Assembly (NCBI RefSeq): GCF_029962835.1 | Contig: NC_080578.1 | Coordinates: 105,329,759 to 105,393,758 of the forward strand | DNA length: 64,000 bases | DNA from: Magnolia sinica | Taxonomy: Eukaryota; Streptophyta; Magnoliopsida; Magnoliales; Magnoliaceae | Reading direction: 5' to 3' | Part shown: positions 1 through 64,000 of the stretch, in pieces | How positions within the stretch are numbered: position 1 is the first letter of the stretch | Layout: the number at the start of each line of letters is the position of its first letter | Position numbers and translations under genes: made by a program | The notes under the pieces: model-generated | What the model was told of the DNA's origin: nothing | The model's database searches: none | The model's input: only the letters and a program-made list of their open reading frames with translations

Positions 1-3000
1 TCAAAAGAAGCTCTTGATGAAGCTAAGATCAGATTGGAGGCACTGGATAAGAAAGATGCAGAGCGAAGGAGAACTGCAGAACTCAAAAACAACCTGGAGG
101 AATACATATATGCCACAAAAGAAAAGGTTTGAAGTTATAAAATTGTATGCTTTTTGAAGAGATGACAATTGCCATGTTGTGTGGTTTTTTAGTCAACAGT
201 TTTGGGTATCTTATCTTACTTTCAGATTTCAATGGTTGATGGTTCTGGATTGTGTTAAGTTCGCTATTCCTCTCATTTATGTCCTTATTGTGATCTATAT
301 TTGAGGTATAGAACTGAGAATTTATATTTCCGTCTTTAGAATTGTTCTCATCTTCAAGTTGGTGAAATTCTTGTTGCTTGTCCGAGCATCCTTTAGGACC
401 ATTCAAAAAAGAAGGGGAAAAAAAGCCTGACTATCCTTGGAGACCCTGGAATCATTATTTCATTCTTTTCCACCCATAACTGATATGACTTTTTGGGTAG
501 GAAAGTATAGTTGAGAGAGAAAATTCACTCTGCCATCTTGGTTGCTCCCATGTTAAGGGTTCTTAAAATCTAGGCATGGCAATGGGCTGGACCTGGGGCA
601 GGTTTTCGGGTCAGGCCTATTCAAAATTTGATTTTGCTAGGCTCAGGCCCTGCCCTTTGCCAGCCTTATTAAAATCTCCATTTGTATCGTTTCCTTTGTG
701 CAGGGTCATCATCATCATCTAAGCCTTATCCAAATTACTTGGGGTCAGTTACATGAATCCTGTTCTGACATGCCACTCTATCAAGGGCCCATCCCTTCAG
801 TTAGACCATGGGTCATCAAGTCTTTTCTTACTACCTCCATTCATGTCCTTTTGGGCCTTCCCCTTGCCCTTTTAGAGACTTTTAACTTGTACCAACTCAG
901 TCTTAACTGGCAAAGTTCTTAGTCTCCATTGCACATGACCAAACCATCTAAATCTACTTTCCCTCATCTTATTACCTAGTTGTGTTACTCCGAAGTTTCC
1001 TCTAACACATTCATTTCTAATTTGATCCTCCCTGTCTTGTCACTCATCCATCTCAACATCCTCATTTCAGCACTTCCCATGAACATTCTGTTCCTTAATT
1101 GCCCTACATTCTGTACCATAAAGCATGGCCGTCTTATAGCTATCCTATAAAATTTTCCTTTCAGTTTGAGTGGTACATGACACTCCCATAAAGCTCCAGA
1201 GGCACATCTCCATTTCTTTCCCCTAGCTTGAATCTTATGGGCAACATCCTTCTCAATCTTTCCACTCATGAATTATTCACCTAAAGTATCGAAAGTGGTC
1301 ATTTTGGGAAATTTCTTGGTCAGCACTCTTTAACTAATTCCTTGTTTTCACTCCTATTGTTAATAAAATTGCAATCTATATGTTCTGTTTTAGTCCAACT
1401 AATTTTAAATCCTTTGAATCTAGGGCACCCCTCCATAAATCTAGCTTTGTGTTTATGCCTTACCACATCTTGTCAATCTAAACTATGTCATCTGCAAACA
1501 ACATGCACCGAGTCTTCTGTCTAGGTTTTGTAATGATATTTCTTGTTTCATAAGATCTCATTTTGTAACTCATTACAGTTTCCATTCATTAGGACCAAGT
1601 AACCTGTTTTGTCTTTCTTTCTTTTGATTGTAGCAAGATCCTTTGAAGTTGACTTTTTAACTTATATACTTCTCTTGATGTTTCTTTTGATGTTGCCACT
1701 GTTTCTTTTGCCAGTTAGAAGATTCTTCGGACATTCAGAAAATATCAACTGAACAGGAGCGTCAGTCCTTCATAAAGAAACTTGAGGAGGTAAGCTTTGC
1801 TTGGTGCTCCTCAGGGCTTAGACCATTGATATTGATTAGAGACTCACTCTCTTGTAATCTGTGCCTTTTCCTTGTTTTTCGATTTCTCTTCTCAGATCTC
1901 TTTGTAAATGACCCATCTTTGCCATTATGGATAGATTCTTAACTCTTTTTTAATTCTTCCACATGTTATGGTTCAACTCTTTTTTAATTCTTCCACCTGT
2001 TATGGTTTCAGGTGCAAGAGTGGCTATATACTGATGGTGAGGATGCTTCTGCAACTGATTTCCAAGAACGACTAGACTCACTAAAAGCTATTGGTGATCC
2101 AATATTCTTCAGGTCTGTTCCTTTGCAATTAGTTCTAAAAAGGCTTCGTTTTCGAGGCAGGGAATATATCCTAATGTTTGACTCTATTTTATGCAGATTG
2201 AATGAGTTAAGTGCACGCCCTGCGGCATCCGAACATGCTCAAAAATTTCTGGCTGGGCTGCAAAAGGTACTTAAGATAGTGAGTAGTAGCATGCTGTGAT
2301 AATATGGAGTTATCATGAATGATATACAACACTGCTTTATGGAGCATATGGATGGGCTGATACGTTTTGGCTTCTTCGTCATAACTGATAAATCGAAAAG
2401 GGGATTGAAATGCCCAAATTCAGACCCATTCCATGGACTGGGTTATAGAAATCAAGAAAGGGAGATACTTTATCCTTTTACAAAGGCATACAGAAAAAAA
2501 CAAAAACAAAAACAAAAAAACGAAAGGAATAAAGACTTTTCAACGTAATTCAGAAATTGCAAAAATGCTCTAAAGTTTTGTTTATTTATCAGCAACTTAA
2601 ACAGCACAAGTACACTGAGAGATCCATTTAACTGGGACTTGTCTCTGTTTATGCATGAATAACCTACTATCAGTGTTCGAAATATCGGTATTGCATTACG
2701 TATCACACCTTTGGGATACGGATACGTATCAGTTATCGCATGTGATATATCAGTTGTATCACATAATGTATTGCTGTTGTTGGAAACATGGGAAAACATT
2801 GGAAATTGGTAGATTTTTTTTAATGAAATTTTAGTGATTGTTAAAAAAGACATCAATACACACTTACAAACCAAAACATTACAAAAAACAAGTGAACATA
2901 ATGGGTTTTCTTTGTATGGGGTCCTAATCTATGCGTTGTCTAACTGAATTGATGCAAGTATATTCAAGGTTTATTCATATAATTTATAAATGTAAGAAAA

Positions 3001-6000
3001 CATATGGAAACACAAGCAATATATTCAAAAGCAAAAGAAGAATCACTAAATCAGGTTACATACATCTTTGGACATAGATTGCAACCAATTTGTGAGAAAT
3101 TGGGAAAATTTTATTTTATTTTTTCAAATTTTCGCAGCTTGGTCCTTCTTCTACAAATCTCAAAATCGAAGCTCCCAATTCATGATTTTTCATGCAAAAT
3201 ATGGAAAAACATGGATTTGTAACAATTTGACACTGATTTAACATGATTTACAAAAAAAAAAAAAGGATTGGAAAAAAAAAAATGCTTACCAGATCGAACA
3301 TGTGGGATATATCGCACTACTTGTGTGTTTCGTATCGCACAAGTGGGATACAAGAAATATCATGGGATATATCGGTCGATATCGTCGATATTTAAAATAT
3401 TGCCTACTATTCATGATTATTTCTGTAGGAAACTGTAACTCAGATTTAGTTGATAAATATGTTCTTTAATTTTATTTTATTTTTTCACATCTTTCTTTAC
3501 TTTCCTGCCATTCTTCTTTACCGCATGGAACATCCAAGAGGGGCAACCTATAGGAAGTTATTCCATTTTAACAGCTTATTTTTAGAATTGGAGATAAAAT
3601 TTCATTCAACATTTTTTTTCTTTCTTTTCAAATTGAGACTAGAATTTTATTTTACCATGCTTCTTTGTTACTCATTTCATGCAACTAGCAACAAAGAGCA
3701 GCAATTGGAAACACCTAGGAAAGTGAATAAAAAAAGCTTCTTTTAACCCAGAATCCACAATGTCTTTTTCCATATCCCCATTGATTCATCACTTCTATTC
3801 CATAAGCTGAATCATGATTCTTAGTGTTGGGGTATAAATGGGCCAAGCTGGGTTAAGGATTGTCATTCCAACCCGTGAGCTAAATGCCTGGGTATAGGCC
3901 AAGACCAACCCTATAACTGAGGATCCATTTCAGGCTCAAGCCCAGCCCAATAGTGTTGAATAAGTTGGTCAGAGCGTGCTGTCTTTTTGGGTCTAGGTCC
4001 AGCCCATGGTCTTCTAGGCTCCAGCCCAAAGTGGGTTGAGCTATTGCAGGCTGAGTCAGTCCAGCCCACTCTCTTTTGCAGTCTGATTTCTCCTCTCCAT
4101 CACATGTCCTACAACCGGCACCTAATCAGTTGGTTGTTTTAGCTGGAAATACCTAGATTCCGATGTTGCAGATGCCTGGTGCCTTGACTTCTACTTGTTT
4201 CATCTCCTGCAGATTGTAATTGGCTGGGAGAATGACAAACCTTGGGTACCTAAAGCCAGAATAGATGAGGTATGAGCTCTAAACAGTGAAGTTTCCCTCT
4301 TCCTTTTTTCCCCCTTATTTATTATTATTATTTTTAATCTAAGGATTAATCTTGAGTTAGCATGTTAGAGCTTTACCTCTTGGATAAAGGAAGTTTATAC
4401 TGATAACATATAAATGATATTTGTTTTCAGGTTGTGACTGAGGCTGACAAGTTCAAGACATGGTTAGAAGAGAAGGAAGCCCAACAAAAGATGTATGTGC
4501 CACTCTTTGTTTGAAAGAATCTGCTGTGTTGAGTAGTCATTTTAGGCAAGAGTTGTTAATAATCCTTATCATGAATATGTTGCTATTTTCTTTTTAAAAA
4601 TTGGGGAAAGAAAGAAAGAAATAAACAAGTTTTCTGTTCATCGATGGATCTTTCTTGTGTAGACGATTGTTCTAAAGTCAGTTAAAAGTTGAGCCAGTAG
4701 GGAAAATGCAAACAACTCTACTTGATTCATGCAAAGAACACTAGCAAGTTCTAGGGATCAATCTAGGAAAACATTAGAATATCAGGATCTGGTGCTTCTG
4801 ACTTTTGAGCCCATAGAACATTCCTCGGGATCATAAAATCCCCAGTTTCTCAAATTGTTTGGTTTTCAGTGATGACTTTTGATTGAGCTCCAGGTACTCT
4901 AGTAAAGGGGTTGCAAAAATCTCTTACTTGGGTAGTATCAAATCATTTAACCCCTTCTGTGGAGAGAGATCTGGTATCAATTTACTTTGACTTTGCATGG
5001 AAGTATTTTGGTGGATGGTAACCTGATTATTGCTAAATAGAGTGATTATTAGTCCACTGTGCACCTAGTGGTGTCCATGACACTCAGCATTATGTGGCTA
5101 TGTTCTCAGCCTCTATAAGCGATAATGCACTATGGATTTTCTTTCCTTTAATAAAAGTGCCTTCTTAGATGGATTATTGTTAAATATGATATGCATCACT
5201 TTTTCCTTTTTGGGACTGTCAATGCCGAGATATCAAGCGTGTCTAAATGGTACATTTTCACATATTATTGTGCTGATATGGATCCCTGTATTCATTCATA
5301 TAAGTTGATAGAAAACTCTATTGGACAACACAGAAGATCCCACATTGTTATTCCCAAGACCAAACAGTCATTATCCGTGTAGTGGTTCTTGTATCTGCTT
5401 TGTTATCAGCAAGCAGATATCAGAATATTATGGATCTCCTTCATTTTTTATTTTTCATGTTCTATCATAATGAGTATATACGTTGTTAAATAAGCTTGGG
5501 ATGCGTAGGATCTCTTGTACTGTTATGTAGTTTTTTTTTTTTTTTGAAAAGAATACTGTTATGTAGTTTAGCTTATGCTTTCAGGCATTTAGATTACATT
5601 GACAAATATTTAGCCACTTCCTAATCATTTCATGCTATACGAGCATCCAGCAGCAGATCTATTTTAACACGCAAGTAATGGTTGATTACCATATATAGCT
5701 CTTACGTTTGCATTTGCAAATAGAGCTATTTTTCACTCAAATAGAGTCATGACTTGCAAGTTCATTATATTTTCTATTCCAGGCTTTGTATGTTTGTGTG
5801 AAGCTTTAATATTAAATTATGACTAAATTATACCTTGTTTTCTCGTTTACAACCAGCACTGCTAATTTCAGTATTGTGGTTCTTTGACAGGGCTGCTGCA
5901 TCAAGCACACCGATATTCACATCAGATGAAGTGTATGACAAGGTTTTCAACCTCCAAGACAAGGTAAATGCAAATTCTCCTCTACCCACAACTAACCCAT

Positions 6001-6581
6001 AATAGAGGGGTATCATGTAATGCTTGACAAAAAGAAACGGTGTTACTGGTGTGCCCCAAGCTGTTGATCTTGTGAGTAATATCATTTGATGAGCCATGCC
6101 CCAAACTCCCCCATCGGATGATCCTAGCCATAAAAATGCAAATCGTAGAATGAGAAACCAATGCCTCACACTTAACCAGGGTCCCAGTGGAATGGTTAGA
6201 ATCCATCCATTGGGGAAGACTTGTGGTATAATCTCCCAATGACCAACCATATGAAATTCAGTTTATAGGGCTGTGCAAATGCTCCATTGAACTTCATGTA
6301 TCTCAACATTAACAAGCTGTATTCATCGAATTCTATCAATTTTTCTCATGGAAACGAGAAACATATTCATATAGGTTGCAAGCATCAACAGAATCCCCAA
6401 GCCAAAGCCGAAGATCGAGAAACCTCCAAAAGAACAAACTGAGAGCGGAGAGGAGAACACAAGCACCACCAACTCTACTACTGAGGACAGCTCTTCCCAA
6501 ACTGAACAACCTACAGGAGATCCTTCCACTTCATCTGACACGGACGCTGGTGCAGAGTCAGAGTCCCATGATGAATTGTAA
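1..6581 (+). CDS. HSP70-17: ER-resident HSP70-17 / GRP170 (HYOU1)-type chaperone, 3' part (last eight exons)
   Basis: The gene enters from the left edge, so its start is outside. Exons read from frame and GT-AG sites: 1-126, 1715-1789, 2012-2112, 2197-2266, 4213-4269, 4431-4492, 5891-5963, 6375-6581. Together they are 771 bp, giving 256 residues and a TAA stop, with phase kept across every junction. The encoded part is the C-terminal helical lid of a large HSP70 (pieces such as LEALDKKDAERRRTAELKNN and EEVQEWLYTDGEDASATDF), then an acidic Ser/Thr/Gln-rich disordered tail, ending in HDEL, the plant ER-retrieval signal. HDEL plus this lid is what the GRP170/HYOU1 class (Arabidopsis HSP70-17) carries: ER-lumen chaperones that also act as exchange factors for BiP. 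The ATPase domain lies outside. The introns hold a LINE relic and a hAT MITE, but no exon is damaged, so the gene looks functional. The family call rests on recognition, not a search. Confidence 0.9.
700..1560 (-). mobile_element. RTE-type LINE relic, 3' part, 5'-truncated
   Basis: On the minus strand this reads as the C-terminal half of a plant RTE-clade LINE reverse transcriptase. The YxDD-equivalent block appears as MLFADDIV (complement of about 1490-1510), and farther on are VPLKLKGKFYR-like and AEMRMLRWM residues, hallmarks of that clade. The frame has several stops and shifts, so it is dead. The element ends in a (GAT)n-type tail near 703-718 (TCATCATCATCATC on +), typical of RTE tails. 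It sits in the first visible intron of the chaperone gene, in antisense orientation. Confidence 0.8.
2671..3402. mobile_element. Nonautonomous hAT element (0.73 kb), copy 1, with 8-bp target duplication
   Basis: The ends are inverted and imperfect: CAGTGTTCGAAATATCG at the left, CAATATTTTAAATATCG read inward from the right. The flanks 2663-2670 and 3403-3410 are both CCTACTAT, an exact 8-bp target duplication, the hAT hallmark. Subterminal parts are full of GATATATCG/ATATCG words in both orientations. There is no coding capacity. It lies in the intron between chaperone exons 2197-2266 and 4213-4269. A near-full-length relative is at 59892-60652. Confidence 0.85.
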
Positions 6582-7856
6582 TCTGACCCTTGGTGACTTA
6601 AAAAGCCTGTGGCTGCATGACCAGATAGCCGATGGCCGCCTAACCATCACAGTGGCACCTTTTGATGAGATACACTACACTTTCAGAACCCTAGGATGAT
6701 TATTCTCTGTTTTTGTCATTAGGGGTTATATGCAGGTCGCGTAGCTTCTGCGGCCCACAGTTTTGATAGGCAGCAGTGGTTCATATGAGCCTTGAGATGT
6801 GTCCTTTGAACTATTTAAATGTAGTTGATCATCCCCACATCATTAAGGGGTGACCCACCTGCATTCAGCGATCATCTAATATACAAATCACCCTAACAGG
6901 GATTAGGGTTTCTTCCCCTTTTTGTACACTAATTGTGTTGAATATTGTTATGATCAGTTACAGATCTCTATTTAATCTTCCTCTTTTATGTTTCATAAAC
7001 TTTTCTTTGCCATTTGGTTGGGTGTGGGAATTAGTCATTGAAAGCAAATGGTGCAGCTAGCGATCTCGGCATTGAGTTATGTTTAAACGTCAGCTGAATG
7101 TCACTCTATGGGAGAGTGCTCCAGCAGCTCCATTTCATCTAGAAATGACAGCAGGTGCACTCTATGACACACATTATCCCGTCTGCCGCTTTGCCTCTGC
7201 GTAAACCGGTCCTTTATTTAATGGATTTTGGAAATTCTACTCCTATTGCAGTGGCAGAATCATGGCCTTAAACAGGTTGGCATGCTAAAACTAATGGTGG
7301 TTTTAAATATTTGGCATTGGAGTTTATATGCATTCACATCTATCTCAAGCAGCAGTTTGTAATTCAATGTGGGGCCAACCATATTAATGGCCTAGATGTC
7401 TTGTATATGACATGTTGGCCGGCATATGCAAGGCGCACAGTAGCATGATCTTGTCTAGTCATGTAGCTTGGTCAGTCTTTTTTCGGGTCTTTAACACCAA
7501 AACCTAGTAATGTTTATATCTAAAATTTTAGGTATTGTAGAGCCTTGACACATCTAAGTCTGGTGTGAAGTTTTGAGTTTTCCCTGTTTCACAATAATAA
7601 CTGACCCAATTTAGTAGACTGAGCTGAGTCAGGCATTTCTCAAGTGTTCAGACAGGTTTTGACAAGTGGGGCCCATGGTTAAATAACTAATCCAAAACAT
7701 TGGTCAGTTGGACCATGCAAACTCCATGGACAAGATATGCCCTATTTGCAAGGAACATCAGTTGATGTGGTCTTCAACCCATAAGTACCACCTTTGCAAA
7801 TGAATGTGGGACATATTTGAATGCTTGCTCAGGTTAGCAGGGACCTGCTGGACAGA
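6582..7856 (+). other. 3' UTR of the chaperone gene, then intergenic sequence
   Basis: The transcript probably ends within about 400 bases of the stop, in T-rich sequence near 6900-7000; no single poly(A) signal can be singled out. From about 7000 to the CACTA end at 7857 I see no gene or recognisable repeat. Confidence 0.5.
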
Positions 7857-7960
7857 CACTACAAGAAATGAGGGCAAAACTGACGGTGGATGGAACTCTT
7901 TGCCGGCGCGAACCAAAGCCGGCCGCGGGCAAAGGGTCCCTATTAAATAAAAATCATGGT
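7857..7960. repeat. Left CACTA terminus with GC-rich subterminal motifs
   Basis: CACTACAAGAAA is the canonical start of plant CACTA (En/Spm) elements. It is followed by GC-rich TTTGCCGGCGCG and GCCGGCCGCGGGCAAAGG words that stand out from the AT-rich surroundings; such subterminal words are transposase-binding sites in this superfamily. Confidence 0.75.
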
Positions 7961-7984
7961 GCCCTAATCTCATTCGGCCCTTTA

Positions 7985-8078
7985 CCTCTCCCCATCACCT
8001 ACTCTCTGCGCCTCTCTCTCCCCGCTCAATCTCTCTCTGCCTCTCTCTCTCTCTCTCTCCCTCTCCACTCTCTCACCC

Positions 8079-8135
<57 letters not shown>
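7985..8135. repeat. (CT)n microsatellite
   Basis: Long CTCTCT runs, nearly pure from about 8087 to 8132. It lies just inside the left CACTA end. Long translations through this stretch are low-complexity artefacts. Confidence 0.95.
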
Positions 8136-10450
8136 GTCTTGAGAACCTTCATCTCTCTCTCTGTCTTCCATCCTCTGGCACGAACCGAAAACCGCAGTTG
8201 TTATGCTTGTCCATCCTGCACGAGCAGAGCAGCAGGTCCGGCCAGATCTGGTCCTTTTACTCATTGCAAACAGGTACAAATCTTAGCCGAAATCACACCA
8301 CAATGGCATTTCACCAAAACATCCCTCCGCCCTCAATTCTATTCCCTTCCCTTCCCTCCCTCCCTCCCTCCCTCCTAGGTTTTGCGATTTTTTCTGTTTT
8401 AGAGATGGATACTGCAAATAAGTTTTGAACTCAGGAATGTCTGTGCTGGAGCCTTGGAAGTACTTGTATGCGTTTTGTTCTTAATATGGTGAATTTGCTC
8501 GTGGTTGGAGATTTTTGGGCTTTTTATGCATGGATATAGGCGATCTCCAATCTTCAGATGGGCTTTTTACTAGTAAATTTTTTCCAATTTTGGAAAAATC
8601 TGATATGCTTTTTGTTTGTTGTCCAATCTCCTGGTTTGAGACAGCTGTGGATTTGCTTCTGGTTGGAGTTTTCTGGGCTTCATATGGGCTTTTTACATGT
8701 TCTTTTCTGTTTGTTTTCCTATCTCCTGGTTTGAAACTTCTGGATTTTTGGACATGGTATTGCAGAGAGGACCCATTAAGGGGTCTTTCGTATGTTCTTT
8801 TATGTTGGATTCTTGGGATTTTTCATATGGTTTTTGTTGTTTGTTTGGTTAATTTTGCTTCTAGTTGGTGATCTCTGTGTTTTATAGACATGGGTATTGT
8901 GAGTATTTGGTGGAGGTCTCTGACATGCAATTGTATGTTGAAACATTGAAAATTTTCACAAGAGTTTTCAACTGATTTTCTTCTTCAATTTTTCTTTCAT
9001 CACATTGACATAAGTGTGTGAATATGATGGTAGGTGCTTCATCATATTTCCAATTGATTCATCGTCTTCTTCTTCTTGATATGATTGGACTGATAGAGCA
9101 TGGCGAATTAATCCATTTTATCTCATAGCCCAGGCCCCACATTCATGGGTTAGGTCCTTAGCCGAACCCTCCTTATGGGCTCCACCCAAATCATATTTGG
9201 TTTGCAGATTATTTTTATTTTTATTTTTATTTTTTATTTTTTAAAAGCATCAGAATGTATTATATTCAATTGAGAATGTACTGCAATAGCCCCATCATGC
9301 AGCCCTTCTCGAAAATGAGGTTGGTCCACTTGTTAGGTAGGCCACACTTGTATGATGAATATGAACCTTGGTTGTTCATTCATTACATGCACGTGCATTT
9401 GAACATGTGTGCGTACATGTGAGCTACCATAGTGGAAATGATGCTAACTTTCGTTGACTTGATCCACATGCTAACCACCTTTTTGGAAAAACTTGTTTTA
9501 ATAAAAAAAAATTTTGAAAACAACTTCGATAGGTTCAATATCCAAATAAATCTTTAGACATGCACGATTTAAAAATATTTTGATCACAGCTTCACTTTGC
9601 TAACAACTCATAAATATTTAGCAAATGAAATTATTAATGTGAATCATTGCAGTAATACATCAACATTGATATGTTTGAACTTTGCTAACATATCTTCACT
9701 GACTCTAGTTGTGGATATATTGGCTGGCATCACTGATTTCCTTTTTGTGTGATTCTTCCAAAGATAATTATTGTTGTGAGCAATCTCTTTCCCATCATGT
9801 CTATGTAAATAATATGTGTATTACTGGTCTTCTCCTCTTATAAGCTTTGTTTCTTCTTGGCCAATTTTAGAAATATATTACTCACGGTGGGATATGTTTG
9901 AGACTACACATTAATTCATGGCATCTAGAAGCCATAGAGCTGTACATGGAAGTCTCACGATTGGATAGTTTGATGATTTTAGAATGGTTTCTAGTCCTTG
10001 TACTACAATTAGAACAGAGTTCTAATGCTACTGCTTTTGTTAAATTAGGACTTTTTCCTTTATCACAAGATGATCGATTAACATGGTATGTAGAGCAGAC
10101 TTCTTTGTACTTTGTATGCAATGATGTTTTTTTTCTTTTCTTTTCTTTTCTTTTCTTTTTTCTTTCTTTCTTTCTTTCTTCTTCTTCTTCTCTTTTTATT
10201 TTTATTTATTTTTATTTTTATTTTTTATAATTTTAATTTTCTTTTATAATGTCCACTTCCTGGATTCAATCTCTACCTGAAAATTTTCCTTGTCTAGTGC
10301 TACTTCCTGTCAGTTTTTGTAGCCAAAATCTTTTTTTTTTTTTTTTTGCATTATACAGATGATTTGCCTTGCTTTCTCAAGACCATAAAAATAGATGGCA
10401 GATGTTTCAATCCAAATTTCAGGCCGGAGATACTTATTTAGCTGTCTAAT
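8136..10450. other. Interior of the CACTA element, no recognisable gene
   Basis: T-rich sequence. 8160-8275 looks like a spliced 5' leader (exon-like, followed by GTACAAATC), and about 8490-8760 contains a loose twofold repeat around TCTCCTGGTTTGA. Pyrimidine-rich low-complexity sequence fills about 10126-10240. I see no protein family here. Confidence 0.4.
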
Positions 10451-10566
10451 GCAAGTGCTCAGGTCCTATCCTCTGTTTGAACAGTTATGTCAGAGGACTT
10501 GATGTTGCTTTTCCAATCGATGCTCATGCTTGGAATTTGTATTGGACTTGCTTTCAATGTGGTTTT

Positions 10567-10714
10567 GCTTTCAACTGATAAAAGATCAAGACTAATGGAT
10601 AGGTTAGGTTGTTCACACCCTCGACCTTTATGGGCATGGTGCATTAACGTGGGAAAGCGATTCAACATGGTTTTGGGAATCACCCAGGGGCTTCTTTATC
10701 TTCGCCAAGATTCT
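10567..10714 (+). pseudogene. Captured fragment of an S-domain-type receptor kinase (kinase subdomains V-VIa)
   Basis: The frame gives DKRSRLMD, then after an unrelated insert GKRFNMVLGITQGLLYL followed by RQDS. This resembles the D-K-x-R-x-x-L-x-D-W ... KRFNIVLGIARGLLYLHQDS block just before the catalytic HRDLK of plant S-locus and cysteine-rich receptor kinases. The catalytic loop is missing and the sequence runs into a stop soon after, so this is a fragment only. About 45 bases between the two matches look like retained intron or inserted sequence. The match is from memory and short. Confidence 0.5.
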
Positions 10715-10739
10715 ATATTTCTTTTCACATAAATTTCCA

Positions 10740-12770
10740 ATGAATGTTTCAGTTAGATCATAGTTAAATTTTTACCAGTGCAGCTACTAATATTTATGGA
10801 TTCTACAGTTTGTATATGAATATTCATATTGGCCTTTGTGGAAAAATTTGTATGTAGGTCTTTATGCTTATAATCATTCCATTGAATGGCCCATTCATAA
10901 ATCTGTGCCTATATCTTCTATTTTAACTGCATGATGTAGCATGTATAACTATTGACATGACCATGATAAGGCTGATAATTGATTTTTGGTAATTGTAATG
11001 ATGGTAATCAATAGATAAATGGTACATATTACTGGGCTATGGGCCCCACTTGTCATTGTTGAATACCTGTGCATACTGTTAAGAGACCCGCATTACGCAT
11101 ATAGGGAGTTATTTGATACTCTGGCAGCGTATGACTCTTTTACTAAAAGTATGTCTCTAATCATTCCATCAAAATTATGTTCCACTCATGCATTTACTAA
11201 AAGTAAGTGAGGCTAATATTTTCAAATGAATTCTTTTTATCTTGTGACAATAGACGTGTGTCCACAAGCACCAAGCATCTTTTAAAAGGAAAGCTTCGGA
11301 TAATTAAGGCAGCAAAAAATGGTTCATGCTTTCTTGAAGTATGGATGTTTGGGCAGTCCCAAACATAGGTGTTTCTACTTATGCAGTTTGTGAATTCATT
11401 TCATTGATAATGATCTGTGGTTCTTTGACACTGCTCCTAAGAAAAAACAGTTGGAAAGGATGGGCTTCTCTCCACTCGACGACAACATGAATGGTTTTAG
11501 TGGGACCCATTTTCAGAAACTGTCTGCAGTTCAAGTCCTCTTGGATTTGTGTAGCAGAAATGAGCTCTAAGGGAGGGAGTCTCATATGTGGATCTCAATA
11601 ACCTAGGACAGCTGCTTAACTGTACAAATTATTTCTGACCATATAATCAAACTATATTCTAGCAATACAATACTAGTATAGCAGTACGAATGCGTCTAAG
11701 AGTTATACAACAACATCTATTCGTATGCACACCTAAGAATATGGAAAATCATAATCAAAATAAATTCTGCTACTATACTACAACCATATCAATGCATATA
11801 CATCCTATGTGTCTGAGAAGCATTTTTTTCTCCTTCTTGTTGCTTATTCAGCCAATTAAAGGTGAAAATGTAAGGTTTCTCCTGTTTGGTGGATAAATGG
11901 TTTTGTCCATTTGTAGGCTCGCACTAGGGGTCGACATTCAGCCATATCTCACTTCAGTTCAGGCTTTCACTATTTCCCAATCTTCCACTGGCTACTTCAT
12001 ATTTTTCTTTTTCTTTTCCCAAAGTAGTTAAACAGATAGCCCTTCATGAGTTCATAAGCGAAAATAAGGGTTGAGAATTTGGTACTCTCTTGACTTTTCT
12101 TTTCTTTTTTGTTGTCTCATGAAACTGTAAGGAGCATAATGTCATGGTTATTTGCTTTTTTGATGACTTGATTCATTAGTTCTTTAAGGAATAGTCAGAA
12201 GTGTTGTATTTGCAATACCTTCAGCTAACTTCTTATGGAAGCACAATTTTTGTTCTGGCTTGTCATATTTCTAAATTTCTCTGATCACCATTCTTGATAA
12301 ACACTACTAACATCACCACTTAGGAGTTTTGAATATCCAAAGTCACCGAGGTATTTTCACAAATCTGTGCATCATTAATTATCTCATGTCTAATGTATGA
12401 ATATTGTGGGCTTGGCAAAGGTCAAAAACAGAATCCTCATAATGCAGTTCCAGGTTATTTTTCCCTTTTTCTTTAATGATGAATACCACGAAAGTGGTGA
12501 TGTTTCTTATTTTACGACTTGTTATTTTTTCTCACAGCATCTACCAAGGTCACTGGCATGCACCAGAACTAAATATGGTTACTTTTTATGTTTCTTGCAC
12601 TCTTTTTTGCATTATTTTTTAACATAGGGACTTGGGGGCTGTTACTTTGTAGTTTGTGAACTTCTGCTTGTATATGCCGGTCACAGGTGGCCTGATTGCA
12701 TCATCATATTGTTTGTGAATGAAGTTACTTGCTATATTGCTTTTACCTTAGTTTGCTTTTCTTTTATGGG
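10740..12770. other. Interior of the CACTA element, no recognisable gene
   Basis: AT-rich sequence without long frames, clear splice-bounded exons or repeats that I can assign. Confidence 0.4.
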
Positions 12771-12775
12771 GACAC

Positions 12776-12790
12776 TACTAGAAAATGGAG
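12776..12790. repeat. Isolated CACTA-like terminus
   Basis: CACTACTAGAAAATG begins here and matches a common plant CACTA TIR. No partner end was found, and it lies inside the larger CACTA, so it may be a nested truncated element or chance. Confidence 0.35.
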
Positions 12791-12861
12791 CTTAGCATTG
12801 GAACTGATTAGAGTTTTTTGTCCATTCAAAACATTGGAACTGATGGTTCTTTCATTTTCAG

Positions 12862-13424
12862 CTGACTGAGAGGATCACTATTCTGTCTACCTACTATTAC
12901 GGTGAGGATCAAACCACCCAAGATCCCATAAGTTTATGATGTGCTCCATATTTCTTTTTCTTTTCATTTATTTCTATGAATAACATAACAGAATTCACCA
13001 TATCTTCCTGCCAATGGTGTTTTGGGAATTGAGTGTATTATAAATCCCCATTTTGCAGGGTTTTTGAAATGCAATTTTGAGGTGAAGACTCTTTTTCAAT
13101 GTGCTCTGTTCCAATCCCTCTGTCCAGTCCTGGACTGTCATTGCTGCCTGCTGCAACTTGTTTCTGCAAGTGTCAAATGTGTCTTTGATTTTGGCAGCAT
13201 GTCATTAGAGCATTTAAGTGTGATTTTTCTATTTATGTGGTAGAACTGATTGTGCCAAAAGCTTGCTGGATTGTGATTATCATTACCTTTAATTTGGTTG
13301 TCTTTAATGGTGTGATGCTGGTAATTGATTTATCTAGGTTGTTCATTAGAAAGATTCAGAAGTGCTGAAAGATGCAAAGGCGTTGGTTGACGGAAATTTG
13401 GTGAACATCTTCGACCAATTGCAG
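12862..13424 (+). other. Two exon-like fragments of unidentified genes
   Basis: 12862-12901, after TTCATTTTCAG and before GGTGAG, reads LTERITILSTYYYG. About 13350-13424 reads DSEVLKDAKALVDGNLVNIF then DQLQ. Both have open frames and plausible splice borders and lie on the same strand as the recognised captured exons. I do not recognise either family. Confidence 0.35.
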
Positions 13425-13756
13425 GCTGGTACATTAATGCTTGCTGAATGATTCAATACATTTTTCCTTCTCAAATTATTTCCAGAACATAATTTTGAAT
13501 ACAACATATATCTTTTACATTAGAGGGATTCTCATCTCGTTGGATATTCGGGTCCATTTTCATAAACATGGATGGCACATTTACTTCACATGGGTTCATT
13601 TGTAAGACATATTTACATAAAAATATTCGTTTCAAGCTTGGATGCTCTACTTTTGATAACAAAGGTTTTGTTCTATGCATTGATCTTCTTATTTCTTCTA
13701 CTACAGTTATTCTATGATTTCTTCTTTTACACCTTATTTCCTGATTAAATTTTCAG

Positions 13757-13825
13757 GTTTCAAAGTTTAAAGATCCTCGTGATGCATGTGCTGCAATTGT
13801 CGTTGAATCATATCGTCTTTTCTTC
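13757..13825 (+). pseudogene. Captured exon fragment of a plant PP2C phosphatase
   Basis: Directly after a TTTTCAG acceptor the frame reads VSKFKDPRDACAAIVVESYR, then diverges. This matches the C-terminal part of the plant PP2C domain, in particular the PP2C/cyclic-nucleotide-binding/kinase proteins, where FKDPRDACAAIVAESYRLWL precedes RTDDIT. The metal-binding TDD motif that should follow is absent, so this is a cut fragment without activity. Confidence 0.7.
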
Positions 13826-14482
13826 CCTGATCCGGTTTACGAGTCTCATTGTTCCTATTTGGCTAGTCATGCATTTTATTTTAAGTAACCATTTTCAATT
13901 CCATGCCAGACAAGTGGGTCTCACATTTCAACAATCTATTTATTGGGCTGTTGAGTCTCACCGTGGATGGAGAATGCCCAAAAAATCTCTCACATTGGAT
14001 CTTTTTCAGTTGAATATGGATCATTGTTCAATTTCTCTTCTTAACTGCTTCTATAGGCTACAAATTGGCAGATTAAGATTGCCCTATCAGTGGGATTTTT
14101 AAGGCATAGCCCAATTGCTGATGGGTAAAATTGATCAATGGTATGGATTCTGATCCACACAACCCACTTGTCTGAGTTGAAAGGCTGTGTATACCATGCA
14201 AAGATGCAGGCCACATATCCTGTAATTCCTCAATTATGGCAGTTAGCTTAATTGATATTAAATTTGGATATGCAGGAATTGGGATGCAGGAAGATTCTTC
14301 AAATGTCTATTCATTCATGGTTTTATAAAAGAAATATTTGTTTAAGATGTATCATTGCTTCAAATGGATCATATTGTTTGGCACTATAACTTTATATACA
14401 GTGCATGTTTCAGCTTGTCAAGTGCATCTATCAATCAGTTCAAACCCAATATGGTTATAATTTATCTGGTCCTTTCTTGCAG

Positions 14483-14583
14483 AACCTAGAGGAGGAAAGC
14501 ATTTGGCCAATGCTAGCGATAGAAAGTTTGAAGGCTCTAGGTGGACCTGGCCTGCTTTCCCTTGGAGGAAAATACCTACTCAG
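14483..14583 (+). other. Exon-like fragment, unidentified
   Basis: A 101-bp segment between TTCTTGCAG and GTGTATC. One frame reads EPRGGKHLANASDRKFEGSR and continues WTWPAF, leading towards the kinesin exon downstream. It may belong to the same donor gene, but I cannot place it. Confidence 0.35.
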
Positions 14584-14685
14584 GTGTATCTTTGAAGTTG
14601 GTATCATATTCCTAATAATAACTCAATCTCGCTGTCTGGTTGGTATTTTTGAGTTTGGAACTGTGTTCTTGCTTCACTTGTGTAG

Positions 14686-14751
14686 GAAGAAGACGCTCTC
14701 ATTTCAGCTCATAGAAAAGAAATTGAAGAGACGATGGAGATTGTGCGTGAA
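14686..14751 (+). pseudogene. Captured kinesin-13 exon
   Basis: A 66-bp, 22-codon exon with intact acceptor (TTGTGTAG) and donor (GTAAGT), containing LISAHRKEIEETMEIVRE. This is the start of the conserved C-terminal helix of plant kinesin-13 (EEEALIxAHRKxIExTMxIVREEM), downstream of the motor. The following exon (NLLAEVDQPG...) is not present. Kinesin-13s depolymerise microtubules or act at the Golgi and cell wall in plants; this fragment alone does nothing. Confidence 0.7.
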
Positions 14752-15439
14752 GTAAGTCTGTCCTACATTGGCTCTCTGCTACCTTTTTAGTTCAAAATCA
14801 CCATATGTTTCTGAATTACTAATGATGCATGACTTGTGGATTCTAACATATATTATTGATTGTAATTGATTTTTCTTCCATCCTCATTGCTTGCAGAATG
14901 ATTGTTTTCCAACTGATGTACTTTTGTGGATGAAATGCTTTTATGATTTCCATGAGCAATGCTCCTCACGAAAGTGTCGTTTTTACTAACTGGACTGTTT
15001 TGCTGACGGCATTAATATACAAACTATATTTGATCATGGTGTTTCTCTTATCTAGAATGTTTATGTTAAATAACTCCAAGACATGGTTTCTTACTTCTTC
15101 TGTATGTTTTCTGTAACATTGGTTTCCTGCAAGTAGCTACATTGTATGTTTCCATCTCTCAAAAGCTATGCTGTATCTCTTCTTTCATCTGCAAATAACT
15201 ATTCGTTTCATCTACTAATCAACCAACTAGAATCATTCAGCTACTGATATTTTTGAACTCTTCTAGTTAAACTGCTTGCTGTAGTATACTCCACTGAATC
15301 TCTATTGCAGCTGATAATCTGCAACATTTTTTCTTTTATTTTTTGCATCCAGTTGTCATCCATTCTTGATGCATTTAATTAGGTCGTTTTTCTTGATAAT
15401 GGTGTGCTGACCCTTCTGAAAAAAACTTTCTATTATTAG

Positions 15440-16247
15440 GTCTCTTCAGGGAAATAGGCTTACTGGGAAGATTCCAGAAGTGATAGGACTCATGCAAGCT
15501 CTTGCTGTTTTGTAAGTTTTGTACTGTCTTCTCAAATTCTTTTCATTTTTTTTTTTTCAAAATTTCTTTTCTTCCTGAATAACTGCATGCATCTTTTCTT
15601 GTGCTGTGAAGAAAACATTCCAGCAATTTGGGTTGTGCTTTAAATGGTTGGCAGAAGTTCTATGATATATCTGCTGACCATATCACACGCTCTCTCATTT
15701 ACCTGGCATTGGAACTGGCCATGGCAGAGGTGCATATTGGGACAACTTTCGCATATCATCTCTTAATTTCTGCCCTTCAATGGTTGAGTTTCCCGCACTG
15801 TGGCCTCAATTATTGGTCATGTTTATGAGTTGTGTGAGCTTATCTTTGAACCAGTGATTCCTAACCAGTCTCTTGGTCTCATTTCAAAGTCATATGTTCT
15901 ATTTTCCTTATATTGCTTAATATATTGTTTATTGTGCAAGTCCTATTCATCAATAGTTCAGGTTTGATATTAGAGTTCGGCCAGAAGCTGGAGAGTCTAA
16001 CATATCTGTAAGTCTTAACCAGAAGATATTAGAGTTGGGCCAGTCATTTGTCTTCAATTGAACATATTCTAATTTACAATGATGTCTTTGTACAGAGGCT
16101 TGCAGTTATTAAGTGCACATGTTTTCATTAGTATATTTATGCTTTTACCAATCTGTATTTTCTTTGAAACTGCAGAAACTTCTCTTCGAACAATTTCAAA
16201 GGGAGGATCCCTGTTGAGTTAGGGCGCATAATCAATCTTGATACTCT
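15440..16247 (+). pseudogene. Captured ERECTA-like LRR receptor kinase fragment (three exons, two complete)
   Basis: Two complete 72-bp exons, each one 24-residue leucine-rich repeat: 15440-15511 (LQGNRLTGKIPEVIGLMQAL) and 16176-16247 (SSNNFKGRIPVELGRIINL). A degraded remnant with KLESLTYL lies at about 15979-16007. Acceptors and GTAAGT donors are kept. The one-LRR-per-72-nt exon structure and these exact repeats are those of ERECTA/ERL receptor kinases, which control stomatal patterning and organ growth. The LRRs usually found between these two exons are missing, so this is an internally deleted gene piece. Confidence 0.8.
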
Positions 16248-16349
16248 GTAAGTTGCAATGCAAGCTTTCAATGGTTATGTTGTGGTCAATTATTTTATAC
16301 GTAGGGTTTTTAGGGTTGATTTTGGTTAATAAAGTCCACTGCGATTGGT

Positions 16350-16793
16350 ATGCAAGCATCGGATGGGATTTTGGCTACTAGGAAGAGCAGTTTGAGAAAA
16401 GTGGAGGGAGCCTGGATGAGATCTTGGTCAAACATCAGTCAGTGCTTGAAAAGGAGAAGTTGGCCATGGCCCAACAATCTGTTAATGCTGAGCATTCAGA
16501 AACGCGTCGAGAAGCAAGAGAGGGAGTTGCAAGAAGCATGGGGAGGACTGAGCTTGGGAAATTCTATAAGACCCCATCTTTCAAAACTGGAGCGAGAAAA
16601 GGCAAGCAGCGCAGATTGTTTCTTGTTTCACATTTTTCTTAATCAGCTTCTTCTTCTTTTTCTAATTCTGTTTTTCCTTTGTTTATCTCATTTCTTTTTT
16701 TTCTTTTTTTTTCCTTCTCAGGCTGCTTGGAAAAGAGCTGAGGAAGAGGAGCAAACGCGAGCAAGGGGCTGAATTGCTAGATTTCAAGACCAA
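16350..16793 (+). pseudogene. Captured coiled-coil gene fragment, unidentified
   Basis: Charged helical sequence split over two frames: SGGSLDEILVKHQSVLEKEK in one, then QERELQEAWGGLSLGN and RPHLSKLEREKA in another, and after a T-rich intron-like gap AAWKRAEEEEQTRA. The frame change near 16470-16510 shows it is broken. It is probably one host gene exon pair. I do not recognise the family with confidence. Confidence 0.45.
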
Positions 16794-16931
16794 GCAGTAA
16801 TTATCAGCTTCCTGTTCCACCTTGTTTTGTTCATGAGCCTGCTATGTCTACCAGCTGAGTTGGATTTTGAATCCTAGTCACCCGTGCAGGAACTGGGCCC
16901 CTCACCTAACCCCATGTGTTTTTCCCAACAA

Positions 16932-17096
16932 TGATTTTTCTTTTATCAGATTACTGCCAACCTTGTTTGAAGAAGAGCAAGGGAGTACCAACCGTGTGAT
17001 TTTTCTTTTATCAGATTGCTGCCAACCTTGATTGAAGAAGAGCAAGGGAGCACCAACCATGTGAATTTCTTTTATCAGATTGCTGCTACCTTCTCA
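16932..17096 (+). repeat. 65-bp tandem repeat, about 2.5 copies
   Basis: The word TGATTTTTCTTTTATCAGAT recurs at 16932 and 16997, and in altered form at 17062, a constant 65-bp period. Each unit includes an acceptor-like TTTTATCAG followed by CTGCCAACCTTG and GAAGAAGAGCAAGGGAG. Confidence 0.85.
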
Positions 17097-18659
17097 CTGA
17101 AGGTGTAATATTCAATTTTTTCATTCAGCATTCCTTAAAAAAAATCAACAATGTTTTTCCACTGCCATCTTTTCTGCCTTTCAATTGTGAGTATATATGG
17201 CTTATGCTTTTCTTTTCCCTTCATCTGTTCGGCCACTGCCATTCGAAACTGACTGATTTGCCTACAACTATGTAAGTAGGGCTCCATGGGTCAATGATCC
17301 AGACCATTGAATTGAGCTCATCCGACCCATCGTGGATGGACTTCCCAAAAGATCTCCCAGATTGGAAGATTGTAGCCCAAATGTTGGCTTTTCAAGTTGA
17401 TGTTGAAATGGTAATGTATCTTTCTTAATAATGTGAAGTTGTCCTATCATTTTGAGGATGGTCCACCCATGGTGGGCGCCTAAGAGCCCATCAATAGTAT
17501 TGGGCGCCTAAGCCCCTCGTGACCTTCCTCATGCACAACTTTGTATCAAGGTTTGATTCATCATCCTGAGCTGTTTATAGTTTTGTTGAAAACTTAAATG
17601 TCTAAACATGTTTGTTGCATCAAGACACGAGTACTCTAATTTTTAAGTTTATGACTTCCTGGCTGTTTATATGAGATATTACCTTTCTTGGCCAGGCTGT
17701 GGACTCAATGGGGAGAACAGAATAATCGTTGCAGTAGGAACCTACGCGGTCAGCTTTGAAGACTTTTAGGAGGGCAAAATCAAAGATCAAGTGGGCTTAT
17801 GGATTGTTAGGGTGGTGGTGATGTTGTTGTTGTTGTTGTTTTTTTTTTTTTTTTTTGGCTTGTAAATAGTAGTAAATTGTTGTTGTTGCTAGGTTTTGTG
17901 GCTGGTTGTTTTCTCAGCCGTAGATTTCAGGCTCTTTTTCCAAAGTTTTTTTTGGTGGGGTGTTCAATCACTATACTCTCTCCAATAATATGGTCCACCT
18001 GAGATTTTTGGGCTCATGGTTTTTTCCCTCTTCCTATATCCCTCGTCCATAGATATAGCGTTTGAATCAATATTCTTCCTATATGAGTTGATATTATTAA
18101 ATTCTAATTCCTTCCCAATACCTTCCCTGAATGAGGTTGCTATAATATCTACCCAACAACAAGTGGTGGAGGCGTCTCATGCATCTCATGCATAAGCCTT
18201 TACGTGCCAACGTGGCACATGGTCATGACATCCAAGACGTTCATCAGGTGCAGTCCACTGTAGATTCCCTGACACTAGAATCAAGCTGCTACACTCATCA
18301 GATGGGCCAAAATGTCAGGCTCTATCGGATGGCTTAGAAGAACTTGGCCAAAAATATAAAAGAAAAATCTTCTGTTATGTAAGCTGTGAACCACCTGACG
18401 AGCGGAGTGGACTGACCTCACTTTCCTGGAAGGGAATCTAAGGACGGTCTGGATCTCACGCTTGTGCATGCCATGTTGGGACGACAGAAACAGATTGGGT
18501 GGTGAATCTAGGCCAAAATGTTCAATCCAACAATGCAGTAGTTTGGATGGTAGATTTCATATAATATTCACTATTATTTATAATCTAAGGCTACGGATCA
18601 AATCCAAATGGCGTCTCTGTGTCCATAGTCTTTTCCTGTTTTCCTCTCACACTTATGAT
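17097..18659. other. CACTA interior without a recognisable gene
   Basis: Contains a dispersed-repeat segment at about 17276-17480 (CACCGTGGATGG/CCATCGTGGATGG type) related to 13920-14110, and a (TTG)n/T run at 17826-17857. No exon could be assigned. Confidence 0.4.
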
Positions 18660-18828
18660 TTAGGGCGGCCCGAAAAACCGCCGGTAAAAGGTGCTGGCTG
18701 CCGGTAAAACCTTTACCAACCGAGCCTTTGCTGGCTGTTGCTTGACAGCCGGTAAAATATTTACCAGCGGTTTTTTGGACCTTTGCCGGCTGTTTTGACC
18801 GCCGGGAAAGGCCCATTTTGTTGCAGTG
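18660..18828. repeat. Right CACTA terminus with subterminal GCCGGTAAA repeats
   Basis: GCCGGTAAA/TTTACCGGC-type words recur about seven times in both orientations, ending in TTGTTGCAGTG at 18828. These are GC-rich subterminal repeats like those at 7857-7960. Confidence 0.7.
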
Positions 18829-19239
18829 AGATATTATAGAATAACACCCTTTGATGAGAGAGATGAGCAAGAGGCTCTGAGAAAACTATTGGGTAACCAA
18901 TAGCGTAGTACCATGTGGGAAATGTGAAAAGAACCACCATCGGAGAGTGAAATAGAACATGAAACCGTGAGCTTTGAAGTGGTGGGAGGAGAGATCTTTA
19001 ACTGAAGAGATATAGCAACCAGTATATCTTAGCTAGTGGGACGCAAACGTGCCTCTAGCCCGAGTTGGGTCAAGCGTCAGGCATGGGGCCGATTCTCGAC
19101 CAAACTCACCAGAGTTGCAATAACTTAAAACTACCCATTTTAGACATTACAAATCAATAGAAAAACAACAGATGCCATGATGTATATCAAGAATATGGAA
19201 ACTAATACCCCATCAAGCTTGATGCTGGCTCCTAGCTTG
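18829..19239. other. Flanking sequence without features
   Basis: Begins with the AGA target duplication (18829-18831). I see no gene or assignable repeat in the rest. Confidence 0.4.
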
Positions 19240-19856
19240 TAGTGATGCTATGTGGAGCTACTTTGGTATAGGTGCAATTAGTTGTGCAGAACTCTACTTC
19301 ATCTCCTCCTCCTCCTCCCCCCCCCCCGACACTGGGATGAACGTGATGAGGTTGAGCACCATCTCCCTCAAGAGAGGATAATTGTTCCGAATCCACGGAA
19401 CTTCTCTGGACTCCTCATAGAGGCTTCTTGAATCCACGGGAAAGAAAGCAAACAAAATAGAAAATAAATTCTATAAAATTCGAAATTGATTAATAAATGA
19501 AATAAACGAGTTCACAACCCTTTAAATAGGGATACCAAGCAATGGGAAAGAAATCAGAAGCAAGCTACAACTAAAACTCCTAGAATTCTCAACTTACTAT
19601 AAATAGTAAACTTACTATTTATAGATGGTCATGATGTCTACTAGCGTGCAAGGTTTTTGGCCAAAAATAGTAAGTGTCCTATTTGGCTTCACCAAACCAT
19701 TCTCTTAATTATTCTAAGCTCTTTTCACAACTCCTAAAGCCCGACGAATGAAGAGTTATAATCAACTAAAACTTACTATTTATAGTAAAAACGAAATAAA
19801 AATAGGGAAATGACCGTTGATCTCGGGGTATTTCGTAAATATGCGGGTTGGTTGGC
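19240..19856 (-). mobile_element. Probable LTR/untranslated end of the adjacent Gypsy relic
   Basis: Lies directly beyond the polyprotein end of the minus-strand Gypsy relic, is noncoding, and carries repeated ACTTACTATTTATAGTA-like words and a TTTAAATAGGG element. The boundaries are not defined because no second LTR was found. Confidence 0.4.
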
Positions 19857-22352
19857 TAAAGTAGCTCGTTCTACCCCAAAATTATATATTTTACGCCCGA
19901 TAACTCATTTCGGATTGTGAGATATGCCCGATCTAAGGTCCGACAGTTCGGATCACTTCTGTTGTCGACCAGGCCTTTTCTGATCAATCTTGGCCATGAA
20001 ACTGTCCACGACTCGCTCTACATCAATCCCCTCCACTTCAAAAGAACTTGTCTTCGAGTTCTCATCCTGCTCTGGTTTATGCTACTTGGTCAAGCCCGCG
20101 ACGTTGAAAGTCCGTGAGATCGCCATGTCATCTTGAATATTAACAACATAAGCGTTGTCATTGAGCTTTCGAATGATTGAGACGGGTCCAATCTTCTTAT
20201 TCTTTAACTTGTTGTATGTCCTGATCGAAAATCTCTCTTTGCCTCGATGGACTATAATGCGGTCGCCTACCTCAAATACTTTTTGTCGTCAATGCTTGTC
20301 CGCTTGTTTCTTGTACTTCTCGTTCGAGGCATGTAGCTTGGTCTGCACTTCCGCATGGATACCCATGATTCTGTCTGCGATATGTTCTGCTGCAATGCTC
20401 GTGCCTGGGAGCTTGAACAGAGGGACCAACTCAAGTATGTGGTGAGACACTCGTCCGTAGATAATCTAGAACGGTGACTTCCCTGTCGAGTAGTTCACCT
20501 TGTTGTTGAATGCAAACTCTGCTTGAGATAAAGCTAAATCTCACTGCTTCGATTTTTCTCCTGAAATACAGCGAAGGAGGTTTCCCAACGTGCGATTCAC
20601 AACCTCGGTCTGCCCATCAGTCTGTAGGTGGTAGGTGCTGCTGAATTGAAGCCGTATATTGAATCGAGTCCACAAAGTCCGCCAAAAGTGATTAATGAAC
20701 TTCGTGTCACGATCAAAAGTAATGGTCTTGGGGACCCCATGTAGCCGTACAACCTCCCTGAAAAATAGATTCGCCACGTGTTGCATTGAGGGTCTTCTTG
20801 CATGGGATAAAGTGCGCCATCTTGGAGAAACGATTTACCACCACGAACACCGAATTCGTGCTGCGTTGTGTTCGTGGGAGACCAAGCATGAAGTCCATAG
20901 ATAAATCCTCCTAAGGACTGTCAGACACAGGTAACAGGGTGTAGAGGCTTGTATTCTGAGATTGCCCCTTGGAGGTCTGACAAACATGACAACGTTGTAT
21001 GGCTTTTTCCACAACACATACTAATTGCGGCCAGTAATACCGTTCTTCCACAAGAGTTCGCGTCTTGTCTCGCCGAAGGTGTCCAACCGGGCCACCTCCA
21101 TGTAGCTCTTGAATAATCTGCTCTCTTAGAGAACTTTGGGGGATGCACAATCGATTCCCTTTAAAGAGGAAACTGTCCTGTATATGAAGGTCACTGGGGT
21201 GACCTTTTTGATACTTCATCCAAGAATCTTTGAAGTCCCCATCCTCGACATACAGCTCCTTGAGACAGTTGAACTTGACCACCTCGTTGCTCATCGTAAA
21301 AAGTAGTGATGCATGACGACTAAGTGCATCAGCCACCTTGTTCTGCTGCCTCGACTTGTGCTTTAGAAAGAACGTGAATTCTTGTAAAAACGCAACCCAT
21401 CTATCATGCACACGATTCATGTTAGTTTGACTATTAATAAACTTTAATGCTTGATGGTCAGTGTACAGAACAAATTCTCTTTAAATTAGATAATGTTGCC
21501 AATGTCGCAGTGCCTGAACAACTGCGTACAACTCAAGCTCATAAGTCGACAACTTCTTTCGAGCTTCGCTGAGCTTCTCGTTATAAAAGGCTATCGGCCT
21601 GCCTTCCTGTGATAATACTCCTCCGATTCCGACGTATGAAGCGTCACCCTCAACCTCAAACAGCTTGTCGAAATTAGGAAGCACCAAAACTGGTGTTGTA
21701 GACAAACGATGATTGATCTCATGAAAGCTCTTGTCAGCTTTATCGGTCCACTGGAACAGTCTTTTTTTCATACAATTTGTTATAGGCGCGACTATTATGC
21801 TAAAATTTCGCACGAATCGACCATAGAAAGTCGTCAACCCGTGAAAACTCCCCACTTTATGAATGTTTGTCAGGATTGGCCATTCCCTAATGGCCCGCAT
21901 CTTTTCATCATCCACACAGATGCCTGTGGACGTTATAACAAATCCTAGAAACAACAAGTTGTCCGTTAAAAAACTACACTTCTTCAAGTTAAGATACAAC
22001 TTTTTAATTTGTAGGACTTGTAACACCTGCTTGAGATATTTCTTATGCTCCGTCTCATCCTGACTATATATTAATATATCATTAAAATATACTACCATAA
22101 ATCGGCCAATGAACGGCTTTAGAACTTGATTCATCACACGCATAAAAGTACTTGGTGTGTTCGATAGGCCGAAGGGCATGACTAGCCACTCATACAACCC
22201 TTCCTTGGTCTTGAATGTCGTTTTCCACTCATCACCGGATCGAATAAGAATATGATGATACCCGCTCCTTAGGTCTAAGTTTAAAGAACACCTTGGCCCC
22301 TTCTAGCATATCGAGCATGTCGTCCCATCGTGGTATTGGGAACACACAGGCC
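19857..22352 (-). mobile_element. Ty3/Gypsy retrotransposon relic (pol region), broken
   Basis: Minus-strand pol order: reverse transcriptase at about 22.3-21.7 kb ([20 protein letters not shown]), RNase H at about 21.7-21.4 kb, integrase zinc-finger region at about 21.4-20.9 kb (YWPQ...CHVCQ), integrase core at about 20.9-20.5 kb ([14 protein letters not shown]) and integrase tail to about 19.9 kb. The RT, RNase H, integrase order is that of Ty3/Gypsy. Gag and protease are not seen. It is a fossil with several breaks; age cannot be set because paired LTRs are missing. Confidence 0.85.
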
Positions 22353-22521
22353 TAAAGTAGCTCGTTCTACCCCAAAATCATATATTTTATGCCCGATAAC
22401 TCATTCCGGATTGGGAGATACGCCCGATATAAGGTCCGACGGTCCAAATCACTTTTGTCGTTGACTAGGCCTTTTCTGATCCATCTTGGCCATGAAACTA
22501 TTCGCGACCCGCTCTACGTCA
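22353..22521 (-). repeat. Direct repeat of the Gypsy polyprotein tail
   Basis: About 165 bases here closely match 19857-20022 in the same orientation (shared start AAAGTAGCTCGTTCTACCCC). The Gypsy relic is therefore flanked by two copies of its own 3' coding end, suggesting a second, mostly lost copy of the family upstream. Confidence 0.75.

Positions 22522-22563
<42 letters not shown>
22518..22563. repeat. (TC)n microsatellite
   Basis: About 23 TC units, abutting the end of the Gypsy-tail repeat. Confidence 0.95.
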
Positions 22564-22566
<3 letters not shown>

Positions 22567-23087
22567 CGAATTGTGAAATATTTGTTCTTATTGTTGAACC
22601 AAACACAACCTTAACCAACAACAGCTTAGGAATTTTAAATTGAAACAAATGTTTAAAACCCAGAGCGGATATCAACCCCATTTTGGCAACTCGGTCCCAC
22701 CACACATCCAAACCATCGGACCAACTTTGATATGTTTTGGCCTGAAAATCTGCTTAATGTAAAATGCTATGCTATAGAAAAATTTTAAAAAGAAGAAGAA
22801 AGGCTTAACAACTACTCTTCCATTAGCATAGGAGTTAGAATATTTGATTTTCTAACTACAATTGTGAAGTTTGAGTTTTGGCTGAGAGTAATTGCATTTT
22901 CTTTTTTAACAAAAGAGTTAAAGGCTAAACTGACCAACTTCTAAGGCGAGCCAGCCTCTATTGAGGTCGGGTCTTCTAAAACCATTGTAGAACAAGTTCA
23001 TTCTACTACTAAAGTGTGTAGGGCCCACCGTGATGGTGGCCCCACATTCACTCCATCCATAAGGTGCACCACTAGGTGAGCCACATC
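22564..23087. other. Intergenic, no gene seen
   Basis: AT-rich with no assignable feature. It ends with the left target duplication of the hAT element that follows. Confidence 0.4.
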
Positions 23088-24414
23088 TAGGGGTGCACAT
23101 CAAACCGGTAGAACTGTGTAACTGGACCGGAACCGTTGGATCAGTCTGGTTTGGTCCGGTTCTAGATAGGACCGGTTTCGGTTCTGGTTCCAAAAGTTAG
23201 AGAACCGTTGAATACGGATCGGTTCTGGTTTAGGGCCCTGTAGAATCGAACCGAACCGTGACCCGAACCATGGATCCGAACCGTGGATCCGAACCTTTAC
23301 TTTAAAGTTTCTTTCTTCTTTTAATGGTATATTAGAAAGATAATCCATAGCATCAACTTATTTCTTTTGAAACTGAAGCTTAGAGACAACCATGTACAAA
23401 GCCATCTTTTATTACCTGAAATAGATCTTCTAGCTCATTTTGGTTGTGTTGCATCGAATTCCTTATTCTTCTTCTTTTTATGCCATCATTTTTATCTGGT
23501 CATGGGTAGGTCAAGTTGCTCTCTAATATAAGTTACATAGCAATGGTAATAGCTAACAGAGCTAGATAGTTGTAATGCATCATTGATCTCCTCTTTACTA
23601 GTATCATAGTTGTGAGGATTTTCATTGTTTGATCAGTAACATAAACATGGTGCTTTATTTTGCCTTGCGATGCAAGAAAATATTAACCTTCTATGTTGAC
23701 TTAATGACAAGGATGACTGTGCAATTATAATCTTACAGCCTTGCCTACATGGCTAATGCAAATCTCAGCTCCATAGTTGTTTGACATGTGTGAAATCTAA
23801 GCCACTCATCTGGTGTGTCTCACCATGTAGATCCCTTGGCTAGGAAATCTAGCCATCTGCTCATTGGGTATCTAACACAGCACATGGGCGATTAGAAAAA
23901 TTGACCAACAGTCATTCAACACAGACGTGGGGACCAACCAGCTTGATATTTGTGCCAGAGCTTGCAATGCATGACCTGTGCATCTGTGGCCACCAGGTGG
24001 GGCTTGCATATTGAGTCTCTGGGATCTTGCATGTTTGGCAGCAACTGCACTGGCAATGACCCACTCCCTTTTCTCATTGTCTTTCTAATGCTTGATCCTT
24101 GTTATACAATGGTTGGGAGGTTTTTCATTAAGCTTTCAATGCATCCCAGTGAAGAAAATGGGGGCAAGAGCTCCAACTGATTGGATAACCCAAAAAGGTA
24201 AAAAAATCAAAACAATATCTAACTGGGCTAGATTTTTAAAAGCCCAGAACTGTGGAACCAATTCGGAACCGAACCGTTTTTCACGGTCTGGTTCCGGTTC
24301 AGTTCTAGGGTGCTAACGGTCCGGTTCCGGTTCCAATATTTGAAGAACCGTTAGGAACGGTTCGGCTCCAGTTTCACCCCATAACCGGACCGAACCAACC
24401 CGTGTGCACCTCCA
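23088..24414. mobile_element. Nonautonomous hAT element, 1.33 kb, complete ends
   Basis: Ends TAGGGGTGCACA and, read inward from the right, TGGAGGTGCACA. The flanks 23080-23087 and 24415-24422 are both GCCACATC, an exact 8-bp target duplication. About 200 bp at the left and 180 bp at the right are packed with CCGGTTC/GAACCGG words in both orientations. The middle is AT-rich and noncoding. No transposase is seen, so it must have moved by another element's enzyme. Confidence 0.85.
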
Positions 24415-24784
24415 GCCACATCTGTATGTCGAGTTAGACCGTTGGTTATCTATTGATTCTAACAGCGTCATCAAGCCGATGAGCAGACTGACTCATTTTT
24501 TGTGCCAGGTGATCTTCATGGTACACCATACCGTTTTCATGGTCCTGATGTCCATCTCAAGTGGCATTGCCGTGGGAAAGATGGTACGTGCCTGTAAGGT
24601 GAACAAGCAGGGCTACGACTTAACAAACCCAAACCATGTGTGTGATTGAGTGTTTTCCTTGCAACATGATCTGTGCGGCTGATTCCTTCAGGCCATTCAT
24701 CAAGTGGGGGCCATGGTGAGCATGCATTGGAATGAGATTAAGTCCGCCCACTCTTTAGGGTGGTCCACTTGAATGATAAAAACA

Positions 24785-24810
24785 GCCTGTTGGAAACACC
24801 AGCAAACAGC

Positions 24811-24841
<31 letters not shown>

Positions 24842-25650
24842 ACTAAAGAGGAGAACGAATAATCTATATTTATAGCACAGTCAGTTACAATTAATGTACA
24901 TATTAGCGTGGATATCTTCCACTGATATTCTCTCTTTGTGATAAGAAGAGAACCATCTAAGGGAGATAAATCTCTCTTTTGGATAGATCTTGAGCTGATC
25001 TTCCCATCTTAGAGGGGTCTTGAGAGATCTCAACCTAGTGGATCGTGTGTTGGCTTATACTCCCTTGCAAACTTGACACAGCTTGCCTGACGTGAAGCTT
25101 GGACTTAAGAATGAATTGTGCCGATGTGAACGCTTTAATGAAAATATCAGCAATCTGATCGACCAAGGCAAGACATCGAACATCAAAATCTCGATGAATA
25201 GGTCGTTCACAAACAAAGTGATAATCAACTTCCACATGTTTAGTACAAGCATGATGAACTGGGCTAGAGGCTAAGGAAATAGCACTTGAATTATCACAAC
25301 AAAGACTGGTGGAGATTTAAGGAACACCAAGAGATCACGAAGAAGCATTATTCCGATTCAGTACTTGAGTGAGACATATGGCCTACTTTCTAGCACTCAA
25401 CGAGATGAGATTAGAGCCCAAAAATACACAGTATCCACTGGTGGATCAATGATCATCAGGGCTTCCCACCCAATCAGCATCACAATAGGCAGTAAGGGTG
25501 GTGTAGCCCGGATGAAACTCAATATCATAGAGAATGGTACCTTGAGATATTGGAGAATTCTTTCTCTGAAACTCAATGAGCAACCAGTCAGGTTTTTGGG
25601 TGAGGCCATGATCACTATGGGGCCCAGTAATTATCGAACGGGACCTTGAA
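24785..25650 (-). mobile_element. Ty1/Copia relic: 3' pol end and LTR-like sequence, broken
   Basis: On the minus strand, about 25.65-25.35 kb reads as Copia RNase H (AYCDADWVGSPDD, then ARKQATVSRSSTEAEYR). About 25.25-25.05 kb reads as the polyprotein end (KHVEVDYHFVCERPI, then DQIADIFIKAF). Noncoding LTR-like sequence with a (CT)n(CA)n run follows to about 24785. A fossil fragment with several breaks; the 5' parts are absent. Confidence 0.75.
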
Positions 25651-25820
25651 CAAGCCTATCAGTGCTTTAAGGAAAACCATCAATAAAAACCAACGCCCAC
25701 CAAGAAAGAATTGTGTTGGAGTAATGATCGGACATGATCTTGAACAAACCTATCAGCGCTTCAAGGAAAACCATTAAAACCAATGCCTGCCAAGAAAGAA
25801 TTGTGTTGGATGCAACGTCT
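25646..25820. repeat. 94-bp direct duplication
   Basis: TTGAACAAGCCTATCAG at 25646 and TTGAACAAACCTATCAG at 25740 start two similar units ending in CAAGAAAGAATTGTGTTGGA. No function is apparent. 25820-26430 holds no recognisable gene. Confidence 0.7.
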
Positions 25821-26430
25821 CCAATATGGAATGAAATGTTCGCTGACATCTTTCTAGGGAGTTCTCATGAGTTCAGGAGAGGGGCTCTGAATCTTCTCAG
25901 TGCATCAAATGGTTCCGAAAAGGCAGAAGGTTAAGGCCCGAGAGGATCAATTGGGGTCCCCTCTTGCAGCTGCTTCTACTGTCCCAACAGATCAAACCGT
26001 CTATAGAGCCACTGGTTTCTATGGTTCGTTTTTACATATAGGGTATTCCACTTTTCAAAAGGTGGAATCCATCTCTATCTAGAGATAATTCTACCTGGCC
26101 TTTTGCCTTGACCATGATATATTGGTTGATTACCTGATTGATGAACAAATAGAGCTTGCAAAAGTAGCTGACGAAGGAAATACCACTGGTTTGAATGAAG
26201 GGCAGTCAAAAGTTGCATCGAGAAGTAGTCGGCACTGGCACTGTACAGAGAGGGATTCGAGGCAGCTGAAAAACGAGACACAAATCCGGATCCCCTCCAC
26301 CCCTTTTGATTTGGCATTACTAATTTAATATCCTTCACAATTTGACTAAAAATGGAACGAAATAATTTTTGTTCTGTTCCTCGGATGATGCCGGTGTGGG
26401 TTGAGTTTCCCTTTCTTCGTTTCAACACAG

Positions 26431-26668
26431 ACTAGTCACAGATTCGTCACTAATCATCCACAGTCGAATAGAGAGATACCCAGTCTGATCATGTTGCTTA
26501 CTGTGATATGGTCTATCCACATGATCGCCCAACGGAATCAACAGTCCTGATCACCATCGAGCAGCTGCTTCATGGTGTCATTCCGCTATTGCAAACTGAA
26601 GCGATTCCTCTCCTGCATGGTTAGAGATTCATCTCTAATCACCCACAGTCGAACAGAGACATATCAAC
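26431..26668. repeat. Duplicated ~45-bp PPR stop-codon region
   Basis: 26622-26668 contains the last codons and stop of the PPR gene. 26431-26478 repeats it with about 80 percent identity: both read, on the minus strand, SLFDCG or SLFDCG-like codons, TGA, then a GATTAG(A/T)GA...GAATCT block. The spacing is about 190 bp. Confidence 0.75.
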
Positions 26669-28864
26669 ATCCGGCATGCACCCCATATTTCTCATCTGTG
26701 CAGTCAATGCCTTCAATGTTTCGCAGATCTCAGCTGTCCGTGGCTGTGTCCAATCATCGGCAAAGAATGCGTGCAGCTGGCTCTTAACCTCAATCCAGCT
26801 GCACCCAGGTTGCTTCTGCACTCCTCTGCCTTTCATCAACATCCTCACTCTCTCTACCTCATCCCATCGACCGGCTTCCGCAAGCATGTTTGACAACAGC
26901 ACGTAATTTGAAGTCTTATGCGGTTCAAATTCAAAAAGCTTCTCGGCGGCAAACTTCGCAAGCTCTAGGTTCTGGTGTATGCGGCATGCTCCGAGAAGTG
27001 CGCCCCATATGCCAGCATTTGCTTCGATCGGCATTCCTATCACTAGCTTATAGGCTCCTCCCAGTCTCCCCGCTCGGCCTAGCAAATCGACCATACAAGC
27101 ATAGTGTTCTGCATTTGGTTCAATGGAGTAATCCTTCATCATGGAATCAAATAATTTCAACCCATCGTCGATCATTCCAGCATGACTGCAGGCAGCTAAA
27201 ACACCAATGAAGGTGATCTCATCTACGCCCACTCTAGCACTCTCCATCTCTCGAAAGAGCCCAATGGCCTCACTTCCATAACCATTCAATGCATACCCTG
27301 CAATCAATGAATTCCAAGAAACAAGATCAATACTATCCATTTCATCGAACGTTTGCTTTGATAACAAGATCCTTCCGCATTTTGCATACATGGTGATCAA
27401 TGCATTCCCAACGAATAAATCATTTGTGTAGCCGCTTTTTAAAATGAGATTGTGCAGCTGCTTCCCAATCTGTAGAGCAGCAAGGTTGGCACAAGCACTG
27501 ACACCACATGCATATGTCGACCAATCTGGTTTCAGACCTTCTCTTCTCATCAATAGAAAGTACCTAAGCGCATCGGCATAAACCCCATTTTGGGTGTAAC
27601 CTGAAACAAGAGAATTCCAAGAAATTGTGTTCCGTGCACCCATCTCCTCGAAAATTCTAAGTGCTCTATCCATGTTTCCTTCTTGTGCAAAACCGGCAAT
27701 CAAAGTGTTCCATGAAATAATGTCTTTCTTTGGCATCCGCTCAAATAATCTCATTGCCTCATCCATTCTTCCACATTGGGCATAACCTGCAATCATAGTA
27801 TTCCAAGACACAGAGTCTCGGCACCCGATTTTCTCGAAAATATGTCGAGCATCGTCCATCCTCATGCTTTGAACATACCCTGAAATCATGGCAGTTTGGG
27901 CTGCCACGTTTTTGTAAGGCATCCTCTCAAGCAATTCTCTTGCCTCATCAAGCTTCCCAACACGAACATACCCACTAATCATTGTCGTCCATGAGACAGA
28001 ATTCTGTTCTGGCATTTCGACGAAAAGCTGATAACCCTCTTCGACTTTTCCATTCTGCACATAACCTGTTATCATGGCATTCCATGCGACCACATTTCTC
28101 TCCGGCATCTGATCGAAGAGTCCTCTTGCTTCGGTAATCCGACTATTCCTTGTGTATGCACTCAACAATGTCACCCATGAAACAACATTAGCGCAAGGAA
28201 TTCTCTGAAAATACTGGAAAGCTGAATCTAAATCGCCAATCTGCACAAACCCATCAATCATCAAATTCCAAGAAACCACATCTTTGACCGGCATCTCATC
28301 AAAAAATTTAGAACCCAAATTCATCTCTTCATTCTGGGTGTACCCTGCTAGCATTGAATTCCACGAAACCAAGTCCTTGGCCGGCATCTCATCCAATAGT
28401 CTACGTGCCGCATTGAACTGCCCGTTTTTCGCATACCCCGCGATCATTGCATTCCAGCAAGCTGGGTCTTTCTTATCTAGCATCCGATCGAAGAGATGCC
28501 TTGCCTTCTCAAGCTCCTCATTGCGGGTGTAGCAAGTTATCATTAGAGTCCACGAAAAGATGTCTCTATTAGGCATTTCTTCAAACAACTGAGCAGCTTC
28601 ACGAACATGGTCGTTGTGAGAGTACCCAGCAATCATAGAATTCCAAGAAACCAAGTTCTTGAACGGCATTTGATCGAATAGGCGCCTCGCATCACTGACT
28701 CTGCCATTCTTTGAGTAGGCGGAGATCATCGAATTGTAAGTGACTGTGTTCCGACTCTTCATGTTTTCAAAAATTCTAATGGATTCTTCGATTCTGCCAG
28801 ATTTAGCGAATTGGGTTATCTTCAGATTTTGATTGTAAACAACAGACTTAAGTTTTGATCCCAT
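26639..28864 (-). CDS. Pentatricopeptide repeat protein, PLS class, E/E+ subgroup (organellar RNA editing)
   Basis: An intact, intronless 741-codon frame. About residues 8-615 are PPR motifs of the PLS type, with the recurrent VSWNxMIAGY...A..LFxEMPxRD pattern; a longer P/L/S block lies near residues 430-570 (LKPDWSTYACGVSACANL). From about residue 616 comes an E motif (GIWGALLGACRIHQNLELAK), then an E+ motif (CSWIEVKSQLHAFFADD) to the end at LFDCG. There is no DYW deaminase, so such proteins recruit one in trans. The family acts in mitochondria or plastids, binding one or few RNA sites for C-to-U editing. The ATG at 28864 is chosen because the frame starts there about 50 bp after a TATA box and the duplicated copy at 35881 has the same start. 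It resembles At4g02750-like proteins; orthology is not claimed. Confidence 0.92.
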   Translation of the reverse strand: MGSKLKSVVYNQNLKITQFAKSGRIEESIRIFENMKSRNTVTYNSMISAYSKNGRVSDARRLFDQMPFKNLVSWNSMIAGYSHNDHVREAAQLFEEMPNRDIFSWTLMITCYTRNEELEKARHLFDRMLDKKDPACWNAMIAGYAKNGQFNAARRLLDEMPAKDLVSWNSMLAGYTQNEEMNLGSKFFDEMPVKDVVSWNLMIDGFVQIGDLDSAFQYFQRIPCANVVSWVTLLSAYTRNSRITEARGLFDQMPERNVVAWNAMITGYVQNGKVEEGYQLFVEMPEQNSVSWTTMISGYVRVGKLDEARELLERMPYKNVAAQTAMISGYVQSMRMDDARHIFEKIGCRDSVSWNTMIAGYAQCGRMDEAMRLFERMPKKDIISWNTLIAGFAQEGNMDRALRIFEEMGARNTISWNSLVSGYTQNGVYADALRYFLLMRREGLKPDWSTYACGVSACANLAALQIGKQLHNLILKSGYTNDLFVGNALITMYAKCGRILLSKQTFDEMDSIDLVSWNSLIAGYALNGYGSEAIGLFREMESARVGVDEITFIGVLAACSHAGMIDDGLKLFDSMMKDYSIEPNAEHYACMVDLLGRAGRLGGAYKLVIGMPIEANAGIWGALLGACRIHQNLELAKFAAEKLFEFEPHKTSNYVLLSNMLAEAGRWDEVERVRMLMKGRGVQKQPGCSWIEVKSQLHAFFADDWTQPRTAEICETLKALTAQMRNMGCMPDVDMSLFDCG

Positions 28865-28913
28865 TGGATGGAGGTGTGGAGAGTCTGCACATGAAAGGAG
28901 AATAAGGGTAGGG

Positions 28914-28921
28914 TATTTATA
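28914..28921 (-). promoter_or_regulatory. TATA box of the PPR gene
   Basis: TATAAATA on the minus strand, 50 bp upstream of the ATG, implying a very short 5' leader of about 20 nt. The surrounding 110 bp are conserved in the broken copy at 35771-35880, where this box has become CATAAATA. Confidence 0.6.
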
Positions 28922-28985
28922 TCAATATTCAAATACGTGAATTAAGGGCAGGTAACGGTAAGATGCAGGAAAAGCATAGGTTCCG

Positions 28986-29477
28986 AATTCATTATCCATC
29001 TAGATCATTTGCAATAATTATTAGCATTTCCACTTGCTATTCAAAATTTCAAGTTATAAAAGTGTTCAATTCATATTAGACGAGATTTGAAAGTATCCAA
29101 TCACATTCTCCAAAATAAAATAAGATGAACATAGGCACTTTATGACTATTTACTTGTTGATGCAGGACATGAAATTAAATATGACATGTAAGATTTCAAG
29201 CTTTAGATCATACCAATTTTAAACAATCACAAAATTCCACGCCCCACATACGATCAAACATTCAACAACGGGAATCTATGGGGGTCTAAGCCTACACACG
29301 TTAGGGCTAAATCAAATAAAATTATAAACCAAACAATGCCCAAAGGAGTGTAAAATTCATCCACTCTTGCAAAGGATTGTTCCCTAATTCAAGAGATTCA
29401 CTATGTTTCAATTCGGGGAAAGTCTAGGGTTTGCAAAAGTTGAAAAACTTGGAATTTGAAATTATCTAGGGTTAGGG
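28986..29477. other. Intergenic
   Basis: AT-rich, with no gene seen. Homology to the second PPR copy stops at about 28985. Confidence 0.4.
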
Positions 29478-30300
29478 TTAGGGATTTAAGGCGAGAGAGG
29501 AGTGAAATAGGGGAGAGAGACTAACCTGAGATAGTCCACACATGTGGACGGCAACCCGGCCCAGACGCACGTGCGTGGGTTCCTGTCCGCACGTGTAGGG
29601 CCCACGAAACTGGAAACGGCCAGCTAGGGGTTGGTCAGCCAGGGGAGGTCTACCCTCACGCCAAGTTTCACGTCGATCTGCGGTCCGGTGTATGCGTAGT
29701 GCTCCATTGAAGTTTCGGCCTCCTAGTGGGCCAGAATCTGAAAATCTGCTGTAGAGGAGAATTTGGGTGCAAAGAAAAGATAAATCTGAAGATGGGAAGG
29801 CTGTGGGAGATGATGGATGTGAGGTGTACGAGGTGGAGACATTTTGGGATGGTTGTGGTTTTACACCACGGTAGTTGGCCCTTTGAGGAAGGGAGGGTTC
29901 GCGCCCAATTAGCTTCTTCAACTCCCAAGGAATAGAGAAGAAAAAAACGCAGAATTTTATTCATAAACTTCAATGAAAAAAAACCTACATGGGGTTGCCT
30001 ATTTATAAGAAAACCTTAAACCCCAAAAGCCGCGCCATGTGCGCACACTATTACTTAGAGACGAATTAACAAAAATAACAACTAATCAACGCAATCAAAA
30101 CCGTTCATGATGTTTCTAATAACGATAATAACCAAAACTCAAAATCCTAGATCATCTAGGGTAGTGGGCCACAATCATGAGATCCATTGGTGGAATCCCT
30201 ATGATGATCGGGTCCACTCCAATGCTCCATTGCACGGTCCCCTAACTAAGAGGTCCTCCATAGATGTCGTCGTTGATCCAGATCGATAATGTGACCTTCC
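29478..30300 (-). mobile_element. Possible solo LTR or LTR/leader fragment
   Basis: Read on the minus strand it has a promoter-like TATAAATAGG (about 29997-30006), then a leader with GAATAAAATTCTGCG, then GC-rich sequence without a convincing conserved frame. This layout fits an LTR with U3, R and U5. Borders and family are unresolved. Long frames here show no domain. Confidence 0.35.
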
Positions 30301-32430
30301 TCCTTCAGTACGTGTGTAGGGTGGGGGGCGTGCGCATGCGCATGATGTCCCCGTCACTTGTACAACTAACCCATCATTATGTGTGTATGCGTTATTGAGT
30401 GGATGAGTCTAGCTCCCATTTAAGTTATGCACAACTTTAAATTATAAAGATAATCTTAGTATAAGTTTTCTATTATCTAATGAAAGGGATGCATAAATCT
30501 AATCATATTAAGCTTAATTGTGACACACATATTAATCTTATCATCATATTTAAAGAAAATAAGTGCTAAGATGAATAGAAAATCCAATCATCATCATTGA
30601 TCATGTCTGTTCATGATGGATCCGAACATCACCGTTAATGATCATCATTGATGGTGGATCCTTTCATCAACATTGATCGTCACGGTTGATGATGGTTCTG
30701 CTCACAAATGGACCTATGATCAATAGTGATTTGATGGATATATATCAAGGGATCTACATTCTTATGTAGGCATACGTGCATTAATGCACACACACATACA
30801 TTTAATAATCAAGAAACACATGGGGTTATACATTTAGGTTATGGTGTTTTAAAATATGTGGCCCACCTAACAGGATTACTAATATGTACACAATCATAAT
30901 ATTAATATACCATAATCAAGATCATGAAAATTTAAAATTTTATCACTTTATATCATTTTATTTTAACAAATATATCGATCATCATCAATACAAGAGATCT
31001 TAACCATTAATTTCAAAAAATGGACCACACCATCAGTTAGATCTTACCGAAAAACCCTATGCTACTTCCCAACACTTGGCATAAATTAGCCTAAAAATTG
31101 CTAATTAAAAGCCCTTAACAAGATGCACTTAATCTTGAAAGGATGTGAATTGGGCTTCAAATACGGCACATTTTAATTTGTACATTTATATGGGGTCCAT
31201 ATGGGTTGTCCAACCACTCATGGATAGCTTATAATGGTTCCTCTTTTTTATTTCTTTTTTTAACAAAAAGAATGGAGTTGGATAGATTCCCATCCATTAT
31301 ACACAATATAATATAATGGGACTAATCAAGATTTGGATCCAATTTGTTTGGAAAGTGATATGGTTGAAGGTGTTCTCGAACTTCTGAGTTTGTCCATTTA
31401 TTTCAAAGAGTGGGTCTACTCTCGCAGTTTCTTAGTGATAATTTTCACGAGAAAACCTCTCCCCTTTTATAAGGGTCAGAAGTTTGGATGAGGCTGAAGA
31501 TTATCCAGTCTCATCCTGTCTCCTTATCCCATCTACACGTAAAGTTGAATTTGTAATTCAACTTCAAACAATCGAGAGAAAAATGGATCAAAAAATTAGA
31601 GAGAAAACCTTATGGGACCCACCCACTAGTGATGGTCCACAAGTCCAACAATCTATGTGACCTCTGTAGGCCTTCCTAACTCCAAAGCCGCCTTCAATAT
31701 TTGGAAAGCATACCTTCGAAGCTAGCAAAGATCGATTCTAACCAATCAAAATATTGAATGTGGCCAACATATGCATAGGGTAGCTAGCTACACATGCTTG
31801 ATTAGGGTAACTCCTTCCGCCCAGAGACAACAACTTAGATTTCTACCCTTCAATCTTTCTTGTAATCTTTTGGGCTAAACCTTGCATTTGAGTAACCTAA
31901 ATTCTCCCATTGGCAAGTGGGACCCTAGGTAAGGAATGGGGAGGGACACTTACTTAAGCCTCTCAAAAGAGCAAGTTAGTAGGCCTAAGATATGGGTGAG
32001 GGTCAGTTCTACATTTCATCAATTGCGTTTTATTTTGCTTGTTATCGCCTACCCAGAGTCACTTGACTCCGCGAAGTAAGGTTAAGGTTTCTTTTACTTT
32101 TTTTTCTTGCCCGATCCCTTGCAGGTTATGCGAACAATGGCTAAATATATGATGCCAGAATTCTACTAAATCATCTTAAGAATTGTAAACTAAAAGTTTC
32201 ATTGACTAATGGTAACTCCAAAATGAAAAACATACCCTTGCATTTGAATCATCTCCCACGACATTGCACAACCAAGTAAACAAAAGCTAATCCAATCTTA
32301 ATCTTAAGCCTACATTGTTCAACACAGGCCCCAATCCAACCTGGGCCCGTGATGGGCGAAAATAATCCAGCCAAAGCCCAGACCAAGATGCTTATGCCCA
32401 GCCCGCACCAGCCTAAGCTTGAGCATTTTT
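30301..32430. other. Intergenic, no gene recognised
   Basis: AT-rich. 30590-30730 has loose repeats of ATCATTGATGGTGGATC type. No exon, LTR or TIR could be assigned. Confidence 0.4.
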
Positions 32431-32660
32431 TCAGATGAAGAGAGTAGAGCTAAATATGAATCGAGTTAGCTCGGTTAACTCGCTTGGTTTGGCTTGGATA
32501 AGATCGACTTGCTTCAACTTGAAGCTGGGTTTGGGCTGGGCCAAGCTGAGCTTATTTTTTGAGCTCGAAAGGATTTCGAGCGGAGCTCGACCTGGCCTGA
32601 GTTTGACTCGACTCGGCTCAAAGCTCAACCTAAACTTGACTCGGCTCGAGTTATAACTTA
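32431..32660. repeat. GAGCTCGA/CTCGGCTCGA-rich repeat end, probably from a DNA element
   Basis: Dense GCTCGGCTCGAGTT, GAGCTCGA and GACTCGACTCGG words in both orientations, resembling subterminal repeats of nonautonomous hAT elements. TIRs and target duplication were not found. 32661-33179 holds nothing recognisable. Confidence 0.4.
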
Positions 32661-33507
32661 ATTATATAATAATATTATTATATATATAATTTAATTAATA
32701 TATTATTAAAAAAAAATTTGATCCGTCTGTATAAAAACTAGAAAGAAAACGCTCTACTCGAAAGTTTGAACTCAAACTTGGCTCAAAATTCAACATCAAG
32801 AAACTCTTTCCATACATCATGGTGGGTCCACATAAATTTTTTTTTCTCTTTTACTCAAAATCAAAATCTTATAGGTTTTCAACTCCCACCACGACCATGT
32901 GACCAAGCATTACTAGTTAACTACAACTCTCAATTTAACTAAACTCCTTTTTTCTCTTTGAATTCAACACCATCAGAAGATTCCTTTAATCCTAATTTCA
33001 ACAAAATCAAATGGCCAAACTAACAAATATAAACCAAATACATCCGAACCAAATCAAGAAAAAAAACATGGCTAGAAATCATTAGTAAAAAATAAAATAA
33101 AAATTGCAGTTACAGCCACAAAATGGTAAGACAGCTGCAGATTAAAGAGAGAAATCAAAGAACCTGAACCTAAGGTTCAACTCTCATCACCAGTTACTAC
33201 TCTCCATCAACTACCTCCTTCCACAATATCACGTTGTTGTTATTGTCTGCCACTGCCAATATATTCACTGATCACGAGAACCTCCAAATCGGCTTCTTGA
33301 AATCATTCAACATCTTTCCCTCCCACTGGTCCCCATCCTTCACCACCGTCCATATGACAATCGTCCCGTCCTGTGAAGTGCCCACGTTTGTCAACTTCAA
33401 GTCCAACTCTTTCCAAACCTTCAAGGTGTTGTTGCATCCATTGGAGACGAGCTTTTAGACAGGTGGATCGAGGAGACTGGACTCACAAGGGTTCTGGGGG
33501 TGGTCCT

Positions 33508-34690
33508 AGAGGTCTAGGAGATGGATGTGACACTAAGGGCCCGTTTGGCCGGGTGGATTGGGAGGGATTGAATGGTATTAGGATGGATGGCATGGATTTC
33601 TAGGTAATGATGGAGTTGTCAGTGGATTGTCCGGAGATCCATGGGATTGCTATATCCCTAGATTGCTATATCCAATCTGTTTGGCGCGCCCGGCCAATCC
33701 CGGAATTAAACCTTCTCATCCCTTCCAATCCCTCAAACCAAACACGTCCCAGGCAAATTTGAAAGGATTAGGGTGGATTGGATGGGATTTAAAGGTAATG
33801 ATGGTGTTGTCAGCGGATTGTCTTAAGATCCATGGGATTGGGATCAGATCACCGACTCTGTTTGGCACGCCAGGCCAATCCTGGGATTTGACTTCCAATC
33901 CCTTCCAATACCATCCAATCCCTTCCAATCTGACCGGCCAAACGGGCCCTAATAGGGTGGGCGTGGTTGATCTGGGCAATGTACAAGGAGCTGTCAGATC
34001 AGCCAATGAAGATGGACACGTTGCCCTCGTGGATCAAGGAGACCGAACCCATGAGGGTGTTGGGGTGCTATAGAGGTCTAGGAGATTAATGTGACACTAA
34101 TAGGGTGGGCTTGGTTGATCTGGGCAATGTACGAGGAGCTGCCAGATCGGCCAATGAAGATGGACACATTGCCGTCAAAGGAGGTCGTAGAGGTCTAGGA
34201 GATGGATGTGACACTAGCATGGGGGGATTGGTTGATCCGAGCAATGCACGAGGAATTGTCAGATCGGCTAATGAAGATGGACACGTTGTCCTCATGGATC
34301 GAGGAGACTGGTCCCACGAGGGTGTTGGGGTGGTGGTATAGAGGTCTAAGAGATGGATGTGACGCTAATAGGGTGGGCTTGGTTAATCCGGGCAATGTAC
34401 AAGGAGCCGTCAGATCGGCCAATGAAGATGGACACATTGACGTCAAAGGAGGTTATAGAGGTCTAGGAGATGGATGTGACACTAATAGGTGGGCTTGGTT
34501 TATTTGGGCAATGTACAATGAGTTGTCGGCCAATGAGGAGGTCTGTTGTCAAAGGAGGTCGGAGAGGCCTAGGAGATGGATGTGACACTAATAGGGTGGG
34601 CTTGGTTGATCCGAGCAATGTACGAGGAGCTGTCAGATGGTCAGCCAATGAAGATGGACACGTTGCCGTCAAAGGAGCCGCAAGCGAGGT
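33508..34690 (-). repeat. Tandem array of a SEC13 segment, alternating long and short units
   Basis: The anchor AGAGGTCTAGGAGATGGATG recurs at 33508, 34072, 34189, 34340, 34457 and 34563. The spacings are 148 (after subtracting the MITE and its duplication), 117, 151, 117 and 106 bp. Long units carry GATCGAGGAGACTGG plus GAGGGTGTTGGGGTGG; short units carry GTCAAAGGAGGT instead. The order is long, short, long, short, short, so a dimer of about 267 bp was amplified. Each unit covers the SEC13 stretch SDGNxSVF...RIDQAHPVGVTSVSW. Confidence 0.85.
33537..33949. mobile_element. PIF/Harbinger-type MITE, 413 bp
   Basis: Perfect 16-bp inverted ends GGGCCCGTTTGGCCGG, flanked by TAA on both sides (33534-33536 and 33950-33952), the 3-bp target duplication of this superfamily. 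Its interior holds two similar halves (each with AGATCCATGGGATTG and GGCCAATCC), suggesting internal duplication. It interrupts one unit of the SEC13 array. Confidence 0.9.
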
Positions 34691-34910
34691 AGAGGTCGAG
34701 GTTGTGTGAAGCCAAGGAGATGGAATTGATGGAGGATTCGGGGACGGTGAAGACATGGGCCTAGCACTAGTTGTTGGAGTTGGATTCTTCCTTCTAAAGC
34801 ATAATGTGAAGATGGACTTGAACATGGATCGACCCAAGAAACTAGCCAGATTGAGCCCTGGTGGTCCGCTAAGGTGGCCAGAACTGTTGTGGGTGCTACA
34901 AAAACTTTAA

Positions 34911-35247
34911 GCTCTCATAGTAATATACGATAAAAGCGAGGAGCTAGGATCAGATAACGCAGATAAATCAAGTCCCAAAACCAATTCCAATCAAAATTCT
35001 CATCTTGCAAATCTTCAAAAATTAGTATGAGAAAAACACGCAAGAAACTCAAATCAATCATTTTTATCAGGAAAAAAAAAACTAATTTCTCATCATAAAT
35101 CTAATTACTCTCCGTATATAAAGAGAATAAGGTTACCTGCTAGCGCAAGGGGCTAAGTAAGCTCACATGTTTTGTTAGGATTATAAGACTCACGTGTAAA
35201 CATGGAGGAAGCGGATTGCATGATGTTGACGTCACCAATTTCTATGA
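34911..35247. other. Intergenic
   Basis: AT-rich, with no feature recognised. Confidence 0.4.
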
Positions 35248-35760
35248 CCCCACCATTACGTATGTGTTATGTCCAAACCGTCTGTCCATTTGATGAGATT
35301 GTTCTAAGAATTGAGTCAAAAAATGAAATAGATCCGAAGCCTAAGTGGACCACACCATAGAAAGCAGTGGGGATTTAACGTGTACAATTGAAAACTTCTC
35401 CGTGCTCTATGGGCCCCACCATGATGTATGTGTTTCATCCATGTCGTCCATCTATTTTTCTAGATAATTTTATGGTATGAACCCAAAAATGAGGTACATC
35501 CAAATCTCAAGTGGACTACATTAAAGTAAATAGCAGTGATTGAACGTCAACCATTAAAAAAATTTTGGGGCCATAAAAGTTTTGGATCAAGCTGATCTTT
35601 GTTTTTTTCCCTTCATCCAGGTCAGTATGACCTAATCAACAGATTGGATGTCAAATAAACAGTACAGTGGGCCTTAGGAGGATTTTAATGGTGGATATCT
35701 AATCATTATTGTTTTCCTGTGGTGTGGTCTAGTTGAATCTGGAGCATAAGCTTGCCACAA
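35248..35760. repeat. Dispersed foldback repeat, copy A (two overlapping or nested units)
   Basis: Carries the family core GGGCCCCACCATGATGTATG with CATCCATGTCGTCCATCTA and the mirrored core TCCTGTGGTGTGGTCTAG. A second partial start (CCCCACCATTACGTATGTG) lies at about 35250. It ends just before the PPR copy. Confidence 0.75.
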
Positions 35761-35770
35761 ACTCGAGCCT

Positions 35771-37274
35771 CCATTTTCCTGCATCTTACTGTTACCTGCC
35801 CGTTTCAAGTATTTGAATATTAACATAAATACCCTTCCCTTATTCTCCTTTCATGTGCAGACTCTCCACACCTCCATCCAATGGGATCGAAACTCAAGTC
35901 CGTTGTTTACAATCAAAATCTGAAGATAACCCAATTCGCTAAATCTAGCAGAATCGAAGAATCCGTTAGAATATTTGAAAACATGAAGAGCCGGAACACA
36001 GTCACTTACAATTCGATGATCTCAGACTACTCGAAGAATGGCAGAATCGATGATGCGAGGCGCCTATTTGATCAAATGCCGTTCAAGAACTTGGTTTCCT
36101 GGAATTCCACGATCGTTGGGTACTCTCACAACGACCATGTTCGTAAAGTTGCCCAGTTGTTCGAAGAAATGCCTAATAGAGACATCTTTTCTTGGACTCT
36201 AATGATAACTTGCTACACCCACAATGGGGAGCTTGAAAAGGCGAGGCATCTCTTCGATTGGATGCCGGATAAGAAAGACTTAGCCTGTTGGAAATCGATG
36301 ATCACAGGGTACGCAAAGAACGGGCAGTTTGATGCCGCGAGTAAACGATTGGATGAGATGCCGACCAAGGACTTGGTTTCATGGAATTCAATGTTAGCAA
36401 GGTACACCTATAATGAAGAGATGAATTTGGGTTCAAAATTTTTTAATGAGATGCCAGTCAAAGATGTGGTTTCTTGGAATTTGATGATTGATGGGTTTGT
36501 CCAGATTGACGATTTGGATTAAGCTTTCTAGTTTTTTTAGAGAATTCCTTGTGCTAATGTTGTTTCATGGGTGACATTGTTGAGTGCATACACAAGGAAT
36601 GGTCAGATTACCAAAGCAAGAGGACTCTTCGATCAAATGCCAGAGAGAAATGTGGTCGCTTGGAACGCCATTATAACAGGTTATGTGCAAATTGGAGAAG
36701 TAGAAGAGGGTTATTGGGTTTTCTCCGAAATGCCGGAACGAAATTCTGTCTCATGAACGACAATGATTAACGGGTATGTTCGTGTTGGGAAGCTTGATAA
36801 GGCGAGAGAATTGCTTGAGAGGATGCCTTATAAAAACGTGGCAGCCCAAACTGCCATGATTTCAGGGTATGTTCAAAGCATGAGGATGGATGATGGTCGA
36901 CAAATTTTTGAGAAAATTGAGGTGTCAGGATTGTGTCTTGGAATTCTATGATTGCGGGTTACGCCCAGTGTGGAAGAATGGATGAAGCAATGAGATTGTT
37001 TGAGTGGATGCCAAAGAAGGACGTTATTTCATGGAACACTTTAATTGTCGGTTTTGCGCAAGAAGGAAACATGGATAGAGCACTTAGAATTTTCGAAGAG
37101 ATGGGCGCACAGAACACAGTTTCTTGGAATTCTCTTGTTTCAAGCTACACACAAAATGAGGTTTATGTCGATGCACTCAGGTACTTTCTATTGATGAGGA
37201 GAGAAGGTCTGAAACCAGATTAATCGACATATGCATGTGGTGTCAGTGCTTGTGCCAACCTTGCTGCTCTACAG
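35771..37274 (+). pseudogene. Truncated PPR pseudogene, inverted copy of the gene at 26639-28864
   Basis: About 110 bp of promoter and leader plus codons 1-465 of the intact PPR gene are present here on the opposite strand, at what looks like better than 90 percent identity. The ATG is at 35881. The copy is dead: TAA stops replace codons after DGFVQIDDLD (36520-36522) and shortly after, a TGA at about 36754-36756 replaces a Trp codon, a frame change lies near 36920, and another stop follows GLKPD at 37221-37223. Similarity ends abruptly at CTACAG (37274), at an LxxLQ position inside a motif, so the last 276 codons are absent. The intact gene shows it arose by DNA duplication with the promoter, not by retroposition. 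Confidence 0.93.
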
Positions 37275-38905
37275 GTAACCACCTTCAAGCTGGAAAATGA
37301 ACAACAGATACTGCATAAGGTTCTGCTTACCAAATAAATGGAGGGAAGTAAAAACAAGTTCATGTTGGTTGAGTATCTCTGCCAACACTAATTGGATACA
37401 ACGGCACAAGCACAAAAAGTGTGGACTAGAAACAAAATAAATATAGCTCCAAAGACGCAACTTGCAATTAATTGAAATCATTAGAGTAAATACGCTTCAA
37501 ATGCAAGAGAAACACCTGAGACTTCAGTATGAGGTCATGGACCATGAGACTGCTTCTATAAGGATTCAAAGTCTTTGGGAACTCATCTAAGCCTATTTGT
37601 GGGGTTGTCGTTGCAGTCTTAATACATGCAAAATTAGGTTGGATTTAATTTGCATGTGCCTTTGACCATGTCACCAGTGTATGACGTGAATGTTTCTCTT
37701 GACAGCATTGCCAAATAACATGCACTGTTATATGGTTAACCACGACCCATCTTTACCCTTTTTTATTTTGAGAAGCAACAGTTTATCAAGGAACTAAAAA
37801 AATCATCCTCAATTATTGACCATCAAATGGAAACTTTTTGACTTAGAATACACGGGCAACGAGTTGAGAGCAACAACACCTGTTTTACATTACAGATTAT
37901 TTCCATTCCTGCATATAGTTATGTATTTTGTGCACTTGTTGGCCTATGTATATGTTTGTAAATAATAGAAGAGGAAACGGGTTTTTGATGTTGACTACAG
38001 GTAAACTGTGTACCCAGATTGGGAGTGATTAATTGCCACCCCTAATTAGGAGTGATTTATCCATAAGGTAACAAAAAATTGATATTGACTACAGGTAAAC
38101 TGTGTACCCAGACATACTGGCACTTCAAAACATGTGCTTATGAAAATCGTGAAGACATGCTTGTTGTCTATCAGATACCAAAGAAAGGTTATTTTTACAA
38201 AATACAGAACATCTACCTCCAGAAAGATTGAAATAAGGACAATGAAATTCTCAGACAAGAAGATCCAACCAACAACCTAATAGGTTTGAGCTAAAAAACC
38301 AATTATCTATCAAGTTCTGGTGCATACTCCAGACAGTAAGTACATTAATCAAAGCAGGATCAACAACAACATCACAATTCATCCCCAGTAGTTAATAAAT
38401 AGTATCAGTGATGCCTTTGCAGGCACTAAAGCAATATCCTTAAGAAGACAAATGAAGCGGTACAACCCCATACATTCTTTTTCAATCAACAACTATAACA
38501 GAAGGATATTTACCCAAATACAAGTGACTTATCAGGAAAAAAGAACTGATATTTACCCAAATGCAGCTGCTTGTGGCTGCCTGGGAAGCCTTCGAGATTG
38601 AAATATCTTAATCTTTCAATCAATGGACCACAAAACGGTGGTTAAGGAGACGGATTGAGAGAGAGAGAGAGATATTCAATGTTCCTGAAGATTTAAGCCT
38701 TCAACCACAGATTCAGAGAGAGTGAGAGGGCGTGCGTGGGTAGGGCGGTCGCGAACAGAATCTTGGGTGGGAGAGAGAGAGAGAGAGAGAGAGACAGGAA
38801 GGGAGAGTTGAGAGAGGGCACTAACCCCTTTGCAACAGCGGAAGCAGTTAGGCCCTAATCCCTTTGGCAATAGCGGTAGCGGATTGCGTGCTGAGTAACT
38901 CAGTA
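37275..38905. other. Intergenic, minor repeats only
   Basis: A 37-bp word with GACTACAGGTAAACTGTGTACC occurs at about 37988 and 38082. (GA)n runs are at 38660-38680 and about 38768-38796. No gene was recognised. Confidence 0.4.
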
Positions 38906-39330
38906 CGCTCTGTGGGGTCCACCGTCATTCATGCATTGTATCAACTCCGTCCATCTGTTTTATCATATAATTTTAGGAATTTAAACCAAAAATTAATCAT
39001 ATCTAAAGTTCACGTGGACCACACCACCTGAAACAGTGTGAATTGAATTCTACCGTTGAAAAGTTCTCGGGGGCTTACAAAAGTTTTAGATCAAGATGAT
39101 ATTTGTGTTTTCTCTTCATCAACAGTTTGGATGACAAATAAACATCACTGGGGACCTTAGAAAGGTTTCAATGGTGGAAATCAATAATACATCCGCTGTT
39201 TCCTTTGGCACCGTCTACTTGAGCTTTTGATATAATTCAGTTTTGAGCTCAACCCCTAAAATGATATGGAAAAACGGATGGACGGTGTAGATAAACCACG
39301 TGGATTACAATGGGCCCAATAGAGTTTACT
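38906..39330. repeat. Dispersed foldback repeat, copy B (near full length)
   Basis: About 425 bp with mirrored halves: left ACTCAGTACG...GGGGTCCACCG...CCGTCCATCTG, right (inverted) ACTCACTACG...CCGTCCATCCG. The centre carries AAAAGTTTTAGATCAAGATGAT. The best copy for defining the family ends. Confidence 0.75.
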
Positions 39331-39399
39331 CGTAGTGAGTGGTACGTGATCCGTAATCCGATTTCTTAAATAACACCCCGCCTGGACGAGAATCCATCC

Positions 39400-39545
39400 G
39401 GGCGGGGCTCCGTGGGGCTACCGTGATGTAAGTGATTTATCTTCATCGTTTTTCTCGCATCATTTTAAGGTATGAGCAAAAAAATGAGGAGGTATAGGGC
39501 TCCAATGGACCACATCAAAGGAAGTTGCCGTAATAATAAAAGGTG
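39400..39545. repeat. Dispersed foldback repeat, copy C (partial)
   Basis: Left half only: GGGGCTACCGTGATGTAAGTG, CATTTTAAGGTATGAGC and TGGACCACATCAAAGGAA. Confidence 0.6.
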
Positions 39546-39559
39546 TATATTGCATAACT

Positions 39560-42530
39560 TTATAATAAAAGATGTATAATATTTAGAATAAATTGAAAAT
39601 TATTCATATACATTAGAAAGAAAAAAAATCCTCCATGTGGTTCACTCCTAACTTAGTCAAAATAAATATCTTCAGCCTCTTTGTCCACATATATCACTTC
39701 AACCAAGCAACATTGGTACCCATTTGCAATGGTTACTACCAAAGTCTCCATTTGTAAGTTTAAAAGAACAAACATATCAAGAAGTAAGTCAAACAAGGGA
39801 TAATGTAAATTTTAAATTGAATGATCATTGCTTAAGAATTCAGCCAACGCAAAGAAAAGCAATCAATCCTGAGATTCAGTTATGCAACCCAAATGACCAA
39901 TCAACCTTAAGATTCAGTTAGCAATTAGCCCAAAAATCTCACATTCTAAAAGATACATGATATTCTTGAAAAGCATATCATGAGAATCATCATGCCACAC
40001 ATACAATGTTGAGATATTGACCTCAACATCTGACCAACATTAAACTAAGACACGACGCATCATCTAACATAAAAACACTTCAAATAAATCTAAGGGGTTA
40101 CCTTAAAGAGCAATGGACAAAAATCAACCCTAAATCCTATATATTATATGAACCGCTGGAGTTTTGAATGGCCAAGATCACACATACCTATTCCACGTTG
40201 GCATGCATTTATGACTGCATAAATCTCTTCGACACTACACAAAGCCGGACCTCTATTTGTAATAAGAAGAAATGTTAGGAGAGGAAGAGAGTCTGAATCC
40301 TCTGTTTCAAACAAAAATATTGAGAGAGAAGTTAAGAGAAATAGGAGAGTTGAGAGAGGAGGGAGAATTGGGAGAGAAGCTAACGGGGGCTTTTTTTTTT
40401 CTTATGTTATTTTTCTTTTTCTTTTTTATTTTTTATTTTTTTTTCTTTTGTTAAAATTTTCAAAACTTTTTTTCTTTATTTATTTTTTAAAATAACAGAA
40501 GATGTGGACCAATGAAAAAGCCACGAGCAGAGGATCCCTGTTCGGCTTACAGAGTCGGGATCCTTTGTCATCAGGTAAACAGAGAATTCCTGTTAGCCTA
40601 ATGGTTTGGCGTCCGACGCTGTTTTTTATTTGTTTTTATGTTTTTTAGTGGGTGGTGGCGTGGGCCAATGAGGATTAGGGTATCTGGAATTCTCTGTTGA
40701 CCTGATAACAGAGGATCCGGACTTCTAGGCTATAACAGAGGATCCTTCGTTTTTTGGTCAGCAACGGACGTTGTTCGTTCATTTGCATTAGGACCCACCA
40801 CCTTTATGCTACTTGAAGATCTGAACTGTCCATTATGTGAGGACGAGGGATTCGACCAAAACCGTATCCCTTCATGCGTTGGCGTTCTTCAGTGTTCACA
40901 CACACTCAGCTACAAAATGAGTTGCCCGTGAGTGGTTTTTCCGAAAACGGAAACTATTTCTGCTTGCCAAGCTGGGAGTTCTCCACGCCATCTCAGCCCT
41001 TCATAGGGAAGATCCTAACCTCTCATTTTCTACTTGCAGGGATTGCTGAGCTGTGCATAACAAACATAGTTCTAGGAGCTTCTTTCGTTAAGGCTGTTAG
41101 AGGAGTTGGGTGAATGGCAATCTAGACCGTTCATTTTCATCCGATGGTTTTGGGGAGGTCTAGGGTTTAATATAAGAAAAAAGAATATCTAACAACAGCG
41201 CCGATGCTCCATTTCTTGCAGCTACTCGAGAAAACCGGCTATTTCCTTCAAAACTCAAACCCACCGCCCAAACCTCCATGGAGCTTCGATTCGAAGCATC
41301 CATAAGCGTTGGTGCAATGATTCAAACCACCCAGAAACTCCGTTTTGAAGAAATACTCGTCGAGTCGAGATTTGCCATTGAAGACAGTCTTCTTCTTTGT
41401 CGTTTTTGCACCACTACACATTCTAGTGGGAGCTTTAATCTGAGATCCAATCCATCCACAAGGAGGCCTACATGGTATGCATCTGACTGTCATTCATCAA
41501 GTCAATATAAACCCTACCAGTAGTTGCCCAATCCGGAAGAATAAACCGAGCGAGGTGAGGAAACCTGGGCTGAGTCGTTGACTCGCAGTCCGGGTCGTGT
41601 CGGGCGAGATCTATCGAGTCCAGACATTGCTAGATGTCCTAGTTGAGAGAAGGAGAGAATGAAAGATAGAACAGAGGAGAAGAAGATTGGGGTTGCATCC
41701 AGTTTAAAATTGGGTTGGATGGTCGATGACGAGTTAACTCGGCTAGTGACTATGTTCAACATCCATTGCTGACTCGAGCATGCTCTGTTGAGTCTGTCAG
41801 ATTTGTTTGTTCAAAAAAAAAAAAAAAAAAAAAGAGTGATGAAGATGAAGAAGAAGGAGAAAGAGTGCAGCCGGTTGGGTTTTGTTACGTGGTTGCTGAG
41901 TTAACTCGGCTATCCACTTACTGAGTTTTAGGATTGGTCCGAACTGGTTTAGTTCGATTCGAATCCACAACCACCGTAGCAGAGTATAGAGGTGGAGAAT
42001 CGGATGGGATTCAGTTGATTGGACACTGAATCCGACCGAGTTATCTTGATTTGGGTGGCGAGTTGACTCAGTGAGTCTTCTTTAAGTTCTCTGTCTTTTT
42101 ATGGGCTGATTTTAGTATGTAGTTTCAGCATTGATAACTGATTCAAGCAGGTTTGGATTGATCGTGCTCAGGTTCGTGCTTCTCGGCAGTTCATAGCCGA
42201 ACTCAAGATCGAGTTGGGTCTAATCGAAATCTTGGAATACCTCAACTAGGACTCTATTCAATTTAGTTGAAACTGGGTCAAATCGTGTCTTGAAGCAAGT
42301 CGAATGGTACTCGAGTGCTGTTGCAATGTGTGCTGAACCCATGCAACTTCAAGTCAAGAGGTCAAATCACGTGTCTTTGCAACGCATTTGTTCTTTAGTG
42401 ACCTTAGAAGCGAATCCACACATGAGGTGAGGATTCACTCTTCGAGCTTTTCTTCATTCAATGGTTAGATTAGTTTGCTTTCATGTATCTCCATGCTTGA
42501 CTTATCATTTATGTTTAGTGTTGTATATTT
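39560..42530. other. Intergenic, no gene assigned
   Basis: 40385-40490 is T-rich low complexity. 40500-40760 holds several AACAGAGGATCC/GGATCCTCTG words, probably from a DNA element. 41040-41114 is exon-like after TTGCAG but unrecognised. 41570-42100 is rich in GAGTTAACTCGGCTA and GACTCG words. A poly(A) run sits at 41813-41833. Confidence 0.35.
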
Positions 42531-43592
42531 TTTTTTTTTTTTAAAAAGGGTCAATAGCTACGGTAAAAGCCGTAGCTTACTATTGCCCGTAGCACGACTG
42601 TAATCGCAGGTGCAGTAACGATGGTCTAAAATCTATGGCTGCAAATTCCATCCGTAGCTAGATGCTCTGTAGCCAATATTCATACGTCTACGGATATTAT
42701 TTGTAGCTAAAAGTCGAACAAAATCCGTAGCAATATTTCCTTTCTTTACCATAGCTACGGTTTATAACTATTGCTACGGTTAATATCCGTAGCTGTTGCT
42801 TTATAAGAAAAGGAAAGTGCCAATAATGTTGTCTCTTACCATTGCTAGTACATGCCCTGCCTGATCACTCATCTAAGCTAATACAGATAAAGACTTCATG
42901 GCTTACAAACCCATATACCCAACTAAACTAATACAAAAAAAGAATAATAGAATATAAACATAGGGAGTGATTCACACCCATCTTCCAAAACCCATATGGG
43001 AAAATCCAACATTCCAAAACCTGTATGGGAAAATCCAAATAGAAAAAACTCATGCAGTAACTAATCTTTTAGCTGATATTCTCTAACTGAATGAAACTCC
43101 ATAGTCCTACATATCAATATGAATCCAAAGACCGCTTAATCAAACAAAGAGAAGCCCATATCCTGCATCAATTCAGAAAAGGAAAAAAAGAGATTATTAG
43201 ATAAGTCCAGCTGCTAAGGGGAAACATTTTTCAAGCATATGGAGTGCACTCCCCTATGGTGCACAGGTGATTTAGTACATGCCCATATAGAAAGTATAAT
43301 AATGGTGTTCCCACAACAAGAGATATCTATACATTTACATCAATTTGACAAATGAAATGAAAAAAATAAAAATAAAAAATCAAACTAAGTAAATTCACTG
43401 AAAAAGACGACGTCGTTGGGGAGGAGAAAATGACGGATGAAGAAACATACCTCTTCATCAGACATACCAGGTTTGCCCTCCGCCCTCATAGCAACCTCGG
43501 CCTGCGAAGTCATACAGGTGACAAAGTTTTAAAAAATGCAGCCATGAGAATGATGATTGTCTTAATGCAGGATGGAAAAATAGAGGAATTTA

Positions 43593-44192
43593 GGGTCAGT
43601 TTGGGCTGTGGGATTAGAAGGGATTAGGTGGGATGGGATTCATCTAGTCCTGTGCCAATTCCACTCCATGTTTGGGAAGAATGGAAAAGCTTGGAATTAC
43701 ATTAAATGGAATTGCATTGGGTCCCGTGCCAATTTCACTCAATGTTTGGGAAGTTGTGTAGGTCCCAACATGATGTGTGGGCTATATCCACACCGTCCAC
43801 CCATTTATCGAGATTATTTTAGAGCATGGGCCAAAAAATCAGGTAAATCTAAAGCTCAAGTGGACCCCACCATAGAAAGCAACAGGGATTGAATACTTAC
43901 CGTTGAAAACTTCTTTGGGGCTACATAAGTTTTGGATCTACCTCATTTTTAGGCCCATGCCATAAAATTAGGTTACAAAACAAATGAACCGTTTAGATAT
44001 AACACGTGTGTTATTCTCAGTAATTTCAAATGATGTGGGTATATCCATTCAATGTACCACCATATTATCAACAAAGCATGGCATTAATTTTATCCCATGG
44101 CAATAGGGGACAATCCCTGCCATGGGTAATAATTATGTTTTTTGAATCCCATCCCACCTAATCCCTTCTAATCCCACCGCCCAAACTGACCC
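43593..44192. mobile_element. PIF/Harbinger-type element, 600 bp, nearly perfect 50-bp TIRs
   Basis: The ends start GGGTCAGTTTGGGC and remain inverted copies for about 50 bp with one mismatch. TTA flanks both sides (43590-43592 and 44193-44195). It lies in a glycerate kinase intron and contains a foldback repeat. Nearly identical TIRs suggest recent movement. Confidence 0.9.
43756..44030. repeat. Dispersed foldback repeat, copy D, nested in the Harbinger element
   Basis: Contains AGGTCCCAACATGATGTGTG, CACACCGTCCACCCATTTAT, AGTGGACCCCACCATAGAAA and the mirrored end words. Confidence 0.7.
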
Positions 44193-44815
44193 TTAGATTT
44201 TTTTTTTTTTCCCTATCAGAACTTCCATTCATGAAAATGTTACAAACCTTCAACCACCACCGAAAGACGCAACTTGGGTCCTTGATCTTGATAATTATCC
44301 ACGACTGTACGAACTTATCCCATGCATCATAATAAGCTTTAAGTTTTTTATTTATGATATCCAGCTGGAATATGAAGTTTGATATGAGTAAAAACCGAAC
44401 TGATTAACTAACAATAAACATGCATAAAAACCAAACTGACTAACTAACAATAAACATGCATTTTGCAAAAATACACTAACCAAGCACATGCAATATAAAA
44501 CAGGTGTGAGCGTTGGATCCCTTTTTCAAGGGCTAACCTGTGGGTCAACTGCTTTGACGACTTCGTTTGGTAGACGTTTGAAACCAAGCATCCAACCTTC
44601 GAACAATACGACCTAAAAAACCACAACACAATCAAAATACTGAACAGTGATCATCATATATACCATACACAGAATCAAAAGGTTGTTTTGGGTGTGCTTG
44701 AGTGCACTGCCAAATTCACGGTTGGCAGGGCTTCAAGTTTTCAAACCTTTTTTGGTAGTGCATTCCTAATAGGCAAATGATCCTTGAATAAAAACTGACA
44801 GAAAGAAATTCATAC

Positions 44816-44947
44816 TGGAAAGTCTATATGAACCAGTCTCTTGGCCAATTCTGCTTCCTTCTGGAGGGAAGTATCATCCCCGAGAAAGAGTAATGAGCTA
44901 TGATTGTACCGCATACACCTCTCTCTTACAGAGCTAATAAAAGGATG
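44816..44947 (-). other. Captured exon, unidentified gene
   Basis: A 132-bp open exon on the minus strand between CCACAG and GTATGA, 44 codons: it contains HPFISSVRERCMRYNHSSLL, then FLGDDTSLQKEAELAKRLVH. Clean splice borders and an open frame point to a real host exon. I do not recognise the family; it does not match the glycerate kinase region I know. Confidence 0.5.
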
Positions 44948-45270
44948 CTGTGGCAGAGCAATGCAGGGTAAAAATAGATAGTTTCATTTATCTTATGCAT
45001 TTATCATATTGATGCTAGCACTTACTGGCTTGCATAGAATATGGTACAAGCATCATTCTAACCTACCTAATTTTCTAACATGCTGGACATAAGTTCTGTT
45101 ATTCCACTTGTTCAGTAATCCTGTGACTGTGGTTCTTTGTTTCTACTCCAAACAAATTGCATTATTATTTTATATGATGCTAGATCATTACTCTTTTTTT
45201 TTTCCAATATTTCTTTTTATTTCCTGTGACCGTGGTTCTTATGCTTCTCTCTTTTTTACTAATTGTTAAG

Positions 45271-45363
45271 GCCATGCCAGCAGCAGCTGGAGCCGTTGCA
45301 GCAGCTGCTGTAGCTGATCAGATGCTTGGACCAAAGGAAGACCAGCATTTGGCAATTGTTCTG
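45271..45363 (+). pseudogene. F2KP: Captured exon of 6-phosphofructo-2-kinase/fructose-2,6-bisphosphatase
   Basis: A 31-codon exon after GTTAAG and before GTATTC, containing VAAAAVADQMLGPKEDQ and HLAIVL. This matches the stretch of plant F2KP immediately before the kinase P-loop (VGLPARGKT), which is not present here. F2KP sets fructose-2,6-bisphosphate and so sucrose/starch partitioning. The exon is on the opposite strand to the glycerate kinase pieces. Confidence 0.75.
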
Positions 45364-45975
45364 GTATTCTTATGACGATTAAATGATTAACTGTTTCTAA
45401 ACTTTTTAAGTTGTCTTCTTCAAAACAGTACTTGCTATGTTGCATGTGCCTGAAATTTGTTGGATGTGTATAGCATGATCAGATTTCAGAGTGAAAAATC
45501 AATTCCTGTCATTGAGCTAACCATTCTTTGTAGAGTAATACAGAAGATCCTAATTGTAATTATAAACAAAGAAGTCAGCTTGCATAGAGTAAGAAAGAAT
45601 AAAACCACACATTTGAGATCTCTTTGGTTTACAGTGTCATGGTTGGAGTCATCAACTTCTCTGAAAGCTTCTGCAGGTTATCCATCTATTTTTCACTTCT
45701 TAAGATGGGGATCATGATCATCTGTCATCAAATAATTGCACTTTTAACAGCCGCCAAGATTCCATGGAATTGATGTTCCAAAAGGCTAAGGGAGAGTTTC
45801 TTGGTTTTTTGTCAGGTTGTAGTAGAGAGGATCTTTCGGGGGAATTAGGCTTATTTGATGTAATTTCAGATGGACAGGTCATGTGTTGGTTTCTCATCAT
45901 CAGTGGACCTGGCTCTCTCTTTGTACGCTCTTTTGTTCAGTTTCATTAAAGATGCATCAACTATATTGCACTGAT

Positions 45976-46105
45976 TCTTTCAATGTTTTTATATGTCGGT
46001 ATTGCACAATGTATTGCGCCCTTAAGATAAAAATATCATGGGAAACATGGGAAAATATCACATGTATCATATGTAATGTATCAATCTAGGGAAACATTGG
46101 GGAAA
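45976..46105. mobile_element. Degraded fragment of the ATATCG hAT family
   Basis: CAATGTTTTTATATGTCGGTA starts a stretch with GGGAAACATGGGAAA and GTATCA words related to the elements at 2671-3402 and 59892-60652; only the left part can be recognised. Confidence 0.5.
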
Positions 46106-46436
46106 CTATATGAAAATGGGAATGTTTAATCGAAACTTCAGGATATGCTAAAAGACACACGATTATACACTTAAGACAACTAAAATAACATGAATAGTTC
46201 ACACCAAAATTGCTTTATATTCGAAGCCCTTGGATGAATGAAGAAAGATATTTACCTGCTTAAAATTTCTCCAAACGTTACAATCAGGACCACGCCCATC
46301 ACGTACTACTACTCCGTATTTTTGCACCACATGTTAGATGAGTTGTTGGGAAGAGGGCTATAAATTTCATTGTCCAATTAATAGATCATCCCTTGTTAGT
46401 GCAAGGAAAGCCCAGAAAGAAAAAAGAGCATGTAAC

Positions 46437-46542
46437 CTGTGATATGGGTGTCGTGTCTTCATTTCCCACACTCCGGAGGCTTATTTTCAGCAACTGATTG
46501 TTTTCAAGTTCAGGAACTATATACACAACAGCTCCAATGCCC
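46437..46542 (-). pseudogene. Captured exon of a DHHA1-domain protein
   Basis: A 106-bp minus-strand exon between TTTTGCAG and GTTACA. It reads GIGAVVYIVPELENNQLLK, then ISLRSVGNEDTTPISQ. This is the segment I know just before the GGGHRNAS motif of plant DHHA1 (DHH-type phosphoesterase) proteins; that motif is missing. The family call is from memory. Confidence 0.55.
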
Positions 46543-46545
46543 CTG

Positions 46546-47760
46546 CAAAAGGAACCAAATTAGAAAATTAACATACTAAAAATGAAGATGGAACATTGAA
46601 TAGTAACAAATGGTCCAAGTACATGTTGCCCAAAATGCAAAGCAAGTACCATCCAATGTATCCTGGCCCAAGAAAAAATCAAGCAAAGCAAGTGGGACAA
46701 GAAAAGCAAGACAGCCCAAGAAAAGGTAGGCAACGTATCCACGTTCAACATTCACGTGGCCCACTTTGATGAGTTGACCTGTTCTATTCATGGATGGCAT
46801 GTATCTTCCACATGTGTGCCAGAAGAGTAGTATAAGCAAACTTCTCCACGAACCTGATAAGAAAATGTTCAACGAGACCTCACATATGAGCCTCTCCATC
46901 AATCTGGACTGTCCAATTTTGGCCACCACGGTGTATGAGCACACTTGCAGTATCCCACCTGATGAATGTCCCTCATCTTCTACGCATTTAAATGACACTT
47001 AAATAGAAAGTATTGAAATGCTCACGTTGTGTTGCATCTTATGAATGGCCACGATGAAATTGCGTCCAGTGCACACCCAATTGGTTCTCAAAAACAAGTA
47101 AAAAGAGAAACATACTATCTAGCCTTTATTGAGGCCATATTGGACTAAAATCATCGCACATACACATGCATGGGGCATCTTTGAGTGAATCCAAACTGCA
47201 CAACTTGAGACCAAAATTACTCTTTCAAATCTGGAAGGTGAAATCCCTAATTTTAAAAATTCTCAGAATCCCAAAATCCTAAAATCCCCAATTTGTAAAA
47301 TCAGAAAAACCCAAATTCAGTGTCCACATTCAAATCCGTAAGCCCTAAAATCCCCAAATCCCTAAATGAGGGTCCACATTCGAATTGGAAATCCACAAAT
47401 TACTAAATCCCCAAATTCATAAATCAACATTGAGATTGAGAGAGATTGAGAGGGAGAGCGAGACAAAAATACCTCGCGTTCATGAATCTAATTCAATCGA
47501 GCTTCAGAGAGAGCGAGAAAGGGAGGTTGTGATTGAGAGAGGAATGAAGGTGGTGCGTGGGTAGGGAGGGCCTTGGACCACCACTCGGCCAAACGAGGAT
47601 GGGCAGGGAGAGAGATGGGGAGTCGAGGATGGGCAGGGAAAGAGAAAGAGAAGTGGGGAGAAGATAGAGAGAAAGGAGCGACAAGGGGCTGTGGGCGCGA
47701 GAATGAAACATTTGGGATGTTTTTCTTATGGGCGCGGACGTCCACTTGAGACGAACGGTG
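46546..47760. other. Interior of the second CACTA, no gene assigned
   Basis: 47220-47420 has repeated CCCTAAAATCC/CCCAAATTC words. 47430-47700 is GAGA-rich and shares GTGCGTGGGTAGGG with 38728-38741. Frames here look like purine-rich artefacts. Confidence 0.35.
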
Positions 47761-47769
47761 CTGTTAGGG

Positions 47770-48050
47770 GCTACGTGTGGCCGATCATAATGTATGTCAT
47801 TTATCTATGCCATCCGTTAAATTAAAATAATTTTTTAGAGCTTTATCTCAAAAAAGGAGGAAATAGAAGGCTCACATGGACCACACCAGAAATCAACAAA
47901 AGGCACTTAATCTCTATTGTTTCCTATGGTGTGGTCCACTTGAGATTTCAATTTATCTAATTTTTGGGGATAATGCATTAAAATAAATTTAAAAATGGAT
48001 GGACGGCTTAGATTAAACAAAATTTGTGGTGGCCCCATAGAACTTCTAAC
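47770..48050. repeat. Dispersed foldback repeat, copy E
   Basis: Contains ATAATGTATGTCATTTATC, TGGACCACACCAGAAATC, TATGGTGTGGTCCACTTGAG and AAAATGGATGGACGGC, the family words in mirrored order. Confidence 0.7.
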
Positions 48051-48179
48051 AGATGTGCCTTTGCCACAGTTGATACGATTATTTAGTCAAAGTGTAAATC
48101 TGTAGTAATATAGCTACGGTTTATATCAGTAGCTAAAAATTCCCATAATCCCTACACTTTTCCCATTTTTTTGGTAGTG

Positions 48180-49916
48180 ATTTAATTCTACCATGTTTTT
48201 AAATAATTGTAGAATGAAATTTGAATTATTGTCCATATGGTACAATCGAGATACTTCTTAGTATAGAAATTAACTCTCTAATCTAGTTAAACAAACAATC
48301 TTATTTACATATGGTTGATACATTTGAAAGTTGATTTAAATGATAATTGTTTGTAATTAGAAGAATGAGTTAATTGTGATTTAGTTTATCATTTGCTTGT
48401 GTTAATGGATTGTATTGAAAATATAGTATTATATGTTGATGGATATTATATTAGGGATTCCTCTAACTAGTGGCCGGTTGTAAATGAAATAAATGTTACG
48501 ATGTCGTAAACTTACCATCTCGTGGATTATTTGTGCTAATGTGGTTCGTGAATTATATTATTTTGTTGTGTCCTTGAAGGACTTAATGCTAATGTGGCCT
48601 ATTGGAAGGACTCTTGTTGTTGGAAGTATATTTAAACCTTTGATAGTAATTTCTATGTGTCGAATCATGAGTGGCCACTAGTCGTAGAGGTTCTTGTAAA
48701 TGGACTGTCTTGCATTCTATATTTTACCATCACTACTTATAATTGTGTGAATGTGTTAGAATCTTATTTGTTTAAGTCTCATGAGCTAAGGATGGTGGAA
48801 TGTGACACTATATCCGATCTGTCGGCCTTTGCTGGGTTGTGCATGCCCCCCATAGCGACCTTTGAGCTTTTCTGATGTGTTGTTTGTAAATTGGACTAAT
48901 AATAGTTGGGTTAATCATGCATATATGGCACGTGGGCGTTATCGGGTGCCTGGTTAATTGTTTGAAAGACCAGTGTACTGTTCGAACGACCCTTTTTGCA
49001 TGGGTCGACTGTTTGAAAGACCCTGTATCTTGCATGAATGGACCAACTATTTGAAAGGTCCATTTATTTGTTCAGTTGGATGTGCATCCCCAAGCTGATT
49101 GCATTCATGCATTCATTCATTAATCAAATTTAAGTTGGCGATTGAATATTGTGTGAGAAGTGGATTATATCTTCTTATGTTATACATTAAATTGTAGTTT
49201 GAATGTTATAATTGTTTCTCTTATTTTTGTGGATTGTATTTCCTTATGTTATACTTTGAATTTTGGGTGGATATGTAGTTGATGTTATAATTGTGAGTGG
49301 TGAATTATAATCTAGATATTATATTTTCTTAAATTGTTATTTAAAAATGTGAGTTGTATCTTCTTCTGAATTACGGGTGGCATCTTCCTATATGTCACTT
49401 ATGAAACATAAATTGTATACTTTTGTATTTAACTTGTAAAGTTTACGTTGGATATTATATTCTCTTGAGTTATTTGAATTCCATTGTTGACTATTATGAT
49501 GCTTGATAATCTTGGAGGGTATACCTTACTGGGATATCCATTGACACTATCAAACCATATTCAGTTGGTGTAAGTTACGTAAATGATGCATAAGTCGATA
49601 TTGATGTGGAGCATGGAGAACTGGATAATCTTGAGACTTTTTATTCTAAAATTTTTTCTTTTTTCTTTTTAGTTATTTTATTTGATTTTTGAGTCATTGG
49701 TTTGTATAAGCCCTATGGGCAACCATTTGAATATTTAAGTGTATACTTGGACATTTTTCTCTATTGTGATTTGTGATTTATTTTACTTCTGTTGCGATTG
49801 CTCAATTATATTTAAAAAATTTATTTACTGTGAAATGTAGGCTATCCTTGAAAGTTAATACTCGGGATTTTGGAAAATGAGTACTAAACTCGGGTTACGA
49901 AATCCGGGGCATTACA
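48180..49916. mobile_element. Possible Gypsy-type LTR or LTR fragment
   Basis: AT-rich noncoding sequence ending in AAATCCGGGGCATTACA (49900-49916), resembling the 3' ends of long Ty3/Gypsy LTRs. GTTTGAAAGACC-like words recur at about 48960-49065. No second LTR, primer site or start was found. Confidence 0.3.
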
Positions 49917-49917
49917 T

Positions 49918-50275
49918 ACAAATCTCTAGTGGACCCCACCACAAAAATAATGGGGAGAGTGACGCCCACCATAAAAAAGTTCTAAGGGCTACAAAAGTTT
50001 TCGATCAAGTTGATATTTGTGTTTTCCCTTCTTTCATATCTGCATTAACACCTGAATAGGTTGGATCTCAAATAAACATCATTGTGGACCTTCGGAAGGT
50101 TTCAACGGTGGGCGTCACTCTCCCCACTGTTTTCTGTGGTGGGGTTCACTCCAGCCTTGGATCTACCTCACTCTTTGGATCATTCCCTAAAATGATCTCT
50201 CAAAATGTACGGATGGTGTGGATACAACACACATCATGGTGGGCCCCACAGAACTTGCTGATGTCACTTCAGCAG
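49918..50275. repeat. Dispersed foldback repeat, copy F
   Basis: Contains AGTGGACCCCACCACAAAAA, GTTTTCGATCAAGTTGAT, CTGTGGTGGGGTTCACTC and ACACATCATGGTGGGCCCCA. Both halves are recognisable. Confidence 0.75.
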
Positions 50276-50394
50276 TGAGTCTCAGTACTCAACCTGTCAG
50301 TAGCTAATCCGCGTCCCGAAAGATAGGAAAATGAAGGAAACGGACTGGCTACTCCCTCTGCCGCTAGCCCGGTGGCTGGTGTTCGGTGCTTTGT

Positions 50395-50560
50395 GGGCCC
50401 CACATGATGTATATATTTCATGCCGTTCATCAATTTTTACAGATCATTTTAGGGCTTGATACAAAAAGTTAGAGGGATATAAATCTCAGGTTGAGCACAC
50501 CACTGGAATTTTATTGGGAACCCCTTTTAATGTCATGTTAAGTGTCAAAGGGTACAACTC
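50395..50560. repeat. Dispersed foldback repeat, copy G (partial)
   Basis: Left half only: GTGGGCCCCACATGATGTATA, CATTTTAGGGCTTGATAC. Confidence 0.65.
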
Positions 50561-51829
50561 TCTTGAAACTAATTGTGTGGGCAAATACGTCTGTTTGCTC
50601 CTATGTTACGTGTAGAGATATATCAGTTTGGAAAAAGATAGAAAAGATTTCTTTAAAACAATAATTCGGGTAAATAAACTAGTTAAAATCACAATATAGC
50701 AATATTACAGTAACAAATATAATATTATATATCAGAAATAATATTAAAGCATGAAAAAAAGTACTTTTCCACTTTTAAAACCTTTTTCTCTTTTTTAACA
50801 CATTACATAGAAGACAAATTCTGTGTTAAATCAGCAGGCTATCTCTACTTTTCCATCTCAAATCCCAGAAACCACATAAGTAATTTTTTTAATTGAGATA
50901 AAAACTCAATAATAGGAAGAAAAAGCAACATAAAAAGATAACAAAATTTAAAATATTCAATCCAGTTTGCTTGTGTGTGCGTGTGCGCGGGCGCGTATTC
51001 AGTCCAGTGACTCACGATTCAGTGTCATAGACTCATATTTTGATGAGCAAGGCTTTTAATGTGCAAAGCTGAATCTATAACACATGTATAGGATGCATAA
51101 GCAAATATATGCCTGGATGTGCAATTGTATGTAAGCATGCATGTGTATAGACTGTGTGAATATACATGCATGCATACATCCGAATATCTTTATACAAGTG
51201 TTTATATGCTTAATCACATGCTTTTTGCTGATAAAGACAGCCAAACATTAGTTTCAGCAACCTAAAGAAACTATTGAAAGGGAAACAACTGTGTTTCCCG
51301 TTTGATGTGCTGTTAAAGTTGAATCATATTCCATATCTTCATAAGGGAGAGATAAAAAAACAAAAAAAAACAAAAAAAAAACAAAAAAACAAAACAAAAA
51401 AACAATAAAACAATAAAACAAAAAAACAAACAAAAAAAAGAACCAAAAAAAGAAGAAAGAAAAGAAAAGTAAATCTAATAGTATGCCCTTGCCAAGTTCA
51501 TTGAAGACATTGGAAAATCTCTTTTAGAATTTACAAGGAGCAACTGTGTAAATGCAAAACAATTTTGATCTGTATGGGGTAAAAAAAAAAAAAAGAGAGA
51601 AAGAAAGAAAGAAAAAGAAAAAAAAGCACTATTGATGCAGGTCACGGCCCATCCAAGATCATTGTATGGCTCAACAAGACATAGACCCATAGCCCACCAT
51701 AGGCCCAACATGTTCTGATTTTTGGATTGTTTATTTACAGATTTAAGTGTCTAAATCATGGATATTAATTTACTATTTTTGAGTGATATGGGGGGCTGAT
51801 TTAAAAATGTGATTTACGTGATTAAAGAT
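50561..51829. other. Intergenic with low-complexity runs
   Basis: A (GT)n/(GC) run at about 50970-50996 and long A-rich stretches at 51355-51475 and 51581-51630. No gene seen. Confidence 0.45.
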
Positions 51830-51930
51830 CAGTGTTTTAAATAGCGAATCGCGTGTAGAGTAGCGTTCACCCCTCTGAAGCGTGAAGCATAAGCTACATA
51901 GCGTGTAGCGTATGCTATATGCCACTTCTA
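51830..51930. repeat. hAT-like terminus with TAGCG words
   Basis: CAGTGTTTTAAATAGCGAATC resembles the ends of the ATATCG hAT family but is followed by repeated TAGCG/GCGTGTAG words. No partner end was found. Confidence 0.4.
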
Positions 51931-52171
51931 GATTTTTAATCAAGGTCGTGCTTAGTTGCACCAATTTCATGATATTTTGGACCAAATTAGACTGATTAAT
52001 AATAAATTTGAACAATATTGATATTTGGTGCAACTAAACTCAACCTAAATAATATAAGGTAATGATTAAGAGTAAATGTAAAGAAAGCAACGAAACTGAT
52101 TTAATATTGTTACTTATATTATTTTTACTAAAAGTACTGAAAAATTAACTAATTTTATTGAAAAAAAATGT

Positions 52172-52680
52172 AACAAATTACAAGAAAAAGGGGCTTTAGC
52201 CTTGGTTCAAAACTGTGGCTAAAAAGGTAAAAAACTGAGGCTAACGCCTTTAGCCTCAGTTTTTCCTTAGTTATCCGAACCGAGGTTGAAACCCCCGTGG
52301 CTAAAGGCTTATCCTCAGTTTTAGCAACCGAGGCTAAAATGACTTTTATAGCATCAATTCTTCAAGTGAAGCTAAAAAAAACCTTTTTAGCTTCAATTTT
52401 CTCGAAATGAGGTTAAATCAAAATTTTAGCCTCCATTGTTTCCAACTGAGACTAAATCCAAATTTAGCCTCAATTGCCTCCAACCGAAGCTAAAACTATT
52501 TTTAACCTCGGTTCTCAACAACCGAGGCTAAAGCCTTTAGCCACGGGAGTTGTACTCTCAATTTAGGTAATTGAGGCAAAACTGAGACTAAAGATGGATT
52601 TAGCCTTTGTTGGCATTAACTGAGGCTAAATTCACTTTTTAACATCAGTTTTCAACAATTGAGGCTAAAACATTTATTTT
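52172..52680. mobile_element. CACTA-type terminus with GAGGCTAAA subterminal array
   Basis: The start ATTACAAGAAAAAGGGGC resembles CACTACAAGAAAAAGGGGC with the outer bases changed. Behind it ACYGAGGCTAAA and its inverse TTTAGCCTCAGT recur nearly twenty times in about 480 bp, the subterminal repeat style of CACTA elements. No right end was found; Copia elements lie close by. Confidence 0.6.
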
Positions 52681-52977
52681 AACCTATTCATAAACTTGTG
52701 TATAGTCATTCATTCATTCATTTTAATCCATTCATAAAAGCACAATACTAAAAAAAAAAAAAAAGCTATCTGTCCATTTAAAGTTTTCAAAACAAACTGT
52801 TACATAGCATTAGCATGTAGACATAGAGTACTACAAGGAAACACACTTAAAAAACCAAAGTATGGTGTCATTGGGCTTGCAATAGCTGAAATTGTTAGCT
52901 CTAATTAGATAAGCCTCTCCCATCCATACAGCTCATGTTGACAAGCACCGTATGTATTCAACTTAAGCATGCCCTAC

Positions 52978-53096
52978 CTGATGAGTGCAGCAGCTTGCTT
53001 GATTTTCGGGTTAAGCGCATCCTCAAGGCATGTGAGAAACCACCCTCTATAGAAGTAGTCAACAATTCTGGTGTATAACAGCTTCAGCAGTTCCAA
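52978..53096 (-). other. Exon-like fragment, unidentified gene
   Basis: A 119-bp minus-strand segment between AATTGCAG and GTAGGG, fully open: LELLKLLYTRIVDYFYRGWF, then LTCLEDALNPKIKQAAALI. Splice borders and frame suggest a captured host exon behind the CACTA terminus. The family is not recognised. Confidence 0.45.
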
Positions 53097-53137
53097 CTGC
53101 AATTGTATTTTTGAATGTAGTCCTCCAAATATTTTTC

Positions 53138-53283
53138 TGTTAGTATTCCTTAAGAATATGTCAGCTTGAATATTGCTGAAATATAGGATATAGTTATTGC
53201 TTTCTGTTTTGATTCAATGTATTATTTATACGATTTGTTTCTTTAATGAAAATGGTGAGTTCACACATTTATCAATCTCTTCA
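53138..53283 (+). repeat. 5' LTR of the first Copia element, about 146 bp
   Basis: Begins TGTTAG, ends CA directly before the primer site. Short LTRs of this size occur in some Copia lineages. The start is the best TG candidate, not proven by a partner LTR. Confidence 0.6.
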
Positions 53284-53295
53284 TGGTATCAGAGC
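53284..53295 (+). promoter_or_regulatory. Copia primer binding site (initiator Met-tRNA type)
   Basis: TGGTATCAGAGC, complementary to the 3' end of plant initiator methionine tRNA and standard for Copia elements. Confidence 0.9.
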
Positions 53296-56200
53296 AGCTC
53301 CTCCTTCACTGCTGCTAAATTTTTTTCTCTCCCTTTCCCCCTTTCCCATACCGTCATGACTACTCCAAATGGTACACCCATTCTACCCATCACCAATGAA
53401 TCTCAACTCCTCACAATCAACACAGCTGCACAAGCTCCTCTCAAACTTACCTCCTCCAACTATCTCTCATGGAAAATCCAATTTGAAACACTCTTCATTG
53501 GCTATGATCTCCTTGGATACATTGATGGATCCAAACCTTGTCCACCCAAAACTCTAACAACAAACAATGTTGCCACACTAAATCTTGCCTACACCCTCTG
53601 GATTCGCCAAGATCAATTGATTTTGAATGCTCTCATTGGCTCTCTCTCACCCACAATCATCTCATTCATTGCTCGTGCCAAAACCTCTTGTGAAGCATGG
53701 ACTATTCTAGCAAATACCTATGCCAAACCATCTCGTGGTCGCATCAAACAAGTCAAAAATCTTCTCAAAAATCCCAGTAAAGGCACTATGATAGTAACTG
53801 ATTTTCTGCACTCTGTCAAAGCACGTACAGATGAATTGGCCATCCTAGGCGCCCCAATGGAGGAAGAAGACCTTACAGAGAAGATCTTGGATGGACTAGG
53901 TGATGAGTACAAAGAACTTGTCCGTGCTGTTCAAGCCCGTGACACCTCTATATCATTTGATGAACTCCATGAGAAACTCTTATCCTTTGAAGCCTCTCTC
54001 TCAGCCAACACAAAATCTGAAATAAATCTTCCTATTACTGCTAATCCCACAAACAGGAACAATCCTATGAACACCAACTGGAGGCCACATAGGACCAACA
54101 CCAACACCAACTGGCGTCCCAACCACTCATACTCTCCAGGTAACACAGGTTGGCGTCCACCTGCAACCTACCCTGCCCGCCCTCCTATGGCCACCAACCC
54201 AGGAACTCCACCTCGCACCAACCGACCTCCACCTCGTCCATACCAGGGGTTTTGCCAAATCTGTGGCATTCAAGGTCACACTGCCAAGCGATGTCCATCC
54301 TTCCAGCTTGTACCAATACAATCATCCACTACAAGTGCTACACCACCAGCTACCTCTTCCACCTCTTGGCAGCCACGGGCTCACTATGCTGCCAATACCA
54401 CCACCAATAATCCATCATGGCTGCTAGACAGTGGAGCCTCTCATCATGTCACTACCAACTTAAACAACCTGTCTCTTCATGCACCATACACTGGATCAGA
54501 TGATGTTATGATTGGTGATGGTACAGGTTTACTCATCTCTCACACTGGTTCTGCTTCTCTTCCATCATCAACCACCACTTTTACCTTGGATGATGTTCTT
54601 TGTGTGCCAACTATGAAAAAGAACTTAATTTCTATCTCTCAATTTTGCATCTCTAATAATGTCTCTGTTGAATTTTTACCCTCTTCTTTTCATGTGAAGG
54701 ATCTTCATACGAGGGCAATCCTTTTGACAGGCAACACTAAGGATGGAGTGTATGAGTGGCCAGCTGCACAACCCGCCTCTTCCCCAATTCTAGCCTTCTC
54801 TCATGTCAAAACCACATCATCAAATTGGCATCATCGCTTAGGCCATCCCGCTTTTCCCATTTTAAAACACATTATGTCTAATTATCAGTTAGATTTTTCT
54901 ACACCTTTACCAAAAGAATTCTCATGTAATGCTTATCTTAGCAATAAAAGTCATAAGCTTCCTTTCTCCATTTCATCTCTCCACTCTACAAATCCTCTTG
55001 AAATAATTTTTTCTGATGTATGGACTTCTCCTATTTTGTCACAAGATGGTTTCAAATATTATGTTATTTTTGTTGATCACTTCACAAAATACATTTGGTT
55101 ATACCCCCTCAAAAAAAAATCTGAAGTTCAAGAAGTTTTCAAACATTTCAAAGCCATTGTGGAAAATTATTTCTCTAAAAAAATTATCACTCTCTACTCT
55201 GATAATGGAGGCGAATATATGGTCCTCAAAGATTATCTCTCCCTCCATGGCATTTCCCACTTCACTACTCCACCATATACACCTGAACACAATGGCTACT
55301 CTGAAAGGAGACACCGCCATATCGTTGAAACTGGCCTCACCCTACTCTCTCACGCTTCACTTCCAATCACCTTCTGGCCTCATGCCTTTGCTACTGCTGT
55401 CTACCTCATTAACAGGCTTCCAACCACCACTCTCAATCTGTCCTTCCCCTTTGAATTAATTTTTCACAAAAATCCTAATTACTCTAGACTAAAAGTTTTT
55501 GGCTGTTTGTGTTATCCTTGGCTACGCCCATATACCTCACACAAACTTAATCCACGCTCCAAACCATTTGTGTTTCTTGGGTACTCTTTATCTCAGAGTG
55601 CTTATCTCTGCCTTGACCCATCCACCTCCAAAATTTATGTTTCTCGCCATGTTCAGTTTGTTGAATCAATCTTTCCATACACCTCACTGCACACCCCTCT
55701 TCCACGTCCCATTTCCTCTACCATATCTACTCGGATTCCTCCTGTCCTTACTGTCTCCACTCCTACATCATCCCAGCAGGCAGCCCACACTCCATCTGCA
55801 ACTAGCTCTCAAGGACTGCTTCTGCCCGAGACTACTTCACAACCAGCTGCCCCGTTCCCACAACAAGCTTCCTCTGCCCGCCAACCATCTCCTCAACATT
55901 CACTTACAACCACCGAACCACACATCCCCATCCCACCTCCCACTCAACACCGCATGACTACCCGAGCCAAGAATAACATCACCAAACCAATTCAGAAACT
56001 CAACCTTCATACCCACAAACCAACGTCCCAAAATACTGCTCCTACATCCATCTCCCAAGCTCTCAAAGATCACAATTGGCGTCAAGCTATGTCCGAAGAG
56101 TATGATGCACTTGTTCGTAATGGAACTTGGGAACTAGTTCCCCCGGAAGACATTTCTAATCTGGTTGGTTGCAAATGGATTTTCCATCTTAAAAGAAACT

Positions 56201-57283
56201 CTGATGGTTCTATTGACAGGTACAAAGCTCGCCTTGTAGCCAAGGGCTTTCATCAAAGACCGGGTGTGGACTACCATGAAACTTTCAGTCCAGTTGTCAA
56301 GCCTACCACAGTGAGACTTGTGCTTAGTATCGCAGTAAGTAATGGCTGGTCTCTTCGCCAATTGGATGTCAATAATGCGTTTCTTCAAGGCAGGCTCTCT
56401 GAAAATGTATTTATGGCTCAACCACCAGGTTTTGTAGACTCTGATCATCCTTCCTATGTCTGTAAACTCCATAAAGCCATCTATGGCCTCAAACAAGCTC
56501 CCCGAGCTTGGTATCACGAGTTGCGTCAGTTTCTGCTCACTTCTGGTTTCAAGAACTCACACTCAGATACATCTCTCTTTGTTCTTCGCAGCAGCAACCA
56601 TGTCTTGTATCTTCTTGTGTATGTTGATGATATTATCCTAACTAGCAGCAATGATGCTCATGTTTCCACAGTTTGTTCACTGTCTGGCTCAAAGATTTTC
56701 TCTAAAAAATCTTGGTCCACTCTCTTACTTTCTTGGAGTTGAAGTTGTCCCTCACCGTCTTGGCATTCTGCTCTCCCAAAGACGATACATTCAAGACCTA
56801 CTCAAACGAACCAATATGGATGATGCAAAACCTGTTCTCACTCCTTTACCAACCAGCTCAGTATCCATCTCCCTAACCTCAGGCACACCTCTCTGCGACC
56901 CCACACCATATCGTGTAGCAGTTGGCAGCCTGCAGTATCTTTCCTTAACACGCCCAGACATTTCTTTTGCTATTAATCGAATGGCCCAATTTATGCATCA
57001 TCCTACCACTGAGCATTGGGTCCTTATTAAGCGTATCTTACGCTATTTGTGTGGCACACTAAACAAGGGGCTCCTTCTCTATCGTGATTCTCCCCTCACT
57101 CTTCATGGCTTCTCTGATTCTCTTCATGCCTTTTCCGATGTGGATTGGGCTGGTAATAAAGACGATTATTCTTCCACCAGTGCTTATCTTATTTATCTTG
57201 GCCGGAACCTTGTCTCCTGGAGTTCGAAGAAGCAACAAACTGTTGCTCGCTCATCCACTGAAGAAGAGTACTCTCCCTCGTCC

Positions 57284-59185
57284 ATTGCAGGTATACTCAC
57301 GTCGACCACGTACAGATCCACCACCTATTACTCAACCCAAACCTACTGTACCTGTTGCGGATCCTGAACCTACCTCGATACGTCGTTCTGCTCGTGAACA
57401 TCGAGCGCCTGATCGCTTGATATGCTCTATGTCTGCCATGAATGCTACTCTGGATACTGTTTCTATTCCTACTTCATATTCTCAGGCAGCCACTCATGAT
57501 TGTTGGAAGAAGGCTATGGCAGAAGAACTTGCAGCATTGGATGATAACCATACGTGGGAGATTGTCCCTCGACCCGCTAACCAACAGCTAATTGGTAGCA
57601 AATGGATTTATTTTGTAAAGCTCAAGTCTGATGGATCATTGGATCGATACAAGGCTTGACTTGTTGCTCAGGGATACAAACAGGAATACGGAATTGATTA
57701 CGATGAGACTTTCGCTCCTGTGGCCAAGATGAAAACTGTTCGTACTCTTCTGGCTATATCTTCTGTTCGCTCATGGCCACTCTCTCAGATGGATGTGAAA
57801 ATTGCCTTTCTTCATGGAGACCTCCAAGAAACCGTATATTTGAAATCTCCTCCTGGCTCTTTAATTCCTGACAATAAGGTATGTCGCCTAAAGAAAGTCC
57901 TGTATGGCCTCAAACATGCACCGCGGGCATGGTTCCAACGCTTTCACAATGTGGTTACGGGTGATGGCTTTACTCAAAGTGGTCATGACCCATCCTTATT
58001 TTTGCGCACCACTGCTCACGGCATTGTTATTATTCTGGTTTATGTTGATGACCTCCTACTGACTGGTAACGATGCTACTGGCATTTCGACTTTAAAGGAA
58101 GTTCTGCAATTATCATTCAAGATGAAAGACCTCGGCCATCTAACATATTTTCTTGGACTTGAATTTTCACGTTCCAACCGTGGGATTCTGGTCAGCCAGC
58201 GTAAATATACTAAGGATCTTCTCACCTTAGCATCATTGACGGATCAGAAGATGGTTCAGACTCCTTTAGAACTTAAAGTTCACTATGGTCGTGATGATGG
58301 TGATCTACTTGCACAGCCCGATTTATACCGCCGTCTGGTTGGGAGTCTGGTTTACTTAACTATGACTCGCCCTGATATTACCTACGCTATCCAAGTCGTC
58401 AGTCAGTTTGTTTCTGCTCCTCGAACTCTTCATATGACTGTGGTGTTGCGCATCCTACGGTACCTTCGTGGAACTCTAGATCGATCTCTGTTCTTCTCCT
58501 CCACGGCGACTCTAGACCTTCATGCTTATTTGAATGTTGATTGGGCCGGATGCGCTCTCACGCGAAGATCTACCACTGGCTACTGTGTTTTTCTCAGCAC
58601 TTCTCTCATCTCTTGGAAGTGTAAGAAGCAGGCCACTGTTTCCAAATCGAGTACAGAAGCCAAGTATCGGGCGATGTCCGCTGCGTGTAGTGAGCTTGTC
58701 TGGTTACGTGGACTTATTTCAGACTTGAGCATTCCTCTACAGAATCCTACTCCACTCCATGTCGATAATCTCAGTGCCATTCAGATCGCCTCTAACCTAG
58801 TTTTTCATGAACGAACGAAGCATATTAAAGTTGACTGTCACTTTATTCGTGAGAAATTTCAGTCTGGGCTCATTTCTTTTCCACATGTGGCATCCCATGA
58901 TTGGATTGCTGACATTCTCACCAAATCCCTCACGTCTGCATGTCACTCATTTCTTGTTGGCAAACTATTACTTGTCGATGACCAGCATTAGTTTGAGGGG
59001 GGATGTTAGACACCTCACATACCTTGTATATCTTGTTACCTTGTATATCTTGTTTCTATAGGTAGGGGATTCTACGTGTACTACTTTCCTTGTATAGATG
59101 GTTGTAATCTCTATATATTCAACCCCATTGGGTTGTCTCAAATACACAGAAAATCTTCTGCATCTCTCAGTTTTCACCACCAAGC
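57284..59185 (+). mobile_element. Second, different Ty1/Copia element, 3' part (RT, RNase H, polypurine tract, 3' LTR)
   Basis: Starts in the linker before RT (RRSAREHRAPDRLICSM at about 57.39 kb). It continues through reverse transcriptase (YVDDLLLTGND at about 58.04 kb) and RNase H (KSSTEAKYRAMSAACSELVW) to about 58991. The polypurine tract GAGGGGGGA (58995-59003) precedes a 3' LTR starting TGTTAGACACC at 59004; its right border near 59185 is estimated. The RT differs clearly from that of the element just upstream, so the two halves belong to different families. Broken, with few breaks. Confidence 0.85.
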
Positions 59186-59891
59186 ACATGTTTTACTTAA
59201 TACAATGTTTTTTCCAAAGGAAGAATTTTATCCCCAACTTGGAATCTTGCTGGACTATTGTTAAGTTGGTAATTCTTCTGTCATTAGCATAGAACGTCAC
59301 TAGAAAGCACATCCCAAGGTTCGATGGACAAGTTTTGTCTGGTGAAATGGCACATTCCAAGCACTCGTTGACCTCTTAGATGTCCATTTATTGCAAACTA
59401 AGTATAGCTCAGTAGCCAACATGTTAGCCTAGTTCAGGATCTGAACAAAACGGCAATGCAAGTTCTGTAAAAGACTTTGAGAAAACCATGATCATCTATT
59501 CCTAGGCTGTGATTACAGCATATGCCAGATCTATCTGGTTGTCCATACACAAATTATGTTGCCTAGCAACACTGTTAGCAAGCTATATCTTGCCTTGGTA
59601 TCCTAGTAACACTATGCACTTGCTTCCAATTATTCTATTCGGTTCATCTGGAATGAGCTAAATGATTGGACTTTCATCAATAAATCTAAGCTGAAGAGCA
59701 ATCTCCTTGCTGCTATTGTTCTCAGATCTCAATGCCTAGTCGAAATGTACTTTTCTTCAAATCAGAGCTGATAATAGGCAGAAAATGTTCAAAATTTTAA
59801 CAATTAGGGCATTGATGGCTCATTTTGTCATCGGTCTTGCAAGAATAATGGCCATTATGAAACGTCGTTTGATGTTAAAGCTAGGCAGTGA
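59186..59891. other. Intergenic, no feature recognised
   Basis: AT-rich, with no gene or terminal repeat assignable. The last eight bases (GGCAGTGA, 59884-59891) are the left target duplication of the next element. Confidence 0.4.
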
Positions 59892-60652
59892 TAGTGTTCG
59901 AAATATCGGTATCGTGTTACGTATCGCATTCTTGGGATATGGATACATATCGGTTATCGCATGGGATATATCGGTTGTATCGTGTAATGTATCTTTGTTG
60001 TTGGAAACATGGGGAAACATTGGGAAATTGGTTGAATTTTTCAATGAAACCTCGGTGATTGTTAAAAAAGACATCAATATACACTTATAAATCAAAACAT
60101 CACAAAAAACAAGTACACATAATAGGTTTTCTTTGTATGGGGTCCTAATCTATGCGTTGTCTAATTGAATTGATGCAAGTATATTCAATATCTATTCATA
60201 TAATTTATAAATCTAAGAAGACGTGTGAAAACACAAGCAATACATTCAAAAGCAAAAGAAGAATCACTAGATTAGGTTACAAACATTTTTAATGTGATGT
60301 TTGAACACAGATTGTAGACGATTTACTAGAAATTGGAAAATTTTGATTTTATATATATATATATATATAATTTTTTTTTCAAATTTTCACAACTCAGCCC
60401 ATCTCCTCCAAATCTCAAAATCAAAGCTCCCAATCCATGATTTTTCATGCTCTGCATGAAAAATCATGAATTTGTAACAATTTGACACTAATTTAACATG
60501 AATTACATAAAATAAGAGCATCGAAATTCGAAAATGCTCACTAGATAATATGTGAGATATATTGCACTACTTGTGCATTTCGTATCGCATTGGTGGGATA
60601 CAAGATATATCGTGGGATATATCGGCCAATATCGTCGATATTTAAAACAATG
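59892..60652. mobile_element. Nonautonomous hAT element (0.76 kb), copy 2
   Basis: Same family as 2671-3402 and alignable end to end. The left end is TAGTGTTCGAAATATCGG; read inward from the right it is CATTGTTTTAAATATCG. The flanks are GGCAGTGA (59884-59891) and GGTAGTGA (60653-60660), an 8-bp target duplication with one change. An (AT)n run lies near 60351-60370. Confidence 0.85.
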
Positions 60653-62037
60653 GGTAGTGATTGGTTAGTCCGGACGCATGATGGTGTAGCAGGTGACAAT
60701 GAGAGGAGAGGAGAAAGAAGGATAAGAGGAGGAGAGAGTGCATGAGAGAGATGGAGGAGAGGAGACGGACGTGAGAGTTTGGGTTCACATCCTCTCCCTC
60801 TCTTTTATTAAATAAAAAATTAGATAACTGGATTGGGCTTGGGTCCACAATGAGAGGCCCATTACACAAATGAACTGACGCATTTATTCTCTAACATCCA
60901 TCATGGGCCAAACCTCCATTTGGCCGGATTAAGATAAATGCCAATGACTCTGTAAGTCCTTCAGAATCTGGTTATGGAAGAGTTTTCAGGGACTAGTGCC
61001 AAGGCTATTTGTGCTTTATCTGCAAAATCTTCTTCAAGAATATTTTTGTATTTAGAGCTTCTAATGATTCAATCGAAAAAAAATGCTGAAGATTGGATGG
61101 ATGGGTTGGATCTTCCAGTCAAGGTTTTGAAGGGGCCGATTTTGGATAATGGAACCACTTGCCTTGCTTCTACAAACTGAAAACCTAAGCAGATATTTAC
61201 ATACAATCTTCTTTTTGGGCATTGAATCGGTATGCTTTTGTACTACTTGAATTCCCAAAACGGAGAAAATGGGTGTGCGACTTAATCAAGATTGGCTTAG
61301 ATTTTTGTTCTCTTTCTCTTTTATTTGCTTTCTGCTTATGTACTTATGTTTTGTTTTATGTATTTATTGGATCGGAGATGCAGGATTTAAGAGCGTTGGA
61401 TGGACGTTCCATTCGTGTCGTTTGCTAGGAAGACTCACATTCCTGACACATATGCAATCCGACATTTCCAAATAGTTGGTACCCCAAAAAGTGTCAGCCG
61501 CAGGTTATATCATTTATCTTCGGGTATATTCTTTCTTCTTTCCTTTCATGGTTTGTTTTGGTCAAAATCCTCAGTGGAGTGCAAGATATTGAAATACAGA
61601 TAGCACGTTTCATAACGACCAGGATCTGAATTTTTTTTGAGCTGCTGTGGCTGATATAATGCTCATTCATTATTTTAAGGGATTTTTATGTATGAGGTTT
61701 GGTCGAATACATCTAGATGTATTGCAATACAGACGTCAGGACTTTAGTCGTTGAATCTGGGTCATTTTCCAATGATCCATTTATATGATGGGTCTTACTT
61801 TGTATGGTGGAAAGTCAACAAATAAAAGCTCTCAATTAGATTATTTCAACCCTTATAATTTAGCTCTCATGCTTTGAACATTAATGATCATCATATTCTT
61901 TCATAGTCAATGGGTTGAAATATTCCATCTGAGATTTTTTTTTTTTTTGGGCATTCCCCATCCAAAGGGAGCCCTATCAAATAAATGGTTTGTGTCATTC
62001 TAAAAGGCCCAAATCCAACAGCTAGAGTCCTCATTTG
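60653..62037. other. Unassigned sequence with possible gene or LINE scraps
   Basis: 60925-60995 reads KINANDSVSPSESGYGRVFR, loosely like the RNase H tail of plant L1-type LINEs. 61400-61500 reads DVPFVSFARKTHIPDTYAIR in one frame, unrecognised. Neither is strong enough to call. Confidence 0.25.
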
Positions 62038-62180
62038 TCGTCATCATCATCATCTAAGCCTTATCCCAGCTAATTGGGCTTGGCTACATGACTACTTTCT
62101 TGCCATTCCACTCTATCAAGGGCCATAACTTCAGTTAGACCATAGGTCATCAAATCTTTTCTTACAACCTCCACCCACGT
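62038..62180 (-). mobile_element. RTE-type LINE, 3' terminal fragment
   Basis: TCATCATCATCATCTAAGCC at about 62040 starts a stretch matching 703-840, the 3' end and tail of the same LINE family. Strongly 5'-truncated. 62181-62700 holds nothing recognisable. Confidence 0.7.
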
Positions 62181-62699
62181 CCCGATGTTTCCCATTGTTA
62201 TATGTTGAGATGCATTCGAGCAAACCTCTTTATGTATTTGCTAGGTATACATGTAACTGCTCAAATCAAACAGTCCAAATTTCAGCTCTGTTGGTGGATA
62301 TCATTAGTGGTTAAAATGAAACAACTCAACGGTCCAGATTTAATAAATGAAATGTCCACAAGTTAGAGGTTAGGATCTTTCAATCAAATTTATTTTTGGG
62401 ATGATTTCCTATCTCGATCAGATCCCATGATTTGGATGTTTTAAATTAGGTTAGATGCATGCGACATGAACGGTTGCATAATGCAAGCAGCCCCATAGGC
62501 AAGGGAAAGTCCGTCACACCAAACATATTTTCGAAAAAGCGTTAGCTATAAGCTTATGAACTATTGTAATATGCCATAGTATGAAATAGCTCCCATCTAT
62601 AATTTAGACTCTGCATGTCATTTCAAACGATTCAAAAAGTTGTGGCCAAAGTTTGACTCTGCTCACCAACCCGATGCAACTCTCCTCCATCCGGGCTTG

Positions 62700-63030
62700 A
62701 GATTGGCAATGAGAGTGCAAAACTCCCACCCATGGTTTGCCGTAAAGGCCATTGTGGGGCCGTAAAGGCCTTTATGTAAAGGTAATAGCGGCAACCGTTA
62801 TATGTTATGGGGTCGTAAAAGCTGTAATGGCCGTAAAAAAACCCTGTAAAGCCTGTTACGGCCCCCATAAAGCATGTAATGGTCCATTATAGGGCCAATA
62901 TAGGTTTTTTAGATTTTTTAAAGATTAAAAAAGAGACTGTAATAGGCTAATAGCGTTATGGCCTCCGTAACGACTGTTACACCATGTATCGCAAAGGTAA
63001 CGGTGGTGGCCGTCATGGTCACTGTTACTG
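62700..63030. repeat. GTAACGGCC/GGCCGTAA-rich repeat, probable DNA-element part
   Basis: Words such as CCGTAAAGGCC, TGTTACGGCC, GGCCTCCGTAACG and GTTACGGAAG recur in both orientations, resembling a nonautonomous element with subterminal repeats. Ends and target duplication were not resolved. Confidence 0.45.
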
Positions 63031-63054
63031 TTACGGAAGACCTTGCTCCCACTG

Positions 63055-63320
63055 CTGGAGATGGCGGTCAATTTTGTATGAGAAAGTTGTTCAACAAGAC
63101 TGTAATATTGAAAAAAATGTTAGAAGACTTGAGGAAATGTACTGTGGTACCTATTTACAAGGACGAAGGAGACATACGTAGCTGCACTAACTATTGTGGA
63201 ATTAAACTTATTGAAAATTTTTTCTTCTTATTTTTATTTATTTATTTATTTTTTATTTTAAGTTTAAACTTATTGGGTAATGCTACAAAATTTTTGGGAG
63301 AAATGTATGTTCTATCGAGC
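63055..63320 (+). mobile_element. RTE-type LINE fragment, reverse transcriptase N-terminal part
   Basis: The frame reads KLFNKTVILKKMLEDLRKC, then TVVPIYKDEGDIRSCTNYCG and IKLI. This matches the KLFNKIMxTxKMPxEWRxSTLVPIYKNKGDIQSCTNYRGIKL block of plant RTE LINEs. After a 52-bp insertion, NATKFLGE continues the SHTMKLWE region. A dead fragment. Confidence 0.8.
63204..63275. repeat. 52-bp T-rich insertion with 11-bp target duplication in the LINE
   Basis: TAAACTTATTG occurs at 63203-63213 and 63265-63275, flanking a T-rich stretch of 51-52 bases. The LINE protein match resumes after the second copy. Confidence 0.75.
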
Positions 63321-64000
63321 TGATGATATGATTACTAGGAAACTAACAAAAATGCCACCTTATGTACCTTTTGAATTTATGGGATTACTGGCAACTCAAA
63401 TGTGGACGATGCTCATATGGTTGGGTTATTCATGGGCCGGGCTCAAATTGGATCTCGATGTTCCTGACTACGTATACCTTGGCCTACTTAAGGGGTCTTA
63501 GAACCATATTTGAGGTCCTGGATCCAGATTTGACTGGGTTCAGTTACCCATTGGGTCTTCAGACCTTTGCTCTGGGTTATAGCCAATTTGAATAAGAGCA
63601 CTTAGAGGGTTGGACCCATTGGATGAACAAATTAATTGCACACACACACACATGTGCCATGTCGATACATGGGTGGCATGTACATGGGTCTCTTGGACAT
63701 GTATGTGGGCTTAGGTCTGAACCCAACTCGATTTTTAATTAGGACCAACTGACCAAGTTGGTGGACCTGCCTATTTAAATTAGGCCAGGAACCTCGGGTG
63801 TCCATGGATTTGGGTACTTGTTGATAGCCTTGTTGCTGGGGAATCCTTGGAGATCTAGTGTAGAGGGGATCATTCATCACATAATTTAATGTGGGATCTT
63901 TGCCTATTGAGGTTTTACTGGGATTGGAGACTGTAATCAGACAAAATTTGAAGTGAGGAAGTCTGGGTTGTATATGACTAAAGTCACTCTTGGCTCTATA
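63321..64000. other. Intergenic, no gene recognised
   Basis: A (CA)n run at 63639-63652. Nothing else was assigned up to the window edge. Confidence 0.4.

Follow-up and report, generated by a model that had tools for sequence, protein, structure and literature searches.

Tgm-Express1 of soybean is described as a CACTA element of 5.7 kb that carries five unrelated host gene fragments together with introns. It lies within an intron of an expressed gene, and its chimeric transcripts have been demonstrated (PMC1947982). The Pack-CACTA elements of Arabidopsis and maize have non-autonomous ends around coding DNA, which in maize often comes from several loci; in the published model, two neighbouring elements are mobilised as one through their outer ends (PMC8903248). 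Captured gene fragments are also reported for the CACTA elements of Chenopodium, where two CACTA subtypes occur in one genome (PMC8978399). Our literature search on Magnolia, CACTA and gene capture matched only this Chenopodium work and none on Magnolia.

The source of the locus described here is the Magnolia sinica assembly. The whole stretch of DNA analysed, 64,000 nucleotides long, is called the window, and all positions refer to it. It contains a CACTA-type insertion at 7857-18828, of 10,972 bp, with an AGA target duplication on both sides. The kind is already known from Pack-CACTA and soybean Tgm-Express1, and the Magnolia element adds another example. It resembles Tgm-Express1 as a CACTA element with five gene fragments and introns; however, the soybean element is 5.7 kb long, lies in an intron and has documented transcripts, whereas the Magnolia element is 11 kb long and occupies a plastid-derived site. 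With the Pack-CACTA of Arabidopsis and maize, as published, it shares non-autonomous CACTA ends enclosing coding DNA, but a terminus of a second family can still be recognised within it, and its modules are traceable in separate elements. Gene fragments within CACTA elements and two CACTA subtypes per genome are points of likeness to Chenopodium; there, in contrast, the elements are described with transposase domains and with fragments in the 5' region (PMC8978399), while the scanned frames of the Magnolia element hold no Transposase_21.

Taken as a whole, 7857-18828 is very probably a non-autonomous gene-carrying Pack-CACTA of mosaic content, inserted as one unit into a copy of rpoB. Its features, all on the forward strand, are these:

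7729-7856, forward: left flank, a nuclear copy of plastid rpoB, ending in AGA at 7854-7856
7857-7869, forward: left terminal inverted repeat CACTACAAGAAAT, then a GCCGG-rich subterminal region to about 7960
7857-12772, forward: left module, 4.9 kb, backbone of CACTA family 1
12773-12796, forward: internal fossil of a left terminus, CACTACTAGAAAATGGAGCTTAGC, from a second CACTA family
12802-15100, forward: middle module (block A), 2.3 kb, with the PP2C-like, antiporter and kinesin-13-like pieces; common to family-2 CACTA elements
13446-13912, forward: presumed PP2C-like piece, made up of intron parts and, at about 13758-13818, a truncated exon
14366-14630, forward: K+ efflux antiporter piece, presumably KEA-like, with its exon at about 14483-14594; 94.7% identity to L049
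14646-15100, forward: presumed kinesin-13-like piece, exon at about 14684-14752; 94.3% identity to L050 (C17:11.08 Mb)
15115-16346, forward: ERECTA-like piece with internal deletions; LRR exons 15115-15145 (partial), 15442-15512 and 16178-16249
16348-17503, forward: coiled-coil gene piece; its first exon carries a 2-bp frameshift, and one deletion is present
17504-17849, forward: segment common to the CACTA siblings at C3:36.107 Mb and C12:78.84 Mb
17850-18504, forward: stretch up to the right terminal region, with no match in the fetched siblings
18505-18828, forward: right terminal region with GCCGG repeats; right terminal inverted repeat at 18816-18828
18829-18890, forward: right flank, AGA at 18829-18831, then the rest of the rpoB copy

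Ends and Empty Sites

The element opens with CACTACAAGAAAT at 7857 and closes with TTTTGTTGCAGTG at 18828, and AGA stands directly outside each. Both marks of the CACTA (En/Spm) superfamily are thus present, namely CACTA/CACTG ends in inverted orientation and a 3-bp target site duplication. Short subterminal repeats are also found: 10 of the 39 GCCGG/CCGGC sites of the window fall within 290 bp of the two ends. The preliminary description held that both ends look like CACTA terminal inverted repeats. They are indeed CACTA ends bordered by AGA, but their mutual likeness is weak by itself: an alignment just as good was obtained for 254 of 2000 pairs of 60-mers drawn at random from the window, and we dropped this likeness as a proof of one element.

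The search for empty sites was made with the two flanks joined at a single AGA. It gave 39 match rows, two of them the window's own flanks, and ten of the 39 cross the joint with at least 20 bp on each side. Five of the ten crossing places were fetched (L051-L055), and all five are continuous, four with a single AGA and L054 with GGA. The peptide of L052 matches plastid RNA polymerase beta 861-901 (PDB 8w9z, E 5.5e-16), and an rpoB-like reading frame is kept locally across the joint in the joined flanks of the window. Paralogous rpoB copies run unbroken between the bases that correspond to 7856 and 18832; therefore, both outer ends were placed in one event.

The earlier claim of one CACTA element between AGA flanks is upheld by these sites, although the empty site with a single AGA that had been proposed as its proof was found in paralogous rpoB copies and not in an allele. 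The event at 7857-18828 was a unit insertion with a 3-bp duplication. Ends and cargo were inserted together, in keeping with Pack-CACTA (Pack-TYPE) elements, and no second copy of the exact fusion was seen among the scored places.

The element is a member of a repeat family in which the same two ends are paired. The sequence CACTACAAGAAA starts 16 of 20 fetched left-end copies; the right end was reached in seven of these 20, with matching 3-bp flanks in five of the seven and non-identical ones in L012 and L024. For the right terminal region the best 40 of 350 candidates were scored and all 40 match; the right ends of L010, L012, L022, L025 and others match 18505-18828. A search for further insertions with the same ends had been advised, and a different right end paired with the 7857 end would have spoken against the element; in five of the seven copies that reach a right end, this end is of the family seen here, and the 3-bp flanks form a matching duplication.

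Transposase

Pfam identified no transposase in the forward frames of 8000-17998 or in the reverse frames of 12778-18500, and on the frames scanned the element agrees with Pack-CACTA in having no transposase of its own. The sole open frame of at least 170 aa inside it is a CT-repeat frame at 7868-8428. Transposase_21 was likewise absent from the scanned frames of L010, L012, L018, L021, L022 and L025, where the scan took in the reverse strand in part for L010 and L012, as for the window, and only forward frames for L018. This domain is abundant in the genome (best 150 of 1669 candidates scored, all above the cut-off); no autonomous partner combining the element's ends with a TNP2-type transposase (Transposase_21) was identified. 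Some Pfam rows below the cut-offs were set aside, namely DUF7477 (0.01) and gag_pre-integrs (0.042) on the reverse strand of the window and Zn_ribbon_Nudix (0.041) in L012.

Captured Gene Pieces

Five gene-derived pieces, all on one strand, were traced to other loci, and so host coding DNA lies between the CACTA ends, as is characteristic of Pack-CACTA (Pack-TYPE) elements. Identity to the five related loci is about 92-98% overall. The preliminary description had spoken of at least four host genes on one strand with introns; we traced about five loci, each piece mapping to another one, and all five pieces are forward. Introns are kept, which places the capture at the DNA level, and splice signals are still visible at the exons.

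The piece at 13446-13912, which we take to be PP2C-like, matches L048 (C15:55.10 Mb) with 92-95% identity in four pieces. After 13818 its exon is short of about 80 bp that the related locus has, and L048 itself looks frameshifted or broken. The antiporter piece at 14366-14630 is presumably KEA; the joined exons of its locus at C16:65.31 Mb gave PF00999 with E 7.9e-20. The next piece, 14646-15100, is presumably kinesin-13-like. The PP2C exon and kinesin-13 exon of the first description thus have related loci, but both names are tentative, as Pfam and PDB gave the peptides no name: the kinesin-like peptide had no match in either, and the PP2C-like peptide none that names it (Zap1_zf2, at 0.017, was below the Pfam cut-off).

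The ERECTA-like piece maps to L030 (C18:15.75 Mb), with 94-100% identity by block and with LRR domains, in agreement with the LRR exons recognised before. Copies of block B (L040-L042) were rejected as its source because they leave the gene at another point; the source was therefore the gene itself or a longer capture. The coiled-coil piece is 93-97% identical by block to L031 (C11:31.14 Mb), where an open frame of 640 codons reaches the edge of the fetched stretch; Pfam gave this gene no name. Two of the pieces previously left without identity are now named, as the antiporter exon and the coiled-coil gene.

The receptor-kinase piece was not recovered as a separate piece, Pfam having 0 matches in the three forward frames of 8000-17998; this is a weak null, since the same scan missed gene pieces that are really present. 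The sibling element L021 carries kinase exons. Pfam rows under the cut-off were set aside for the LRR gene (LRR_6, LRR_LRWD1, Toxin_4, Pkinase) and for an apyrase-like peptide (OSTMP1 and two weaker ones). For exon versus intron divergence from the donors the sample is too small to tell selection.

Modules and Joints

The element is a mosaic whose left, middle and right modules are found separately in other CACTA-type elements. The left module is common in pieces to nine fetched copies (81-100% by piece), and in six of them homology stops at 12777. Here, at 12773-12796, 23 of 24 bases equal the first bases of the family-2 elements at C5, C3 and C15. Block A begins at 12802 in 11 other genomic places. 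Family-2 elements with block A and matching flanks were detected at C3:121.85 Mb (CCT/CCT) and C15:2.82 Mb (AGA/AGA), their interiors being read in part, and three block-A copies also cross the antiporter/kinesin joint.

On the right side, the sibling at C3:36.107 Mb joins pieces of these ERECTA-like and coiled-coil genes, ordered as here but with other breakpoints, and its right part is common to the C12:78.84 Mb element. The 12.7 kb fetched of the C3 sibling, which extend to its right end, did not reveal its left end, and the pair of ends at C12:78.84 Mb has different flanks (TAA versus TGA); hence no complete element flanked by a matching duplication was recovered for the right-hand lineage.

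Three joints are crossed by the window alone: 12773-12802 (all 28 candidates scored), 15100-15115 (among the best 40 of 49 candidates scored) and the ERECTA/coiled-coil joint at 16346-16348 (all three candidates scored). Short homology accompanies the last of these, as TATG, and the internal deletions, as overlaps of 5 bp and 3 bp. The former view that a single element made the captures does not hold well, for the modules are shared with several CACTA elements and the whole looks assembled by fusion.

Origin of the Mosaic

How could such a structure have arisen? We infer the following order of fusion events. A family-2 element with the PP2C-like, antiporter and kinesin pieces already aboard would have landed within or next to a family-1 element. 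The product may then have been fused, through deletions and end-joining aided by short homologies, to a third CACTA lineage, the putative carrier of the ERECTA-like and coiled-coil pieces. Finally, the two outermost compatible ends would have been mobilised together by transposase supplied from elsewhere. Because the right flank of the family-2 element is gone, nested insertion, adjacent insertion and template switching are not separable at this step.

One element might instead have captured the five genes successively, by abortive gap repair with template switching and without fusion of gene-carrying elements. Short homology at the joints and the kept introns agree with such a history, but block A is found in this form in family-2 elements elsewhere, the ERECTA/coiled-coil pair is present in a sibling, and the family-2 terminus at 12773 is there from its very first base, a precision not expected of template switching. 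We regard this course as improbable.

It is less probable still that the element works as a chimeric gene or as a source of small RNAs regulating the donor genes. The five traced pieces on one strand with visible splice signals would suit that role, and soybean Tgm-Express1 is reported to make chimeric transcripts (PMC1947982); against it stand the frameshift in the coiled-coil exon, the truncation of the PP2C exon and the lack of any Pfam domain in the forward frames of 8000-17998. At present the captured pieces are most probably passengers without coding function. The idea of two or more unrelated CACTA insertions side by side with host DNA between them, never mobile as a unit, could draw on the internal terminus at 12773 and on the insignificant likeness of the outer ends, but the rpoB paralogues, continuous across the joint, require both outer ends to have come in one event and refute it unless an exact later deletion is assumed; its chance is close to nil.

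Orientation and Meaning of the Captures

Traced donors are forward in nine of nine cases in four elements (the window, L010, L021 and L022), of which the four outside the window, all forward, count apart, as the window was chosen partly for its one-strand feature. One may ask whether the family shuffles exons in modules and in one direction, keeping forward pieces almost exclusively and exchanging modules by fusion at the ends. On this view, a transcript starting at the left end could take up forward pieces as spliced exons but would be poisoned or silenced by reverse ones, and elements would swap gene-bearing modules through fusion at each other's ends. At present we find this generalisation rather doubtful. 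Literature searches on an orientation bias of captured fragments returned either no paper or a listing of 10 out of 28, with PMC8903248 among the ten.

Through its empty sites, donor loci, sibling elements and internal fossil terminus, the Magnolia element offers a cleanly provable case of gene-carrying DNA transposons growing by mutual fusion. Magnolia thereby becomes a place where the published model of neighbouring insertions re-mobilised together can be checked directly. If the one-strand pattern is true genome-wide, then it would be the transcription or silencing of the element that decides which captures survive.

The Insertion and Its Target Site

The window corresponds to C6:105329759-105393758 of the 1.84-Gb Magnolia sinica assembly, which was searched as 127 contigs with 1,838,573,281 bp; the genome paper (PMC10999834) reports a total of 1,839,595,854 bp in 130 scaffolds. 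The element begins with CACTACAAGAAAT at 7857, preceded by AGA, and finishes with TTTTGTTGCAGTG at 18828, where AGA follows directly. The likeness of left and right ends alone is insufficient proof of one element. Both flanks were fused at a single AGA and searched against the genome, and all 36 candidates were scored. Among the 39 match rows obtained, 10 extend through the joint with 20 bp or more matched both to its left and to its right. All five empty sites that were read, i.e., paralogous copies without the insert, are continuous, with AGA present once in four of them and GGA in the fifth (L054), which agrees with the single CACTA element claimed in the preliminary description. The target is plastid rpoB sequence copied into the nuclear genome: a peptide translated from one of the empty sites hits residues 861-901 of the plastid RNA polymerase beta subunit (E 5.5e-16). 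Across the joined flanks of the window the rpoB frame is kept locally, with stops further away in the same copy. Because the empty sites are continuous and the joined flanks are in frame at the joint, the 10,972 bp of 7857-18828 were inserted in a single event. Copies similar to the insertion site (7729-7856 plus 18829-18890) lie on many contigs.

The window also contains, on the minus strand at 26639-28864, a 741-aa open frame, presumably a PPR protein, with an inverted partial copy (35774-37274, 90.8% identity) about 8 kb off. Reverse-transcriptase-like frames at 21481-22197 and 53197-58991, the latter comprising several long frames, are taken by us to be those of LTR retrotransposons.

The Captured Gene Pieces

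Exons of at least four unrelated host genes had been proposed earlier, and five pieces have now each been matched to another locus.

Gene pieces of the element and their related loci
13446-13912, forward: PP2C-like piece; C15:55.10 Mb, four pieces, 92-95%
14366-14630, forward: antiporter piece; gene at C16:65.31 Mb, 94.7%
14646-15100, forward: kinesin-13-like piece; C17:11.08 Mb, 94.3%
15115-16346, forward: ERECTA-like piece; C18:15.75 Mb, LRR receptor-kinase gene with many LRR exons in succession
16348-17503, forward: coiled-coil gene piece; gene at C11:31.14 Mb

The first piece is presumably PP2C; its peptide had no naming match in Pfam or PDB, and its related locus itself appears frameshifted. 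The exons of the antiporter gene, when joined, match PF00999 (7.9e-20), and we assume this gene to be a KEA. The third piece and its locus are likewise taken to be kinesin-13-like; six further places match all of its 455 bases, or all but one, and three of the six are copies of the middle module (block A, 12802-15100). A separate observation is L035 (C8:7.28-7.78 Mb), where six copies of the PP2C-holding part of block A (13062-13904) lie within 0.5 Mb; this is a local cluster of a captured stretch.

LRR domains of the fourth gene were confirmed by Pfam. We take the gene to be ERECTA-like; its PDB hits are numerous LRR kinases that include ERL1 and ERL2, and the top ranks go to GSO1 and FLS2. 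Some 630 bp present in this gene are missing from the element, and a part of them resembles window 51830-51940. Its pieces were found in at least 27 other places (40 scored of 49 candidates). Two of these, L040 (C17:15.06 Mb) and L042 (C19:0.77 Mb), have 2.8 kb in common at 96%, the ERECTA-like gene making up 1.7 kb of this, and together with L041 (C1:7.77 Mb) they depart from the gene at one same point. L040-L042 are an independent, amplified capture of the gene within a repeat.

The coiled-coil gene has a 640-codon open frame running to the edge of the fetched stretch and no Pfam family; its exon inside the element carries a 2-bp frameshift.

Probable Fusion of CACTA Modules

The homology of the left backbone (7857-12772) to six fetched copies ends at 12777. 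At 12773 starts CACTACTAGAAAATGGAGCTTAGC, which agrees at 23 of 24 bases with the beginning of elements from a second CACTA family. Two elements of this family with matching flanks were found: C3:121.85 Mb (CCT/CCT) and C15:2.82 Mb (AGA/AGA), their interiors read in part. Block A is matched from its first bases at 11 other places, including these two elements and a copy on C5, and in three of the 11 (C5, C18, C1) the antiporter/kinesin joint is the same as in the window. The C5 copy has an apyrase-like exon (PF01150, 7.7e-7, peptide joined across a frame change), which is lost from the window element.

Two relatives of the right module lie at C3:36.107 Mb and C12:78.84 Mb. At the latter, the two ends have different flanks (TAA, TGA). 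In the former, whose left end did not turn up within the 12.7 kb fetched, the ERECTA-like gene is joined to the coiled-coil gene as in the window and in that order, with different breakpoints, as expected if this relative and the right module arose from one common ancestor by different deletions.

No other scored place spans the joint 12773-12802 (28 of 28 candidates scored), 15100-15115 (40 scored of 49) or 16346-16348 (3 of 3); besides the window, 16250-16480 matches only the ERECTA-like and coiled-coil loci (all three candidates scored). Since the modules occur in other elements and these three joints were seen in the window alone among the places scored, three CACTA-type lineages, each holding its own part beforehand, appear to have fused into the element, in an order that we infer.

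Sibling Elements and Direction of Capture

Other insertions with the same ends, a check suggested in the preliminary description, were searched with the left 244 bases. From 614 first-look candidates, 40 were scored, giving at least 51 match rows, at least 31 of them from base 1. Twenty 10-kb left-end copies were fetched, 16 starting with CACTACAAGAAA. The right end was reached in seven, five of which have identical 3-bp flanks (L010 TCC, L021 CCA, L022 CTC, L025 TGA, L026 AGA) and two (L012, L024) do not. The right-end search gave 350 candidates, 40 of them scored. Positions 554-893 of L026 form a miniature member of this family: within 340 bp it has the left and the right end, and it is flanked by an AGA/AGA duplication.

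According to Pfam, L010 carries a myo-inositol-phosphate synthase exon (5.8e-17), L022 a PCNA exon (1.2e-7), and L021 protein kinase exons (5.5e-11) plus an RNA polymerase Rpb2 piece (9.4e-8). No transposase domain was found in the scanned frames of the element (forward 8000-17998, reverse 12778-18500), L021, L022 and L025 (both strands, most of the length), L010 (the full forward strand, some of the reverse), L012 (forward, some of the reverse) or L018 (forward). Transposase_21 is common elsewhere in the genome (150 scored of 1669 candidates, all above the cut-off).

All five window donors are forward, in line with the single strand noted earlier for the gene pieces. In siblings scanned on both strands (for L010 the reverse scan covered 2673-6780), Pfam-detected donors are all forward as well: one in L010, one in L022, two in L021 and zero in L025. 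The total is 9/9, of which the 4/4 outside the window are the fair count, since the window was chosen partly for its one-strand feature; Pfam is insensitive to such fragments, detecting 0/5 window pieces. The 4/4 is only suggestive of a forward bias. The C5 apyrase-like exon is likewise forward (forward strand scanned).

Relation to Known Elements

The soybean CACTA element Tgm-Express1 is described as 5.7 kb long, as carrying five gene fragments unrelated to one another and as giving rise to chimeric transcripts (PMC1947982); like the window element, it is a CACTA with five gene fragments. Pack-CACTA elements with several donor loci have been described (PMC8903248; reviewed in PMC13317346), and the same sources present a model in which adjacent elements are mobilised as one via their outer ends. 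Given these published cases and this model, the element is an example of an already known type of gene-carrying CACTA, one whose fusion history is unusually legible.
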